Origin: Zygnema cylindricum
Taxonomy: Eukaryota; Streptophyta; Zygnematophyceae; Zygnematales; Zygnemataceae
Length of the DNA stretch: 64,000 nucleotides
Direction of reading: 5' to 3'
Assembly: GCA_037447655.1 (NCBI GenBank)
Contig: JBBHKE010001261.1
Span: 20,295-84,294 of the forward strand
Below, in pieces: positions 1-64,000 of the stretch. How positions within the stretch are numbered: position 1 is the stretch's first letter; every line of letters begins with the position of its first letter. The position numbers and the translations under genes are program-made. The notes beneath the pieces were generated by a model. It saw only the letters and a list, made by a program, of their open reading frames with translations. It had not been told where the DNA came from and ran no database searches.

Positions 1-2732
1 GCGCCTACTTTTCGAAACTTCAAAATATTCTTGCAAAATTTACAATGTAAAAAACATCAGGGTCCAGAGGGGGTTATAAAAAAAAAGGCATTCATGACTA
101 AACTCCCCCAATTCAACAATCGTCATTGTCCACTCAAGCGCTTTTACCCGTTGAAGCCCAAGATAAAGTTTTCGCGTGATCTTCATCTTCCCTCGTCACC
201 ATAACTCACTCACAGGTGCAATAACATATCGCCGATGATGGTTAATTTAGGGACCTACTTGAGGCACGCCATACGATAAACAAAGTGTCGATGTCAATGT
301 TGTCGAGGGCCAAAGATAGAGGCTTGTTTTGTTCCTACACCAATTTTTGCCTCACATCGATTACCTTCTCCTTTCACTTACAGATCGACTTGCCACACCC
401 TTCCCTTTTAGGCAAGCGTCATCACATTTTTAGTCAACCTATAGACAAGCAAGGCGCCCTTACTTCAATGCTCGCACAGTGAGGAGCGATCAGGAGCACA
501 CAACATGGTACGAGATGCAATCGGTGCCATGGGTAGCGGAGCAGGATACTTAGTCAAACATGAAGTGTCACGTACACTCCCGACACGTTCTTAGTTTAGG
601 GGTACATTTGGCATTTGTGTAAATCATATGTGTTTACACGGAGCGGTGAAAAAGTTAGATGAGGTAGTTCTCACAAATCCTACAAAAAAACATGTTTCCT
701 CACGCACAACAATGCATATTGGTGTTGCGGTTCACGATGTGGCTACCTTCGAAGGGCGCGATTACGCACACTGATACCCTTCTAACAATTTCATACCAGC
801 GCTTGGGAGATCTTTGGGAATTGAAGGCTCTTCATTTGAGAAAAATATACGTGATTGCTCTCGAGGATCTTCTCGAGGAACACGATCTTGCAACCCTTCT
901 CCCACTCTCGTGTCGGCTTTCTACCACTAACATATCCCAATCGCTCTTCATCGTTCCTAAGCTTCAGCCCTTATCCGATAGAACACAGTGGTGAATGATG
1001 GTCAAAGATTGAGAGTCTAACCCTCGCGCCACTTGGCGCATATAGACGATATTCGTAATTCTAACTTGTAGTGTCGTACAGTTCTTAGCTTTGGGCCAAC
1101 GACCCCCTTCTATTTTGTAATTAGTGTATAAGGTTAATTTTAGTGTTTGTACGGTTGAATTATGGTTATACAATATGATGTCATTCCTTCCTCGTTTAGG
1201 CTTATATTGTTGTTTAACTTTTAGCTATTAATCTTTAGGAATTTTCATCTTTTACTTTTGATGGGTATTTAACAATTTTAAGTTACGATCATGTTTTATA
1301 GTTCAATAGTTTTACCGTCACGTGTTTGATGATAAAATCCTCTTCTCACTAATGACTATGTTCAAATTTATCGTTCCAAGCACAAACTTACAAATAGTAC
1401 ACAAATACATGGAACCTTTCGATTGTTCGCATATACCATCCTTTAGTACACAATGTTGTTTGAACAACGTTCATAACGAGCTTCTTTGTTGGAAAAAGGT
1501 CGGATTAAACACTAAAAAAACCCATACAAAATACTGATTCCCTTTGTTAAAAACAAAGGCGACTTTTTCCGTATGTATGTGGAAGTCTGTTCAATATACA
1601 AACAAAAAAATTAAAAACTGTACGATTTTTTTGAAATTTATAAGTTGATGGCTCTGTTAATGGTGCATGTGGCACCTCCCTTGACTTGATATAGGTTAAT
1701 TAAAAGTATCACATACTCGACGGGGATTTTCCAAAATATGGGCTTTAAACGTTGATCGATCATTTTCAGTTTAAGGTTTTCTCTTTGGGTTTAACCAAGA
1801 GTATGACAACCTTATAAAATGTGATGGAATATATGATGTGCCCATTGTTCGAGAGATTTATACGACTTTATTTTGATGAAATTTGTATATTTATTCGAGA
1901 TTTAGAGGATTATTCAACGAATGTTCTCAAGCAATTAGGACTCATCAGACAAAGAGAACACCACACCAAATAGGACAATCTTTACTAATAGTAAAACATG
2001 CCTTCACTCCTTTAACGGGTTAATGCTCGTGCCAAAAGAAAGTAGTTAACATGAAGCCATATTTAGAGTTTTAAGCTTCTACGTTAATGGTTAAATGGGT
2101 ACAAAAACAACCGCAAAATACACACAACAATTGTTCATTTCACTGTCATTGTCGATAGACGTTAAGCGATCCGTATACACTTGTGGTACGCGTCCACTCA
2201 AAATACCCACAATTTTTTTTAAATCATGATTAATAATACATTTGTAACTTTGTAGGTTTTGACACAACAGTGGTCTATTGCACCATGGGTTTTATATCAC
2301 GTAGTCGACACTTTCATGGCAAAGACATTCCGTGGTATTAAGGCGATATTGAATCTTGTTTAACAGTAACATTCTACAACTTTCGAGTCACTGCTACCAT
2401 TAATCGGTTTAAACGTCAAGTAGAACTTGTTGAAGGCAAAATAAAAAAACTAAGACAATGACGATATAAAATATAGGAATGAGTGGATGGAGGGTGTTAT
2501 GTGTGTAAATTAACATTTTTTTTTTGGCTTGAAGTCCTTAACCCATAAAACGTATAATAAGATTTGGTTTCATTACACTATTATTTTGTTTACACTAATA
2601 ACATTTCATGGTGTACCGTACAACTTATACAATGGGAAAGTACGCTTGTACAAAACTTATGTTCGGGTCAAACTCTTTCAGTGGCACTAATAGAAATCCT
2701 AAAAGTAGCCTACGTTGTACCATCCTATCAAG
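1..2732. other. Region without recognisable gene
   Basis: Only short open frames (60-100 codons) with no recognisable motif or codon signature are present on either strand. The stretch is AT-rich with scattered homopolymers. I see no LTR termini, zinc-finger or transposase motifs, and no convincing splice-linked exons. It may be intergenic DNA or very old repeat sequence. Confidence 0.5.
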
Positions 2733-3121
2733 TAGTAATGTGTATTGACAAGGTTTTGTTGATAATCGAAATGTGCCTTTTTTTGGCTTTGCCGATAATC
2801 AATACATTGGTACGATATATCGACATCGGTTTATCGCCGATAAAAAACCGATAATATCGGTTTTTAATTGCGAAAACACCGGTATGGATAACCATCGGCG
2901 ATAATTGTACGGTTCATACCGTACCATGCTATATATTGTTAAAAATATAATACAGTAAATTATAAAGTATTATTATATAGTGTACTATATTTTTTCGACT
3001 TATCGCCGATAAAGAATTTGATGGTCTCGGAGCGATATATCGGGACCCCTCACCGTTCGTTAACCGATAACAATCGATATCGATGTTATCGTGAGAAATT
3101 TCTTGCGACTACACAACACTA
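2733..3121. mobile_element. hAT-type MITE (copy 1)
   Basis: A 389-bp non-coding element. Its left end TAGTAATGTGTATTG is close to the left terminal repeat of the neighbouring copy (TAGTGTTGTGTATCGG), and its right end CTACACAACACTA is the inverted counterpart. The interior shares with copy 2 a block containing GATATATCGG, an ACCGTTYGTTAACCGATAA-like stretch and several TATCGGCGATA palindromes. The possible 8-bp flanking duplications (CTATCAAG / CGAATAAG) match at only 5 of 8 positions, so the insertion is old or the ends are slightly misplaced. No coding capacity. Confidence 0.55.
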
Positions 3122-3248
3122 CGAATAAGGCCCTTATGCGAGGGTTATTTGAATGGCACAACTTGATGGAAAATTGCTAGTGTTGTGTATCGGTAGCCAT
3201 TTGTCAATAGCCGATATGCACCTTTTTTTGACGTAACGATAATCATAT

Positions 3249-3532
3249 TGTCGAGCGTGCTTGAGAAACATGAGAGAAGGGCCCACTGCCCGGAGTAGTC
3301 GGCATCAGAGTCCTGCAAATAACCCCCAAAATGCGAATGCTCTAAAAATATGATTATGCCCACTACTGCCCAAATCCCTCCCATATACATCCATGCAAAA
3401 TAGGGGAGACAATCAGACAGGTAATAGGAATGAGCGCATGGGATGGCGAAAATATATCTCCTCCCCCTTCTTTTCCCCACCTGGCCGGGGAAAGGGATTG
3501 GGTTCTTGGTAATTAAACCGGTGTCCCAATTT
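3249..3532 (-). repeat. Extra LTR segment b-prime, outer side of the left gypsy LTR
   Basis: This about 284-bp segment is repeated, with moderate divergence, at 4715-5003 on the other side of the 1182-bp LTR core. Both copies share GAGAAACATGAGAGAAGGGC, GGAGTAGTCGGCATC and GCAAAATAGGGGAGACAATC, and both end with GTGTCCCAATTT. The segment is absent next to the right-hand LTR. See the finding on circular permutation. Confidence 0.7.
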
Positions 3533-4714
3533 AGTTCTAATCCGCTGGAAGTAAGCCAAATGTGTCCTCAAAACCTAGTGTTATGGTACAAATGATTCTA
3601 CAAGTCTGTTCCGGCGGGATTGCCACCGAAGCAAAAGGAACTAGCAAAGAGGATCAAATAAACTTCCATGCAGAAAATAATAAAAATAAATAGAATTGGC
3701 TGTTTCAGATTTAACAATATCACCTTGCCCCAAAAAATGGAATGGACGATAAAATTAATAATGATAGCAAAGCAAGCTCAACATTCCCCGGAAAGCCAAG
3801 GTGACACAAAGAGAAGACGAAATATCCCCCTGTGCCACGAATGACATGTATGATCCTCCTTCACACCTCGATTTTCGTAGATCGGAACCGACTTGACTCT
3901 TCTCAATTTCAATGGCAAATGTCAAGATCGCCCAAAAGGATGGATAGTGCAAACTAACCGCCCGAACTACGACCTCCAAACAAGACAGATCCAAACCAAG
4001 ATGGCAATACAGTCAAGCACTCAAACAAGACACAGATTCTCCAAAAAAAGGTTTGTTTGGAATTTTCTGAGGGTTTTCACAGGAGATAGTACTGAAAAGC
4101 AACGTGTCTCCTTCGGCCCCAAGTGCCTTATACATCAAAGTTTGTCAAATCGTAGGTCCAAAAGTCAAAGCTGTTCTACTAGCCAATGAGCGACAAGCAA
4201 GTGTAATGGAACTGACTTGAGACAAATTAATCCGTACTACGCTTGGGGCAAAAGGTTATGCACCGGACTGCGGCTAGATTCGCGGCCGGAAGTAATTATT
4301 TGTTCCACTATTATAAGACAAAGAACTAAGAAAGACATAAAAGTGCCAGACGTTGACCTAAGGTAATAAATGGACCAAAAATCAGCTGAACCTGAACTGA
4401 ATTCCTATTGACAGCTAACAGCATAATTTGACAACAATCTGGAAGTTTACGTGGCAATCCACAATGTACCCCCCACTAGGGTAGGTGTAACTGGTCCCAT
4501 GTAACGGAATTGCAATCTGGGAGAGGGAATAGCTTGGTTGTCCGACCTCCGTTACGCGTGAAATAAAGTGCGTTTTGCTTAGTTTAGGAAATATAAGAAT
4601 CTCGTCCGACTGGGTACACTCCTTCCTCCGTACTTTGATGACCGTACAGGGGAGAAAGGGTCCGAAAATCCTTGGTGATATAAAGGTGTGCCTGTAAAGC
4701 ACACGAGCTTGACA
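3533..4714 (-). repeat. Ty3/gypsy left LTR core (3' LTR)
   Basis: 1182 bp, the same length as the right-hand copy 30753-31934, to which it aligns end to end with several percent divergence. Shared blocks include AGCAAAGAGGATCAAATAAA and CCTTCGGCCCCAAGTGCCTT. In element orientation it begins TGTCAAGC and ends near GAACT (GAACA in the other copy). Open frames inside (for example around 3893-4189) are shared with the right LTR and show no protein motif; they are LTR sequence, not genes. Confidence 0.8.
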
Positions 4715-5003
4715 GCTATCGAGCGTGCCCGAGAAACATGAGAGAAGGGCCCAGAGCCTGGAGTAGTCGGCATCGAAGTCTTGCAAATAACCTCCAAAAT
4801 GCAAATGCTTCCCATAAAAATGATTTTGCCCACTGTTACCCGCATCCCTCCCATAGACATGCATGCAAAATAGGGGAGACAATCGGACACGTAATAGGAA
4901 TGAGTGCATGGGATGGCGAAAAGATATCTCCTCCCCCTTCCTTTCCCCACCTAGCCGGGGAAAGTGATTGGATTCTTGGTAATTAAACTAGTGTCCCAAT
5001 TTC
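4715..5003 (-). repeat. LTR segment b, inner side of the left gypsy LTR
   Basis: Direct repeat of 3249-3532. In element orientation it directly follows a polypurine tract and precedes the 1182-bp LTR core. This is what would be expected if the full LTR is segment b plus the core, beginning TGGGACAC just after the tract. Confidence 0.65.
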
Positions 5004-5012
5004 CCCCCCTCT
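4999..5012 (-). other. Gypsy polypurine tract
   Basis: On the minus strand the run AAGAGGGGGGGAA lies between the integrase remnant and LTR segment b, where a plus-strand primer for reverse transcription is expected. It is adjacent to TGGGACAC, a plausible LTR start. Confidence 0.55.
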
Positions 5013-5127
5013 TAGGCAACTCTAACTAAGACATAAGAATAATTACCCGCCTAATTCGCAGTTCTTACAGAACCAGGCTGGGGGGTAGAGTGCGTGGTTC
5101 CCACGAGGAGGGGAGACAGGCGGGATG

Positions 5128-5830
5128 CTAACACTGACCGCACTCATGGCGGATCAAGACATTGCCCAGCTGAGAGGACACGCTGATTGTTGAGGAACAC
5201 AAAGGAGGGTCGGCAAAGTAAGTGAAGTGAAAAGTGGGTTCGTATTCCAATCCCCGAAGATGGCAAGGTGCCACATTGATCTGATTCTCCTTAATTTTCC
5301 GACCATCCTTTCCCTCTTGTGTTAGAACTCCCTTGTTGGAAACTTCTATCACTTTCAAAATCACCCGCCCTACAGAAATATCAAGCGTAATCTTCTTTTG
5401 TTGCATCCAATATATAAAGTCCCTTGGCATAAATCTTCGCTGCCTGGGCACATTATTCCTGCTCCGTCGCTGAGAATACCACAGCTGATCCCTGTGTTGA
5501 GCCGCCAGCAAATTCCGCATAGCGAGAGACATCTATTGGTGGAAGATCTTGGCTATATCGGCGATGATTTTCGACCGTTCCCTTGTCATCCATCTCCGAG
5601 AGGACCAGCGCTTGGGCGAAGGCAGCCCTGAGCAGGATGGGATGCCGTCCGAATAAAATGAAGTAAGGGCTATAAGAGTGCAGAGAAGCTTGTCTGCTAA
5701 ATCTGTATCCCATGGCGGTCCAAGGCACCATTCGGTCCCATTCTCCCAAATCTTCTTCCACTGCATATTTACGTAGTGACCTCTACAGTGTCTGTACGCA
5801 ACTTGGTCGCCTCTCCTAGAGAGCATCTTG
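5128..5830 (-). pseudogene. Ty3/gypsy integrase, C-terminal part
   Basis: Two minus-strand frames (5453-5761 and 5128-5532) follow one another with a frameshift near 5530. The first contains GEWDRMVPWTAMGYR and SYSPYFILFGRHPIL, matching the end of a Ty3 integrase core, where a Y/H-rich segment precedes a SPYFLLFGR-type motif. The second contains LLAAQHRDQLWYSQRR and the block TLDISVGRVILKVIEV ... GVLTQEGKDG ... NVAPCHL, the C-terminal beta-barrel (GPY/F-like) domain that binds DNA in the integration complex. The HHCC finger and the first catalytic aspartates are missing, because a copia LTR fragment adjoins the break at about 5806-5830. Clearly non-functional. Confidence 0.75.
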
Positions 5831-6213
5831 TATAAATGGCTAACTTTGGGCAGCCATAACTATCAATTTCTTGACCATTTTTAGTGATTATTTTTGCTGC
5901 GGACTCAAGGGAGTCCAAGCTACACAAAGGTGTAGTCGGTGAGAGTTTTTGTTTGCCAGGTTGGCTGCATTTCTAAGGGAAAGTCAAAGTGGGTGAATGT
6001 GTCCAAATCTCATATTCAAACTTTGCATTCTGTGGTGGAACCGAGCACACAGAAAGTGTTATTTCACAGGGGTGAATATATATTGGAGTTCTGACTGTCA
6101 AGGGGTCAGTCATTTGGGTTTATATCAACTTGGAGTCGGCACTATCTAGATTAGCTTCTTTTGGATATGCTTACTCTGAGGGCCAATGGAGGTCTCAGAG
6201 TTTCACTGACAAC
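5806..6213 (+). mobile_element. Truncated copia LTR
   Basis: The stretch aligns with the 3' third of the copia LTRs in this window. Shared features are CTCTCCTAGAGAGC near the start, GGACTCAAGGGAGTCCAAGC, AGAGTTTTTGTTTGCCAGG, and the terminal ATGGAGGTCTCAGAGTTTCA ending at 6213. That last 20-mer is the gag-start end of the A/D family LTR. It is not followed by gag sequence, and the 5' two thirds are absent, so it is a truncated solo LTR or a 3' LTR remnant. It lies where the integrase core and reverse transcriptase of the gypsy element should be. Confidence 0.7.
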
Positions 6214-6349
6214 TTCCGCTAAGTTGTTGCAATATGAGCCGCCGCCCCCCCCCCCCACTGGGAAAACCTGTTGTGGTGAAATGTGAATTTTTCTTCTCCT
6301 TTCTCTCCCCTCCTCAAGCTGCAAAGTTGCCTACATAGCTAACAACTGA

Positions 6350-7390
6350 GGAGCTTGAAGGTAGGTAGCACTTGACTTTTTGGATTGGAGACTGGAAAAG
6401 GCAAGAGCATGCTTTACCATCCAGGTGATTGCATTCAAATCCATGCTTTGCCCTATTAAGTTGCACCTCTAGATGTTTGAAATACTTGATGCGGCTGTGG
6501 TTCCCGCATTTAATCCCATGGCCTGCTCTCGTTCTGTGATTTTCGGTGTCGTCCCGATTTTTGCTGCACTATCGTAGATCATTCCAGTTGCTCCTTTCCG
6601 ATATGTGTGACTATGAGGAAAGGAAACTAATATAAGAAGTGCTCTGCGTGGACTTCTTGGTTGGTTGCATTAGAAGAACGGAGGACAGTATTTTTTCGTC
6701 ATGGGTGTTGCCATTCGCCCTTTTCGAGGATTTGCTACACAGAGTTTTGCGAGTCTGGGATTTGCCTTTCCAAGATTTTGTTGAGTGTTGGAAGCGAGAT
6801 TAAATTGGTCCAGTAAGATCGGACTCTGTGTGCGCAAGATCCCATCTGTGCTGCATCAAAGACCAATGGAGCCCCTAAAATCTGGGTGACCAGATTCTTG
6901 TTGTCGGCCACATGTCTTCGTTTATCATCTGTTGGGTGAACATTTTCTAAGACGTACCCCACTGGTGTGTTTTGGAGCTGTTGTAACTATGATTTTAACT
7001 GCACCATTGTAAAACATGTTTTACCCCTCCGATCGTGATGCCCTTTTCTTTGTCTTGCTAGGGAGTATCCTTGACAAGGCCATCTTGCCACCACCAAATG
7101 TACTCTTCCCAAACTGGTCAGATGAGGTGTCATGATATTTTCCACATTATGTGGGAGACTTCGGTGAGCTTTGGAAATTGCCGACACTGGAAGCTGTTGA
7201 GGATATAGGTTGTGAAGGTGTTGGAGGCGATATTGGCTGACAACTCGTGCTTCGGGTGATATCTCAACGGCTGTATACAATTCTACCGGATATCATGCTT
7301 TCAAAACGGCTTCCAGATCAGAAGTGAATCAAAAAAAATATAGATAAAACCCGGAGGCCTGAATCGGGAACAGTCAATGACACCACTTGT
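6350..7390 (-). pseudogene. C5-cytosine DNA methyltransferase inside the Ty3 element
   Basis: The minus-strand frames carry C5-methyltransferase motifs in the usual order. A degraded motif I region (LRVLSIFF, then SDLEAVLKA) is at about 7370-7290. VEISPEAR follows at about 7265. The catalytic-loop motif IV is LVVARWPCQGYS at about 7097-7062, with the PCQ cysteine present. Motif VI is YVLENV at about 6956-6939, and GSCAHRVRSYWTNL (motif VIII-like, AHRxR) is at about 6842-6801. Motifs IV and VI are in one frame separated by a single TAG stop (6987-6989). A frameshift lies near 7300, and the C-terminal part to about 6350 is weakly recognisable and full of stops. The AHRxRxxWxN arrangement resembles DNMT3/DRM-like or DNMTs reported in retrotransposons. 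It lies directly downstream of protease in the same orientation with no visible insertion boundary, so I infer it was part of the element. It can no longer be active. Confidence 0.8.
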
Positions 7391-7429
7391 CGGTTGAATT
7401 TTTCGTGTTCGGATATGGTCCCGGAAACA

Positions 7430-8308
7430 TCAGACCGGAGGTTTGAAACTGTTTCCTGTAGTGATAAAGCTGAGAATGTCTGATCCACTCCCCGCCGGAG
7501 TTTTGCCACGTCTATTAATCTGTTTTTGTATTCCTCTTCCTAGCGCTTGGTAATACGGAATTGCTAGATCTCCTTTGCTATATCTTTGTAGCTGGCAAAA
7601 AGTTCCGCCGGAAAAGAAGTTGCATACACCGGGTAGCAACCAGACATCGTGACATTGGTCTTCCCCCAGTTCCATAAGTTGAAAGGAACCACCACTTTGG
7701 TTCCTTCCGGATCCCGGGGTCCCGAACAGTACATTGTTCTTCCACACGCTTAACCCCATATTCAGCCATGTCCATGTGGTCATTCCCAACAAAATTTCAA
7801 ATTGAGTTATTTCAAACCTTAAGAATGGAAACTCAATTTTCAATTGTTCGCCTGCGTTATTGGAGAATTCAATTTTCATGGCTTTGATAATCGTATTGAC
7901 TAGCTGACTACCGCTGCTTACCGTGCTCAGGCAGATGTTGCTTAGGCAGATTTCTGGCCGGAGTTCTTTGGGCATTTTCTGTAAAGCGAGGTCGGTGGTG
8001 AGGTTGGGGAGCGCTTCGGTGTCGACAACAACGTCTTGATATCCTCCGTTCCCGTTGTGTATGAAATTTCCCGTTTGGTTTAGTATAATAGCCACTGATA
8101 AAGTTTTGTAGTCCCTATCCACCATAGGGATTTTCGGATCAGTAGACAAAAAGACGATTGTCGGTGGAGCTGCTTCGTCGACTCTCTCTTTCCCAGAGTG
8201 TATCTCTTCTCCCAATGCCTGAATGAGGATTTCTTCGGGCAGGTTGTGGGAGGATGCCAGAGTTTTGACGTGGGTTAGAGCGTAGGGCATGAGGTGCCGA
8301 ACTAGCAT
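7430..8308 (-). pseudogene. Ty3/gypsy aspartic protease region
   Basis: A 292-codon minus-strand frame. The retropepsin core is visible: VVVDTEALPNLTTDLA at residues 93-108 corresponds to the catalytic DTG/DSG loop, but the glycine is replaced by Glu (DTE). FEILLGMTTW at about 170-179 matches the second conserved ILGM-type strand. The enzyme would mature Gag-Pol of the element. A flanking stretch after about residue 200 is low in recognisable content and runs into the methyltransferase region through an overlapping frame (7318-7509). The altered catalytic glycine and the shift argue that it is inactive. Confidence 0.65.
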
Positions 8309-8314
8309 GATATC

Positions 8315-9351
8315 CTACTTGGAAGAAGGAAGTAGAGCTTTTGGTGAAGATGTTGGGGAATATGGTTCCTGCTGATTCTGCATTTTTCCTTCCTTTTTAT
8401 CACCATCGGAGCCAGAATTTGGTGTCGGTGGAGTTTGAGGAGTGTCACCGTCGGGGCATTCTGCCATATATCTCTCAAACCAATCCTTATTGCTTTGTTT
8501 TTCTCTTTCCAGTGACTCTTTTTCCAGCTGCTGTTTCTCAATCTTGTAGTTTTCGAAATCGAGAGGCAGTTTAGGTTTAGTAGGAAGAAATGACGGATGT
8601 GTGGGTTTAATTCCAAGGTCGATGTTGCTGTTGAGGATCACCTCCCGGGGAGTGAATGAGAAAGGCGCAGTAGCCTTCCGGTTGTGGTCCTTTTGACCCA
8701 TTCGCTTTTTGTCTTTTCTTTGTCGACGGTTATCTCCCACCCCTACATTATAAGCTCCATACAGGAAAGTTCGTCCATGGTGGGCATTTAGGGGTTCCCT
8801 ATCCCAGCCCAATATGTCGTCATCATTAGCACCCGCTTTGCTTTGAAGCTCAAGCTTGGCAAGCTTTTGTAACAACTCTTGCTTCTGTTTTTGGAGTCTT
8901 TGTGCTGAAGTGAGTGGTGCAGCGTGTGATGTGAATCCCAAGCGGAGGGCGGCCAATCCTCCGGCCATTGCGGCCAGCTGCTGGCTCTGCTGCTGAATAA
9001 TGGTTCTGGGGTAAGCCTTGTCGGAGCAACCGGTGCTCTTTCTGGTTCCTCTTGAGTGAGCAGAACTCTGCGTCACCAAGGGTAAAGAAGTTTAAGTGGG
9101 AGAGGGTTAACGACAGTTTCTCCTTCTCTAGTGAACACGGCAAACTGCATCATTTCTTTGGGTATTCTATTGTTGCGGAAGCATTGCCCTTCATTATGCC
9201 CCATGAAACCACAAGCCTCGGATTTCTATCCTTTGGAGGTATATTTGCTGCGAATTTCATTTGATATTTGGGCGTCATCAAACTTTGGAAGTTTGATTAG
9301 CCGCAGTTGGGATTGGGACATTTTAGATGTTTCGCTCTGGGGAGTTGGACG
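8315..9351 (-). pseudogene. Ty3/gypsy Gag C-terminal / nucleocapsid region
   Basis: The minus-strand frames between the copia L insertion and the protease include a zinc-knuckle-like CGFMGHNEGQC (C-x4-H-x4-C, near 9210; the first cysteine of a CCHC knuckle is replaced by Ser). A 254-codon frame (8315-9079) follows, rich in Gln, Lys, Glu and Pro with a predicted helical QRLQKQKQELLQKLAKLELQ stretch. This is typical of the linker between nucleocapsid and protease of Ty3 polyproteins. Frameshifts are present. The upstream end is the copia L target duplication (GGACG, 9347-9351). Confidence 0.55.
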
Positions 9352-10624
9352 TGAAATTCTATGGTCTCCATTGCCACACTGAAATCGCAGATCCAAAGAA
9401 GCTTATCTAGAAAGTGCCGACTCCAAGTTGATACAAACCCAAATGACTAACACCCTGACAGTCAGAACCCCAATACAGATTCACCATTGTGAAAACAAGA
9501 CCTTCTGTGTGCTCAGTTCCACCACGGAATGCAAACCTTGAAAAGGTGATTTGGGCAATATTCCACACTTTGACTTTCCCTTATAAATACCGCCACCTTG
9601 GCAGGCAAAATCTTTTATCGACTACACCCCTGTCTAGCCTGGACTCCCCTGAGTTCGCAGCAAAAAGAATCACTGAAATTGCTCACCCGAGCATTAAGTT
9701 TTGGCCGGCCAAAGATGGCCTATAAGTACATAAGCACTCTGGGAGAGAGGCGGTTACCTTGATTTTTTTCTAAGTCCTAAGCTCCCTCTCTAAACCTACT
9801 ACTTGTGTACCCTAACCAATCAAATGATTGTAAGGTACAAGAAAGTACAGGTACCGCTGTACTTCTTGTACGGCCATAGTACGACATGGCCGCTCCGCTG
9901 ACGCGTGTCAGTTCATGAGCTGTAGTTGCTCCCCTCGTAATATCCGCTATCTAACCATATCATGCCACGTGTCGTCTGCCGACATTGGCTTGCAAACCGC
10001 CAAATGTCCACTTCGGTGCTTCGGCCCCACTGTGAGACGTCGGATATGAAACCGACAAGTAATCGCGTCCGTTCAAATAGAGTGTCGTTTTGTTTCGTAA
10101 TCCGCGAAATAGAGTATGTAGATTGGTACCACATTTAAATACAATTAGAACTCAGAATATATATCGTTTTGTTTAGCTTTAGTGGATAAGGTTAAGTGCT
10201 ACATCACTCTGTAGACCTAGGTTCAAATCCCACTAAGGTCACCAATACATTTTAGATTACACTTGTCAATATCTCTATCTCCCTCTTTGCGTGGTAATTA
10301 TTTATATTGAAAAAACCCATCATCTTTATCTCTCGATCTACACATATAGGTTAGTTCTTTCGTCTATATGACCAATCCACAGACCCCGGTTCAATTTCAG
10401 TTTTTTGTGTATATATTTTGGCAGACTATCATCTTAACCCTCTTGCTTGTCTCCCTGACTATCTGAGGGCAGCCATAGAGTTTCTTCTGTCTCTTAGTGA
10501 CTACGACAAGTTTATAGAGATAGAAGTATTTCTAGGCACCATGTAGAAACTTTGAAAAACCTTTTAATACTATTTGTCAAACACATAGAAAAATACAGAC
10601 CTAGGAAATACATAAATTTTAACA
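9352..10624 (-). repeat. Copia L 3' LTR
   Basis: 1273 bp. In element orientation it ends with ATGGAGACCATAGAATTTCA, so the gag ATG lies 20 nt inside the LTR. It is longer than the other copia LTRs here (about 1034-1049 bp). It contains an antisense tRNA-like module at about 10179-10243 (A-box-like TAGTGGATAAGG, B-box GGTTCAAATCC). Confidence 0.75.
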
Positions 10625-10637
10625 CTCCCCTTATTTT

Positions 10638-11501
10638 CTAGTCAACTTTTCTTTCAACTCCAACCAAAAACATTTCCTTTTTTTTTTTTCCTTTCTCCTC
10701 ATAAAACTTTGATTGAATACCCTCGTTTTTAAAGAAGTGTATTAGATGAGCCGAAATAAATATTGCATCTTGTTGATCATACATGCCACTTTTCATAAAT
10801 CCGAGCTTTTGGAGCAAGGATTTTATTAACCTCATCCCTTTTTCATCCGAGCAAAAACCAATTTTCCGCTTGCAATTCAAAAAGCCAGCCCCATCCCCAA
10901 CTTGCAACACATACCCAGATGTGAACCCTTTTACAGGCACACCTTCATAAATGGCATCACTCCCTTTAGTGATGTCAAATCCATTAACCCCTAAATTTAT
11001 CCCTAAATCAAAAGTCCCCACTAAGTTCCTCATAAAATCTACATCTACTGTACTCATATATTTGTCCAAGATAATTACCCCATTTTCTAAACTTCCCTCA
11101 CTCTCTCCCATGGAATTCTTTCCACTATCACTTTCTATTTTGATTCCCAATAAATATTTCTCCTCCTCTAAACTTTTCATTAAATATTCCTCCTCTCCCC
11201 TATCGTTTAAAACCCCCTCTAGATTTACTTCTCCCCTTTCCTCGGAATCCGTTGAAGTCTCCCTTTCCGACCAGTTTTCTCTTTCCAAAATATCTATAAA
11301 ATTATCCTCAATATTTTTATTTTTCCCTTTTTCAATTAAGGATCTTAGATCTGTCTTTCTCATTTCTAAGTCATACTTTCTACACCCCTTGACATCCTCA
11401 TCATGTCTAACTCTCTCAAATACCTCCCTTCCCTTTACTTCCCTTATACCACCAAAAGCACACTGTTGCTTTCGTGGAATCTTTGTGTTGTCATGCCGCA
11501 T
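10638..11501 (-). pseudogene. Copia L pol remnant with internal deletions
   Basis: One 287-codon frame joins pieces that lie far apart in an intact copia polyprotein. IPRKQQCAFGGIR precedes the protease, DEDVKGCRKYDLE follows the integrase, LEEEKYLLGIKIESD is the end of reverse transcriptase, and FTSGYVLQVGDGAGF belongs to RNase H. The protease core, integrase and the catalytic part of reverse transcriptase are absent. The frame stayed open although it is not a functional enzyme. This may be a non-autonomous derivative, or deletion may simply have been frame-neutral by chance. Confidence 0.75.
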
Positions 11502-13140
11502 CTCGTCGGCTATTTTAGTTGTTTATATTTGGGTGTTAGGACGGGCAGCCGCTACACTAATTTGTATTTGGGTATTATTTGGGTTTCGCAAGACCGTACG
11601 ACGTGTACCGTACGACCTACATTTTCCGTGATTTCCGGGATGGCGATTTGGATCGTACCCGCGGTCCTACCGTACGACGTATAATTTCCGCGATTTCCGT
11701 CGACGGCGGATTTGACTATTTCGCGTCGACCGTACGACTTACGGCGACCGAAATTCCCGGGGCCACAAATTGGACCGTACTTGCGGTCCTGCCGTACTTA
11801 TTTATTTTTTCTGGATTTCTTGCCGACGACACATTTTCGAATTGCGTCAAGACAAACAAACTTACCGTACTATATATATTTTGCGCGATTCTCGCCGACG
11901 GTAGCTTCGATCATTTCACGTCGACCGTACGACTTATATTTTCCGGAATTCGCGCGACGACAAAGTGGCCCGTATCTGCGGTCCTACCGTACAAGCTTTC
12001 ATTTCCTTGAATCCCGGCCGACAGCAAAACTTAATCATTTTGCGTGGAGTAGCATCTCGACCGTCGACACAAAGTATGCGATTTTTGTAATATCACATCT
12101 GGACCGTCGACGCAAGTGACAGACAAATCGACTGTCAATTCTGACGAAGCGACGTCATTGGACTATTTAAAGTCGTGAACCATTTGGAGGTTCACGCATT
12201 CACATGTAGATAGGAAGGGTTTTAATCCGTAGGTTATAGATTCTGTAACGTAGGGCATAGGATTTCGGCTTCCTATTGGCTGAATCCAAACTAGACGCAA
12301 ATATTTACATAGCACGCTGTACTCTGATTGGCTTGTTTTTGCTAGGCGTAGTTTTGGTTACTTAGTTCATTTCGCATCATTTCTTGCACACAATTTTCAA
12401 GTGCAGGAATTATTCATTTGATTTATTTTCAGTATTGAGGATTCTCTGCAGCCATCTATTCATTTGTAAAATTGTCCGGACAGCTTAGAGGCGATTTTCT
12501 GCCTTTGCGTGAAGTGTCTAGTTTTCTATTACATTATCAATATCTTGTAAAGCCTTACAAATTAATCTATACGGCTTCGGCCAAAACCTACACGGTTTCC
12601 CTTCACTTTTCTCGTCCTTTTGAGTGGATTTCGGCCGTGTTCTCACTACACAAACCTCTTTTCCCGGCTGTGGCTGAGCTTTTATTAGTGTGGAAGTTGC
12701 ATGTTGGGATTATTGATTTGTTTTTTTTATTTCTTGAGATTGTGTATTTATTTCTATTTGGCTTATGCGCATCTTTTGAGTTTGGCTATCTCAAACTTCA
12801 TAAGTGTCGTGCATATTGTCATTTTCGATTTTTATTTATCTTTCTCGGTTGTTTATGCTTTGATTTATTTTATTTAAGTATAAATTCAGATTATCCTTGA
12901 TAAGATAACTCCTGCAAGGAATATAAATAGACCGTGGGGCCTAGTGGTCATCCATGGGCTTAGTGGGGGATAAACCGACCTAACCATAACCAGCTAAGTC
13001 GTTGACCTTTCTTTTTCTTCCACCTTGCCTGTTGTTGTATTTACCCATTTTTACTTTTATGATTTATTTCATTTCCGATATCTCGCTATCATTTGAGTTT
13101 AAGTTGAGCAGAGTTGATGATATTGCATGCATCTTCATGT
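11502..13140. mobile_element. Unclassified insertion in copia L with 195-bp tandem repeats
   Basis: Sequence between the protease remnant and the zinc-knuckle part of copia L gag that has no counterpart in the other copia copies. From 11540 to about 12060 it is relatively GC-rich, and about two and a half copies of a roughly 195-bp unit are visible. Recurring blocks are GCGGTCCTACCGTAC (near 11661, 11785 and 11978) and GTCGACCGTACGACTTA (near 11727 and 11921). Later parts contain TATA-like and CT-rich stretches and a 142-codon frame (12472-12900) with no recognisable domain. I could not define termini or a target duplication; a solo LTR of another family is the simplest guess. Confidence 0.45.
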
Positions 13141-14316
13141 TATTTGACACATGCACGACAGTGTGCTTTTCTCTCTTCTCCATTCTACCGATGCGGAGAA
13201 GCTCCAAAATATCTTCATCCTCTTTCTCCTCTCCCCCTTCTTCCTCCTCATTCACATTCCAACTTCTAAGTTCTTCCAAATAAGGGCATTCCTCCATATA
13301 GTGACCCGGTTCCCTACAAAATAAGCAAAGCAAACCCCTCCTTTCGAAGCTCCTCCTTCTTTTCCTTTCCGTCTCTTTCCACCAAAGTTACGATAGGGTT
13401 TACCTTTGTTTTTTTTCTTGTCATTACGCTACCGCCAGTCACCATTATTTCTCTCATCACGCTACCGCCTGTCACCACCATTTTTATATCACGCTTTCGC
13501 CAATCACCACCAGCTCTCGATGCATTCACCATGTCACTTCCCTACGAAGCTCCAAAATGCTTTCCCTCACAAGAATCATCCCAATGGTAATGCTCCAAGT
13601 CGATGAGGAGCCATCTTTTTCCTGCATACGGTTAATTATGTTTTCGTACTCATTTGGGAGTTTCATTATTAGTGTGTTAATCTTTCTCTCCTCAAATTCT
13701 ACATACCCTACACTAGCAAGCTCAACATACAACGCAACAATATCATTTCAAAACTCTATCATGCTACCATTTTTATAAACATAGGCCTTTATTTCATGTT
13801 TTACTTATTGCTGCCTATATATAGTCTCACTCTTATAAATCTGAATTAGTGTTTCCCATATCTTTGCGGACTTGGTTAAGTTTATAAGAGTGATAGCTAT
13901 GGACTTAGACACGTTTCTAAGTATGAGATGTTTTGCTATAATGTTTTTGTATTCCCATATTTTTATGTCATTTTCTTCAGTTTTTGGTTCAGTTATAACC
14001 CCTACAAGTGAAGTTGTAGCCGAGAGCCTAGCTCCCCTCACCATAGGTGTTCCTTTTCCCTTTTCTATTTTTTCCCTCTTCCATGGCAATGATTTTCTCT
14101 TCACCTTCTATTACATCTGATCCCCGGTTGGTTTTCTGGAAAGCCCCAGATGAATCTCCATAGTGAGTTCCACCAAAGCCGGGTGGCCGACATCTCACTT
14201 GTCTCGAAACAATTCCCCACAAGTGTTTTTCGAAAAGCAATCCCTCCATTGTAAATTCCAAATAAGTTAAGTCTGTTCCATCAAACATAGGCACCCTAGA
14301 TGGTGGGCCCATAACC
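13064..14316 (-). pseudogene. Copia L gag remnant
   Basis: In element orientation it begins MGPPSRVPMFDG, the conserved Gag start of every copia copy here. It continues through weakly conserved capsid sequence to a zinc knuckle, CLFCREPGHYMEEC (C-x2-C-x4-H-x4-C), at about 13330-13280, followed by an acidic E/D stretch. The start codon inside the LTR is changed (CTG in place of ATG in the 5' LTR), and several frameshifts split the frame. Not functional. Confidence 0.75.
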
Positions 14317-14649
14317 TAAAATTCTATAGGCTCCAGATCCAAAGAGCTTATCTAGATAGTGTTGACTCCAAGTTTATACAAACCCGAATGATTGACACCC
14401 TGACAGTTAGAACTCCAATACAGATTCACACTTGTGAAAACAAGACCTTCTGTGTGCTCAGTTCCACCACAGAATGCAGTTGACTATCTAAGGGCAACCA
14501 TGGAGTTTCTTTTTTCTCTCAGTGACTACGACAAGTTTATAGAGATAGAAGTATTTCCAAGCACCAAGGAAAAACTTTGAAAAACCTTTTAATACTATCA
14601 GTCAGACATATAGAAAAATACAGACCTAGAAAATACATAAATTTCAACA
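14317..14649 (-). repeat. Copia L 5' LTR, internally deleted
   Basis: 333 bp. It retains both outer ends of the 1273-bp partner (TCTAGATAGTGTTGACTCC near the gag side, CAGACCTAGAAAATACATAA near the U3 end), but about 900 bp of the middle, including the tRNA-like module, is missing. Confidence 0.75.
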
Positions 14650-14654
14650 GGATG

Positions 14655-16330
14655 GTAGGTGTCTTTGGTCACGGGTGTTTTCTCTCCCCCCCCCCTTCTC
14701 CTTTGAGCCGTTCCTGTTGTTTCCTAGTCTTTTCGGCTCTTTCTTTCTCCCACTCTTTTTGCTTGAGTGCGAGTTTTGGTTTGAGTTTCCGGGGGCAGAT
14801 TTTCCACCCGTGGCGTGTTTGCTGGCAATTCAGGCAATTAAACAAAATCATCCTGTCATCAGCCCCCATGGCTCGTTCTGATCCGCTATCAGCCACCTGT
14901 TTAACTTTAAGCTTCCGCAAAGCTTGAAGTTCTTCTTGTTCTTGGTTGCTTAAAGAAGTTTCTCCGACAAATATGGTGAAGTTTGCTCTAGCCTTGCCGG
15001 TGACAACCTTTTCCCGAGCCTCGTTGTGGACGAAATGGTCGTACAATTTTATGGCCACCGGGGAGATTTCCTTAACCAAGGGATTAATGTCTTAGATTGC
15101 CTTCCCTACAATCGAATTATCTAGAGAAGGTTGCCCCGTAGGTTCGAACGAATTTCAGACAGCGATGAAATATTTGGTTGCCATTGCAGGAAGGTCAATA
15201 GTTGACAGTTTTGTCTCCTATAAGAGGCTGGAGAGCCTTTTTAAAAGTGTTTGCGGGGTCTCATTTTTCAAACATCGGAATTCCGTGAACTTTTTAATGG
15301 TGGACTTGTTCCTCTCGGTGTAGAGGAGTCTCCATCTGTTAAGCAGAGTAGTAAAAGGGTAAGGAATTGCGACCTTGCGAGTTGCAGCCTGGGCTGCCTG
15401 AATGGCTTGCAGATGATTGACATAGGCGGTTCCCTGTGCTTGTAGTTTCATGTCTGCTGTAAAGGTGTGCTTGTAGTTTCATGTCTGGTGTAAAGGTGGA
15501 AGACACAGGGGTCTCCCCTGCCGCAGCCAAGTCAGCCTCCGCTTGTAAAATCGCCGCATCGAGAGCTGGATCCGAGATCTTGATGCTATGAGCCATCAAG
15601 AGTGGCTGTCCCTCCTTGTAGTCTGCCAACGCCCTTCCAAAAAGGTAGTTGACCATCATAGGAAAAAAGGAGGTTTCATAATCATCTGGAATGGCCCCTC
15701 CCCTGTATTTGTTGATTTCAGATTGTGTGAAAGATTTCTACAGCAACTCAAAATCAGAAAAGGCGATCCCCGAGCTATCTCTGGTGAAGATCTTGACGTC
15801 CCCCATTTCCTTTTCCTCCTCTGCAAGGTTGGTGCACTCTGGAGAGGCTGGTTTGGTGGGGCTGATAAACTAAGCCGGTGAAATTGCTCTGGGATCTGCC
15901 CCTTCTAGATTTAAACCTGTTTCTCCTCTGGGTGAAACAGATGGGACCCCCCCCCCCCCCCACTGAGGATGGTCTTGCTGTCAAAGGAGGTGTAGAATCT
16001 CTTACTCCTCTATATCCAGGAGAGTATGGTTCCTCTCTTAGAACTGTCTCCAACGATAGGATATGGAGACGAGGTCTGTTCAGAGGTGTTGGTGGAATGG
16101 ACGGTGGCAGAGACGGGGATAGAGACTACTGGGGCCCGGTTGGATAAGGCGTGTGTCTCTGTGTTCGCCTTTTTGGATGTCTCGAGAGGTGGAGTTCTGG
16201 AGCTGGTGGAAAGAGAACGCTTCTGAGGAGGGGAGTAGGCGGGAAAGTCGTATTTGTAGGGTAACTCAGGTGGGTTAGGTGACCCACGGACTGCTGCAGC
16301 AAGAGAATAAGAGGGCGAAGGAGAGGAGGA
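14655..16330 (-). pseudogene. Ty3/gypsy Gag central part (capsid and zinc knuckle)
   Basis: The minus-strand frames include a Retrotrans_gag-like block at 15451-15218 (RWRLLYTERNKSTIKKFTEF ... NETPQTLLKRLSSL), where a helix is followed by the usual GETP-like turn. Downstream, in the frame 14669-15079, is a zinc knuckle CLNCQQTRHGWKIC (C-x2-C-x4-H-x4-C), followed by a Lys/Glu-rich tail. Gag would package the element RNA. Several stops and a poly-C slip at about 15951-15961 break the frame. It is bounded by the target duplications of copia L on the left and copia B on the right, so it continues at 22648. Confidence 0.7.
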
Positions 16331-17315
16331 TGTTGAAAATAAGTATTTTCTAGGTCTAAATTAGATAAAAAATGAAGAGAGCACAAGCAGTCTCTCTCCA
16401 CCTCTCTCTCCATCCCCTATACTTGTTGTAGTCAATGAAGGAGAGAGAGAGAGAGAGTAGTGGAGCCATGGCTGCCTCAGCTCAACTTGTGCAGGACTAA
16501 AGAGTGACCTTAGTCACTCTCAACAAAAGGTTCGTCCGGCATGACTCGAACCCCCGACCGGCAGAGGATGGCGTAGCCGTCAGCTCTAACCGGTCTATCG
16601 TAGAAGTTTGCTAGAGTATATAAGGTTTGATAAATACTTAAATAGTGTTACGGTAGTTAAATACAGACATAAGTACATGGAGCGGATTAAATACAGTACG
16701 AATATGATTCCGCACGAAATATGATTCCGCACGAAACAAATGAATCAGACATTTATTTTGAGGGTTGAGATCAAATACGAAATTCTATCCTACGACGCAC
16801 GTCATCGCCGCGATCCCGGAATGGTCACTTTGGCATTTAGTGACGTGGCATGAACTAGCGCCACGTGGAGACATAACATTCGGTCGCGGGAATTCCGACG
16901 AACGTACGGACGAGTGAAAAGTGGACACGCGTCCACTTAATATCCTTGTCGTACATAGGCCATACAAAAGGTATACAGGCAGTAGTACTTTTTGGTACAG
17001 TACAGTATTGTGATTGGTATGTACTTCAGTAGATAGGAGTTATTAGAGGGAATCAGGATTTTGGTAGGCAATCACCTCTCTCTTTGAGAGTTTGTACAAA
17101 TTGGCATTTTTATTGCCTCAGAACTTATTGCCTGGTTGGGCGTTTTTACAGATTCTTTTTCCTACGGACTTAGGGGAGCCCAAGCTGCACAAGGGTGCAG
17201 TCAAGGTGTTTGCTTGTGTGATTGGGTAGCAGTGGTTGCTATTGAAAGTTGGTTAGTTAGTAACTATCTAGAGGCTTCTTAAATTCTGTAGTCCAATGGA
17301 GGACACAAAATTGCA
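16331..17315 (+). repeat. Copia B 5' LTR
   Basis: 985 bp, TG at the start and CA at the end. It contains a GA-rich run (16438-16457) and an antisense tRNA-like module at about 16530-16610. On the minus strand that module has GGTTAGAGC (D-arm-like) and GGGGGTTCGAGTC (T-arm/B-box-like) about 35 nt apart. Confidence 0.8.
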
Positions 17316-20300
17316 GGTTATGGGCCCACCCTCTAGGGTGCCCATCTTCAATGGATCGGGGTTTATCTATTGGGAAGCCATGATGAGAGGGGCTTTGTGT
17401 GAAAAACGATACTGGAGTATTGTTAGTGGACAAGTGAAACTTCCACCTCAAGGAACACCACCGGGATTTGGTGGAATAAGGTTTTTTGTACCAACAACAG
17501 ATGCAGCAAAGGAGGCAGATGATGGGGACAACAATGTGTCTGAAAAGGGGAAAGAAAAGGAGACACCTCTTACTCCTATTGCTCCTATTCCCACGACACC
17601 CGGAGCGGCGATCGTGAAGACCGTGGAGACCGACACTTAAATGTGGGAAGACACCAACATGGCTGCCAAGAACTTCATTCTCAGACACCTCACACATGCT
17701 TTGGCAACTCCTCGCCTTCATGTTTACAAGGCCGAGGAGTTGTGGGTGAGTTTGATAGAGATCTATAGAGCATGTACAATTCAAGAGCTTTAGTTGGCAG
17801 AACAAAAGTTGGGAAATTATACTTACAAAGGGGGAAAGATGTTAGACTACTACAATGATCTTTCTTGTTTGTATATAGAGTGGAGAGTGCCGGGTAGACA
17901 GATACAATGAAGATGAAGGTTAACACTCTCATCATGAAAATACCCGCCGAGTATAAGAATATAGTGTTCAAAGTACAAGAAATAACTGATAGTTCATAGA
18001 AGTGGAATACAGTGGTCCGCATGATAGTTGTGTAAGAGAACACGATTGAAATCAGGATAGGAGGAAAGAGCATTCAAGCTCTAACCGCCGAAGGGGACAA
18101 GTAGAAACCGGACCCGCAAAAACCATACAAAGGAGAAAGAGTTCAGCCGAGAATACCGAGGCCCCCAAATAGCCTATGTCATTTTTGCAAAAAGTCGAAC
18201 ACTTTATCACGGATTGTGTCAAGCTATCGGAGCTGAGGCTCCAAGAGAACTATGGAGAAGGTTCTTCCGGAGGGAAGAAAAAGACACTTTTGATCACAAA
18301 GGTGACAGAGAGATCGAGGACGAGTCCTCTGAGGAGGATGGGGAACTTCTTCTTAACGAGAGTCTAGAGGAGAAGGAGATCCCTTAGAGACAAATGTGTG
18401 CCCTTGGAGCAATTCGGGAAGCTCCAGAGGAAAGATGGATCATCAACTTAGGTGCATCCATGGATATGTGTCGTGACAAGGACCTCTTCACTAAGCTAAG
18501 GAAAATCCCTACTATAGAAATAGAGTATGGGGATGGGAGAGTGGTTACTACAGATCTAGTGGGATCAGTAGATCTGAAAGTCTTAGTAGAGGATAAGACT
18601 TCTAAACTCACTTTCTCAGATGTGCTCTATATTCCTGAGCTGAGTAAAAATCTTGTCTCTACATCTGTGTTAAATGACAAAGAGTTTGATATCTTCACTA
18701 GAAAAGGAGTCTTTACAGCTAAGCATGGGGATGAAGTTTACTTCACTGTAGATAAGGGAAGCCAAGGAACATTTAGGCTTAACCTGAGTAATGAAAAGAA
18801 GAATGCTTACTATGTTAGTGTACCAAAATTGATGATTTGGCATAAGCGATTGGGGCATGTGAATTTTGATAGGTTGAGGGAAATCAAAAAAACTTGGTGA
18901 AGTAGAAGGCATTCAGTTCACTTATAATGAAATGGTGAATGATTCTAGTGGTTGTGCCCAAGGTAAAGCTCACAAACTTCCTTTCCCTAAAGCCGCCACA
19001 TATAGGGGAGAAAAGGTACTAGATTTGATCCACACAGATATCTGGGGACCAGCAAGGGTACCATCACTAGGAGGGAAGAGGTATATGTTGACAATTACTA
19101 ATGACTAGGCCAGATATTCTAGAGTCTACTTCCTAAGATCCAAGTCTGAAACACCAACTTACTTCAAAGAATATAAAGCCTAGAGTGAGAAGTTGCATGG
19201 AACCCCCAATAAAAGAATAAGGAGTGATAACGGGGGAGAATATAACTCTTACCAGTTTGAGGAATACTTGAGAGATGAGGGAGTTTAGCACCAAAAAGTT
19301 GTACCACATAATCCACATCAAAATGTAGCTGAGAGGTTAAACCGAACACGAAGAGATAGTGTAAGCAATATGTTGGATGACAAGAAAATATGAAAGAGAT
19401 TTTGGGCAGAAGCCATGAACTGTGCCAACTATATTAAGAATAGAGTCCTTACCTCAGCAGTCAAAGGTATGACACCTTATGAGAGATGGGTTGGAAAGAA
19501 ATCGGATATCTCTCACCTTAAAGTATTTGGTAGCCAAGTTTACATACTAGATACGGATAATAAAAACTGCAAACTTGATGCTAAGGGAAAACCCTGATAT
19601 TTTGTAGGATATGATGAGGATGTCAAGGGACATAGAGTATATGTCTTAGCAAAGCAAGATATCTTTTTGCTCAAACACCTAGTTGTCATCGATGAAGGAA
19701 AGTCAATTGACCCCTTCAAATATACCAAAAAGATAAGAATCAGGTTTGAGTCCGAAAGTGAACTCTGTTTTTCTAGAAAAGGACATGAGTGAGACAGTGA
19801 TTGCAGATTCAGCGGAGATTTAAGAAAAAGGAAAGTTACCGGATACCTCACATATTCCTATGGACTTGGAGGAGACAGAAGTGGAGAAACCGGACCCAAC
19901 TTCCGTGGTTAAAGGAGACGATAAAACAGTAAGGAGAAACCGAAAAATTCCCTCTATTCCAACCTCAGAGTTTGATGGAGGAAGAAGGAGCAGCAAAAGG
20001 ATACAAGAGAAACAAGTTGCTCGTAAGGTAACAAAGCTATCTCATCCTGAAGAGCCTCAGTCATACTTAGAGGCAGTGAACAGCGCAAAAAAAGACAGAT
20101 GGATTAGAGCCATAAATGATGAGATGGCTTCCATCATGGAAGCAAATACTTGGGAGCTAGCAGATTGTCTTCCAGACAGAAAAACTATTGGCTGTAAATG
20201 GGTATTTAAACAAAAACTGAACCTAGATAATACCATTGAAAGATATAAGGCTCGTTTGGTAGCAAATGGGTTCACCCAAAAGGAGGGGATTGACTATGAG

Positions 20301-21642
20301 GAGACGTTTGCTCCAGTTGTTCGGTTCCCATCAGTAAGGATTCTCCTTAGTCTGGCAGCAGCGGATGACATGGAAATACATCAAATGGACATTAAGACCG
20401 CTTTCCTCAATGGTGAGTTAGTGGAAGAAATCTTCATGCGGCAACCGGAAGGGTTTGTGGAGAATGAGGAAGAGAGCAAAGTTTGTAGGCTGATAAAGTC
20501 ATTATATGGACTTAAGCAGGCTCCCCGACAGTGGAATAAGAAACTAGATGAGTTTCTTACTAGTCTAGGATATATTCGGGTCAGCTCTGACCATTCTATC
20601 TATATGTTTGAAGATGAGGATGGTGTGATTTTTATTGCAATTTATGTGGATGATCTGCTGGTGTTAAGTAAATCTTTGGAAAAGATCAATAAGTTAAAGA
20701 AATATCTTAGAAGCAAATTTGACATGAAGGATTTAGGGGAGGCAAGATATATATTTGGGGATCCAAACGGAAAGAGATAGGGGGAAAAAGATCGTTAGAC
20801 TCACTCACAAAGAAGCAATAGGAAATATGCTTGAGAAATTCTAGATGGAGAGAGCAAACAGTTGTACCACTCCCATGGACTTGAAAAAAGTAAGTGATGG
20901 GAGTGTAGAAGGAGTGATAATCTTAGATGATCAGATGAGTCCAGAGGAGAGAGAGTTAATAAAGTCTATTTCTTACAAACAGGTCGTAGGAAGATTGATA
21001 AACTTTATGAACTATATATGACCGAACATAGCGGCAGCAGTACAATTCCTCAGTAGGAGTCTTAATGATCCTAGAAAGAGGGATAGGGAGGTTGCCAAGA
21101 GAATCATGAGATATCGGGTAGAAACCAGAGAGTTGTGGATGCATTTGGGAAGAGAGCACACTGATATCACCACTTGGAGTGATGCGAGTAATGGGGATGC
21201 ACATATAAGAAGATGCACTTCTGGATATGTTCTGTATGTGGGTGAAGGTGATTGCTGTTGGAACAATAAGCAACAAAAGGTGGTTGCTCAGTCTACTATG
21301 GAGGCTGAGTATATGGCCTCTTGTTCTGTTGTAAAAGAATTTATGTGGGTCAAGTCATTATTGTAACAACTGGGGTATATGAAGGAGGGAGTGTATGAAG
21401 TCTTTTGCAATAATCAAGCTGCAATTGCAATTGCAGCCAATCCAAAACATCATTTCAAAGCTAAACATATGGACATAAGATTGAGCTTCGTGAGAGAAAA
21501 AGTTGAAAATATAATTTTAAATCTTGTGTATAGACTTGATGAAGAAATGGTGGCTGACATGATGACCTAACCTGTGCCCTCTCCTAAACTAAATATTGTA
21601 CGGAAAAATGCGGGTTGAAAGAAAAATTAAAACTAGACTAGA
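17296..21642 (+). pseudogene. Copia B gag-pol, multiple stops
   Basis: Recognisable in order: Gag start (QVMGPPSRVPIFNGSGF), a degraded zinc knuckle near 18180 (CHFCKKS...), protease (near 18430, WIINLGASMDMC; the catalytic DSGA is changed to NLGA), integrase HHCC (HKRLGHVNF near 18840) and SDNGGEY (near 19230). The reverse transcriptase is largely open at 19860-20780, with YVDDLLVL at about 20644-20667, and RNase H (WSDASNGD, STMEAEYMA) follows near 21180-21320. Many stops replace Trp, Gln or Arg codons, for example in the TDDW motif near 19107 and the KAWSEK motif near 19183. Dead element. Confidence 0.9.
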
Positions 21643-21654
21643 AAATAAGGGGAA

Positions 21655-22647
21655 TGTTGAAAATAGGTATTTTCTAGGTCTAAATTAGATAAAAAGTGAA
21701 GAGAGCGCAAGCAGTTTGTCTCCACCTCTCTCTCTCCATCCCCTATACTTGTTGTAATCACTAAAGGAGAAAGAGAGAGAGAGTAGTGAAGCCATGGCTG
21801 CCTCAGCTCCACTTGCGCAGGACTAAAGAGTGACCTATGTCACTCTCAACAAAAGGTTGAGTCCGGCAGAACTCGAACCCCCGACCGGCAGAGGATGGCG
21901 TAGACGTTAGCTCTAACTGGTCTCTCGTAGAAGTTCGCTAGAGTATATATGGTTTGATAAATACTTAAACAGTGTTACGGTAGTTATTCGGATTAACGGA
22001 AATACAGACATAAGTACATGGAGCGGATTAAATACAGTACGAATATGATTCCGCACGAAACAAATGAATCAAACATTTGTTTAGACGATTAAGATCAAAT
22101 ACGAAATTCTATCTACGGTGCACGTCATCGCCAAGATCCCAAAATGGTCACTTTGGCATTTAGTGACGTGGCATGACCTGGCGCCATGTGGAAAGATAAC
22201 ATTCGGTCGCGAGAATTCCGAGGAACGTACGGACAAGTAAAAAGTGGACACGCGGTCGCTTAATAGCCTTGTCCTACATAGACTGTACAAAAGGTACACC
22301 GGCAGTAGTAATTTTTGGTACAGTACAGTATTCTAATTGGTCCGTACTTCAGTAGATAGGAGTTATCAGAGGGAATCAGGACTTGGTAAATTTTGGTAGG
22401 CAGTCACCTCTCTCTTTGTGAGTTTGTACAAATTGGCATTTTTATTGCCTCATAACTTATTGCCTTGTTGGGCGTTTTCAGAGATTCTTTTTCCTACAGA
22501 CTCAGGGGAGTCCAAGCTGCACAAAGGTGCAATTAGATTGTCTGTTTATGTGCTTGGATAGTAGTGGTTGCCATTGATAGTGGGTTAGTTAATAATTATC
22601 TAGATGCTTCCAGAATTCTGTAGTCCAATGGAATACACAGAATTGCA
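21655..22647 (+). repeat. Copia B 3' LTR
   Basis: 993 bp, preceded by the polypurine tract AAAATAAGGGGAA (21641-21653). Several percent divergent from the 5' copy with small indels, so this is an older insertion than A, C or D. Antisense tRNA-like module at about 21855-21940. Confidence 0.8.
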
Positions 22648-22920
22648 GAGGCGTGAGGTGATGATGGTGGAGATTGTCAAGCAAGAGAAGCGAGAGGAGT
22701 GGATGGCCTCAAGGGAATGTGAATCCTTTTATCAAGTAGTAATACCACCAAGGCTTCCACTGCTAAAGCGTCCTCCACCGAAATTACAATTTACGCTCCA
22801 CGAGAAGAAGCATCAATGTCAAGAAGTATAGCTGCACCCAAACCCTTCTCATTAGGTCTTCTGGTTTCACCCCCTTCCCGATGAAAAGGGGTATCCAGGT
22901 TTGTCTCCGAGGGAGGCATC
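22648..22920 (-). pseudogene. Ty3/gypsy gag fragment between copia B and A
   Basis: A 273-bp strip of gypsy sequence isolated between two copia insertions. It begins with the copia B duplication (GAGGC) and ends with the copia A duplication GCATC (22916-22920). No domain can be named. By position it joins the gag segments at 14655-16330 and 29375-30752. Confidence 0.6.
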
Positions 22921-23969
22921 TGTAGAAACTAATGGTTTTATTAGTATTTTCTAGGTCTGAAAAGAAATATAGAAGTCGAGGCAGTCTATCTCTAACTTCT
23001 CTCTCCAACTCTCAAACTTGTCGCAGTCACTGAGAAATTTGAGAGGAAGCTAGAGCCATGGCTACCTTGGCTATCCTGAGGTTTACAGGAATTTTATATT
23101 AGGGTTTATATATTTAATTAAAATGTATGTGCCGGCGGCAGGATTTGATCCTTGTACCTGCCGGCCGGCAGACACAATGTAGCCGGTAGCCTTAGCCGTT
23201 TCATCTAGCGGTAGTGTTACCTAGCATATAGTTTGATAATTATTTAGATATGTATACAAGCGATAAACCATTTAACTAGAATTAATTACGGGATACATAG
23301 ATCCAGTAATATGTAATGTACGACTTACGGTACGGACATAAATCAGTTCCGCGCATTTGTTTTGTAAATGAAACAAATACCGCGCATGTATTTATTACGG
23401 CTACGATTAAAGCCGAATTTAATCGGACGGCCGGAATTAGCGCCGAGATCGCGGAGGAAGATTTCGGCGGTTTGTGGCCATCGCCACATCGGATGACGCG
23501 TGGCAAAATTCCGTTGGATTGTGGAAACTCCGGAGATTATGGCACCGAATCCGGATTTGACATGTGTCGACATTTTGGCCATGTCGTACAATATCCGTAC
23601 ATAAAGTACACCGACAGCTGTACTTTTGCGTACGGAACTCAATTCTGATTGGTTCCGTACATCAGTAGATAGAGTCTGTGAGAGAGATAGGACTTAGAAA
23701 AATTAGAAGATAGGACCCTCTCTCCCAGAGAGCTTCTGTACAAAAGGTCAACTTTGACCCTCCATAACTTACTGCTCAGGGGAGCAAATTCAGAGATTCT
23801 TTTTGCTATCGACTCAGGGGAGTCTTGTCTTCACAGGGGTGAAGTTGGTCAGAGTTTTTGTCTGCCAGGGTGGCAGTTATTTTTGCTTAAACACAAAGGG
23901 GTCAGGATTATCCTAGAGGCTTCTTGGAAGCTGTCCGCTCTGAGGACTTATGGAGGTCTCAGAGTTTCA
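22921..23969 (+). repeat. Copia A 5' LTR
   Basis: 1049 bp, TG...CA. The gag ATG is at 23950, 20 nt before the LTR end. It contains GTAC-rich sequence around 23590-23660 (likely promoter region) and an antisense tRNA-like module at about 23128-23215. A 110-codon frame (23316-23648) and a 99-codon antisense frame recur in every A/D LTR but have no protein motif. Confidence 0.9.
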
Positions 23970-26900
23970 GGTTAGGGGCCCACCCTCTAGGGTGCCAATA
24001 TTTAATGGAACTGGCTTCATATACTGGGAAAGTATGATGATAGGAGCTCTATGCGAAAAAAGGTTTTGGGGGATAGTGAGTGGACGATTGGGGCGTCCAT
24101 CAAGTCTTGGAATTCCTCCAGGGTTTAAAGGAAGCAGATTCACCAGGAAAGAGGATTCACCTTCAACGGAGGAAACAAAGGAAGGAGAGGTGGTGGACAA
24201 AGGAAAGGAGAAGGAGGCGACCACACCAATAGCAACTGGTTTAGCATTCATGTCACCTATTCCGAGGAACGAGGAGAATGATACTGAAACCTGGGACTTC
24301 AACAATATGGCGGCAAAGCACTTCATCCTACGCCATCTCACTCAAGGACTTGCATGTCCTCATTTGCAGGTAGAGAGGGCATCCGATCTTTGGATGGCTC
24401 TCATAGAGATGTACCGAAGTGGTACGATTCAGCAACAACAGTTGGCTGATCAGAAAGTTAAGGAGTATGTATACAAAGGGGGAAATATGTTGGATTTTTG
24501 CAATGAGCTTGCTACACTCTTCATGGAGCTAGAGAGTGCGGGTAAAATTTTTAGTGAAAAAGAAAAAGTTAACTGTTTACTAATGAAGTTACCTGATGAG
24601 TTCGAGAACATAGTCAACCGTGTGCAGGACTTGCCGGACTCAAGGTGGATATGGAACTCAGTGGTAGGGATGATTCTCGTTCGAGAGAATACGATTGAGA
24701 TCCGAAGGGGAGGAAAGAGTGGCCAAGCCTTGGCAACAGCGACCGATTGGAGGAACAAGGATTCCCGGAAACCAGTCAGAAACTATGGGGGTAGGGAGCG
24801 GGAAAAACAGGTTGGCGAGTTCGAACCAAGGGCTCCCAAAGGTTTATGTCATTTTTGTAAGAAACCTGGGCACTATATGGCAGAGTGCACCAAGCTAACC
24901 GAGCTTCGGTTAAAGGAGGGGCAGACCGGTGGAACCCCGAGAGGAAAGAAAAAGGCCCTTGTCACACAGGTACTTGAGGCGGAATCCGAGGACGAGGACG
25001 ATGAGCTCCTTTTGGATGAGGAGTTGGAGGCGAAAACTGAGGTTGAAATTCCACGAAGGCAGAAATGTGCTTACGGTGGATTGAAAGGTGAAGCAGGCTG
25101 GATTATAGATTCAGGTGCCTCAATGCACATGTGTAAGGATAGACACCTGTTCACTAAGATAAGAAAGATTCCCACCGTAGAGATAGAGTACGGGGATGGG
25201 AGGATAGTCACCACTACTCTTGTAGGATCGGTAGATCTGAAAGTGTTAGTTGAAGGAAAGACATCCATATTAACATTCTCCGATGTATTGTTTATTCCGG
25301 AGCTGAACAAAAACCTTATCTCTACATCAGTATTAGATGATAAGGGTTTTTTCACTAGCACTAGGGAAGGAGTCTTTACTGCTAGTTTTGAGGAGGATGT
25401 CTATTTCATTGCTGAAAAAGGTAGCCATGGGATGTTTAGGCTGATCTTAAGTAATGAAACGAAGAAACTTTATTATGCTGGTGTTTATGATATTATGATG
25501 TGGCATAAGAGGCTTGGGCATGTGAATCTAGATAAGTTAAGAGAGATGAAAAAGATGGGAGTGGTGGAAGGGATTCAGTTCAGTGAGAGTGATGATATAA
25601 GTGATTGTAGTGGGTGTGCTCAAGGTAAAGCACACAGATTACCCTTTCCTAAAACAACCGCCTACAATGGAGAAAAACTTCTAAATCTAGTACACACAGA
25701 TATTTGGGGACCGGCTAGAGTGCCCTCACCGGGCGGGAAGAGATTTATGATGACTATAACTGATGATTGGTCTGAGTATTCTCGGGTGAATTTTTTGAAA
25801 AACAAGTCAGAAGCTGAGGATTGTTTTAGACAATATAAAGCATGGAGCGAAAAACTCCATGAAACTCCAATCAAGAGAGTAAGAAGTGACAATGGTGGAG
25901 AATATACTTCTAACCAATTTGAGGATTTTTTGAGGGAAGATGGGGTTCAACACCAAAAGATAGTTCCAGAAAATCCGGAACAGAATGGGGTAGCTGAAAG
26001 GTTAAATAGAACACTAAGTGATAGTGCTAGAAGTATGTTGTCGGATAAGAAGATAGGAAAAAGGTTTTGGGCAGAAGCAATGAACTGTGCTAATTACCTA
26101 AAAAATAGAGTTCTTACTTCAGCTATAAAAGATCAAACACCTTATGAGAGATGGACAGGCCGGAAACCAGACTTATCTCATTTAAAGGTTTTCGGCAGTC
26201 AAGTATTCAGTCTAGATATTGATCGGTCCAATTGGAAGCTAGATCCTAAAGGAAAACCGGGATACTTATTAGGATATGATGAGGATGTTAAAGGATATAG
26301 AGTTTATGATCTAAAAAGAGAAGATATAATCTTAGTAAAGCATCTAGTAGTTATGGATGAAGGAAAGTCTGTGGATCCCTTCAAATATACAAAGTCAGTA
26401 AAAATCAGATTTGAGTCAGAAAATTCTGATGCTTTGAGCTTCCTAACTATCCAGGTTTTAGAGACGATGACATTCTTGCAGGAACAAATCAGACCGAAAA
26501 GGACACGGCTGTGGAAACTCCAGTGACAACTCTACTCGAAGCGGAAGACGTGGTGGAAATTGATTCGGAATCAAGGGATAGGGGAGAAGCCGAGTTTGTT
26601 CGAAAGAATCCACGAGAACCATCTATTCCGGCCTCAGATTTTGAGGGAGGGAGGAGAAGTAGCAAAAGACTGCAAGAAAAACAGGTTAATAACAAGGTAA
26701 CTAAACTATCTCATCAAGATGAACCTCAAACTTATCGAGAGGCGATGACTTGTCCAGAAAGAAACCGGTGGAAGACAGCCATCAATGAGGAGATGGCTTC
26801 AATCATGGCAGCCGATACTTGGGAGCTGGTGGACTGTCCACCTAACCGAAAACCAATCGGTTGTAAGTGGGTTTTCAAACTGAAACTAAACCCAGATAAC

Positions 26901-28307
26901 ACAATCGAGCGCTACAAGGCCAGATTAGTGGCAAAGGGATTTACACAAAAGGAAGGAATTGACTACGAGGAAACCTTTGCCCCGGTGGTCAGATTTCCCT
27001 CCGTCCGCATACTTCTCAGTTTAGCAGCGGCGGAAGACATGGAAGTGCACCAGATGGACATCAAAATAGCCTTTTTGCATGGAGAATTAGAAGAGGAGAT
27101 CTTCATGCGACAACCCGAAGGGTTTGTGGAAGAAGGAGAGGAGAGTAAGGTATGCCGGCTGATTAAATCTCTTTATGGTTTGAAACAGGCGCCCCGACAG
27201 TGGAATAAGAAGCTTGATGAGTTTCTTACCGGTCTAGGATATATTCGGATCAGCTCAGATCACTCAATCTATGTTTTCGAAGATGAGGAAGGTTTTATAT
27301 TTATTGCAATTTATGTTGATGATTTGCTTGTTTTAAGTAAATCAATGGAAAAAATTAATAAACTGAAAACCGATCTTAAGGGGAGATTTGAAATGAACGA
27401 TATGGGGGAAGCAAAATATATTTTGGGAATTCAAGTAGAGAGAGACCGAAAAAGAAAAATTATAAGATTGACTCAAAAGGAAGCAATAGGAAACATGCTT
27501 GAAAAATTTCAAATGGATAAAGCTAATAGTTGCACAACTCCAATGGAATTGAAGAAGGGAAGTGAGGGGAGTGAGGAAGAAGGAGTCATAGTCTTAGACG
27601 AGGAATTATCTCCTGAAGAACAGAAGTTCATGCAGACTATTCCTTACAGGCAAGTAGTGGGAAGTCTAATCTATTTTATGAATTGTACCCGGCCGGATTT
27701 AGCTGCAGCTGTAGGAGTGCTGAGTAGAAGTCTAAATGCTCCCACTAAGAAGGATTGGGAGGCAGCTAAGAGAGTCCTTAGATACTTGGTAGGAACTAGA
27801 GATCTATGGTTGCATTTGGGTGGGGAGAATACTGACATCACTACTTGGAGTGATGCCAGTTATGGTGATGCTCCGATGAGGAGATGTACTTCTGGATATG
27901 TATTATATGTGGGTGATGGGGCTTGCTGTTGGAGTAGCAAACAGCAAAAGGTTATTGCTCAGTCCACCATGGAGGCTGAGTATATGGCCTCTTGCTCTGC
28001 TGTAAAAGAATTGATGTGGGTCAAGTCTTTGCTTGGTGAGCTTGGTCACCTTAAGAGTGGTGTGCAGAAAATATTTTGTGATAATCAGGCAGCAATCGCT
28101 ATTTCTGCCAATCCTAAACACCATTTTAAAGCCAAACACATGGACATCAGACTCAGCTTTGTTAGAGAGAAAGTAGAAAACAAAATAATCAGTTTAGAGT
28201 ACAGACCAGATAGTGAGATGGTAGCAGATATGATGACCAAACCTGTGCCTTCCCCTAAGCTAAATTTTTGCAGGGAGAAGTGTGGTCTGAAATTAAAGAT
28301 TGACTAG
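23950..28307 (+). pseudogene. Copia A gag-pol, one frameshift
   Basis: The first frame (23950-26526, 858 codons) holds Gag with zinc knuckle CHFCKKPGHYMAEC, protease WIIDSGASMHMC, and integrase HHCC (HKRLGHVNL ... CSGCAQGK) and DDE residues (VHTDIWGP, RSDNGGEY, NGVAERLNR). The second (26511-28307, 598 codons) holds reverse transcriptase (YVDDLLVL) and RNase H (WSDASYGD, STMEAEYMA, HMDIRL). Compared with element D, one base is missing at about 26428-26436, just after integrase, and this shifts the frame before reverse transcriptase. There are also missense changes at conserved sites, for example DIKT to DIKI in reverse transcriptase and DDWSRYSRVYF to DDWSEYSRVNF in integrase. Inactive without the shift being bypassed. 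Confidence 0.92.
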
Positions 28308-28320
28308 AAAATAAGGGGAG

Positions 28321-29369
28321 TGTAGAAACTAATGGTTTTATTAGTATTTTCTAGGTCTGAAAAGAAATATAGAAGTCGAGGCAGTCTATCTCTAACTTCT
28401 CTCTCCAACTCTCAAACTTGTCGCAGTCACTGAGAAATTGGAGAGGAAGCTAGAGCCATGGCTACCTTGGCTATCCTGAGGTTTACGGGAATTTTATATT
28501 AGGGTTTATATATTTAATTAAAATGTATGTGCCGGCGGCAGGATTTGATCCTTGTACCTGCCGGCCGGCAGACACAATGTAGCCGGTAGCCTTAGCCGTT
28601 TCATCTAGCGGTAGAGTTACCTAGCATATAGTTTGATAATTATTTAGATATGTATACAAGCGATAAACCATTTAACTAGAATTAATTACGGGATACATAG
28701 ATCCAGTAATATGTAATGTACGACTTACGGTACAGACATAAATCAGTACCGCGCATTTGTTTCGTAAATGAAACAAATACCGCGCATGTATTTATTACGG
28801 CTACGATTAAAGCCGAATTTAATCGGACGGCCGGAATTAGCGCCGAGATCGCGGAGGAAGATTTCGGCGGTTTGTGGCCATCGCCACATCGGATGACGCG
28901 TGGCAAAATTCCGTTGGATTGTGGAAACTCCGGAGATTATGGCACCGAATCCGGATTTGACATGTGTCGACATTTTGGCCATGTCGTACAATATCCGTAC
29001 ATAAAGTACACCGGCAGCTGTACTTTTGCGTACGGAACTCAATTCTGATTGGTTCCGTACATCAGTAGATAGAGTCTGTGAGAGAGATAGGACTTAGAAA
29101 AATTAGAAGATAGGACCCTCTCTCCCAGAGAGCTTCTGTACAAAAGGTCAACTTTGACCCTCCATAACTTACTGCTCAGGGGAGCAAATTCAGAGATTCT
29201 TTTTGCTATCGACTCAGGGGAGTCTTGTCTTCACAGGGGTGAAGTTGGTCAGAGTTTTTGTTTGCCAGGGTGGCAGTTATTTTTGCTTAAACACAAAGGG
29301 GTCAGGATTATCCTAGAGGCTTCTTGGAAGCTGTCCACTCTGAGGACTTATGGAGGTCTCAGAGTTTCA
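28321..29369 (+). repeat. Copia A 3' LTR
   Basis: 1049 bp, preceded by the polypurine tract AAAATAAGGGGAG (28308-28320) directly after the pol stop codon. About ten substitutions relative to the 5' copy. Followed by the duplication GCATC. Confidence 0.9.
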
Positions 29370-29374
29370 GCATC

Positions 29375-30752
29375 CCTAGCGGCGTTTTTCTAAGATAGAG
29401 GTGATTTCATGAACAGGTGCACCGGGATCTGGTCTTGTCCCAAGAGAAGTGAACATGTGCCTGCTGAGAAGTCCACTAGACCTACGCCTCGCTACCCGAA
29501 TAAGGTTCAACTCGTGTTCCCAAAGATTCCGCCTTTATACCTCTAAGGCCTCCGAATCTACTGTGGCGGGTCCGTCCCCCGCCGTAGCCTTGCCCCAAGA
29601 TTTTGGAATTGTCAGTAGTTCTTGGGTCTTGTCAACTTCACTAGTCAGATCCGCTATCCCCATACCCGGAATTTATGGGTCATTAGGCCTATTCCTCCAT
29701 AATCCTTTAGGCAAATCTTCTAGTCCTGTACCGGGAACCTCTGGATTAGTGGGTTCGAATTGCCAGAGCCCTCTAGCAGGGTGGACACGTGGTGCTGTTG
29801 GGGAAGGTCTCTCGGTTGAGACTGACGCTGGAGTGGGGGAGATCTCTTCCTTTGGAAGAGAAGCGAATCTTCCCTTGTTGTCCCTATGGTTAAACCTCTT
29901 CCCTCTCAATGGATCTCGGGCTTCCCTCTCGCTACCTCCTTCTCCCCTACAAGACCTCGAAGTGTCGCATCCGCGAGAAGGCCTACTGGCTGCAATGTCT
30001 TGGGAGGAAGTTGGAGGAGGACGAAAATATAGAGCCCTCCGGGAACGGTTTTGCACCGATTGTGAAGAACTACTCTCCGAAGAACTGCTTAAGATCTCCA
30101 CCATCCCTCCCACAGGTCTAACCACCCTGGCTCGATCTGTCCGAGCCACTCTCTGAACCATCTCCCTTTTCACCTTCCGCTCATGAAGGTTGTGAAGGGC
30201 AAGGAGTTCCTTACGACCAGGGCGAAGTGGATCTTCCAAAACTACGGGGTCAATCAGAATCTCAGCCCTGGGTACCTTAGATCGGGTATAAAGCCCGACC
30301 TTCGGAAGAGGACCCAAATGGGGCTCCTTATGAGCTAGCCTTTTTGGCCGGGCCCGGGAGACACTCTTTTCCTTTCCTTGGCCTGGGCTTGGTCGTCCTT
30401 CCTTTCCTCAGCTTGAGCCCTGGCGGCCTCATCCAATGATGGGTAATGTTCGGGAGTTAAGTTAGGAGGTGGTGGAGGAGATGGAACCACAGATGGGTCT
30501 TTGGCCGGAGAATCAAAGACGGCCTCCACAGGTACGGATTCCTCGGACATCTGTGACCGATCTTGCGGTATTGGCTTCTCATACTTACCCTGCTCTCCAG
30601 ATCCGATATCTAGAGTTTCTCCTCCTCCTATGATGGTAGTGGAAAGGGAAAAGAAATATAAAGTGAAAACGTTGCTCCCTTCCAAAAAGAGAACTTCCAC
30701 AGTAAAAGCTTCTATTCCCTCTAATCCGAGCGGAAAGGTGGCTTTTCAGTAC
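29375..30752 (-). pseudogene. Ty3/gypsy Gag N-terminal part
   Basis: In element orientation this follows the right LTR. A frame starting at 30700 (30335-30700, 121 codons) has a Pro/Glu/Ala-rich middle and ends in AQAEERKDDQAQAKERKRV. After a shift, the frame 29673-30317 continues with RKELLALHNLHERKVKREMV, a Ser-rich run and a Pro/Arg-rich region. This composition fits the disordered N-terminal part of Ty3 Gag, but no named domain is visible. No tRNA-complementary primer site beginning TGG is evident right after the LTR. Confidence 0.55.
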
Positions 30753-31934
30753 TGTTCAAATCCGATGGAAGTAGGCCAAATGTGTCATCAAAACCCACAA
30801 TTTTGGTACAAGTGATTCTAGAAGTCTGTTCCGGTCGGACTACCACCGAAGCAAAAGGAATTAGCAAAGAGGATCAAATAAACTTCCACGCAGAAATAAT
30901 AAAAATAAATAGAATTAGTTGTTTCAGATTTAACAATATCACCTTGCCCCAGAAAATGGAATGAAAGATAAAATTAATAATGATAGCAAAGCAAGCTCAA
31001 CATACACCGAAAAGCCAAGCTGACACAAAGAGAAGACGAAATATCCCCCGGTGCCACCAATGACATGTATGATCCTCCTTCACACCTCGATTTCCGTAGA
31101 TCGGAACCGACTGGACTCTTCTCAGTTTCAATGTCAAAAGTCAAGATCGCCCAAAAAGATGGATAGTGCCAACTAACCGCCCGATTTACGACCTCCAAAC
31201 AAGACAGATCCAAACCAAGATGGCAATAGAGTCAAACACTCAAACAAGACAAAGATTCTCCAAAAGAAGGTTTGTTTGGAATTTTATAAGGGTTTTCACA
31301 GAAGACAGTACTGAAAAACAACTTGTCTCCTTCGGCCCCAAGTGCCTTATTCATCAAAGTTTGTCAAATCGTAAGTCCAAAAGTCAAAGCTGTACTACTA
31401 GCCAATGAGCGGCAAGCAAGTGTAATAGAATTGAATTGAGACAAATTAATCCGTACTACACTTGGGGCAAAAGGTTATGCACCGGACTGCGACTAGATCC
31501 GTGGCCAGAAGTAATTATTTGTTTCACTATTATAAGACAAAGAACTAAGAAGGACACAAAAGTGCTAGACGTTGACCTAAGGTAATTAATGGACCAAAAA
31601 TCAGCTGATCTGAACTGAATTCCTATTGATAACTAACATCATAATCTAGACGACAATCCGAAAGTTTACGTGGCAATCGGCAATGTACCCCCCACGAGGG
31701 TTGGTATAAAATGGTCCCATGTAACGACATTGCAATCTGCGAGACGTAATAACTTGGTTGTCGGGCCTCCGTTAGGCGCGAAATAAAGTGTGTTTTGTTT
31801 AGTTTAGGAAATAGAAGAATCTCGTCCGGCTGGGTTCACTCCTTCCTCCGTACTCTGTTGACCATACTGGGGAGAAAGGGTCCGGAAATCCTTGGTGATA
31901 TAAAGGTGTGCCTCTAAAGCACACAAGCTTGACA
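30753..31934 (-). repeat. Ty3/gypsy right LTR core (5' LTR)
   Basis: 1182 bp, aligning end to end with 3533-4714. In element orientation it begins TGTCAAGC and ends TTTGAACA next to the gag region. It lacks the about 285-bp segment b that accompanies the left LTR. Followed on the right by ATAT and MITE sequence. Confidence 0.8.
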
Positions 31935-32230
31935 ATATTGGTTCGATATATTCGTAAAGGAATTATCGTGATCGGACTGATAACTCTTGACTCTGTTATG
32001 AAGAAGAATCTAGTATCTCCTCCCCTCGCGATATCATCTTACTCATTTCTTTTTTTTTAGAGTACGATAATTTCATACTCCTTGTACGGACGACCCCTCC
32101 AAACGATAATTATCGGCGATACTTTAGTTTTATTGGTGCCGGAGTGATATATCGGAGCTCCACACCGTTTGATAACCGATAATAACAATTATCGGATTCA
32201 TCTCGATATATTCTCCGATACACAACACTA

Positions 32231-33323
32231 AAAAATTGCTTGAGAGTAACTGTACTTTTGCATATAATCGAAACTTTAGTCTTGTAATTTTGTTTTTAAC
32301 GATGATTCTCTGTACTACATTCAGAGCATTCGTATGTAAAGAAATGAAATCGCTACTTTAAATTGTGACGGATGTAGACGTGGGTGTAATTAGTGACGGT
32401 TGTAGACGACTACAAAATTGGCGACAATTGATGACGTTAACAAATTAGCGACGATTGTAGACGTCTGACTACTTTTGACATTGTAGATGTTTAGGGTTTG
32501 TGACATTTTGACGTCACACTCAAATTATGACAGCGTCGACGTCACAAATTCTAAAACTTTCCGCCATGGTTTCTCGATTTTGTTTTTTAGTCTTTTCTCC
32601 CTCTACTTGCTATCAAAATACGCCCAAAGATAGTAAAAAGCAATCATTTTTAGAGATCTTTCATTTTATACCATTATTGACTTTTTTCATTGCAAGAATT
32701 ATGAGATAGACGCGGTAGTGGGAGAGGGAAAAAGAGAGAGAGGCGCTTTTACGGACTTCGCTTTTGCCAAATAGCGTCTGTTGGTCAAGACCCCCTCCAC
32801 GACCCTTGTACCAAAAAAAGCGCACGAAAAAAGTCACGCACAGGCTAGAAACGTGCAATGGGTTTTTTTTTTGTACTTTGCACACAAAAATTGTCAAAAA
32901 CTTTTGACACGTACAACAACATCTGCCTATTCGCTCGCCTCATGGAACTTTTCATAAAATCACCTCGTGAGGTGATTTTATGTAAAGTTTGAAGATGGGC
33001 TGGAAAGACGCCAAAGTGGGTCGAAATGCGCTACACGACAAATTGCATTGCGTTAGACAACAAACTGTAGCACATATAAAGTTTCAACGTATCGCAACTT
33101 GTATAGTGGTAATTTCAATTTTTCTTTAAGCTTGCAGATTTTGTCGTTTTTTTCTAAGTTATGGAGGAAAACGATAGAAAATAACTGTAACTTTAACCTA
33201 CCAAAGTACCTTTAATTACAAGCAATCCATACATTACAGCCAACTCTTGATGAAAAGTCACCCTAATCCGATTGTAACGTTATTGCTTCCAGTTTTTTAC
33301 AGAACCAGCCAACCACTTCACAG
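32231..33323. other. Intergenic region with degenerate short repeats
   Basis: No gene seen. From 32360 to 32540 the motif TTGTAGACG and related GACGTC-containing words recur irregularly. An extended palindrome lies at 32947-32988. The region ends at the hAT target duplication CTTCACAG (33316-33323). Confidence 0.5.
32947..32988. repeat. 42-bp palindrome (hairpin)
   Basis: Two 20-nt arms with 19 of 20 complementary positions surround a 2-nt GT spacer; the inner 14 bp (CATAAAATCACCTC and its complement) are perfect. It could form a cruciform or a transcribed hairpin. No flanking gene is visible. Confidence 0.85.
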
Positions 33324-33810
33324 CAGTGTTGTTCAAATCGTGCGAATTTTTCACTTTTTACGATTGAAATGTATAATTTGTGACTGTTGAATAAATCGCG
33401 AAAAAGCGCGCTGTACTTTCTGTCCGGTAAACTAAACTAACCATTTACAGGAAAAGTACAATATTTTTCGTAAAATGTATGTTTTTTTACGGAAATGTAC
33501 AGAATTTGAGGAAAAGTTATGTCGCAGTTATAAGTACTTTCTGTCCATTGGACTGAACAGAAAAATCACAGAGCATGAACGTCATTTCATCAAAAATGTA
33601 CGGACCTTTTCGAAAAAGAGACATTGAAAGGTCACAAAATTTTTCGCGCAGTAAGTTTGAAAACTGTATGGGCGTCTTTTCAATTTTTTTTGAAAGAAAA
33701 CACCATAGAATGTTGAAAACGAAACCGCAAGGAAGCCGCCTCGCTATATCCTACCCTTCTCCCTCCCAAGCTTTTTACTATCTTCTCCTCCACACTTCGA
33801 CAAAAGCAAC

Positions 33811-34474
33811 CATGCCCAGAAATCGAGGAGAGGAGTGGGAGCACATGAAGGCTGCAGACGGTGGGATTCTTGTGGCCAACCGATTGCAGACGGTGGGATT
33901 CTTGTGGCCAACCAATTATGCGTCTGTATTTACTGCAACTTCGAATATAACGCCCAAGCGAGGAGGATCATAAATTATCTCATTGGAAACGTCAAGAGTG
34001 CAGGGATTAGAGCTTGCACGATGTGTCCAGACAAGGTGAAGCAGGAATTTCGTGCATCGGAAAACCAGATATCTGCATATTCCTCTCAAAAACATGTAAT
34101 GTGCGACTTGCATGAACTCAAAAACAGTTTTCCACCGATTCCGAATACCAAAGTATGAGGTGTACAGACAATAATATAAAATGCATTTAATTGGCATAAT
34201 GAGAAAGAGGTATATTTAGCATGGGCCACGGCTTTCTTCGCCGATGTATTGCCATTCAGACTTTTAGAGGATCCATATTTCAAAGAAGCGGTGAAGAAGA
34301 TCGGTGATATAGGTGGATCTTACAAGTTACCAATCCGTAGTGCGATGAGAAATCCTTTCCTATAAAAGACAAAGGCAAAGGTGAAGAAAGATTTGGCAAG
34401 TTAGAGGAAGCTATTTATGTCACCGGTGCCACGATTACATCAGACGCGTGGACGACAACAGACGACAAACCTCT
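33811..34474 (+). pseudogene. hAT transposase, N-terminal part with BED zinc finger
   Basis: Starts at ATG 33811 (MPRNRGEEWEHMKAADGGI). A 32-bp direct duplication (units starting 33854 and 33886) then shifts the frame. In the second frame the BED finger is visible as CVCIYCNFEY (C-x2-C) followed by a NYLIGNVKSAGIRACTMCPD-like segment. Downstream, AWATAFFADVLPF, then AIYVTGATITSDAWTTTDDK, with TSDAW containing the first catalytic aspartate typical of hAT/DUF659 transposases. Stops occur near 34157, 34178 and 34362. Copia C interrupts the codon for Leu after DDKP at 34474. Coding resumes at 47343. Confidence 0.8.
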
Positions 34475-35508
34475 TGCAATTCTGTGTCCTCCATTAGACT
34501 ACAGAATACAGGAAGCCTCTAGATAGTATTTAACTAACCCACTTCAAGCCAAAACCACTGCTGTCAAAGAAGGCAATCTGACAATTTGACTGCACCCTTG
34601 TGTAGCCTGGACTCCCCTGAGTCCGTAGAAAAAAGAATCACTGAAAAAGGCCAACCAGGCGATTAGTTATGAGGCAGTAAAAATGCCAATTTGTACAAAC
34701 TCTCAAAGGGAGAGGTGACCACCTACCAAAATTTTCTAAGTCCTGATTCTCTCTAATAACTCCTATCTACTGAAGTACGGACCAATCAGATTACTGTATC
34801 GTACACAAAAGTACTACTGCCGATGTACCTTTTGTACGGCCTATGTACGACAAGGCTATTAAATGGACGCGTGTCCGCTTTTCACTCGTCCGTACGTTCC
34901 TCGGAATTCCTATGACCGAATGTCATCTCTCCACGTGGCTCCAGGTCATGCCACGTCACAAAACGCCAAAGTGACCACTCCGGGATTTCGGCGATGATGT
35001 GCGCCGTTGGATTTTATGCGAAACGCAATCTTAGCCGTAATAAATACTTGTGCGATATTTGTTCCGATGTCGAAATAAAATGCGCGGTATCCGTTTTGAA
35101 TTAGCGTCGTACGACGTACTATATAAAACTGAATCTATGTGCGTCGTACACAGTTCCAGTTAAATGGATTTAATTCTCCCTAACTAAATATATATCTATC
35201 ACATACCATAGCATTTAGCATTGGTCCTAGTCTATTAGGATAAAGCTGACCGCTACCGGTCAACTTGACGAACCGTAGGTACCGGGATCAAATCTCTGGT
35301 CCGTCAAGGATATTTTTAGTAACCTACTAAAAATAGCTGTCTGTTGAACTAAAGGCAGCCATGGATCAACCTCTCTCTCTTACCTTCAGTGACTACAACA
35401 AGTATGGAAGCTAGAGAGCGGAGGTGGATGCAGGCTGTCCGTCCTTTTTCCTTTTATAAAAACATATTTAAACCTAGAAAATACTATAAAAATCTATAAA
35501 TTTCAACA
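34475..35508 (-). repeat. Copia C 3' LTR
   Basis: 1034 bp; in element orientation starts TGTTGAAAT and ends GAATTGCA. The polypurine tract AAATAAGGGGAG lies at 35509-35520. Antisense tRNA-like module at about 35236-35310. Confidence 0.9.
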
Positions 35509-35521
35509 CTCCCCTTATTTT

Positions 35522-36590
35522 CTAGTCTAATTTTAATTTTTCTTTCAACCCACATTTTTCCCGACAATATTTTAGTTTAGGAGAGGGCACAGGTTTGGTC
35601 ATCATGTCAGCCACCATTTCTTCATCAGGTCTATACACAAGATTTAAAATTTTGTTTTCAACTTTTTCTCTTACGAAGCTTAATCTTATGTCCATATGTT
35701 TTGCTTTGAAATGATGTTTTGGATTGGCTGCGATTGCGATTGCAGCTTGATTATCGCAAAAGATTTCATGCACTCCCTCCTTCATATATCCCAGTTCTTG
35801 CAATAATGACTTCACCCACATTAGTTCTTTCACAGCAGAACAAGACGCCATATACTCAGCCTCCATAGTAGACTGAGCAACCACCTTTTGTTGCTTACTG
35901 CTCCAACAGCAAGCACCTTCCCCAACATACAACACATACCCAGAAGTGCATCGTCTCATAGGTGCGTCCCCATAACTGGCATCACTCCAAGTAGTGATGT
36001 CAGTGTGCTCCCCTCCCAAATGCAACCATAACTCTCTAGTTCCCACCAGATATCTCATGACTCTCTTGGCTGCCTCCCAATCCCTCTTCCTAAGATCATT
36101 AAGACTCCTACTGAGTACACCAACTGCCGCCGCTATGTCCGGCCTGGTACAGTTCATAAAATAGATTAAGCTTCCTACGACCTGTCTATAAGGGATAGAC
36201 TTCATGAACTCTCTCTCCTCTGGACTCATCTGATCGTCTAAGATCATCACTCCTCCTTCTACACTCCCATCACTTCCTTTTTTCAAGTCCATGGGAGTGG
36301 TACAACTGTTAGCATTTTCCATCTGGAATTTCTCAAGCATATTACCTATTGCTTCTTTCTGAGTAAGTCTGATAATCTTCTTCCCCCTATCTCTCTCCAT
36401 TTGGATCCCCAAAATATATTTTGCCTCCCCTAAATCCTTCATATCAAATCTGCCCCTAAGATCTTTCTTTAGCCTATTGATATTCTCTAAAGACTTACTT
36501 AACACAAGCAGATCATCCACATAAATTGCAATAAAAATGACACCATTCTCATCTTCAAACATATAGATAGAATGGTCAGAGCTGATCCGG
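35522..36590 (-). pseudogene. Copia C pol 3' part (end of reverse transcriptase, RNase H)
   Basis: Open frame continuing from the palm motif region: SSDHSIYMFEDENG, then YVDDLLVLSKS, and RNase H motifs WSDASYGD, STMEAEYMA, FCDNQAA and KHMDIRL, ending at a stop just before the polypurine tract. This half is undamaged. Because element D inserted upstream in the same orientation, its LTR supplies an ATG and an open frame (from 36811) that reads through the ATGTA duplication into this segment, giving a 429-codon chimeric frame that lacks the first half of reverse transcriptase. Confidence 0.9.
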
Positions 36591-36595
36591 ATGTA

Positions 36596-37644
36596 TGAAA
36601 CTCTGAGACCTCCATAGGTCCTCAGAGTGGACAGCTTCCAAGAAGCCTCTAGGATAATCCTGACCCCTTTGTGTTTAAGCAAAAATAACTGCCACCCTGG
36701 CAGACAAAAACTCTGACCAACTTCACCCCTGTGAAGACAAGACTCCCCTGAGTCGATAGCAAAAAGAATCTCTGAATTTGCTCCCCTGAGCAGTAAGTTA
36801 TGGAGGGTCAAAGTTGACCTTTTGTACAGAAGCTCTCTGGGAGAGAGGGTCCTATCTTCTAATTTTTCTAAGTCCTATCTCTCTCACAGACTCTATCTAC
36901 TGATGTACGGAACCAATCAGAATTGAGTTCCGTACGCAAAAGTACAGCTGCCGGTGTACTTTATGTACGGATATTGTACGACATGGCCAAAATGTCGACA
37001 CATGTCAAATCCGGATTCGGTGTCATAATCTCCGGGGTTTCCACAATCCAACGGAATTTTGCCACGCGTCATCCGATGTGGCGATGGCCACAAACCGCCG
37101 AAATCTTCCTCCGCGATCTCGGCGCTAATCCCGGCCGTCCGATTAAATTCGGCTTTAATCGTAGCCGTAATAAATACATGCGCGGTATTTGTTTCATTTA
37201 CGAAACAAATGCGCGGTACTGATTTATGTCCGTACCGTAAGTTGTACATTACATATTACTGGATCTATGTATCCCGTAATTAATTCTAGTTCAATGGTTT
37301 ATCGCTTGTATACATGTTTAAATAATTATCAAACTATATGCTAGGTAACAGTACCGCTAGATGAAACGGCTAAGGCTACCGGCTACTTCCTATCTCCCGG
37401 CCGGCAGGTTCAAGGATCAAATCCTGCCGCCGGCATATACATTTTAATTAAATATATAAACCCTAATATAAAATTCCCGTAAACCTCAGGATAGCCAAGG
37501 TAGCCATGGCTCTAGCTTCCTCTCCAATTTCTCAGTGACTGCGACAAGTTTGAGAGTTGGAGAGAGAAGTTAGAGATAGACTGCCTCGACTTCTATATTT
37601 CTTTTCAGACCTAGAAAATACTAATAAAACCATTAGTTTCTACA
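36596..37644 (-). repeat. Copia D 3' LTR
   Basis: 1049 bp, TGTAGAAAC at the start and GAGTTTCA at the end in element orientation. Same family as element A LTRs. Antisense tRNA-like module at about 37350-37435. Confidence 0.92.
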
Positions 37645-37657
37645 CTCCCCTTATTTT

Positions 37658-40600
37658 CTAGTCAATCTTTAATTTCAGACCACACTTCTCCCTGCAAAAA
37701 ATTAGTTTAGGGGAAGGCACAGGTTTGGTCATCATATCTGCTACCATCTCACTATCTGGTCTGTACTCTAAACTGATTATTTTGTTTTCTACTTTCTCTC
37801 TAACAAAGCTGAGTCTGATGTCCATGTGTTTGGCTTTAAAATGGTGTTTAGGATTGGCAGAAATAGCGATTGTTGCCTGATTATCACAAAATATTTTCTG
37901 CACTCCACTCTTAAGGTGACCAAGCTCACCAAGCAAAGACTTGACCCACATCAATTCTTTTACAGCAGAGCAAGAGGCCATATACTCAGCCTCCATGGTG
38001 GACTGAGCAATAACCTTTTGCTGTTTGCTACTCCAACAGCAAGCCCCATCACCCACATATAATACATATCCAGAAGTACATCTCCTCATCGGAGCATCAC
38101 CATAACTGGCATCACTCCAAGTAGTGATGTCAGTATTCTCCCCACCCAAATGCAACCATAGATCTCTAGTTCCTACCAAGTATCTAAGGACTCTCTTAGC
38201 TGCCTCCCAATCCTTCTTAGTGGGAGCATTTAGACTTCTACTCAGCACTCCTACAGCTGCAGCTAAATCCGGCCGGGTACAATTCATAAAATAGATTAGA
38301 CTTCCCACTACTTGCCTGTAAGGAATAGTCTGCATGAACTTCTGTTCTTCAGGAGATAATTCCTCGTCTAAGACTATGACTCCTTCTTCCTCACTCCCCT
38401 CACTTCCCTTCTTCAATTCCATTGGAGTTGTGCAACTATTAGCTTTATCCATTTGAAATTTTTCAAGCATGTTTCCTATTGCTTCCTTTTGAGTCAATCT
38501 TATAATTTTCCTTTTTCGGTCTCTCTCTACTTGAATTCCCAAAATATATTTTGCTTCCCCCATATCCTTCATTTCAAATCTCCCCTTAAGATCGGTTTTC
38601 AGTTTATTAATTTTTTCCATTGATTTACTTAAAACAAGCAAATCATCAACATAAATTGCAATAAATATAAAACCTTCCTCATCTTCGAAAACATAGATTG
38701 AGTGATCTGAGCTGATCCGAATATATCCTAGACCGGTAAGAAACTCATCAAGCTTCTTATTCCACTGTCGGGGCGCCTGTTTCAAACCATAAAGAGATTT
38801 AATCAGCCGGCATACCTTACTCTCCTCTCCTTCTTCCACAAACCCTTCGGGTTGTCGCATGAAGATCTCCTCTTCTAATTCTCCATGCAAAAAGGCTGTT
38901 TTGATGTCCATCTGGTGCACTTCCATGTCTTCCGCCGCTGCTAAACTGAGAAGTATGCGGACGGAGGGAAATCTGACCACCGGGGCAAAGGTTTCCTCGT
39001 AGTCAATTCCTTCCTTTTGTGTAAATCCCTTTGCCACTAATCTGGCCTTGTAGCGCTCGATTGTGTTATCTGGGTTCAGTTTCAGTTTGAAAACCCACTT
39101 ACAACCGATTGGTTTTCGGTTAGGTGGACAGTCCACCAGCTCCCAAGTATCGGCTGCCATGATTGAAGCCATCTCCTCATTGATGGCTGTCTTCCACCGG
39201 TTTCTTTCTGGACAAGTCATCGCCTCTCGATAAGTTTGAGGTTCATCTTGATGAGATAGTTTAGTTACCTTGTTATTAACCTGTTTTTCTTGCAGTCTTT
39301 TGCTACTTCTCCTCCCTCCCTCAAAATCTGAGGCCGGAATAGATGGTTCTCGTGGATTCTTTCGAACAAACTCGGCTTCTCCCCTATCCCTTGATTCCGA
39401 ATCAATTTCCACCACGTCTTCCGCTTCGAGTAGAGTCGTCACTGGAGTTTCCACAGCCGAGTCCTTTTCGGTCTGATTTGTTCCTGCAAGAATGTCATCG
39501 TCTCTAAAACCTGGATAGTTAGGAAGCTCAAAGTCACCAGAATTTTCTGACTCAAATCTGATTTTTACTGACTTTGTATATTTGAAGGGATCCACAGACT
39601 TTCCTTCATCCATAACTACTAGATGCTTTACTAAGATTATATCTTCTCTTTTTAGATCATAAACTCTATATCCTTTAACATCCTCATCATATCCTAATAA
39701 GTATCCCGGTTTTCCTTTAGGATCTAGCTTCCAATTGGACCGATCAGTATCTAGACTGAATACTTGACTGCCGAAAACCTTTAAATGAGATAAGTCTGGT
39801 TTCCGGCCTGTCCATCTCTCATAAGGTGTTTGATCTTTTATAGCTGAAGTAAGAACTCTATTTTTGAGGTAATTAGCACAGTTCATTGCTTCTGCCCAAA
39901 ACCTTTTTCCTATCTTCTTATCCGACAACATACTTCTAGCACTATCACTTAGTGTTCTATTTAACCTTTCAGCTACCCCATTCTGTTCAGGATTTTCTGG
40001 CACTGTCTTTTGATGTTGAACCCCATCTTCCCTCAAAAAATCCTCAAACTGGTTAGAAGTATACTCTCCACCATTGTCACTCCTTACTCTCTTGATTGGA
40101 GTTTCATGGAGTTTTTCGCTCCATGCTTTATATTGTCTAAAACAGTCCTCAGCTTCTGACTTGTTTTTCAAAAAATATACTCGGGAATACCGAGACCAAT
40201 CATCAGTTATAGTCATCATAAATCTCTTCCCCCCCGGTGAGGGCACTCTAGCCGGTCCCCAAATATCTGTGTGTACTAGATCTAGAAGTTTTTCTCCCTT
40301 GTAGGTGGCTGTTTTTGGAAAGGGTAATCTGTGTGCTTTACCTTGAGCACACCCACTACAATCACTTATATCATCACTCTCACTGAACTGAATCCCTTCC
40401 ACCACTCCCATCTTTTTCATCTCTCTTAACTTATCTAGATTCACATGCCCAAGCCTCTTATGCCACATCATAATATCATGAACACCAGCATAATAAAGTT
40501 TCTTCGTTTCATTACTTAAGATCAGCCTAAACATCCCATGGCTACCTTTCTCAGCAATGAAATAGACATCCTCCTCAAAACTAGCAGTAAAGACTCCTTC

Positions 40601-42016
40601 CCTAGTGCTAGTGAAAAAACCCTTATCATCTAATACTGATGTAGAGATAAGGTTTTTGTTCAGCTCCGGAATAAACAATACATCGGAGAATGTTAATATG
40701 GATGTCTTTCCTTCAACTAACACTTTCAGATCTACCGATCCTACAAGAGTAGTGGTGACTATCCTCCCATCCCCGTACTCTATTTCTACGGTGGGAATCT
40801 TTCTTATCTTAGTGAACAGGTGTCTATCCTTACACATGTGCATTGAGGCACCTGAATCTATAATCCAGCCTGCTTCACCTTTCAATCCACCGTAAGCACA
40901 TTTCTGCCTTCGTGGAATTTCAACCTCAGTTTTCGCCTCCAACTCCTCATCCAAAAGGAGCTCATCGTTCTCGTCCTCGGATTCCGCCTCAAGTACCTGT
41001 GTGACAAGGGCCTTTTTCTTTCCTCTCGGGGTACCACCGGTCTGCCCCTCCTTTAACCGAAGCTCGGTTAGCTTGGTGCACTCTGCCATATAGTGCCCAG
41101 GTTTCTTACAAAAATGACATAAACCTTTGGGAGCCCTTGGTTCGAACTCGTCAACCTGTTTTTCCCGCTCCCTACCCCCATAGTTTCTGACTGGTTTCCG
41201 GGAATCCTTGTTCCTCCAATCGGTCGCTGTTGCCAAGGCTTGGCCACTCTTTCCTCCCCTTCGGATCTCAATCGTATTCTCTCGAACGAGAATCATCCCT
41301 ACCACTGAGTTCCATATCCACCTTGAGTCCGGCAAGTCCTGCACACGGTTGACTATGTTCTCGAACTCATCAGGTAACTTCATTAGTAAACAGTTAACTT
41401 TTTCTTTTTCACTAAAAACTTTACCCGCACTCTCTAGCTCCATGAAGAGTGTAGCAAGCTCATTGCAAAAATCCAACATATTTCCCCCTTTGTATACATA
41501 CTCCTTAACTTTCTGATCAGCCAACTGTTGTTGCTGAATCGTACCACTTCGGTACATCTCTATGAGAGCCATCCAAAGATCGGATGCCCTCTCTACCTGC
41601 AAATGAGGACATGCAAGTCCTTGAGTGAGATGGCGTAGGATGAAGTGCTTTGCCGCCATATTGTTGAAGTCCCAGGTTTCAGTATCATTCTCCTCGTTCC
41701 TCGGAATAGGTGACATGAATGCTAAACCAGTTGCTATTGGTGTGGTCGCCTCCTTCTCCTTTCCTTTGTCCACCACCTCTCCTTCCTTTGTTTCCTCCGT
41801 TGAAGGTGAATCCTCTTTCCTGGTGAATCTGCTTCCTTTAAACCCTGGAGGAATTCCAAGACTTGATGGACGCCCCAATCGTCCACTCACTATCCCCCAA
41901 AACCTTTTTTCGCATAGAGCTCCTATCATCATACTTTCCCAGTATATGAAGCCAGTTCCATTAAATATTGGCACCCTAGAGGGTGGGCCCATAACCTGAA
42001 ACTCTGAGACCTCCAT
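37658..42016 (-). CDS. Copia D Gag-Pol polyprotein (intact)
   Basis: 1452 codons in one frame; the start ATG (42016) lies 20 nt inside the 5' LTR. Gag occupies about residues 1-330, with zinc knuckle CHFCKKPGHYMAEC at 300-313. Protease has DSGA at 387-390. The integrase zinc motif uses H519, H524, C553 and C556, and its catalytic triad is D584, D647, E683 with the D-35-E spacing. Reverse transcriptase starts near 950, with YVDD at 1122-1125. RNase H has D1302 (SDAS), E1342 or E1344 (MEAEY), D1378 and D1399. The order protease-integrase-reverse transcriptase-RNase H defines Ty1/copia. No Gag-Pol frameshift site separates the two, so differential expression would need another mechanism. No damaged catalytic motif is visible, so it may be autonomous. 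Confidence 0.96.
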   Translation of the reverse strand: MEVSEFQVMGPPSRVPIFNGTGFIYWESMMIGALCEKRFWGIVSGRLGRPSSLGIPPGFKGSRFTRKEDSPSTEETKEGEVVDKGKEKEATTPIATGLAFMSPIPRNEENDTETWDFNNMAAKHFILRHLTQGLACPHLQVERASDLWMALIEMYRSGTIQQQQLADQKVKEYVYKGGNMLDFCNELATLFMELESAGKVFSEKEKVNCLLMKLPDEFENIVNRVQDLPDSRWIWNSVVGMILVRENTIEIRRGGKSGQALATATDWRNKDSRKPVRNYGGREREKQVDEFEPRAPKGLCHFCKKPGHYMAECTKLTELRLKEGQTGGTPRGKKKALVTQVLEAESEDENDELLLDEELEAKTEVEIPRRQKCAYGGLKGEAGWIIDSGASMHMCKDRHLFTKIRKIPTVEIEYGDGRIVTTTLVGSVDLKVLVEGKTSILTFSDVLFIPELNKNLISTSVLDDKGFFTSTREGVFTASFEEDVYFIAEKGSHGMFRLILSNETKKLYYAGVHDIMMWHKRLGHVNLDKLREMKKMGVVEGIQFSESDDISDCSGCAQGKAHRLPFPKTATYKGEKLLDLVHTDIWGPARVPSPGGKRFMMTITDDWSRYSRVYFLKNKSEAEDCFRQYKAWSEKLHETPIKRVRSDNGGEYTSNQFEDFLREDGVQHQKTVPENPEQNGVAERLNRTLSDSARSMLSDKKIGKRFWAEAMNCANYLKNRVLTSAIKDQTPYERWTGRKPDLSHLKVFGSQVFSLDTDRSNWKLDPKGKPGYLLGYDEDVKGYRVYDLKREDIILVKHLVVMDEGKSVDPFKYTKSVKIRFESENSGDFELPNYPGFRDDDILAGTNQTEKDSAVETPVTTLLEAEDVVEIDSESRDRGEAEFVRKNPREPSIPASDFEGGRRSSKRLQEKQVNNKVTKLSHQDEPQTYREAMTCPERNRWKTAINEEMASIMAADTWELVDCPPNRKPIGCKWVFKLKLNPDNTIERYKARLVAKGFTQKEGIDYEETFAPVVRFPSVRILLSLAAAEDMEVHQMDIKTAFLHGELEEEIFMRQPEGFVEEGEESKVCRLIKSLYGLKQAPRQWNKKLDEFLTGLGYIRISSDHSIYVFEDEEGFIFIAIYVDDLLVLSKSMEKINKLKTDLKGRFEMKDMGEAKYILGIQVERDRKRKIIRLTQKEAIGNMLEKFQMDKANSCTTPMELKKGSEGSEEEGVIVLDEELSPEEQKFMQTIPYRQVVGSLIYFMNCTRPDLAAAVGVLSRSLNAPTKKDWEAAKRVLRYLVGTRDLWLHLGGENTDITTWSDASYGDAPMRRCTSGYVLYVGDGACCWSSKQQKVIAQSTMEAEYMASCSAVKELMWVKSLLGELGHLKSGVQKIFCDNQATIAISANPKHHFKAKHMDIRLSFVREKVENKIISLEYRPDSEMVADMMTKPVPSPKLIFCREKCGLKLKID

Positions 42017-43044
42017 AGGTCCTCAGAGTGGACAGCTTCCAAGAAGCCTCTAGGATAATCCTGACCCCTTTGTGTTTAAGCAAAAATAACTGCCACCCTG
42101 GCAGACAAAAACTCTGACCAACTTCACCCCTGTGAAGACAAGACTCCCCTGAGTCGATAGCAAAAAGAATCTCTGAATTTGCTCCCCTGAGCAGTAAGTT
42201 ATGGAGGGTCAAAGTTGACCTTTTGTACAGAAGCTCTCTAGGAGAGAGGGTCCTATCTTCTAATTTTTCTAAGTCCTATCTCTCTCACAGACTCTATCTA
42301 CTGATGTACGGAACCAATCAGAATTGAGTTCCGTACGCAAAAGTACAGCTGCCGGTGTACTTTATGTACGGATATTGTACGACATGGCCAAAATGTCGAC
42401 ACATGTCAAATCCGGATTCGGTGTCATAATCTCCGGAGTTTCCACAATCCAACGGAATTTTGCCACGCGTCATCCGATGTGGCGATGGCCACAAACCGCC
42501 GAAATCTTCCTCCGCGATCTCGGCGCTAATCCCGGCCGTCCGATTAAATTCGGCTTTAATCGTAGCCGTAATAAATACATGCGCGGTATTTGTTTCATTT
42601 ACGAAACAAATGCGCGGTACTGATTTATGTCCGTACCGTAAGTTGTACATTACATATTACTGGATCTATGTATCCCGTAATTAATTCTAGTTCAATGGTT
42701 TATCGCTTGTATACATGTTTAAATAATTATCAAACTATATGCTAGGTAACAGTACCGCTAGATGAAACGGCTAAGGCTACCGGCTACTCTTATCTCCCGG
42801 CCGGCAGGTTCAAGGATCAAATCCTGCCGCCGGCATATACATTTTAATTAAATATATAAACCCTAATATAAAATTCCCGTAAACCTCAGGATAGCCAAGG
42901 TAGCCATGGCTCTAGCTTCCTCTCCAATTTCTCAGTGACTGCGACAAGTTTGAGAGTTGGAGAGAGAAGTTAGAGATAGACTGCCTCGACTTCTATATTT
43001 CTTTTCAGACCTAGAAAATACTAATAAAACCATTAGTTTCTACA
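41997..43044 (-). repeat. Copia D 5' LTR
   Basis: 1048 bp. Nearly identical to the 3' copy. It contains GTAC-rich sequence at about 42300-42390, the likely promoter zone, and an antisense tRNA-like module at about 42750-42835. Its outer end abuts the ATGTA duplication and copia C pol sequence. Confidence 0.92.
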
Positions 43045-43049
43045 ATGTA

Positions 43050-46000
43050 TCCCAGATCGGTGAGAAACTCATCTAGTTTCTTATTCCACTGTCGGGGAGC
43101 CTGTTTCAGTCCATATAAGGACTTTATGAGCCTGCACACTTTGCTCTCTTCTCCTTCTTCCACAAACCCCTCGGGTTGCCTCATAAAAATTTCTTCCTCT
43201 AACTCACCATTAAGAGAAGCAGTCTTAATATCCATCTGGTGAATTTCCATGTCTTCCGCTGCGGCCAGACTGAGGAGAATCCTTACTGATGGGAACCGAA
43301 CAACTGGAGCAAAGGTCTCCTCATAGTCAATCCCCTCTTTTTGGGTGAACCCCTTCGCTACCAATCGAGCCTTATACCTCTCAATTGTATTATCTGGGTT
43401 CAGTTTTAGTTTAAATACCCATTTACATCCAATAGGTTTTCTGTCTGGAGGGCAATCCGCTAGTTCCCAAGTATTTGCTTCCATGATAGAAGCCATCTCA
43501 TCATTTATGGCCCTAATCCATCTTTCTTTCTCTAGACTATTCACTGCCTCTAAGTAAGACTGAGGCTCATCTGGGTGAGATAGCTTAGTTACCTTATGGG
43601 CAGCTTGTTTTTCCTGTATCCTTTTGCTGCTCCTCCTTCCTCCCTCAAACTCCGAAGCTGGAATGGATGGAAGTCTTGGATTTCTTCTCACTGTCTCATC
43701 GGCTCCACTGTCCATAAAAACCGTATCTTGTCCCGCTTCTTCCATCTCCTCGAAGTCCATAGGAGTATGTGAGGTTTCCGGTGAGTCTCCTGTATCTTCG
43801 ATCTTCCCTGAATCTGTAATCACAGTTTCACTCATGTCTTTTTCGGGAACGACTGAGTTCTCCTCATTTTCGGACTCAAATCTGATCCTTATCTTTTTTG
43901 TGTATTTGAAGGGGTCAAATGACTTCCCTTCATCCATGACAACTAAGTGTTTGACCAGAATGATATCTTTCTTTGCTAAGTCATAGACTCTATATCCCTT
44001 AACATCCTCATCATATCCCACAAAGTATCCAGGTTTTCCCTTAGCATCTAGTTTCCAGTTTTTCCTATCCGTGTCAAGACTGTAAACTTGGCTACCAAAT
44101 ACTTTAAGGTGTGAGATATCTGGTTTATTTCCAACCCATCTCTCATAAGGTGTCACTCCCTTTACAGCTGAGGTAAGGACTCTATTTTTAATATAGTTTG
44201 CACAGTTCATTGCTTCTGCCCAAAATCTCTTTCCTATTTTCTTGTCTGCCAACATACTGCATGCACTATCTCCTAGTGTTCGATTCAACCTCTCAGCTAC
44301 CCCATTTTGTTCCGGGTTATATGGTACAGTTTTTTGTGCTGCACTCCCTCATCTCTCAAATATTCCTCAAACTCGTTAGAGGTATATTCCCCCCCATTAT
44401 CACTCCTTATCCTTTTAATGGGGGTTTCATGCAACTTCTCACTCCAAGCTTTATATTCTTTGAAGTAAGTTGATGCTTCAGACTTTGTTTTCAGAAAGTA
44501 GACTCTAGAGTATCTAGACCAGTCATCAGTTATTGTCATCATAAACCTCTTTCCTCCAACCGAAGGTACTTTTGCAGGCCCCCAAATATCTGTGTGGACT
44601 AAATCTAATACTTTCTCACCTCTATATGTGGCGGCTTTGGGAAAGGGAAGTCTGTGAGCCTTACCTTGAGCACAACCACTACAATCATCCATCATTTCAT
44701 TATCCCCAAACTCAATGCCATCTACTACCCCAAGTTTTTTCATTTCCCTTAACCTATCAAAATGTACATGCCCCAACCGCTTATGCCAAATCATCACCTT
44801 AGGAACACCAACATAGTAAGCATTCTTCTTTTCATTACTCAAGTTAAGCCTAAACATTCCTTGGCTATCCTTATTTGCTCTGAAGTAAACTTCATCCCCA
44901 TACTTAGCTGTAAAGACTCCCTTTCTAGGGAAGGTATCAAACTCTTTGTCATCTAACACAGACGTAGAGACAAGATTTTTACTCAGCTGAGGAATGTAAA
45001 GTATATCTGAGAATGTAAGTATAGAAGTCTTACCCTCCACTTAGACTTTCAGATCTACTGATCCCACTAGATTTGTAGTAACCACTCTCCCATCCCCAAA
45101 CTCTATCTCTACAGTAGGAATCTTTCTTAGCTTTGTGAAGAGTTCTTTATCACGACACATATGCATGGATGCACCTGAGTCGATGATCCATTGTTCCTGT
45201 GGAGCTTCCCGAATTGCTCCAAGGGCACACTTCTGCCTCCGAAGGATCTCATTCTCCTCCAGATTCTCGTCAAGAAGAAGCTCCCCATCCTCCTCAGATG
45301 ACTCATCCTCGGTTTCTCCTGACACTTTTGTAACCACAAGTGCCTTTTTCTTCCCTCCGGAAGAACCCCCTCCAGGGTTTTCTTCGAGCCTCAGCTCCGA
45401 TAGCTTGACACAATCTGCAATAAAGTGTCCCGACTTTTTGCAATAATGACAAAGACCCTTTGGGGGCCTCTGTCCCCCAGAATTATCTCTTTCCCCTCTA
45501 TAAGGTATCTTCGGGTCCTTCCCCCATCGGTCCCCTCCTGTTGCTAGAGCTTGAATGCTCTTTCCTCCTCTCCTAATCTTCATTGTGTTTTCCTGCACAA
45601 GTATCATCCTGACTACTGTAATCCATTTCCATGAACTATCAGGCATTCTCGTACTCGGTACACTATGTTTTCGAACTCATCTGGTAATTTCATGATATGG
45701 GTGTTAACTTTCATTTTCATTGTACCTGTCCACCCGGCACTTTCCATTTCCATATACAAACAAAAAAGATCCTTACAGTAATCTAACATCTTTCCTCCTT
45801 TGTAAGTGTAACTCAATAGCTTTTGCTCAGCCAACTGGAGCTCCTGAATAGTTCCAGCTCTATAAATCTCCACCACACTCTCCCACAACTCCTCGGCCTT
45901 GTAAATGTGAAGATGAGGAGTGGCCAAACCTTGAGTGAGGTGCCTTAGAATGAAGTTCTTTGCAGCCATGTTTACATCCTCCCACATTTGAGTATCGTTC

Positions 46001-46323
46001 TCCACGGTCTTCACGGTCGCCGCTCCCGATACTGTGGCAATAGGAGTGAGGGGTGTCTCCTTCCCTTTCTCCTTTTCGGACACACTACTGTCCCCATCAT
46101 CTGCCTCCTTCGCTGAGGCAGCCGTTGTTGCAGAAAACCTTACTCCCCCAAATCCTGGTGGAGTTCGCGAAGGTGGACGTTTCACTTGTCCACTGACGAT
46201 ACCCCAGTATCGTTTTTCACACAAAGCTCCCATCATCATGGCTTCCCAATAGATGAACCCAGATCCATTAAAGGTGGGCACCCTAGAGGGTGGGCCCATA
46301 ACCTGCAATTCTGTGTCCTCCAT
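43050..46323 (-). pseudogene. Copia C gag-pol 5' part
   Basis: Starts at ATG 46323 inside the 5' LTR (QVMGPPSRVPTFNGSGF). Gag runs to about 45640, where the frame shifts. The next frame (45041-45646) carries a zinc knuckle CHYCKKSGHFIADC and protease WIIDSGASMHMC, and ends at an in-frame TAA where related copies read VLVEGK. The frame reopens (44297-45040) with integrase HKRLGHVHF, CSGCAQGK, TDDWSRYSRVYF and SDNGGEY. It shifts again near 44290 after the catalytic glutamate region and continues (43050-44288) into reverse transcriptase, up to the ATGTA duplication of element D. Two shifts and a stop make it non-functional. Confidence 0.92.
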
Positions 46324-47337
46324 TGGACTACAGAATACAGGAAGCCTCTAGATAGTATTTAACTAACCCACTTCAAGCCAAAACCACTGCTGCCCAAGAA
46401 GGCAATCTGACAATTTGACTGCACCCCTGTGTAGCCTGGACTCCCCTGAGTCCGTAGAAAAAAGAATCACTGAAAAAGGCCAACCAGGCGATTAGTTATG
46501 AGGCAGTAAAAATGCCAATTTGTACAAACTCTCAAAGGGAGAGGTGACCACCTACCAAAATTTTCTAAGTCCTGATTCTCTCTAATAACTCCTATCTACT
46601 GAAGTACGGACCAATCAGATTACTGTATCGTACACAAAAGTACTACTGCCGATGTACCTTTTGTACGGCCTATGTACGACAAGGCTATTAAATGGACGCG
46701 TGTCCGCTTTTCACTCGTCCGTACGTTCCTCGGAATTCCTATGACCGAATGTCATCTCTCCACGTGGCTCCAGGTCATGCCACGTCACAAAACGCCAAAG
46801 TGACCACTCCGGGATTTCGGCGATGATGTGCGCCGTTGGATTTTATGCGAAACGCAATCTTAGCCGTAATAAATACTTGTGCGATATTTGTTCCGATGTC
46901 GAAATAAAATGCGCGGTATCCGTTTTGAATTAGCGTCGTACGACGTACTATATAAAACTGAATCTATGTGCGTCGTACACAGTTCCAGTTAAATGGATTT
47001 AATTCTCCCTAACTAAATATATATCTATCACATACCATAGCATTTAGCATTGGTCCTAGTCTATTAGGATAAAGCTGACCGCTACCGGTCAACTTGACGA
47101 ACCGTAGGTACCGGGATCAAATCTCTGGTCCGTCAAGGATATTTTTAGTAACCTACTAAAAATAGCTGTCTGTTGAACTAAAGGCAGCCATGGATCAACC
47201 TCTCTCTCTTACCTTCAGTGACTACAACAAGTATGGAAGCTAGAGAGCGGAGGTGGAGGCAGGCTGTCCGTCCTTTTTCCTTTTATAAAAACATATTTAA
47301 ACCTAGAAAATACTATAAAAATCTATAAATTTCAACA
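46304..47337 (-). repeat. Copia C 5' LTR
   Basis: 1034 bp, matching 34475-35508 with about five differences. Contains CGTCCGTACGTTCC and other GTAC-bearing words, and the antisense tRNA-like module at about 47065-47140. Confidence 0.9.
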
Positions 47338-47342
47338 CCTCT

Positions 47343-48421
47343 CCTAAATATTCTAGTTGTCAACCCGAAAGGTGACATGTTTTTGACGGCAGAAGACACG
47401 AGTGGGCAGATTAAGAACGCCGACTACATATGTCAGGTGTTGGAAGAGGTAGCACTTGCGATACGGGTGGAGAATGTGGTGCAGATTATTAGCGATTCTT
47501 CCCTAGTGAAAAAGGGTGCAGCCTCGTTGCTCACTGCAAAGCACCCTTCTATCACGTGGAAGCCATGCGCTGCACACATTTTTGACTTGTTGTTGGAAGA
47601 TAGGAGTAGGTTGTCATTTATATCCAAACCATTTCGGGAGGCGAAAGAAATTCTGAAATACATCACTAATCATAGCATGACCGTAGCCATATTCAATAAA
47701 ATTTCTCGACTTGGGCTTCTGAAACCTGGAGAGACTAGGTTTGCCACAAATTTTATTATGCTCCAGAGGTTATTAGATGTGAAGGAGATTCTGGAGCGTT
47801 TGATGTTTGTTGACAAATTTAAGGAATGGGTGGGGAAGCTTATGTACAAGATTGAGGGGGCTAAGATTAGGTGCCACAAATTAAACACAGAGTTTTGGGT
47901 TAGAGTGAGTGAGGCTGTGTCAATTTCAGAACATGTGATGCCGTTAATGAGGGAATGCGGCAAAGGTGGCCCGAATGTGGGGAAGGCTTACCACGGTTTT
48001 TACGTGATTGGACAGTTTTTGGAGAATTTAGCTTGCGCTGGAGGAGGTAATATTCATGAGGGCATGTAGATTTTGGAAGAGTTGAAGACAACTTGGGCGG
48101 CGAGGTGGAAGATGGCGCATAGCCCCATTTAAGGGGTAGGCTTTGTACTCGATCTGGAGTATCAAAGTCTTGCATATGGGCAGCATGCAAACGCGACAGT
48201 TATGGAAGGTTTTCAAACAATGTTGGAGAGGATGCTTCCAAAATGTGGAGGAGATAGAAGATGCTCGCTTACAGTTGTCAAAAAATAGAGGTTTTGAGGT
48301 AGTTTTTGGTAGGGAAATTACACTATCTTGTGCAAGGAAGATGCCTGCGTGGAAGTGGTGGCAAGAGTTTGGCTCTACCACTCCTATCTTGCAAAAGGTT
48401 GCAGTAAAACTACTTGCATAA
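47343..48421 (+). pseudogene. hAT transposase, central and C-terminal part
   Basis: Resumes the transposase after copia C: LVVNPKGDMFLTAEDTSG, then VVQIISDSSLVKKGA (second catalytic Asp region) and KPCAAHIFDLLLED, the PCAAH segment characteristic of DUF659/hAT proteins. The frame is open to 48069, then broken by stops. Later pieces LDLEYQSLAYG and WWQEFGSTTPILQKVAVKLL resemble the LDPEY and WW-x-G-x-P-xLQ-xA segments that precede the hAT dimerisation domain. The rest of that domain is missing: coding ends at the stop near 48419, where a hairpin begins. Confidence 0.8.
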
Positions 48422-48423
48422 TG

Positions 48424-48479
48424 CTTCATCAACTGGTAGCGGGGAATAACCTTATATTCTCCACTACTAGTTGATGAAG
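48424..48479. repeat. Inverted repeat at the broken end of the hAT gene
   Basis: Arms CTTCATCAACTGGTAG (48424-48439) and CTACTAGTTGATGAAG (48464-48479) are complementary at 15 of 16 positions around a 24-nt loop. It lies immediately after the last recognisable transposase codons. Confidence 0.8.
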
Positions 48480-50533
48480 GATTTTCGATACATACGTGTA
48501 GTGTGATGTGTATTTAAATATTTATAATTGTTTAGCGCTCATTTAACGGGAAACTTACAAACTACGTTATATGTAATTTTCTTTTGTTTTATTTGTACGA
48601 AAGTGTACGGATGAAAATTATGTAACGATTTTTAACGATTTGTTGAAAACGTTCAATGCGTTCGTTACGTATAATTCGCCGCGGTTGAATCGTTCGCACT
48701 AAACGCTATGGACAACTATGCTTCAAAGTACGAAATCCATACTTTCTTGCGGATTACAATACTGTACATTACACCGCGAATTGTAATTGGAGTAATGAAA
48801 AAATTAGAGTACAAAAACTAAAAAAAAAAATTAGAGTAATGAACGCTAATTTATGTGATAGAGCTGTTTCAACTATCAAGTTTACTCTAATTTATTTAAG
48901 TACTCTAATTTGGCACGCAAATATCCTCTACTGTGAATAAGGTATTTATACAGAATTTGGCAAAACGTACAGTTTATTGTCACTATGACGTTTGCACTAC
49001 GTGGTTTGTTAAAAGGCAGTGATAACGACCTGTAGTAAATCATTATTTGTACTTTTTTACTTAATAAAGTACAATTTTGCACGGTCGGAGGTCGTCCGTA
49101 CTCCACACTATTTAAAACGAACCTATATTAGAATTAAAAACGCTAATTAAAATTTACATTAAATAGAATAATGAAAAAATTAGAATCATTTACTCTATTT
49201 CATGAGATACTCGAAATTTCGAGCGACCGAATTAGAGTAATTTACTCTAATTACGATTCGATGTGTACTGCACACTTGTAGTACTGTACAGTTTAGAAGA
49301 GCGTCAGTGTGACCACCCTAAAGGTACAGTACAGTACAGTACTGTAGCTGATAGTAAGACTGCAATGTTGTACTGTACAGAATTGTACACCCCTAATCGT
49401 TATTAGTGTCAAAGTTTAAATAGTGTTTAATAAAATTTACCGTAATTGATGCTAATTAAGAATTTGAAAATTTTCAAAAAAAGGTGTATTCTAATTTCGA
49501 CGTTTATGCTAATTCGGGAACAACAAAAATGGAATATTCGCCGTACGTTTATATACATTACAGTACTGTACTGTACAGTACACCGTCGATCGTATTTAGC
49601 GTGTAGAAATTATTAGAGTAAAGAAAAAATTAGCGTCATTAATTCTAATTCAGTGCCAGGAGACGTGGCAAATTATGGTCCACTTCCTTAAATAGCGTCA
49701 TTTATTCTATTTAAGGTTCAAGGGTCAAAATTTAGGGGCGCCGAATTAGTGTTCAACACGCTAAATACGATCGACGGTGTACTGTACTTGTACCTTTCAG
49801 CCTTCGCATCACCTTAGATGACCAATCAACTATCAGGTGATTTTTTTTTTCCGTGGACTATTTTCACCTTTTCAAACTTTCTACAGTAAATGTTGACCGA
49901 GTGGACACGTAGGCATAAAAACGCGACGCGTTTAATGGAGAATTGATTTTCTTCCCCGTTACCATTATTACATACGACAGGCGAAACGGCGGCTCTCCAT
50001 TTCAATGGCGAAAACACCCAAAAGTGTTGCCTATCGTACCGGATTTCCCTACGCCAGTACGATATTCGTACGACAGCTGAATATCGAAGGACAACTTGCC
50101 ATGTGACTACTGAAGAGATTTAATTGGTCCTTTCGGGCAAATTTCCGCATTGAGTCGTTAGGGATATTATGGATTTTAGGACTTAACGCGCTATGTTTCT
50201 ACAAACAGAAGAATTATGCCGCCGTGGACCAATGATACGATAATGAATTTTTTTCCTATGAATCAGCTTGACGTACTACAGTACGGTACAGTACAGTAAA
50301 GTACTGTACTTTGCTGTTTGTCACACCTTGCCTCTTTCGTCACGTCACACCGCCACCACCACTTTTTCTCTTCCTTTTTTTTGTCCTACACATTTAGGGT
50401 TCACCTAATTTGTTGTGACTTCTCATCACTTCATATGTTTTAGCCTTTTAGGAGGATTTTTCCTAAATTTGCCAATTTTCACTCCTCTCTACTCTCCTTA
50501 TCTCTCTTTTTTTTCCTTGTTCTCTCTCTTTCC
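48480..50533. other. hAT 3' end and upstream region of the synthetase gene
   Basis: No gene seen. From 48480 to 48720 is the AT-rich 3' end of the hAT element. Beyond it, the word ATTAGAGTAA and variants recur (near 48803, 48829, 49230 and 49612). GTAC-based palindromic runs recur near 49323-49345, 49560-49583 and 50272-50312. The last 130 bp before the ATG at 50534 are pyrimidine-rich (CTCTCT, TTTTTT) with no TATA box, consistent with a 5' leader. Confidence 0.5.
49573..49787. mobile_element. Small foldback/MITE-like element
   Basis: A 32-bp sequence at 49573-49604 (starting GTACAGTACACCGTCGATCG) is repeated as an exact inverted copy at 49756-49787, with 151 bp between. Perfect 32-bp inverted ends on a 215-bp AT-rich unit suggest a recently inserted MITE or foldback element. 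No clear target duplication was recognised, because the flanks are themselves GTAC repeats. Confidence 0.75.
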
Positions 50534-50699
50534 ATGGATAATGAGATGGCTTCTGACAGTGCTCCGTACGAAAACGGGTGCGGAGGTCCGCCTCGCTGGC
50601 AGGCTGTGATTGGACCAGAAAGCGGTTTGAAAGTCAGCAACAGTTTATGTAATGATACTTTAAAAAGAGTTCCTTTTGTTTCCACCAAAGGCAAACAGT
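50534..50699 (+). other. Synthetase exon 1 with start codon
   Basis: Encodes [15 protein letters not shown]... to [10 protein letters not shown], followed by donor GTACGT at 50700. The ATG at 50534 follows a pyrimidine-rich leader and lies in the context TCCATGGAT; a second in-frame ATG is at 50546. There is no upstream in-frame coding of synthetase character, so one of these is the start. Confidence 0.85.
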
Positions 50700-53600
50700 G
50701 TACGTCTTTCTTGCTATTTTCTTTCTGTCTCTCTTTTCCTTTTTGCTTTTTAGTTTCTTGTTCTTTTGCCTTTTTTTACATCTTGATGCCTCTCTTTTCT
50801 TGCTCTCTGTTCTCTTCTCTCTCATTCTCTATTTCTCTGTCGTCCATTTTGTCTCGTTTTGATATCTTTTTTACCTTTTTTTTTCTCTTGTACCCTTTAT
50901 CTTTCCCTCTTCTCCTCTACCTGTCTCTCTCTTTCTCCGAAGTAGACTTCCAATTGCTGAAAAGAAAATGTTTATGTATCACTTTTTTAAGTTAAAAATG
51001 GTATATGTATGTACTCTGAAAATTGATTAGAATCCACAAAAGCCATGGTTGGCATTTTGCCTTACAATGCACCTTCATACAAGAATTTTTCCTTAAAACC
51101 TCATTTCTATATCGACGGACAATTTGCACACAAAAAAAAAACATTTTCAATTATGTATGATTACTGATAATGTTTCGTTTTTTTTTAATCCTAAGGATTA
51201 TTTTGAATTGTTTTGTCGACTCTGAACCCTATTGAATTGCTTCGTTCCACTTAAGCTTTATTTGGTGTGACTTAAGAAAGGAAGGGTAGGGGGGAAAAAC
51301 AGTGACTTGGTACATTTGCGGTCCGACAGTTTACGATTCTTCACATGTAGGACACGCTCGCACATATCTCTCTTTCGACATCATTCGTCGCATTCTTGAG
51401 GTGAATTATCTGTAATGACTTTAACACTTTCAGTTTGTTTTGGGAATCATGTGAATGAAAGAATTCAGTGACTGTACACTTTCAGTTTGTTTTGAAATCA
51501 GATGAATGGAAGAATTTAGTGTTGAAAGTAAGTTGTGAATTGCTGTTAGCGTTAAAAACACTGATTCTCGCGTTAATAATGTTTATTTTTTCTGTTTACT
51601 ATACTAATTTGGTAATCGGTCAAAACCAGTCCATGTCCATTGGACCTAAGAATTAATACCAGTATAAGAAATCCCATGCTATATATTTATTGACGCTAGT
51701 GGCGATTCATGGTGTAGCATGCATTAGGTGTTTAGGCTTTGGTTGTTAAAAGTGCCTCAGAATATGTGGTTGGATGTTCTGACCACAATTGGATTCAAGT
51801 CGTTTCTCAAATGACACTCATGTTTTAGTATTTGATTGGAAAGACCATAAATAGATATTTTAACATTGCTAAAATTGGCTTTTACCGGATTGAATATGGT
51901 CTGCACGAGGGAACAATCTGGTTGTTCTCAAGTCAGATTTTTGTTGTTTTAATTTCTACTTTCAAGGTTGTACTTTACACAAACATAAAGTTTAGGATAT
52001 AACTCTTCAAAATTCCATGGTAACCTCATGATTGTAAGTTAGTTTTGTCATGTCTCACACATTGGAGTTGCTCTCTTGGAATATGAAGTGTCCGACGTAG
52101 GAGCTTCATGTGTTAGTTGACTCGGATAATATTATGTTATTCTACTAGCAGGGCCGTTGTTGTCAAGGTTGGAGATAAAGTCATTGGGAAATCTTGATTA
52201 AAGAGAGAAAGTATGTTTCATACTAGCAACATCAACCTATGAACCCGAATGAGTATATTGCACCGTGATCACTGTTAGTGTTAATAACACTAATCCTGCC
52301 CTGTTTTTTTTGGTCTGCTGAACACAAAACAGTGGTATGATACTAATTGTTTTCTGAACGCTAATTCTTTTTGCGGTTAGCAATTGTCCACGTTATTTGG
52401 ACTGTAAATAGAAATAATAATTATTTCTTAACAGTAATAGCAATTCACAGTGTAGCGCACGGCATCAATCTTCAAGAAATTGTCCTGCTGAATCAACTTG
52501 ATTCAGTTTTGGGACAAGAAACTATGCACTATTAGTCTATTATTGATTTATAATTATAGTGATTCCAGGCTTATAAGGATTCCAGAATATGTTATCATAA
52601 TGGCCATAATTAAGCTCCTTCAAATGTTCACCGGGCGCAGTGGGAGCCGGATTCCGTCTGAAAACTCCTGCAGGATTACTTTGGGTATGAAATATTCTAT
52701 GCGATGAATATTACCGATGTGGACGACAAAGTTATTAAGAGAGCGCGACAGAATTTTTTGCTCCATCGATATGCACAAGCAAACAAGGATCTGAAAAAGG
52801 TCAGCCTCTACTTAATTGTCCTTCAGAAAAACAAGGAATGAAAGGCAGAAATTTGGTTAGGATGCAAAAATACAAAATCATGCCCTTGATACCACACTCT
52901 CAGTAACTTTTTCCGCGCACAAATTGACTACTGAAATCGCAACACTTACATCTATCTGAGAACCTAAAAGCATCCCCTTTAATCCTTCTAATAAGGATGA
53001 TTGACCATCCTCCCTACATTCCAGGAGCTTAAAATTTTGAAAAGTTAGAGCGTTGTAACAATTTCAGAACTTGATAGTATATCCAGCAAATTGGATATTT
53101 GATATGGAGATTGTTTTATCGCTGTCACTATTCTTTTGACTCGAAGGCCGATTCGCTTTTGTGTCCAGGTTTTAATCGATGTTGAAAATGCTTTGGAAGA
53201 TTCCATGAAAAAGCAGGAGAAAAAGGTGAGTCTTTTTAAAATCACTTAAAGGGTCAGGGAATTGAAGCAAGATTGTGTATACGAACGATTCTTGTTGTGA
53301 GTCATCTATAGTTGATTTTCCTAGTCTCTCTAATTTCAAAGGTTAGGACTGAGTTTCTCTTCATTTCATGTTTCATTATCTTTTGACATCTAATTTAAGG
53401 CCATTAAGGAAATTCAAAAAGTATTTCCTCTTTCTGTTGGTCATCTTTGGTATATTTTGGGTATTTCTTTATCCCTAAAATGCCTAAGTTTTCATATTTT
53501 CTTGGGGTATATTCAGGTGGAGGAGACAAAAAAAGCAGCTGAAATGGCAACAGGATCACAGCAAAAGACGGAGCTTGCCACTGTGAGTTTCTCTTCAAAA

Positions 53601-56529
53601 CAAATGAAAAAAATAAAATGTAATGGATTTCTCAGTAAAATTGGTTCAAAATGTCACCAGTTTTCCCAATTGGAGGGAGGCTATCCACTTAGATAAGGGG
53701 ATCTATTGTTTTATTTTACAGCAAGTTTCACAAGAAGAGTTGAAAGCGAGACAGTTGGAGACAGCTCTGAAGGAACTGAAGGAGAAGAGTGAAGTGTCCT
53801 TAAAGGTAGGAGGAGAGGATGGACTACAAATGCTACTATCTGTAGGCAAGGATGCTCTTGCAACCGCGTTGGATGAGGCAGAGGGAAAGACTATTACCGA
53901 TCATTCCATTTTCCGGGCACACACAGCGAGGTGAGTTCAAATATAATAATATATATACATATATATATAAAAAATAAAAAAATGCATATAGTATAATATT
54001 GGCTGCACTGCAAAGTTTGCATGTAAAGACATCGACATAGTCATCACAGTTGTAGTTCTAGTTACTGTTACCATTACAATAACAGTTACGACAACAGTTA
54101 CAATTGCATCTCTCGTTCTTGTTGACGTTCTCGTTACAGGTCTAGTTGTAGTTGTAGTTTTTGAACGAGCTTTACTTTTAGTTCTAGTTTAGACCTAGCA
54201 TAGGCATTATGGTTGTATGGGAATTCTTTTTGTGGAGATATTAGTGTTGAAAGTGACTGTACAGTATATTTCATTCTTCATTTCCTTGATGGGGAAATAA
54301 AACTAAAATAGCGACAAGCAGAGAGTGGCGATAAAATTTTCTTTATAATTGGTTTTCTCTGATGCATTTGTTTCTGCAGATATGAACAGGAGTTTTGGGA
54401 AGACATGGATGCTTTAGGAGTTCTTCGCCCCGATGTTTTGACACGTGTCACAGAGTGAGTTGAATCCACTTTTGGGGTTTTTGCTGTAATTCTTTCCTCA
54501 CTCAAAGGTAGAATTGCAATGAAAGCTATTTTTTCTTCCCGCTCTTTTTTTTTTGACTGCTTTTTTTTTTTTTTTTGTCCTTGTGTTGGTTTAGCAGTCT
54601 ATTAATAAGAAAGAAATGAACATAACATCATCACATTAATCGTAGAGACTCGAGTATTTAGGTCGACTATGTTGTTTAGGACTTTCTGTATGATTACTGC
54701 TTCGAAAAGAATCACAAACTTTATCGGGTGATATAATGGGCTTTGCAGGTATATCCCGGAAATTATTGAATATGTCCAGAGAATACAGGAAAAAGGATTT
54801 GCCTATGCTTCTAATGGTTCCGTCTATTTTGATACTCGAGCATTTGTGTGAGTTTTTTGTAATATACATGAATCTTTTCTTGGATCACAATAATGAGGGT
54901 GTAATAGGTATATGAATGTATAAGATACGATGTGTCAATCATATGCATTTTTTTTCTTTTTTTAGTGATTGGTTGTCAATAGTTTACTTACTGTGGACGC
55001 AGGCAAAAGCATTACAGATACGGAAAATTGAAAACTGAATCCAGTTGCCGTAGGGAGTATTGATCAACTGTAATTTTTTCCATTAATTTTGGAAGTATCA
55101 AATGTAGTTTTTTTTTATTGCATGTGAAAATATTTGTCAAAACTTTATTGAATGTGGATGCAGGCAAAAGGAATTTAGATACGAAAAAATGAATTCGATC
55201 TCTTTAGGTTCAAATGTAGTTTTTCTTAAATTAATTATGTAGAAGCCACAATGTATCAATCAAATATAGTTTTTTCTATTTACTATGTACTTATTCGTTA
55301 ATACTTCATATAATATGGACGCGCAAAAGCATCACAGATACCGAAAGTTGATAACTGAATCCGATTGTAGGAAGTATTAATCAACTGTAGTTTTTTCCAT
55401 TTATTATGGAGGTATCAAATGTAGGTTTTTTTATTGATTGTGTAAATATTCGTCAATACTTTATTGAATTTGATGCCGGCAAAAGCAACACATACAGAAA
55501 ACTGAATCCTATCTCCTTAAGAAGTATCAATCAAATGTAGTTTTCCTTAAAAGTAATTATGTAGAAGCTACAATGTATCAATCAAATATTGTTTTAGGGT
55601 TTTCCTTGTTAATACTTTATTTAATATGGACTCAGGCAAAAGCAACACAGATACGGAAAACTGAATCCGGTCGCCATAGGAAGTGCTGCTCTGGCGTCAG
55701 AAAGTGAGGCTGATTTTGAGACATCTGAGAAGCGTGACAAAAAAGATTTTGCCCTATGGAAGGTGAGTTTTTTCTAAAGAATTTTATTTTCTTCGGTTGT
55801 TTTTTTTAAAGTATTTTAATAGTTTTTAGAATTTTAGGGTTTTCCCCTAAAAACAAGTTTCTTAGTTTCCTATCTGCTATCGGGTTTGTTTTTCTTCGAT
55901 GCTTCTTGTACATCTTTTTTTGCCTAACTTTTCGGTTTTCATTTTTCCGGTTTTGGTGCAGAAAAGTAAACCTGGGGAGCCATTTTGGGAGTCTCCATGG
56001 GGAGAGGGAAGGCCTGGATGGCATATAGAGTGTTCGGCTATGGCAAGCAATGTTATTGGAGGGAATATCGACATACACTCGGGTGGAATGTGAGTTTTTT
56101 AAGTAATAGATAATTGCAAAAGAAGTATATCAGGTCGGGGGAGAGAGGGAGAGAGAGGGAGAGAGGAAGAGAGGGAAAGAGGAAGAGAGGGAGAGAGAGG
56201 GATAGAGGGAGAGAAGTACAATTCTTTAAAAGGCATCTTATCAAATTGGTTTTGAATGTGAAATGAACAGTGGATCTAATGGGGTTACAGTTTCAAGTAC
56301 GAAACAGTTTAGTGTTATACGGGTTTTTGATGTGACATCAACTTTTATTTTGTTTTGGCTTGCATGGGAATATCACATTGAACAATAGTTAATGTGGACG
56401 GACAAATTTGTGAAAGGAAAACACCGATAGCGTTTAGGTGGTTAAACTCTCTCTTAACTAGCTTTGGGTTTGACAGAATATTTGGATATGATCAATTTTT
56501 TCCCTCGATCAGTCCCTCCTCCCTCCCTC

Positions 56530-56560
<31 letters not shown>

Positions 56561-59500
56561 CCCTCTCCCTCTCCCTCTCCCTCTCCCTCTCCCTCTCCCT
56601 CCCTCCATGTCAACAATTCTAGCTCAGAAGCTCCACTTTACATGCATTCCTCGGGGGCATATTTTTTTCAAAATTTTGGTAGCTCAAATTTTTGCCTGTT
56701 TCTAAAGATTTTGTTGCTGGTTTTCAGTACTTATTATTATCGTCATATAATTTGATATCTGATAGTATATATTTGAAAATTTGATTGCAGGGATTTAAAA
56801 TTTCCTCACCACGACAACGAACTTGCTCAAGCCGAGGCTTATCATGACAATCACCAGGTGAAAGGTTTTTTCTTTTAGGGTTTTTTAAGGTTTTTTAGGC
56901 TTTTCTAGGGTTTTTTAGGCTTTTTTGACATTTTTTGAAGTCCATTGGGATGAGGAAAAGTCACCTTTCAACTTATTTTAACCTATATTTAAAATAGAAC
57001 TGCCAAATAGATAAAGAATTGGAGTAAATGAACATTTTGAAAACTCCATTTTGGATGTCCAGCAGAAGTTGAGTAAATTGACCAGGATAGTGAGTGTGGA
57101 ATAGTATGGATGGAATTGTATAATTTTCATTCCAATTCAATTGTGTGAAGGAACAACCGACACTTATGTCAAGTTGTCTACTTATTTTTCTATTTAATGT
57201 TTACTAATCCACATTGATTTACGTGCAATTGTAAAAAAGCAAGCACCTGAAACTACATTGTCCGTTGCTATTAGCGTTAGCGAATGATTGGCATTAATGC
57301 TTTTATTAGAATGAAATATGTTATGTTATGTTTTGGCTCATAACTCATTATGGACCACTTAACTAAAGACTGTTATTAACTCTTTTTTTTACTGTGGTTC
57401 GTCATTTTGGGTCAAAAGTACTCTCTCTCTCTCAAATTAGAGTGATTAACTCTGAAAGTGAGGGCCAGTGGTGTAGTATTAGATAATTACCCTTAAACTA
57501 AATACAGTGTAAAAATGCTAAAAAATCTCAGTTCCTAGAAAATGTTAGTGAAATCTTGGGCATTCTCTTTGAAACTTCACGTTCTTTCTATCTGGATAAG
57601 CTGCTGAAAAGGCTTGTGTTGTGTAAGATTTGATTTTGTGTAAGATTTTGATTTAAGATTGGAACCAAATACGTGTTATTTGTTTGAAGGAAAAGAAAAA
57701 AATAGTCTTTGGTCTTATTCCTAATGACCTCGGTTATGTTTGGGCGGGTTGTTTCAGTGGGTGAATTATTTTCTCCACACGGGCCACTTGCATATTGAAG
57801 GCCTCAAAATGTCCAAATCGTTGAAGAATTTTATCACCATACGACAGGTATTCAAAAAAATTCTCACTGTTTCTTTTCCTTTTTGTTGACATTTTGCGTC
57901 ATTTTATGTTGTTATCTTTTTCAAACCCATTACGGCTTTGTCTTTCCCCCCTCAAAAAAAGGTGGACTACCTTTCCTTTTCTTGTGTGTGTATATTGGAC
58001 TAGTAAACGATTCAGGATCACCATTATTTGTGTGTTTCACGCTATTTATGGAATAAAACAATTTAATTATCCAATCAGTCTTAGTATAGGACATACAAGA
58101 AATATGGGCTAAGACGATTTAATTATTCAATTAACCTCTCAGTATAAGAAATGAGAGAAATCATGCGATTTGCGAAGGTTGTGTCTATATTTGAGTCAGC
58201 TAGATTTCATAACACAATAACAAATCCTAATTAATTTTTGTGAGCTGAGCCTGGTAACTTCCTATGGCTAAATCATTTTCTCGCAAGAATGGTAGTTGGA
58301 GAAATGAAAACCAAATTTTTTGTAAAACCTATCTTTTAGGTTTGTAATGTTTTAGACTTCTCAAACATGCAACATGACCGACTATACAGACTCTATTTTC
58401 CTTGTAAGGATGACCTAAATTTGCTTTTTGAGGAAATTCGGGTAGGGAGAGGGTAGTAATTAAAAATTCCGGTGTCCTAAAAATAGTGAGATCTTTTCGG
58501 TGATGAATGGCACGTCAACTTAAGATAGTTATTGACAGGGAGGTAAATTTTGTTCATTAAATCTGATAAGTTTGAAAGATTGTGGGATGGATCCTCAGGC
58601 TCTTGAGAAATATACGGCTCGTCAAATTCGTCTTCTTTTTGTGCTACAAACTTGGGACAAGGTGGGTTTACGTGACCCTTAACTCTTTTTCTTGAGTTTT
58701 CTTTTTCCTATATTCTTAGCCAATTTTTTTAAATTCTCCAAAAAAAAAAAAGAAAACACGGAAGGTTCTTGTCTACATGGTTTACAAAAACCATGTGTAA
58801 TCTTGACAGTCACAATGCACATGCGAAATAACTTACGAGCGAGAACTCGAAAGCCTTTAAGGACTTCAACTCTTCCTATTGTAATGAGATATGTAATTTA
58901 AATCCATCTATATCCTTTTTGAAGAACAAAAGAAATAATTTCGTTCGGTTTTAAGTTGAGAATTAGTACAGGATGATGGCATGATTTTCAGAAAGCATGG
59001 AGCAAAAATGCAAAAATGCAAAAATGCAAAAATGCAAAAATGACATTTTAAAGAAAATAATCATTTTTTATCTTCTATCTATTTTTTATTCTTAATCATT
59101 TTTCAAGATGTTGACGATTACAGCCTATGAACTTTGGAGAGTCAGCAATGACGGAGACTCTGGTGAAGGAGAAACAATTAAAGTCTTTCTTTCAAAATGT
59201 TCAAGTGGCACTAAGAGAAGCTGTGAGTTCTTTTTTTTCACTTCTTTCTATCTAGAATTGAAGTTCCTGAGCAGTCAGAGAATGTCTTTTTATGACAAAA
59301 TACATTGGATGTTGTAAAGAATCATATGGTATCTGTGAAGATTTGTTATTTTTGTAAACTCACTTGACTCACATTTGAATGGTGAATGGAGTCGAATGTA
59401 GTCCTTGTATGCACACAATTATGTGTAACACAAAACTCCTGTTTTGTAGATTTTTTTTTCTTGATATTGTCTAAGGAATCAGAATGACTCAAAATTCAAA

Positions 59501-62500
59501 CCATCAAATCAGTTAGGCTCGGAAAGAGTAGTAAATTGATGATTTACGGCTGAGATTTACGGTTTTGCAGACGGTAGGCGGAGATGAAAGGTGGGATGAG
59601 GACGAAAAAGTACTTCATGGAAGTTTCATAAAGAGCGAGAGCCAGGTAATATATTGTTATGATACGTTACCAAAATCTGGATTTGAATGTTATTTACTTA
59701 CTTAATACAATCACTTAGTTGCAATTCCTGTATCCATTGTGGGAACCATTTTGAATTTCAAAAGTGTTGAACCTTTTGCTTATGATAAAGCAAGTTGATG
59801 GGCACTATGAATATTGGCTGATTCAGTTTTATGAGTACAATAGAGTTATTATTGTGTTTTAGGATAGTTTTTTTTTTCTCTTTTCAGGCCGTCAATGACA
59901 AAGTCGTGACTTTTTCTTTTTTCGTTTCTGTTTTTGTTTACTTATTTTCTATAACAATTTTGATACGAGTTGCTATTTTCCTTTCAGGAGACTGTTGTCA
60001 TGAAAGATCGCTGACTGTCATGTCATAAAACCAATTAGCAGTTTCTTTCCTTTTCCAAGCTTGGTAACACTTAAATAGTGTTTTTCCTTTCTTTTTTGTT
60101 TAAGATCCTGCAGTTTTTAATATGGTTGTGGAGGGAAACAGGTTCGGGAAAGACTTGAAGATAATTTTGATACTGCTGGAGCCATGCTCTCCCTCTCGGA
60201 TCTTATGACATCCGTGAATGTTTATTTGTCGAATGTGAGTTATTTAAACTGATTATTTTCACATCTCATTTTTTATCAGAGGCTGGATAAACCACTTTAT
60301 TTAATCTTTGTGTGTTTTTTTTTACGACTAAAGAAAGTTGAGTTTTGCCACGACGAGGATATATTTTAGAGTTGCTTATCGAGGTGGAATTTCCGATATC
60401 CAATACAAGGGATTATTAACTGTCTCGATGATCGATACATCTATTTGATTAAATGATTTGCTCAAAATCGTGATAGTTGACAGCAATAACGTGATAGCAT
60501 CTACACATTCTCTGAAAGTTTCTCGCAAAACTAAAAAAATGGTTTTGTAAATGCAATTTTGTGGAAAATAAAAAAACTCGAAATGCGTCTCTAGCAAATG
60601 CAGGTTGTACGTCTCATTTTGTCTTTCTGTGGGTGAATCTCTCGAGCTTGGCGAGAATTATTCACCAAATTCACGCCAATCAATATCTTAGAAATCGAAT
60701 CTCACAAATTGCATAGAATCGTAAAATAGTTAAAGCACAGATCAGATATATTTATTTACATAAGCAATGATTATGGAATTCTTCACGACTCGATAAATTG
60801 ATGTGATACTCATATTATGATTAATCAAGCTTGGAAGGCAACAATAGTAAATGGGATAAGACGAAGGCTTGTTGATGTTTTCTGAAGTAATCTTCTTCTT
60901 TTTCTCAATACTTTTTATCGATTAGACTCTTGAAATGATTAAAATTTTGATTAATTGGTGTTGGTGGTATGACAGGTAAAAACAAAAAACCGAAGACCAC
61001 GTGATTTACTCATTCGTAAAGCAGCTTTGTTTGTGACGAGAATTTTGTCTGTTTTCGGTAAGTTTCCATTGTTTAGTAAATCCTACTTATTCAAGGAGAA
61101 ATTTTGTTTTCCCCTTTCTGCTTCGAAGTTTTCCTCATTTTTTTTCTCCCATCTTCTTTCCCTTTCCTTTTCTCTCTTTTCTCTGCCTTCTTTCCCACTT
61201 TCCCTCTTTTTTGTTGCTTTTCTTCCCCACAACCTTACTATTTCTTAGAATATCTCTCTGCTTTTCTCTTAATTTGCCGCTTGAAATGCGTCTTTCCTTT
61301 ACTAATAGTTTTGTGTTTTGAAAGTGTGTTTTGAAATGTTGTGTTTTATAAATTTCCACTCCTTTTTTGTCTTTTTTTGAAATGGTGACCATACCTGAGA
61401 GAGTAATTGAGAATTTTGGATGATGATAAGGAAAGAATGAAGGTCAATTTTTGTGGGTGGTTTACTTCTTTTCTTTTTTTATGTTTTTTCTTTTTCCCAA
61501 ATAGGGCTTATTAAGGAATGAATGAAGGTCATTTTTTGTGTGTAGCTTAGTCCCTCTCCCTCTGTCACTCTCCCTCTACCTTTCTCCCTCTACCACTCCT
61601 ACCACTCTCCCTCTACCTCTCCCTCTGCCACTCTCCCTCTGCCCCTCTCCCTCTGCCCCTCTCTCTCTACCTCTCTCCCACTAACTTTCTCCCTCTTCCT
61701 TTTTTTTTTTTTTTCCCAAATAGGGCTTATTGAGGGGCAAGGAGGCCAAATAGGATTTGGAAGCAGTTCGGTGGGCAACCAAGGAAGCATAGAAACCGTT
61801 GTGGTGAGTTTCAGTTTTTCTTCTGAGTTTTTCTCTTTCTTTCTACACTGTTGCCTGTTTACGGAGAAGAAATAAACGATAAGAATTTCGAGCATTCAAC
61901 TCACTTATTCTTTTCATGTTTTTCCAAGCTGTTAATGTTATGGAAACTTGCGATTTCCTTGTTACTACCAAAATGAACAGGTGAAGATTAATTTGGTGTT
62001 TCTTAATTTGGTTAGGTGGTTTTTGGCTCCCACTTAACCAACAATTTGCTAAAATTAAAAATTTGTAAATGAGGTTTTTTAAATATATAGCCAAGATTTT
62101 GTTGGGTATAAATGGGTTTTTTCAGGGACCCTATTTGGACGCCATGTTGGCGTTCAGAGATCAAGTAAGAAGTGCTGCAAGAGGAGGAGCTCCAAAGGTG
62201 AGATTTCTACTTTTTAAGGTTTATCCTTTTTTAAGTTTTTGCTTTTTTTGATTTGTCCTTTTTTCGATTTGTCCTTTTTTAGATTTTTCCTGTTTAAACT
62301 TCTCTTTTTTTAGATTTTTCCTTGCAAGGTAAGTTCTCTTTTATGCCTGTGAAACCTGTAAGTTCACCACACTGCTGGCAATGGTTTCCACATTATTTAT
62401 GTTCATTCAATTGGTCTACTAGGAGGTATTAAGGCAAAACTTTTTTTTTCTCTTTTTATCCTTCTATGCGTTAGAGTGGAGAGCATCTGGTCCTTGAATT

Positions 62501-64000
62501 TTTTTACCAACTTAAATGTGGATCAGTAATGACAAATCAGTTGTAAACTTGTCAACATAGTCCACTTTAAGTGTGGTGAGAGGCATAAGGTTCACAGCAA
62601 TAATGTGTTTCTACAGGCATTAGAATTTCGCGTGTTTAAAATGTTAAACGCACAATTCCTTTATTTACTACTATGTGTCTTTTTTTATGATTTTCGAGGA
62701 AGAATTTGGAGGGAAATGAAGATGCACTGTTTACTTTTAAAGATTTTTCTGAAGGTTGGGAGAGCTCTTTTCTATTTGGACAGAGAGAGAGAGAGAAAGG
62801 GAGAGAGAGAGACAATCGTGAATATGGACTAAATGTGGATTGTTAATTGAATTGTAGGAGGAATTCCTTGCGATGAGTGATAAAATGAGAGACTATACTC
62901 TGGTCGATTTGGGAGTTCGATGCGAGGATTTGGCGACAGGTCCCTCGGTTTGGAAAATGGACGATCCAGATCTTCTGAGGAGGGAGAGGGAAGAGAAGAT
63001 AGCGAAGGCAGCGGCTGAGGCTGTGAGGAAGCTGGAGACCAAGAGAGCTGCAAAGGTGGGAGACAAATCTTGGGGTTTTTGAAGGAGTTGTGAAAGAGTT
63101 TTGATTGATAGGAGTCTCAACTATGTGTGTTTTTTAGGTAGGATGTAGTTTGGGTTTTCGAGGAGTCGTGAAGTTTCAAGTTTCAGTATTTTTGCTGTAT
63201 TAAAAGAGACTGGAAAAACTGTAAATTGATTAAGCTTACGATTATTGTGAGTCAGATAGAGAAATGGTTTCTGAAATATATCTGAGAATAAAGCGAGTAC
63301 AAAAAGGTGGGAGACAACCAAAAGTTTAATATTGATTTTAGAGTCTTAATGTCTTAATGGATAGTCAGTTGGAAACAAAAATAGTGTGTTGTGAAACATA
63401 AGAAATGATGGTTGAAATTGTTATTACGAAGATGAATCACCATCTTTATTTGAAATTATTTTTAAATTTGAGTTAAATTCTTTCACCGACTTAAAATGTA
63501 TATACTACTACTTACACCGTTTATCGTATATTACAAGTCGTATTGTTTTTGTGAAAAACGACAGCAAGTTTCCCTATTTTTAGTAATCCACTCTAGTTCT
63601 GTATCCATTCTAAAGGTTTCGAAGTTTCTTCGATACCCTTTGTGTGTCCCTCACACTAATAGTGGTGTGTTGATAATAACGATTCTCTTATGGTTTATGA
63701 AATTAATAAAGCATATGAATCGGTTTAGTTTTCATTAATGTCAAATTTTCATAATTTCCAAATTTTCGTAATTGTCAAATTTCGTGTTTGTCTTATTGTT
63801 TTGAACCTTGCAGATTAAGGACAGGGAGAAGTGGACAAAGGATAGTGTGCCACCAAGTGAGATTTTTCAAAAGGATTCTCAAAATAAATATGGAGGTTTC
63901 GATGTAAACGGTGTTCCTAGCCATGATTCAGAGGGAAAGGAGCTTTCGAAAGGAGCTAGAAAAGTGAGAACCAGTTTTGTTTGCCTCCTTCCCTCCTTCC
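50534..64000 (+). CDS. Cysteinyl-tRNA synthetase, cytosolic type (21 exons seen, 3' end outside window)
   Basis: Attaches cysteine to tRNA-Cys. Exons: 50534-50699, 51303-51400, 52674-52799, 53169-53225, 53517-53582, 53722-53930, 54380-54454, 54749-54847, 55636-55762, 55962-56089, 56791-56857, 57758-57847, 58599-58661, 59124-59222, 59571-59645, 60142-60234, 60976-61057, 61724-61803, 62126-62197, 62858-63055, 63814-63963. All introns are GT-AG, and the 2220 nt stay in one frame (740 codons). Class I motifs: HVGH at 70-73, KMSKS at 423-427. Zinc ligands: C61 (YICGPTVYD), C365 (WHIECSAM), H390 and E394 (FPHHDNE). A long insertion (about 107-340) splits the Rossmann fold, as in the animal and fungal cytosolic enzyme. 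A charged helix (about 660-690) and the terminal [12 protein letters not shown]-type block also match it. The human protein is about 750 residues, so little is missing. The start could also be the Met at codon 5. No targeting peptide is obvious. Confidence 0.96.
51421..51530 (+). repeat. 52-bp tandem duplication in intron 2
   Basis: Two adjacent diverged copies beginning CACTTTCAGTTTGTTTTG (51425 and 51477), each continuing ATGAATGRAAGAATTYAGTG. Non-coding. Confidence 0.75.
54990..55680 (+). repeat. Array of decayed copies of the exon 9 acceptor and exon start in intron 8
   Basis: Five copies of a unit containing GGCAAAAGCA...AGATACGGAAAA...CTGAATCC begin at 55003, 55164, 55323, 55479 and 55636 (spacing 161, 159, 156 and 157 bp). 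Only the last is the true exon 9 start, encoding [12 protein letters not shown]. The others keep parts of the acceptor and exon sequence but contain changes and stops. Linking segments such as AATGTATCAATCAAATATAG and GTCAATACTTTATTGAAT also recur, so whole units of about 157 bp were tandemly duplicated. Confidence 0.88.
56137..56216 (+). repeat. GA-rich simple repeat, intron 10
   Basis: Irregular GAGAGAGGGA / GGAAGAGA purine tract of about 80 bp directly after exon 10. An opposite CT-rich tract lies in the same intron at 56511-56607, so a transcript could fold back. Confidence 0.85.
56511..56607 (+). repeat. CT-rich simple repeat, intron 10
   Basis: CTCTCTCT and CCCTCT hexamer runs over about 97 bp. 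The open frame through it (56394-56705) is repeat-driven and not a gene. Confidence 0.85.
59002..59042 (+). repeat. Octamer microsatellite in intron 13
   Basis: Five perfect copies of an 8-bp unit CAAAAATG. Confidence 0.9.
61490..61523 (+). repeat. Duplicate of the exon 18 start in intron 17
   Basis: TTTTTCCCAAATAGGGCTTATT at about 61491-61512 repeats the acceptor and first codons of exon 18 (CCCAAATAGGGCTTATTGAG, 61715-61734). The copy runs into a stop soon after (AAGGAATGA) if spliced in the same phase, so it is a decoy acceptor. Confidence 0.8.
61551..61700 (+). repeat. CT-rich simple repeat, intron 17
   Basis: CCCTCTCCCTCTGCC-type pyrimidine repeats of about 150 bp, followed by a poly-T run just upstream of the exon 18 acceptor. 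Confidence 0.85.
62215..62340 (+). repeat. T-rich tandem repeat, intron 19
   Basis: Recurring TTTTTTAGATTTTTCC and GATTTGTCCTTTTTT words soon after the exon 19 donor; non-coding. Confidence 0.7.

Follow-up and report, generated by a model that had tools for sequence, protein, structure and literature searches.

Does the cytosine DNA methyltransferase (DNMT) sequence found beside retrotransposon genes in this window, the whole 64,000-nucleotide stretch of Zygnema cylindricum DNA analysed here, belong to the retrotransposon, and what might the element use it for? An earlier note, made from the letters alone, had placed a DNMT at 6350–7390 inside a Ty3/gypsy element. The motifs on which it relied (VEISPEAR, PCQGYS, LENV and AHRVRSYWTNL) are present in two minus-strand open reading frames, 7292–6987 and 6986–6735, which share one frame and are separated by one stop codon. 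The first frame gives a weak match to PF00145 in Pfam (E = 0.0012, 18.8 bits, cut-off 22 bits) and the second gives none. Since Pfam alone is weak, the identity of the DNMT is settled by homology to relatives: the first piece (101 aa) has a best non-self match in its own genome at 77% identity (E = 1.5e-44). A chance match of motifs is ruled out by genome-wide homologues together with tblastn mapping of the protease (PR) and the DNMT.

We mapped the window by tblastn with E1374, a relative whose Pol frame is open (contig C1374, loci L035 and L038). The location given for the DNMT was right and the interval too short, as homology spans 6196–7563. The assignment to a gypsy element with a DNMT likewise stands, with an element larger than had been seen (3249–31934), which has terminal repeats, ATAT duplications and gag in pieces up to 30634. 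The parts are as follows.

3249–31934, minus strand: whole gypsy-DNMT element including later nested insertions, termini TGTC...GACA
3245–3248: target-site duplication ATAT on the 3′ side of the element
31935–31938: target-site duplication ATAT on the 5′ side of the element
30754–31934, minus strand: terminal repeat A (5′), 91.2% identical to A′, K2P 0.090
29430–30634, minus strand: first part of the gag region (tblastn with E1374 ORF1 as query)
23577–29282, plus strand: nested Ty1/copia element interrupting gag, with a direct repeat of ~305 bases at each end and near-complete Pol frames (RVT_2 E ~1e-84)
22644–22907, minus strand: gag fragment flanked by nested insertions (tblastn with the relative)
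16324–22648: second nested stretch, with copia reverse transcriptase and a direct repeat pair
14681–16330, minus strand: next parts of gag, 16330–16006 and 15977–14681 (tblastn with the relative)
9352–14656: third nested stretch interrupting gag
8423–9351, minus strand: end of gag (9351–9160) and the region after it (8997–8423) (tblastn with the relative)
7567–8389, minus strand: aspartic protease region, by homology to the relative's ORF (Asp_protease_2 E = 1.7e-4, below cut-off)
6196–7563, minus strand: DNMT3-type cytosine methyltransferase, broken by one in-frame stop and frame breaks
5811–6217: inserted copia-LTR-like repeat at the place of the missing RT-RNaseH-IN(N), an inverted relative of 9340–9747
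5083–5827, minus strand: C-terminal part of the integrase (tblastn with the relative)
5046–5084, minus strand: PHD finger remnant, the end of the C-terminal finger (tblastn with the relative)
5003–5009, minus strand: polypurine-tract-like G-run adjoining B
4719–5002, minus strand: internal repeat B, B-to-A′ junction GATAGCTGTC
3534–4714, minus strand: repeat A′ (3′)
3249–3532, minus strand: terminal repeat B′, 88.4% identical to B

The copy is dead, as had been proposed. Besides the in-frame stop, the DNMT frame is broken near 7350 and near 6710 in the tblastn alignment to an open-frame copy, and residues 469–1261 of the relative, comprising the reverse transcriptase (RT), RNaseH and the N-terminal part of the integrase (IN), have no tblastn match in the window. 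The K2P distance of 0.090 between A and A′ indicates that the copy is old, and the Ty1/copia insertions that split it came later. The inverted repeat 5811–6217/9340–9747 was considered as an end of the element itself and rejected, as it matches copia-LTR-like repeats elsewhere in the window. We put the probability that the window holds an old, dead Ty3/gypsy retrotransposon copy carrying a DNMT3-type cytosine methyltransferase at about 0.93.

Viewed alone, the window copy, broken and without RT, could look like a host DNMT gene or retrocopy that landed by chance inside one gypsy copy. We searched the whole genome (352.8 Mb, 2689 contigs). The first DNMT piece gives at least 150 scored matches of 1010 candidates, and PF00145 gives at least 123 scored places of 782 candidates, each above the cut-off; combined, the two lists hold at least 247 places, some of which could be host DNMT exons. 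The RT search gives at least 150 scored matches of 3106 candidates, and at least 71 of these 150 have a listed DNMT 1175–1683 bases (~1.3 kb) upstream on the same strand. The count of 71 is a lower bound, because the DNMT lists used for pairing comprised the 150 rows of the DNMT-piece search and only 25 rows picked from the 123 PF00145 rows. When every seventh of the other 79 RT matches was inspected (n = 12), DNMT sequence, whole or partial, was present upstream in 10. Family copies without a DNMT, the case that would speak for a later chance insertion, are thus the exception (two of the 12, L065 and L071, have no DNMT sequence upstream of RT). Neither does the DNMT group with a single-copy host gene; it is multi-copy and, in a tree with human DNMT3A as the only outside row, groups with retrotransposon-type DNMTs, including a Klebsormidium one. 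With at least 247 DNMT places, a fixed position relative to RT and one frame common to both in open copies, a chance landing is practically negligible as an explanation, and the DNMT is carried by the gypsy family.

For 12 of the 123 scored PF00145 places, the match is free of stops and the surrounding frame has 800 codons or more; six of these 12 frames were inspected and contain no N. A 5743-codon frame at C961 was rejected, as it is an N run. In-frame stops in the at least 150 DNMT matches are mostly TAG (47 TAG, 17 TGA and 19 TAA, counted by hand), possibly from decay of CAG at CHG sites or only from Gln-rich sequence.

Intact relatives, whose existence elsewhere in the genome the earlier note had anticipated, encode DNMT, RT, RNaseH, IN and a PHD-like finger in one open frame, and the order gag-PR-DNMT-RT-IN is common to several copies of the same family. 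In family A, to which the window copy belongs, the frame ending in the PHD-like finger has 1525 and 1520 codons (L034 and L035), and gag and PR lie upstream in frames broken by stops. In family B, L031 has a single frame of 2395 codons with DNMT, RT, RNaseH, IN and a weak zinc-knuckle match, and L033 and L036 have in addition an aspartic protease match below cut-off. A third subfamily (L003, L018, L021 and L030) has DNMTs 57–59% identical to that of family A. The Ty3/gypsy Pol order PR-RT-RNaseH-IN, with RVT_1, RT_RNaseH and rve, is found in the open-frame relatives, the window copy being without RT. The nine frames scanned for the tyrosine recombinase PF00589 gave no match; the integrase is of the rve type. 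The finger was recognised by eye at the end of E544, E1374, E1344 and E829, and the related proteins P0008, P0015, P0022 and P0070 have a PHD match in Pfam. C1374 (L035 and L038) carries two copies (97.6%) of the 3′ end, each running from the PHD codons through B, separated by ~3.7 kb.

The few pairs compared indicate that purifying selection has probably acted on the DNMT. For L034/L035, dN/dS is 0.135 for the DNMT and 0.101 for RT; for L031/L033, the DNMT has a dN of 0.166 with saturated dS, and RT a dN of 0.042; the nearly identical L031/L032 give 0.317 from a handful of changes. These estimates are informative in few pairs only, as the estimator gave no dS for distant pairs.

Against PDB chains, profile A1 matches DNMT3A best (1e-25), followed by two chains named only DNA methyltransferase (4onj at 1e-13, which we take to be tobacco DRM), DRM2 (1.9e-10), HhaI (5e-9) and DNMT2 (1e-6 to 1e-7); the 57 matches include none named as DNMT1 or CMT. 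By this profile, the enzyme is a non-rearranged C5-methyltransferase of the DNMT3 class. An AlphaFold model of the Closterium relative P0048 is poor (pLDDT 54); in its fold search, the best 50 of 109 matches (E ≤ 0.001) are all DNMT3 entries, with TM-scores of at most 0.57 and identities of 14–21%. The element DNMT thus resembles host DNMT3A/B in motif order, profile score and the fold matches of this weak model, and differs in being fused to Pol, with no ADD or PWWP seen. Among the 15 proteins listed by a profile search aimed at host DNMT3 genes, none bears the name of a host DNMT.

Open copies keep motif I, the motif IV Cys, EN, RxR and the C-terminal R..LG motif. Motif IV reads PCQ in the window and in family A. 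In family B, Glu replaces Pro before the catalytic Cys in all eight loci in which the motif can be read without a stop (L015, L016, L025, L029, L031, L032, L033 and the partial L036). As L015/L031 and L016/L032 are the same places, these are six distinct copies. In the other two family-B loci, L004 and L005, the domain contains one stop, and L004 reads X-ECQ. ECQ is also found in the Closterium proteins P0025, P0042 and P0048 and in most rows of a second architecture with the order RT-DNMT-IN. In the DNMT tree, the distribution of ECQ and PCQ needs four changes, at least two of them forced by well-supported branches. This tree holds 11 of the 24 full-domain genome rows, with human DNMT3A as the only outside row, and leaves out P0032, P0034, P0040, P0041, P0042, P0044, P0045, pieces no longer than 300 aa and the 15 proteins of the profile search.

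Two architectures occur. DNMT and RT were both located in 60 of 100 rows (58 database proteins and two of this genome), 13 with DNMT before RT and 47 with RT before DNMT; the 40 rows without a located RT stand outside these counts. An RT tree of 24 rows, from which matches shorter than 250 aa were left out, has two groups (100/99) that coincide with the two domain orders in 24 of 24. Outside this tree, Haematococcus lacustris P0070 has the order RT-DNMT-IN, with RT, IN and a PHD finger, and its DNMT is found through BLASTP rather than Pfam. A second H. lacustris protein, P0097, shows retro-DNMT similarity as P0070 does.

DNMT and RT distances correlate across 23 elements (Mantel r 0.81, with 0 of 2000 permutations as high), which favours a probable old capture inherited together with RT. 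The earlier report of DNMT-bearing gypsy elements in a charophyte is that of KnitGypsy-Dnmt3 from Klebsormidium nitens (de Mendoza et al. 2018, PMC5890265; published elements are compared here through the accessible parts of the papers). A capture independent of the Klebsormidium one could be argued from the long branch of the K. nitens rows in the DNMT tree and from an identity of only 42% over 72% of the query. The PR-DNMT-RT position is the same, RT distances are correlated and DIRS-like repeats occur in both lineages, and we regard independent capture as improbable.

On its sequence features, the window element is KnitGypsy-Dnmt3-like, with a Dnmt3-class DNMT inside Pol and DIRS-like repeats. 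As far as the accessible text of PMC5890265 goes, KnitGypsy-Dnmt3 shares a Dnmt3-type DNMT in the Pol frame, DIRS-like repeats with gypsy domains and purifying selection, and the K. nitens protein P0035 has the same order, DNMT-RT-IN. The present elements differ in that copies are probably more numerous (those of K. nitens being fewer than the hundreds of Symbiodinium), in the several subfamilies including the ECQ one, and in the target duplications and junctions described below. They differ also in the PHD-like finger after IN: the term PHD is absent from the main text of PMC5890265 as accessible, and Pfam calls no PHD in P0035, a partial protein. SymbioDIRS-Dnmt3 and SymbioLINE-Dnmt (PMC5890265, accessible part) are likewise retroelements with a DNMT, with A-coding-B-A-B in the DIRS type, and carry a tyrosine recombinase or a LINE endonuclease rather than the DDE integrase seen here. 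Unlike DIRS, the element family has an rve integrase and target duplications instead of a tyrosine recombinase without duplication. In their accessible parts, PMC12344493 repeats that retrotransposons of streptophytes and dinoflagellates carry DNMT3 and names Copia and DIRS; PMC6338049 describes DNA-methylase transposons in green algae and charophytes, absent from land plants such as tracheophytes; and the passages retrieved from PMC6453930 include none on DNMT-bearing elements.

Four Marchantia proteins (P0003, P0005, P0013 and P0017) are DNMTs of similar type, at 40–45% identity. By eye, P0003 shows zinc knuckles and a stretch resembling a protease; Pfam calls PF00145 only, and there is no RT in its frame. 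These proteins may point to land-plant elements of this kind, which PMC6338049, in its accessible part, describes as absent, and are leads rather than proof.

Because family A has a CpG o/e about that of the window and family B a higher one, there is no sign of CpG decay through self-methylation: the ratio, computed on loci including flanks, is 0.67 in two family-A loci, 0.65–0.72 in three pieces of E895, 0.88–1.10 in four family-B loci and 0.70 in the window. C-to-T type changes between A and A′ of the window are commonest at CHG (19/154, vs CHH 27/675 and CG 11/162); those between B and B′ number 9/38 at CG, 7/33 at CHG and 4/201 at CHH. The pattern in the window fits decay that would follow host CHG and CG methylation. 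In E449, the highest share falls on CG (18/168), with CHG at 4/74 and CHH at 20/470.

We think that the likeliest role would be self-methylation with PHD-guided integration. Specifically, the DNMT would travel with Pol and methylate either the newly made DNA of the element or the site at which it lands, while the PHD finger would guide the integrase to a chromatin mark. From domain logic, from constraint and from dinoflagellate retrotransposon DNMTs published as active in yeast (PMC5890265, accessible part), we give methylation of new DNA roughly even odds; the Klebsormidium enzyme had no activity in yeast, a result called inconclusive by de Mendoza et al. in the same text. The replacement of Pro by Glu in the catalytic motif makes the activity of the family-B enzyme doubtful. 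The DNMT could accordingly be kept for something other than DNA methylation, such as binding or methylation of element RNA or a structural part in Pol, with the family-B enzyme weak or dead. ECQ in the six distinct family-B copies, its recurrence on well-supported branches and the lack of CpG depletion would agree with this alternative, which we consider unlikely, since the catalytic Cys, EN and RxR are kept in open frames and PCQ is retained in family A, the window's own family.

How such an element integrates is a further question, raised by its ends. Identical long terminal repeats at both ends were not seen; the copies have split repeats A...B-A′-B′ instead. E1344, E829, E895, E449 and the window have the order A-coding-B-A′-B′. 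B-A′-B′ is seen in E1407, with no A in the stretch examined, and in L047 (weak, 79%), L054, L056 and L058, of which the 3′ part only was fetched. Of 13 family-B 3′ stretches fetched blind, nine (L046, L048–L053, L055 and L057) have no B...B′ pair; in L049, L051 and L057 the element seems to stop after one B, which fits a one-repeat circle or later B/B′ recombination. E544 has no split repeats within 15.5 kb and has a copia insertion at its 3′ side.

All four copies with both ends clear have TG...CA termini and short target duplications, namely 4-bp duplications around A...B′ (window ATAT, E1344 TTGG, E829 AAGG and E895 AAGT); in the older E449, the flanks match in three of four duplication bases. 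The A/A′ K2P distances of E1344 (0), E829 (0.003) and E895 (0.006) mark these three as apparently young insertions, vs 0.090 in the window. B is immediately preceded by a G-run in the window, E1344, E829, E895, E449, E1407, L054 and L056, and has one nearby in L058; L047 has none before B. In five copies read by eye (the window, E1344, E829, E895 and E449), no tRNA-like primer site (TGG start) adjoins the end of A.

The internal B-to-A′ junction carries a well-conserved palindrome, GACA-GC-TGTC. It reads GACAGCTGTC in seven of 11 copies (E895, E449, E1407, E1374, E1344, E829 and L056), is off by one base in the window, L047 and L058, and by two in L054. The A′-to-B′ junction varies by a few to ~12 nt among related copies (e.g. 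E829 vs L056, and E1344 vs L058); mutation could explain the 12-nt difference, as it comes from the older copy L058 (B/B′ 91%).

A conserved palindrome at one junction beside variation at the other suggests that the integrase cuts a circular intermediate. Plus-strand synthesis from the G-run before B would yield a reverse transcript B-A-coding-B-A; the ends of this linear transcript, with its long repeats B+A, would be joined into a circle; and the integrase would cut the second GACA^GC^TGTC palindrome with a 2-base stagger, giving A-coding-B-A-B with processed integrase ends. We propose integration from such an integrase-opened circle tentatively, as a possibility short of even odds.

In the split-repeat mechanism proposed for DIRS/PAT elements, internal repeats template the joining of cDNA ends. 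A DIRS/PAT-like origin, in which internal B-A′ would template exact end joining, A′-to-B′ would be inherited from the parent and an integrase would have replaced the tyrosine recombinase, would yield the same circle and has in its favour an A-coding-B-A-B order that is that of DIRS (PMC5890265, accessible part). Inheritance of A′-to-B′ is the opposite of what related copies show, B-to-A′ being conserved and A′-to-B′ more variable, in a comparison of few young pairs; we judge this origin rather unlikely. Returning to the circle opened at the palindrome, it can be combined with the features above into a picture of green-lineage gypsy elements with a built-in chromatin kit (DNMT and PHD-tagged integrase) that would integrate from such a circle, not from linear DNA, and would have turned PCQ into ECQ repeatedly, with altered chemistry or target. 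This composite picture is speculative, and it is doubtful that it holds as a whole.

The C-terminal PHD finger, the 4-bp duplications around A...B′, the B-to-A′ palindrome, the recurrent Pro-to-Glu change and the RT-DNMT-IN order were not found in the literature searched, as far as its accessible parts go; in the mostly open literature screened by title and the start of the abstract, no treatment of PHD fingers, ECQ, target duplications or Marchantia copies was recognised. A finding from one charophyte alga is thereby extended to another genome, which holds a large number of copies that differ in age, and a concrete model is offered for DIRS-like repeats without a tyrosine recombinase. With many copies of different ages at hand, it becomes testable why a transposon keeps an enzyme that usually silences transposons.

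Other features were observed alongside. A second Ty1/copia element lies at 36683–42389 of the window, with ~305-bp ends and RVT_2 at E ~1e-84, its Pol being one frame of 1454 codons. Positions 47332–48066 (plus strand) match DUF659 (E = 3.8e-23), which is typical of hAT-like transposase genes. The genome gives 27 matches of 28 candidates for GRAS genes, with coding split over frames; as GRAS genes are known from land plants and Zygnematophyceae, they make a streptophyte host probable, presumably a zygnematophyte alga. A search of the genome for rbcL gave 0 candidates. The segment 11600–12000 of the window has local direct repeats rich in words like cgaccgtacgac.
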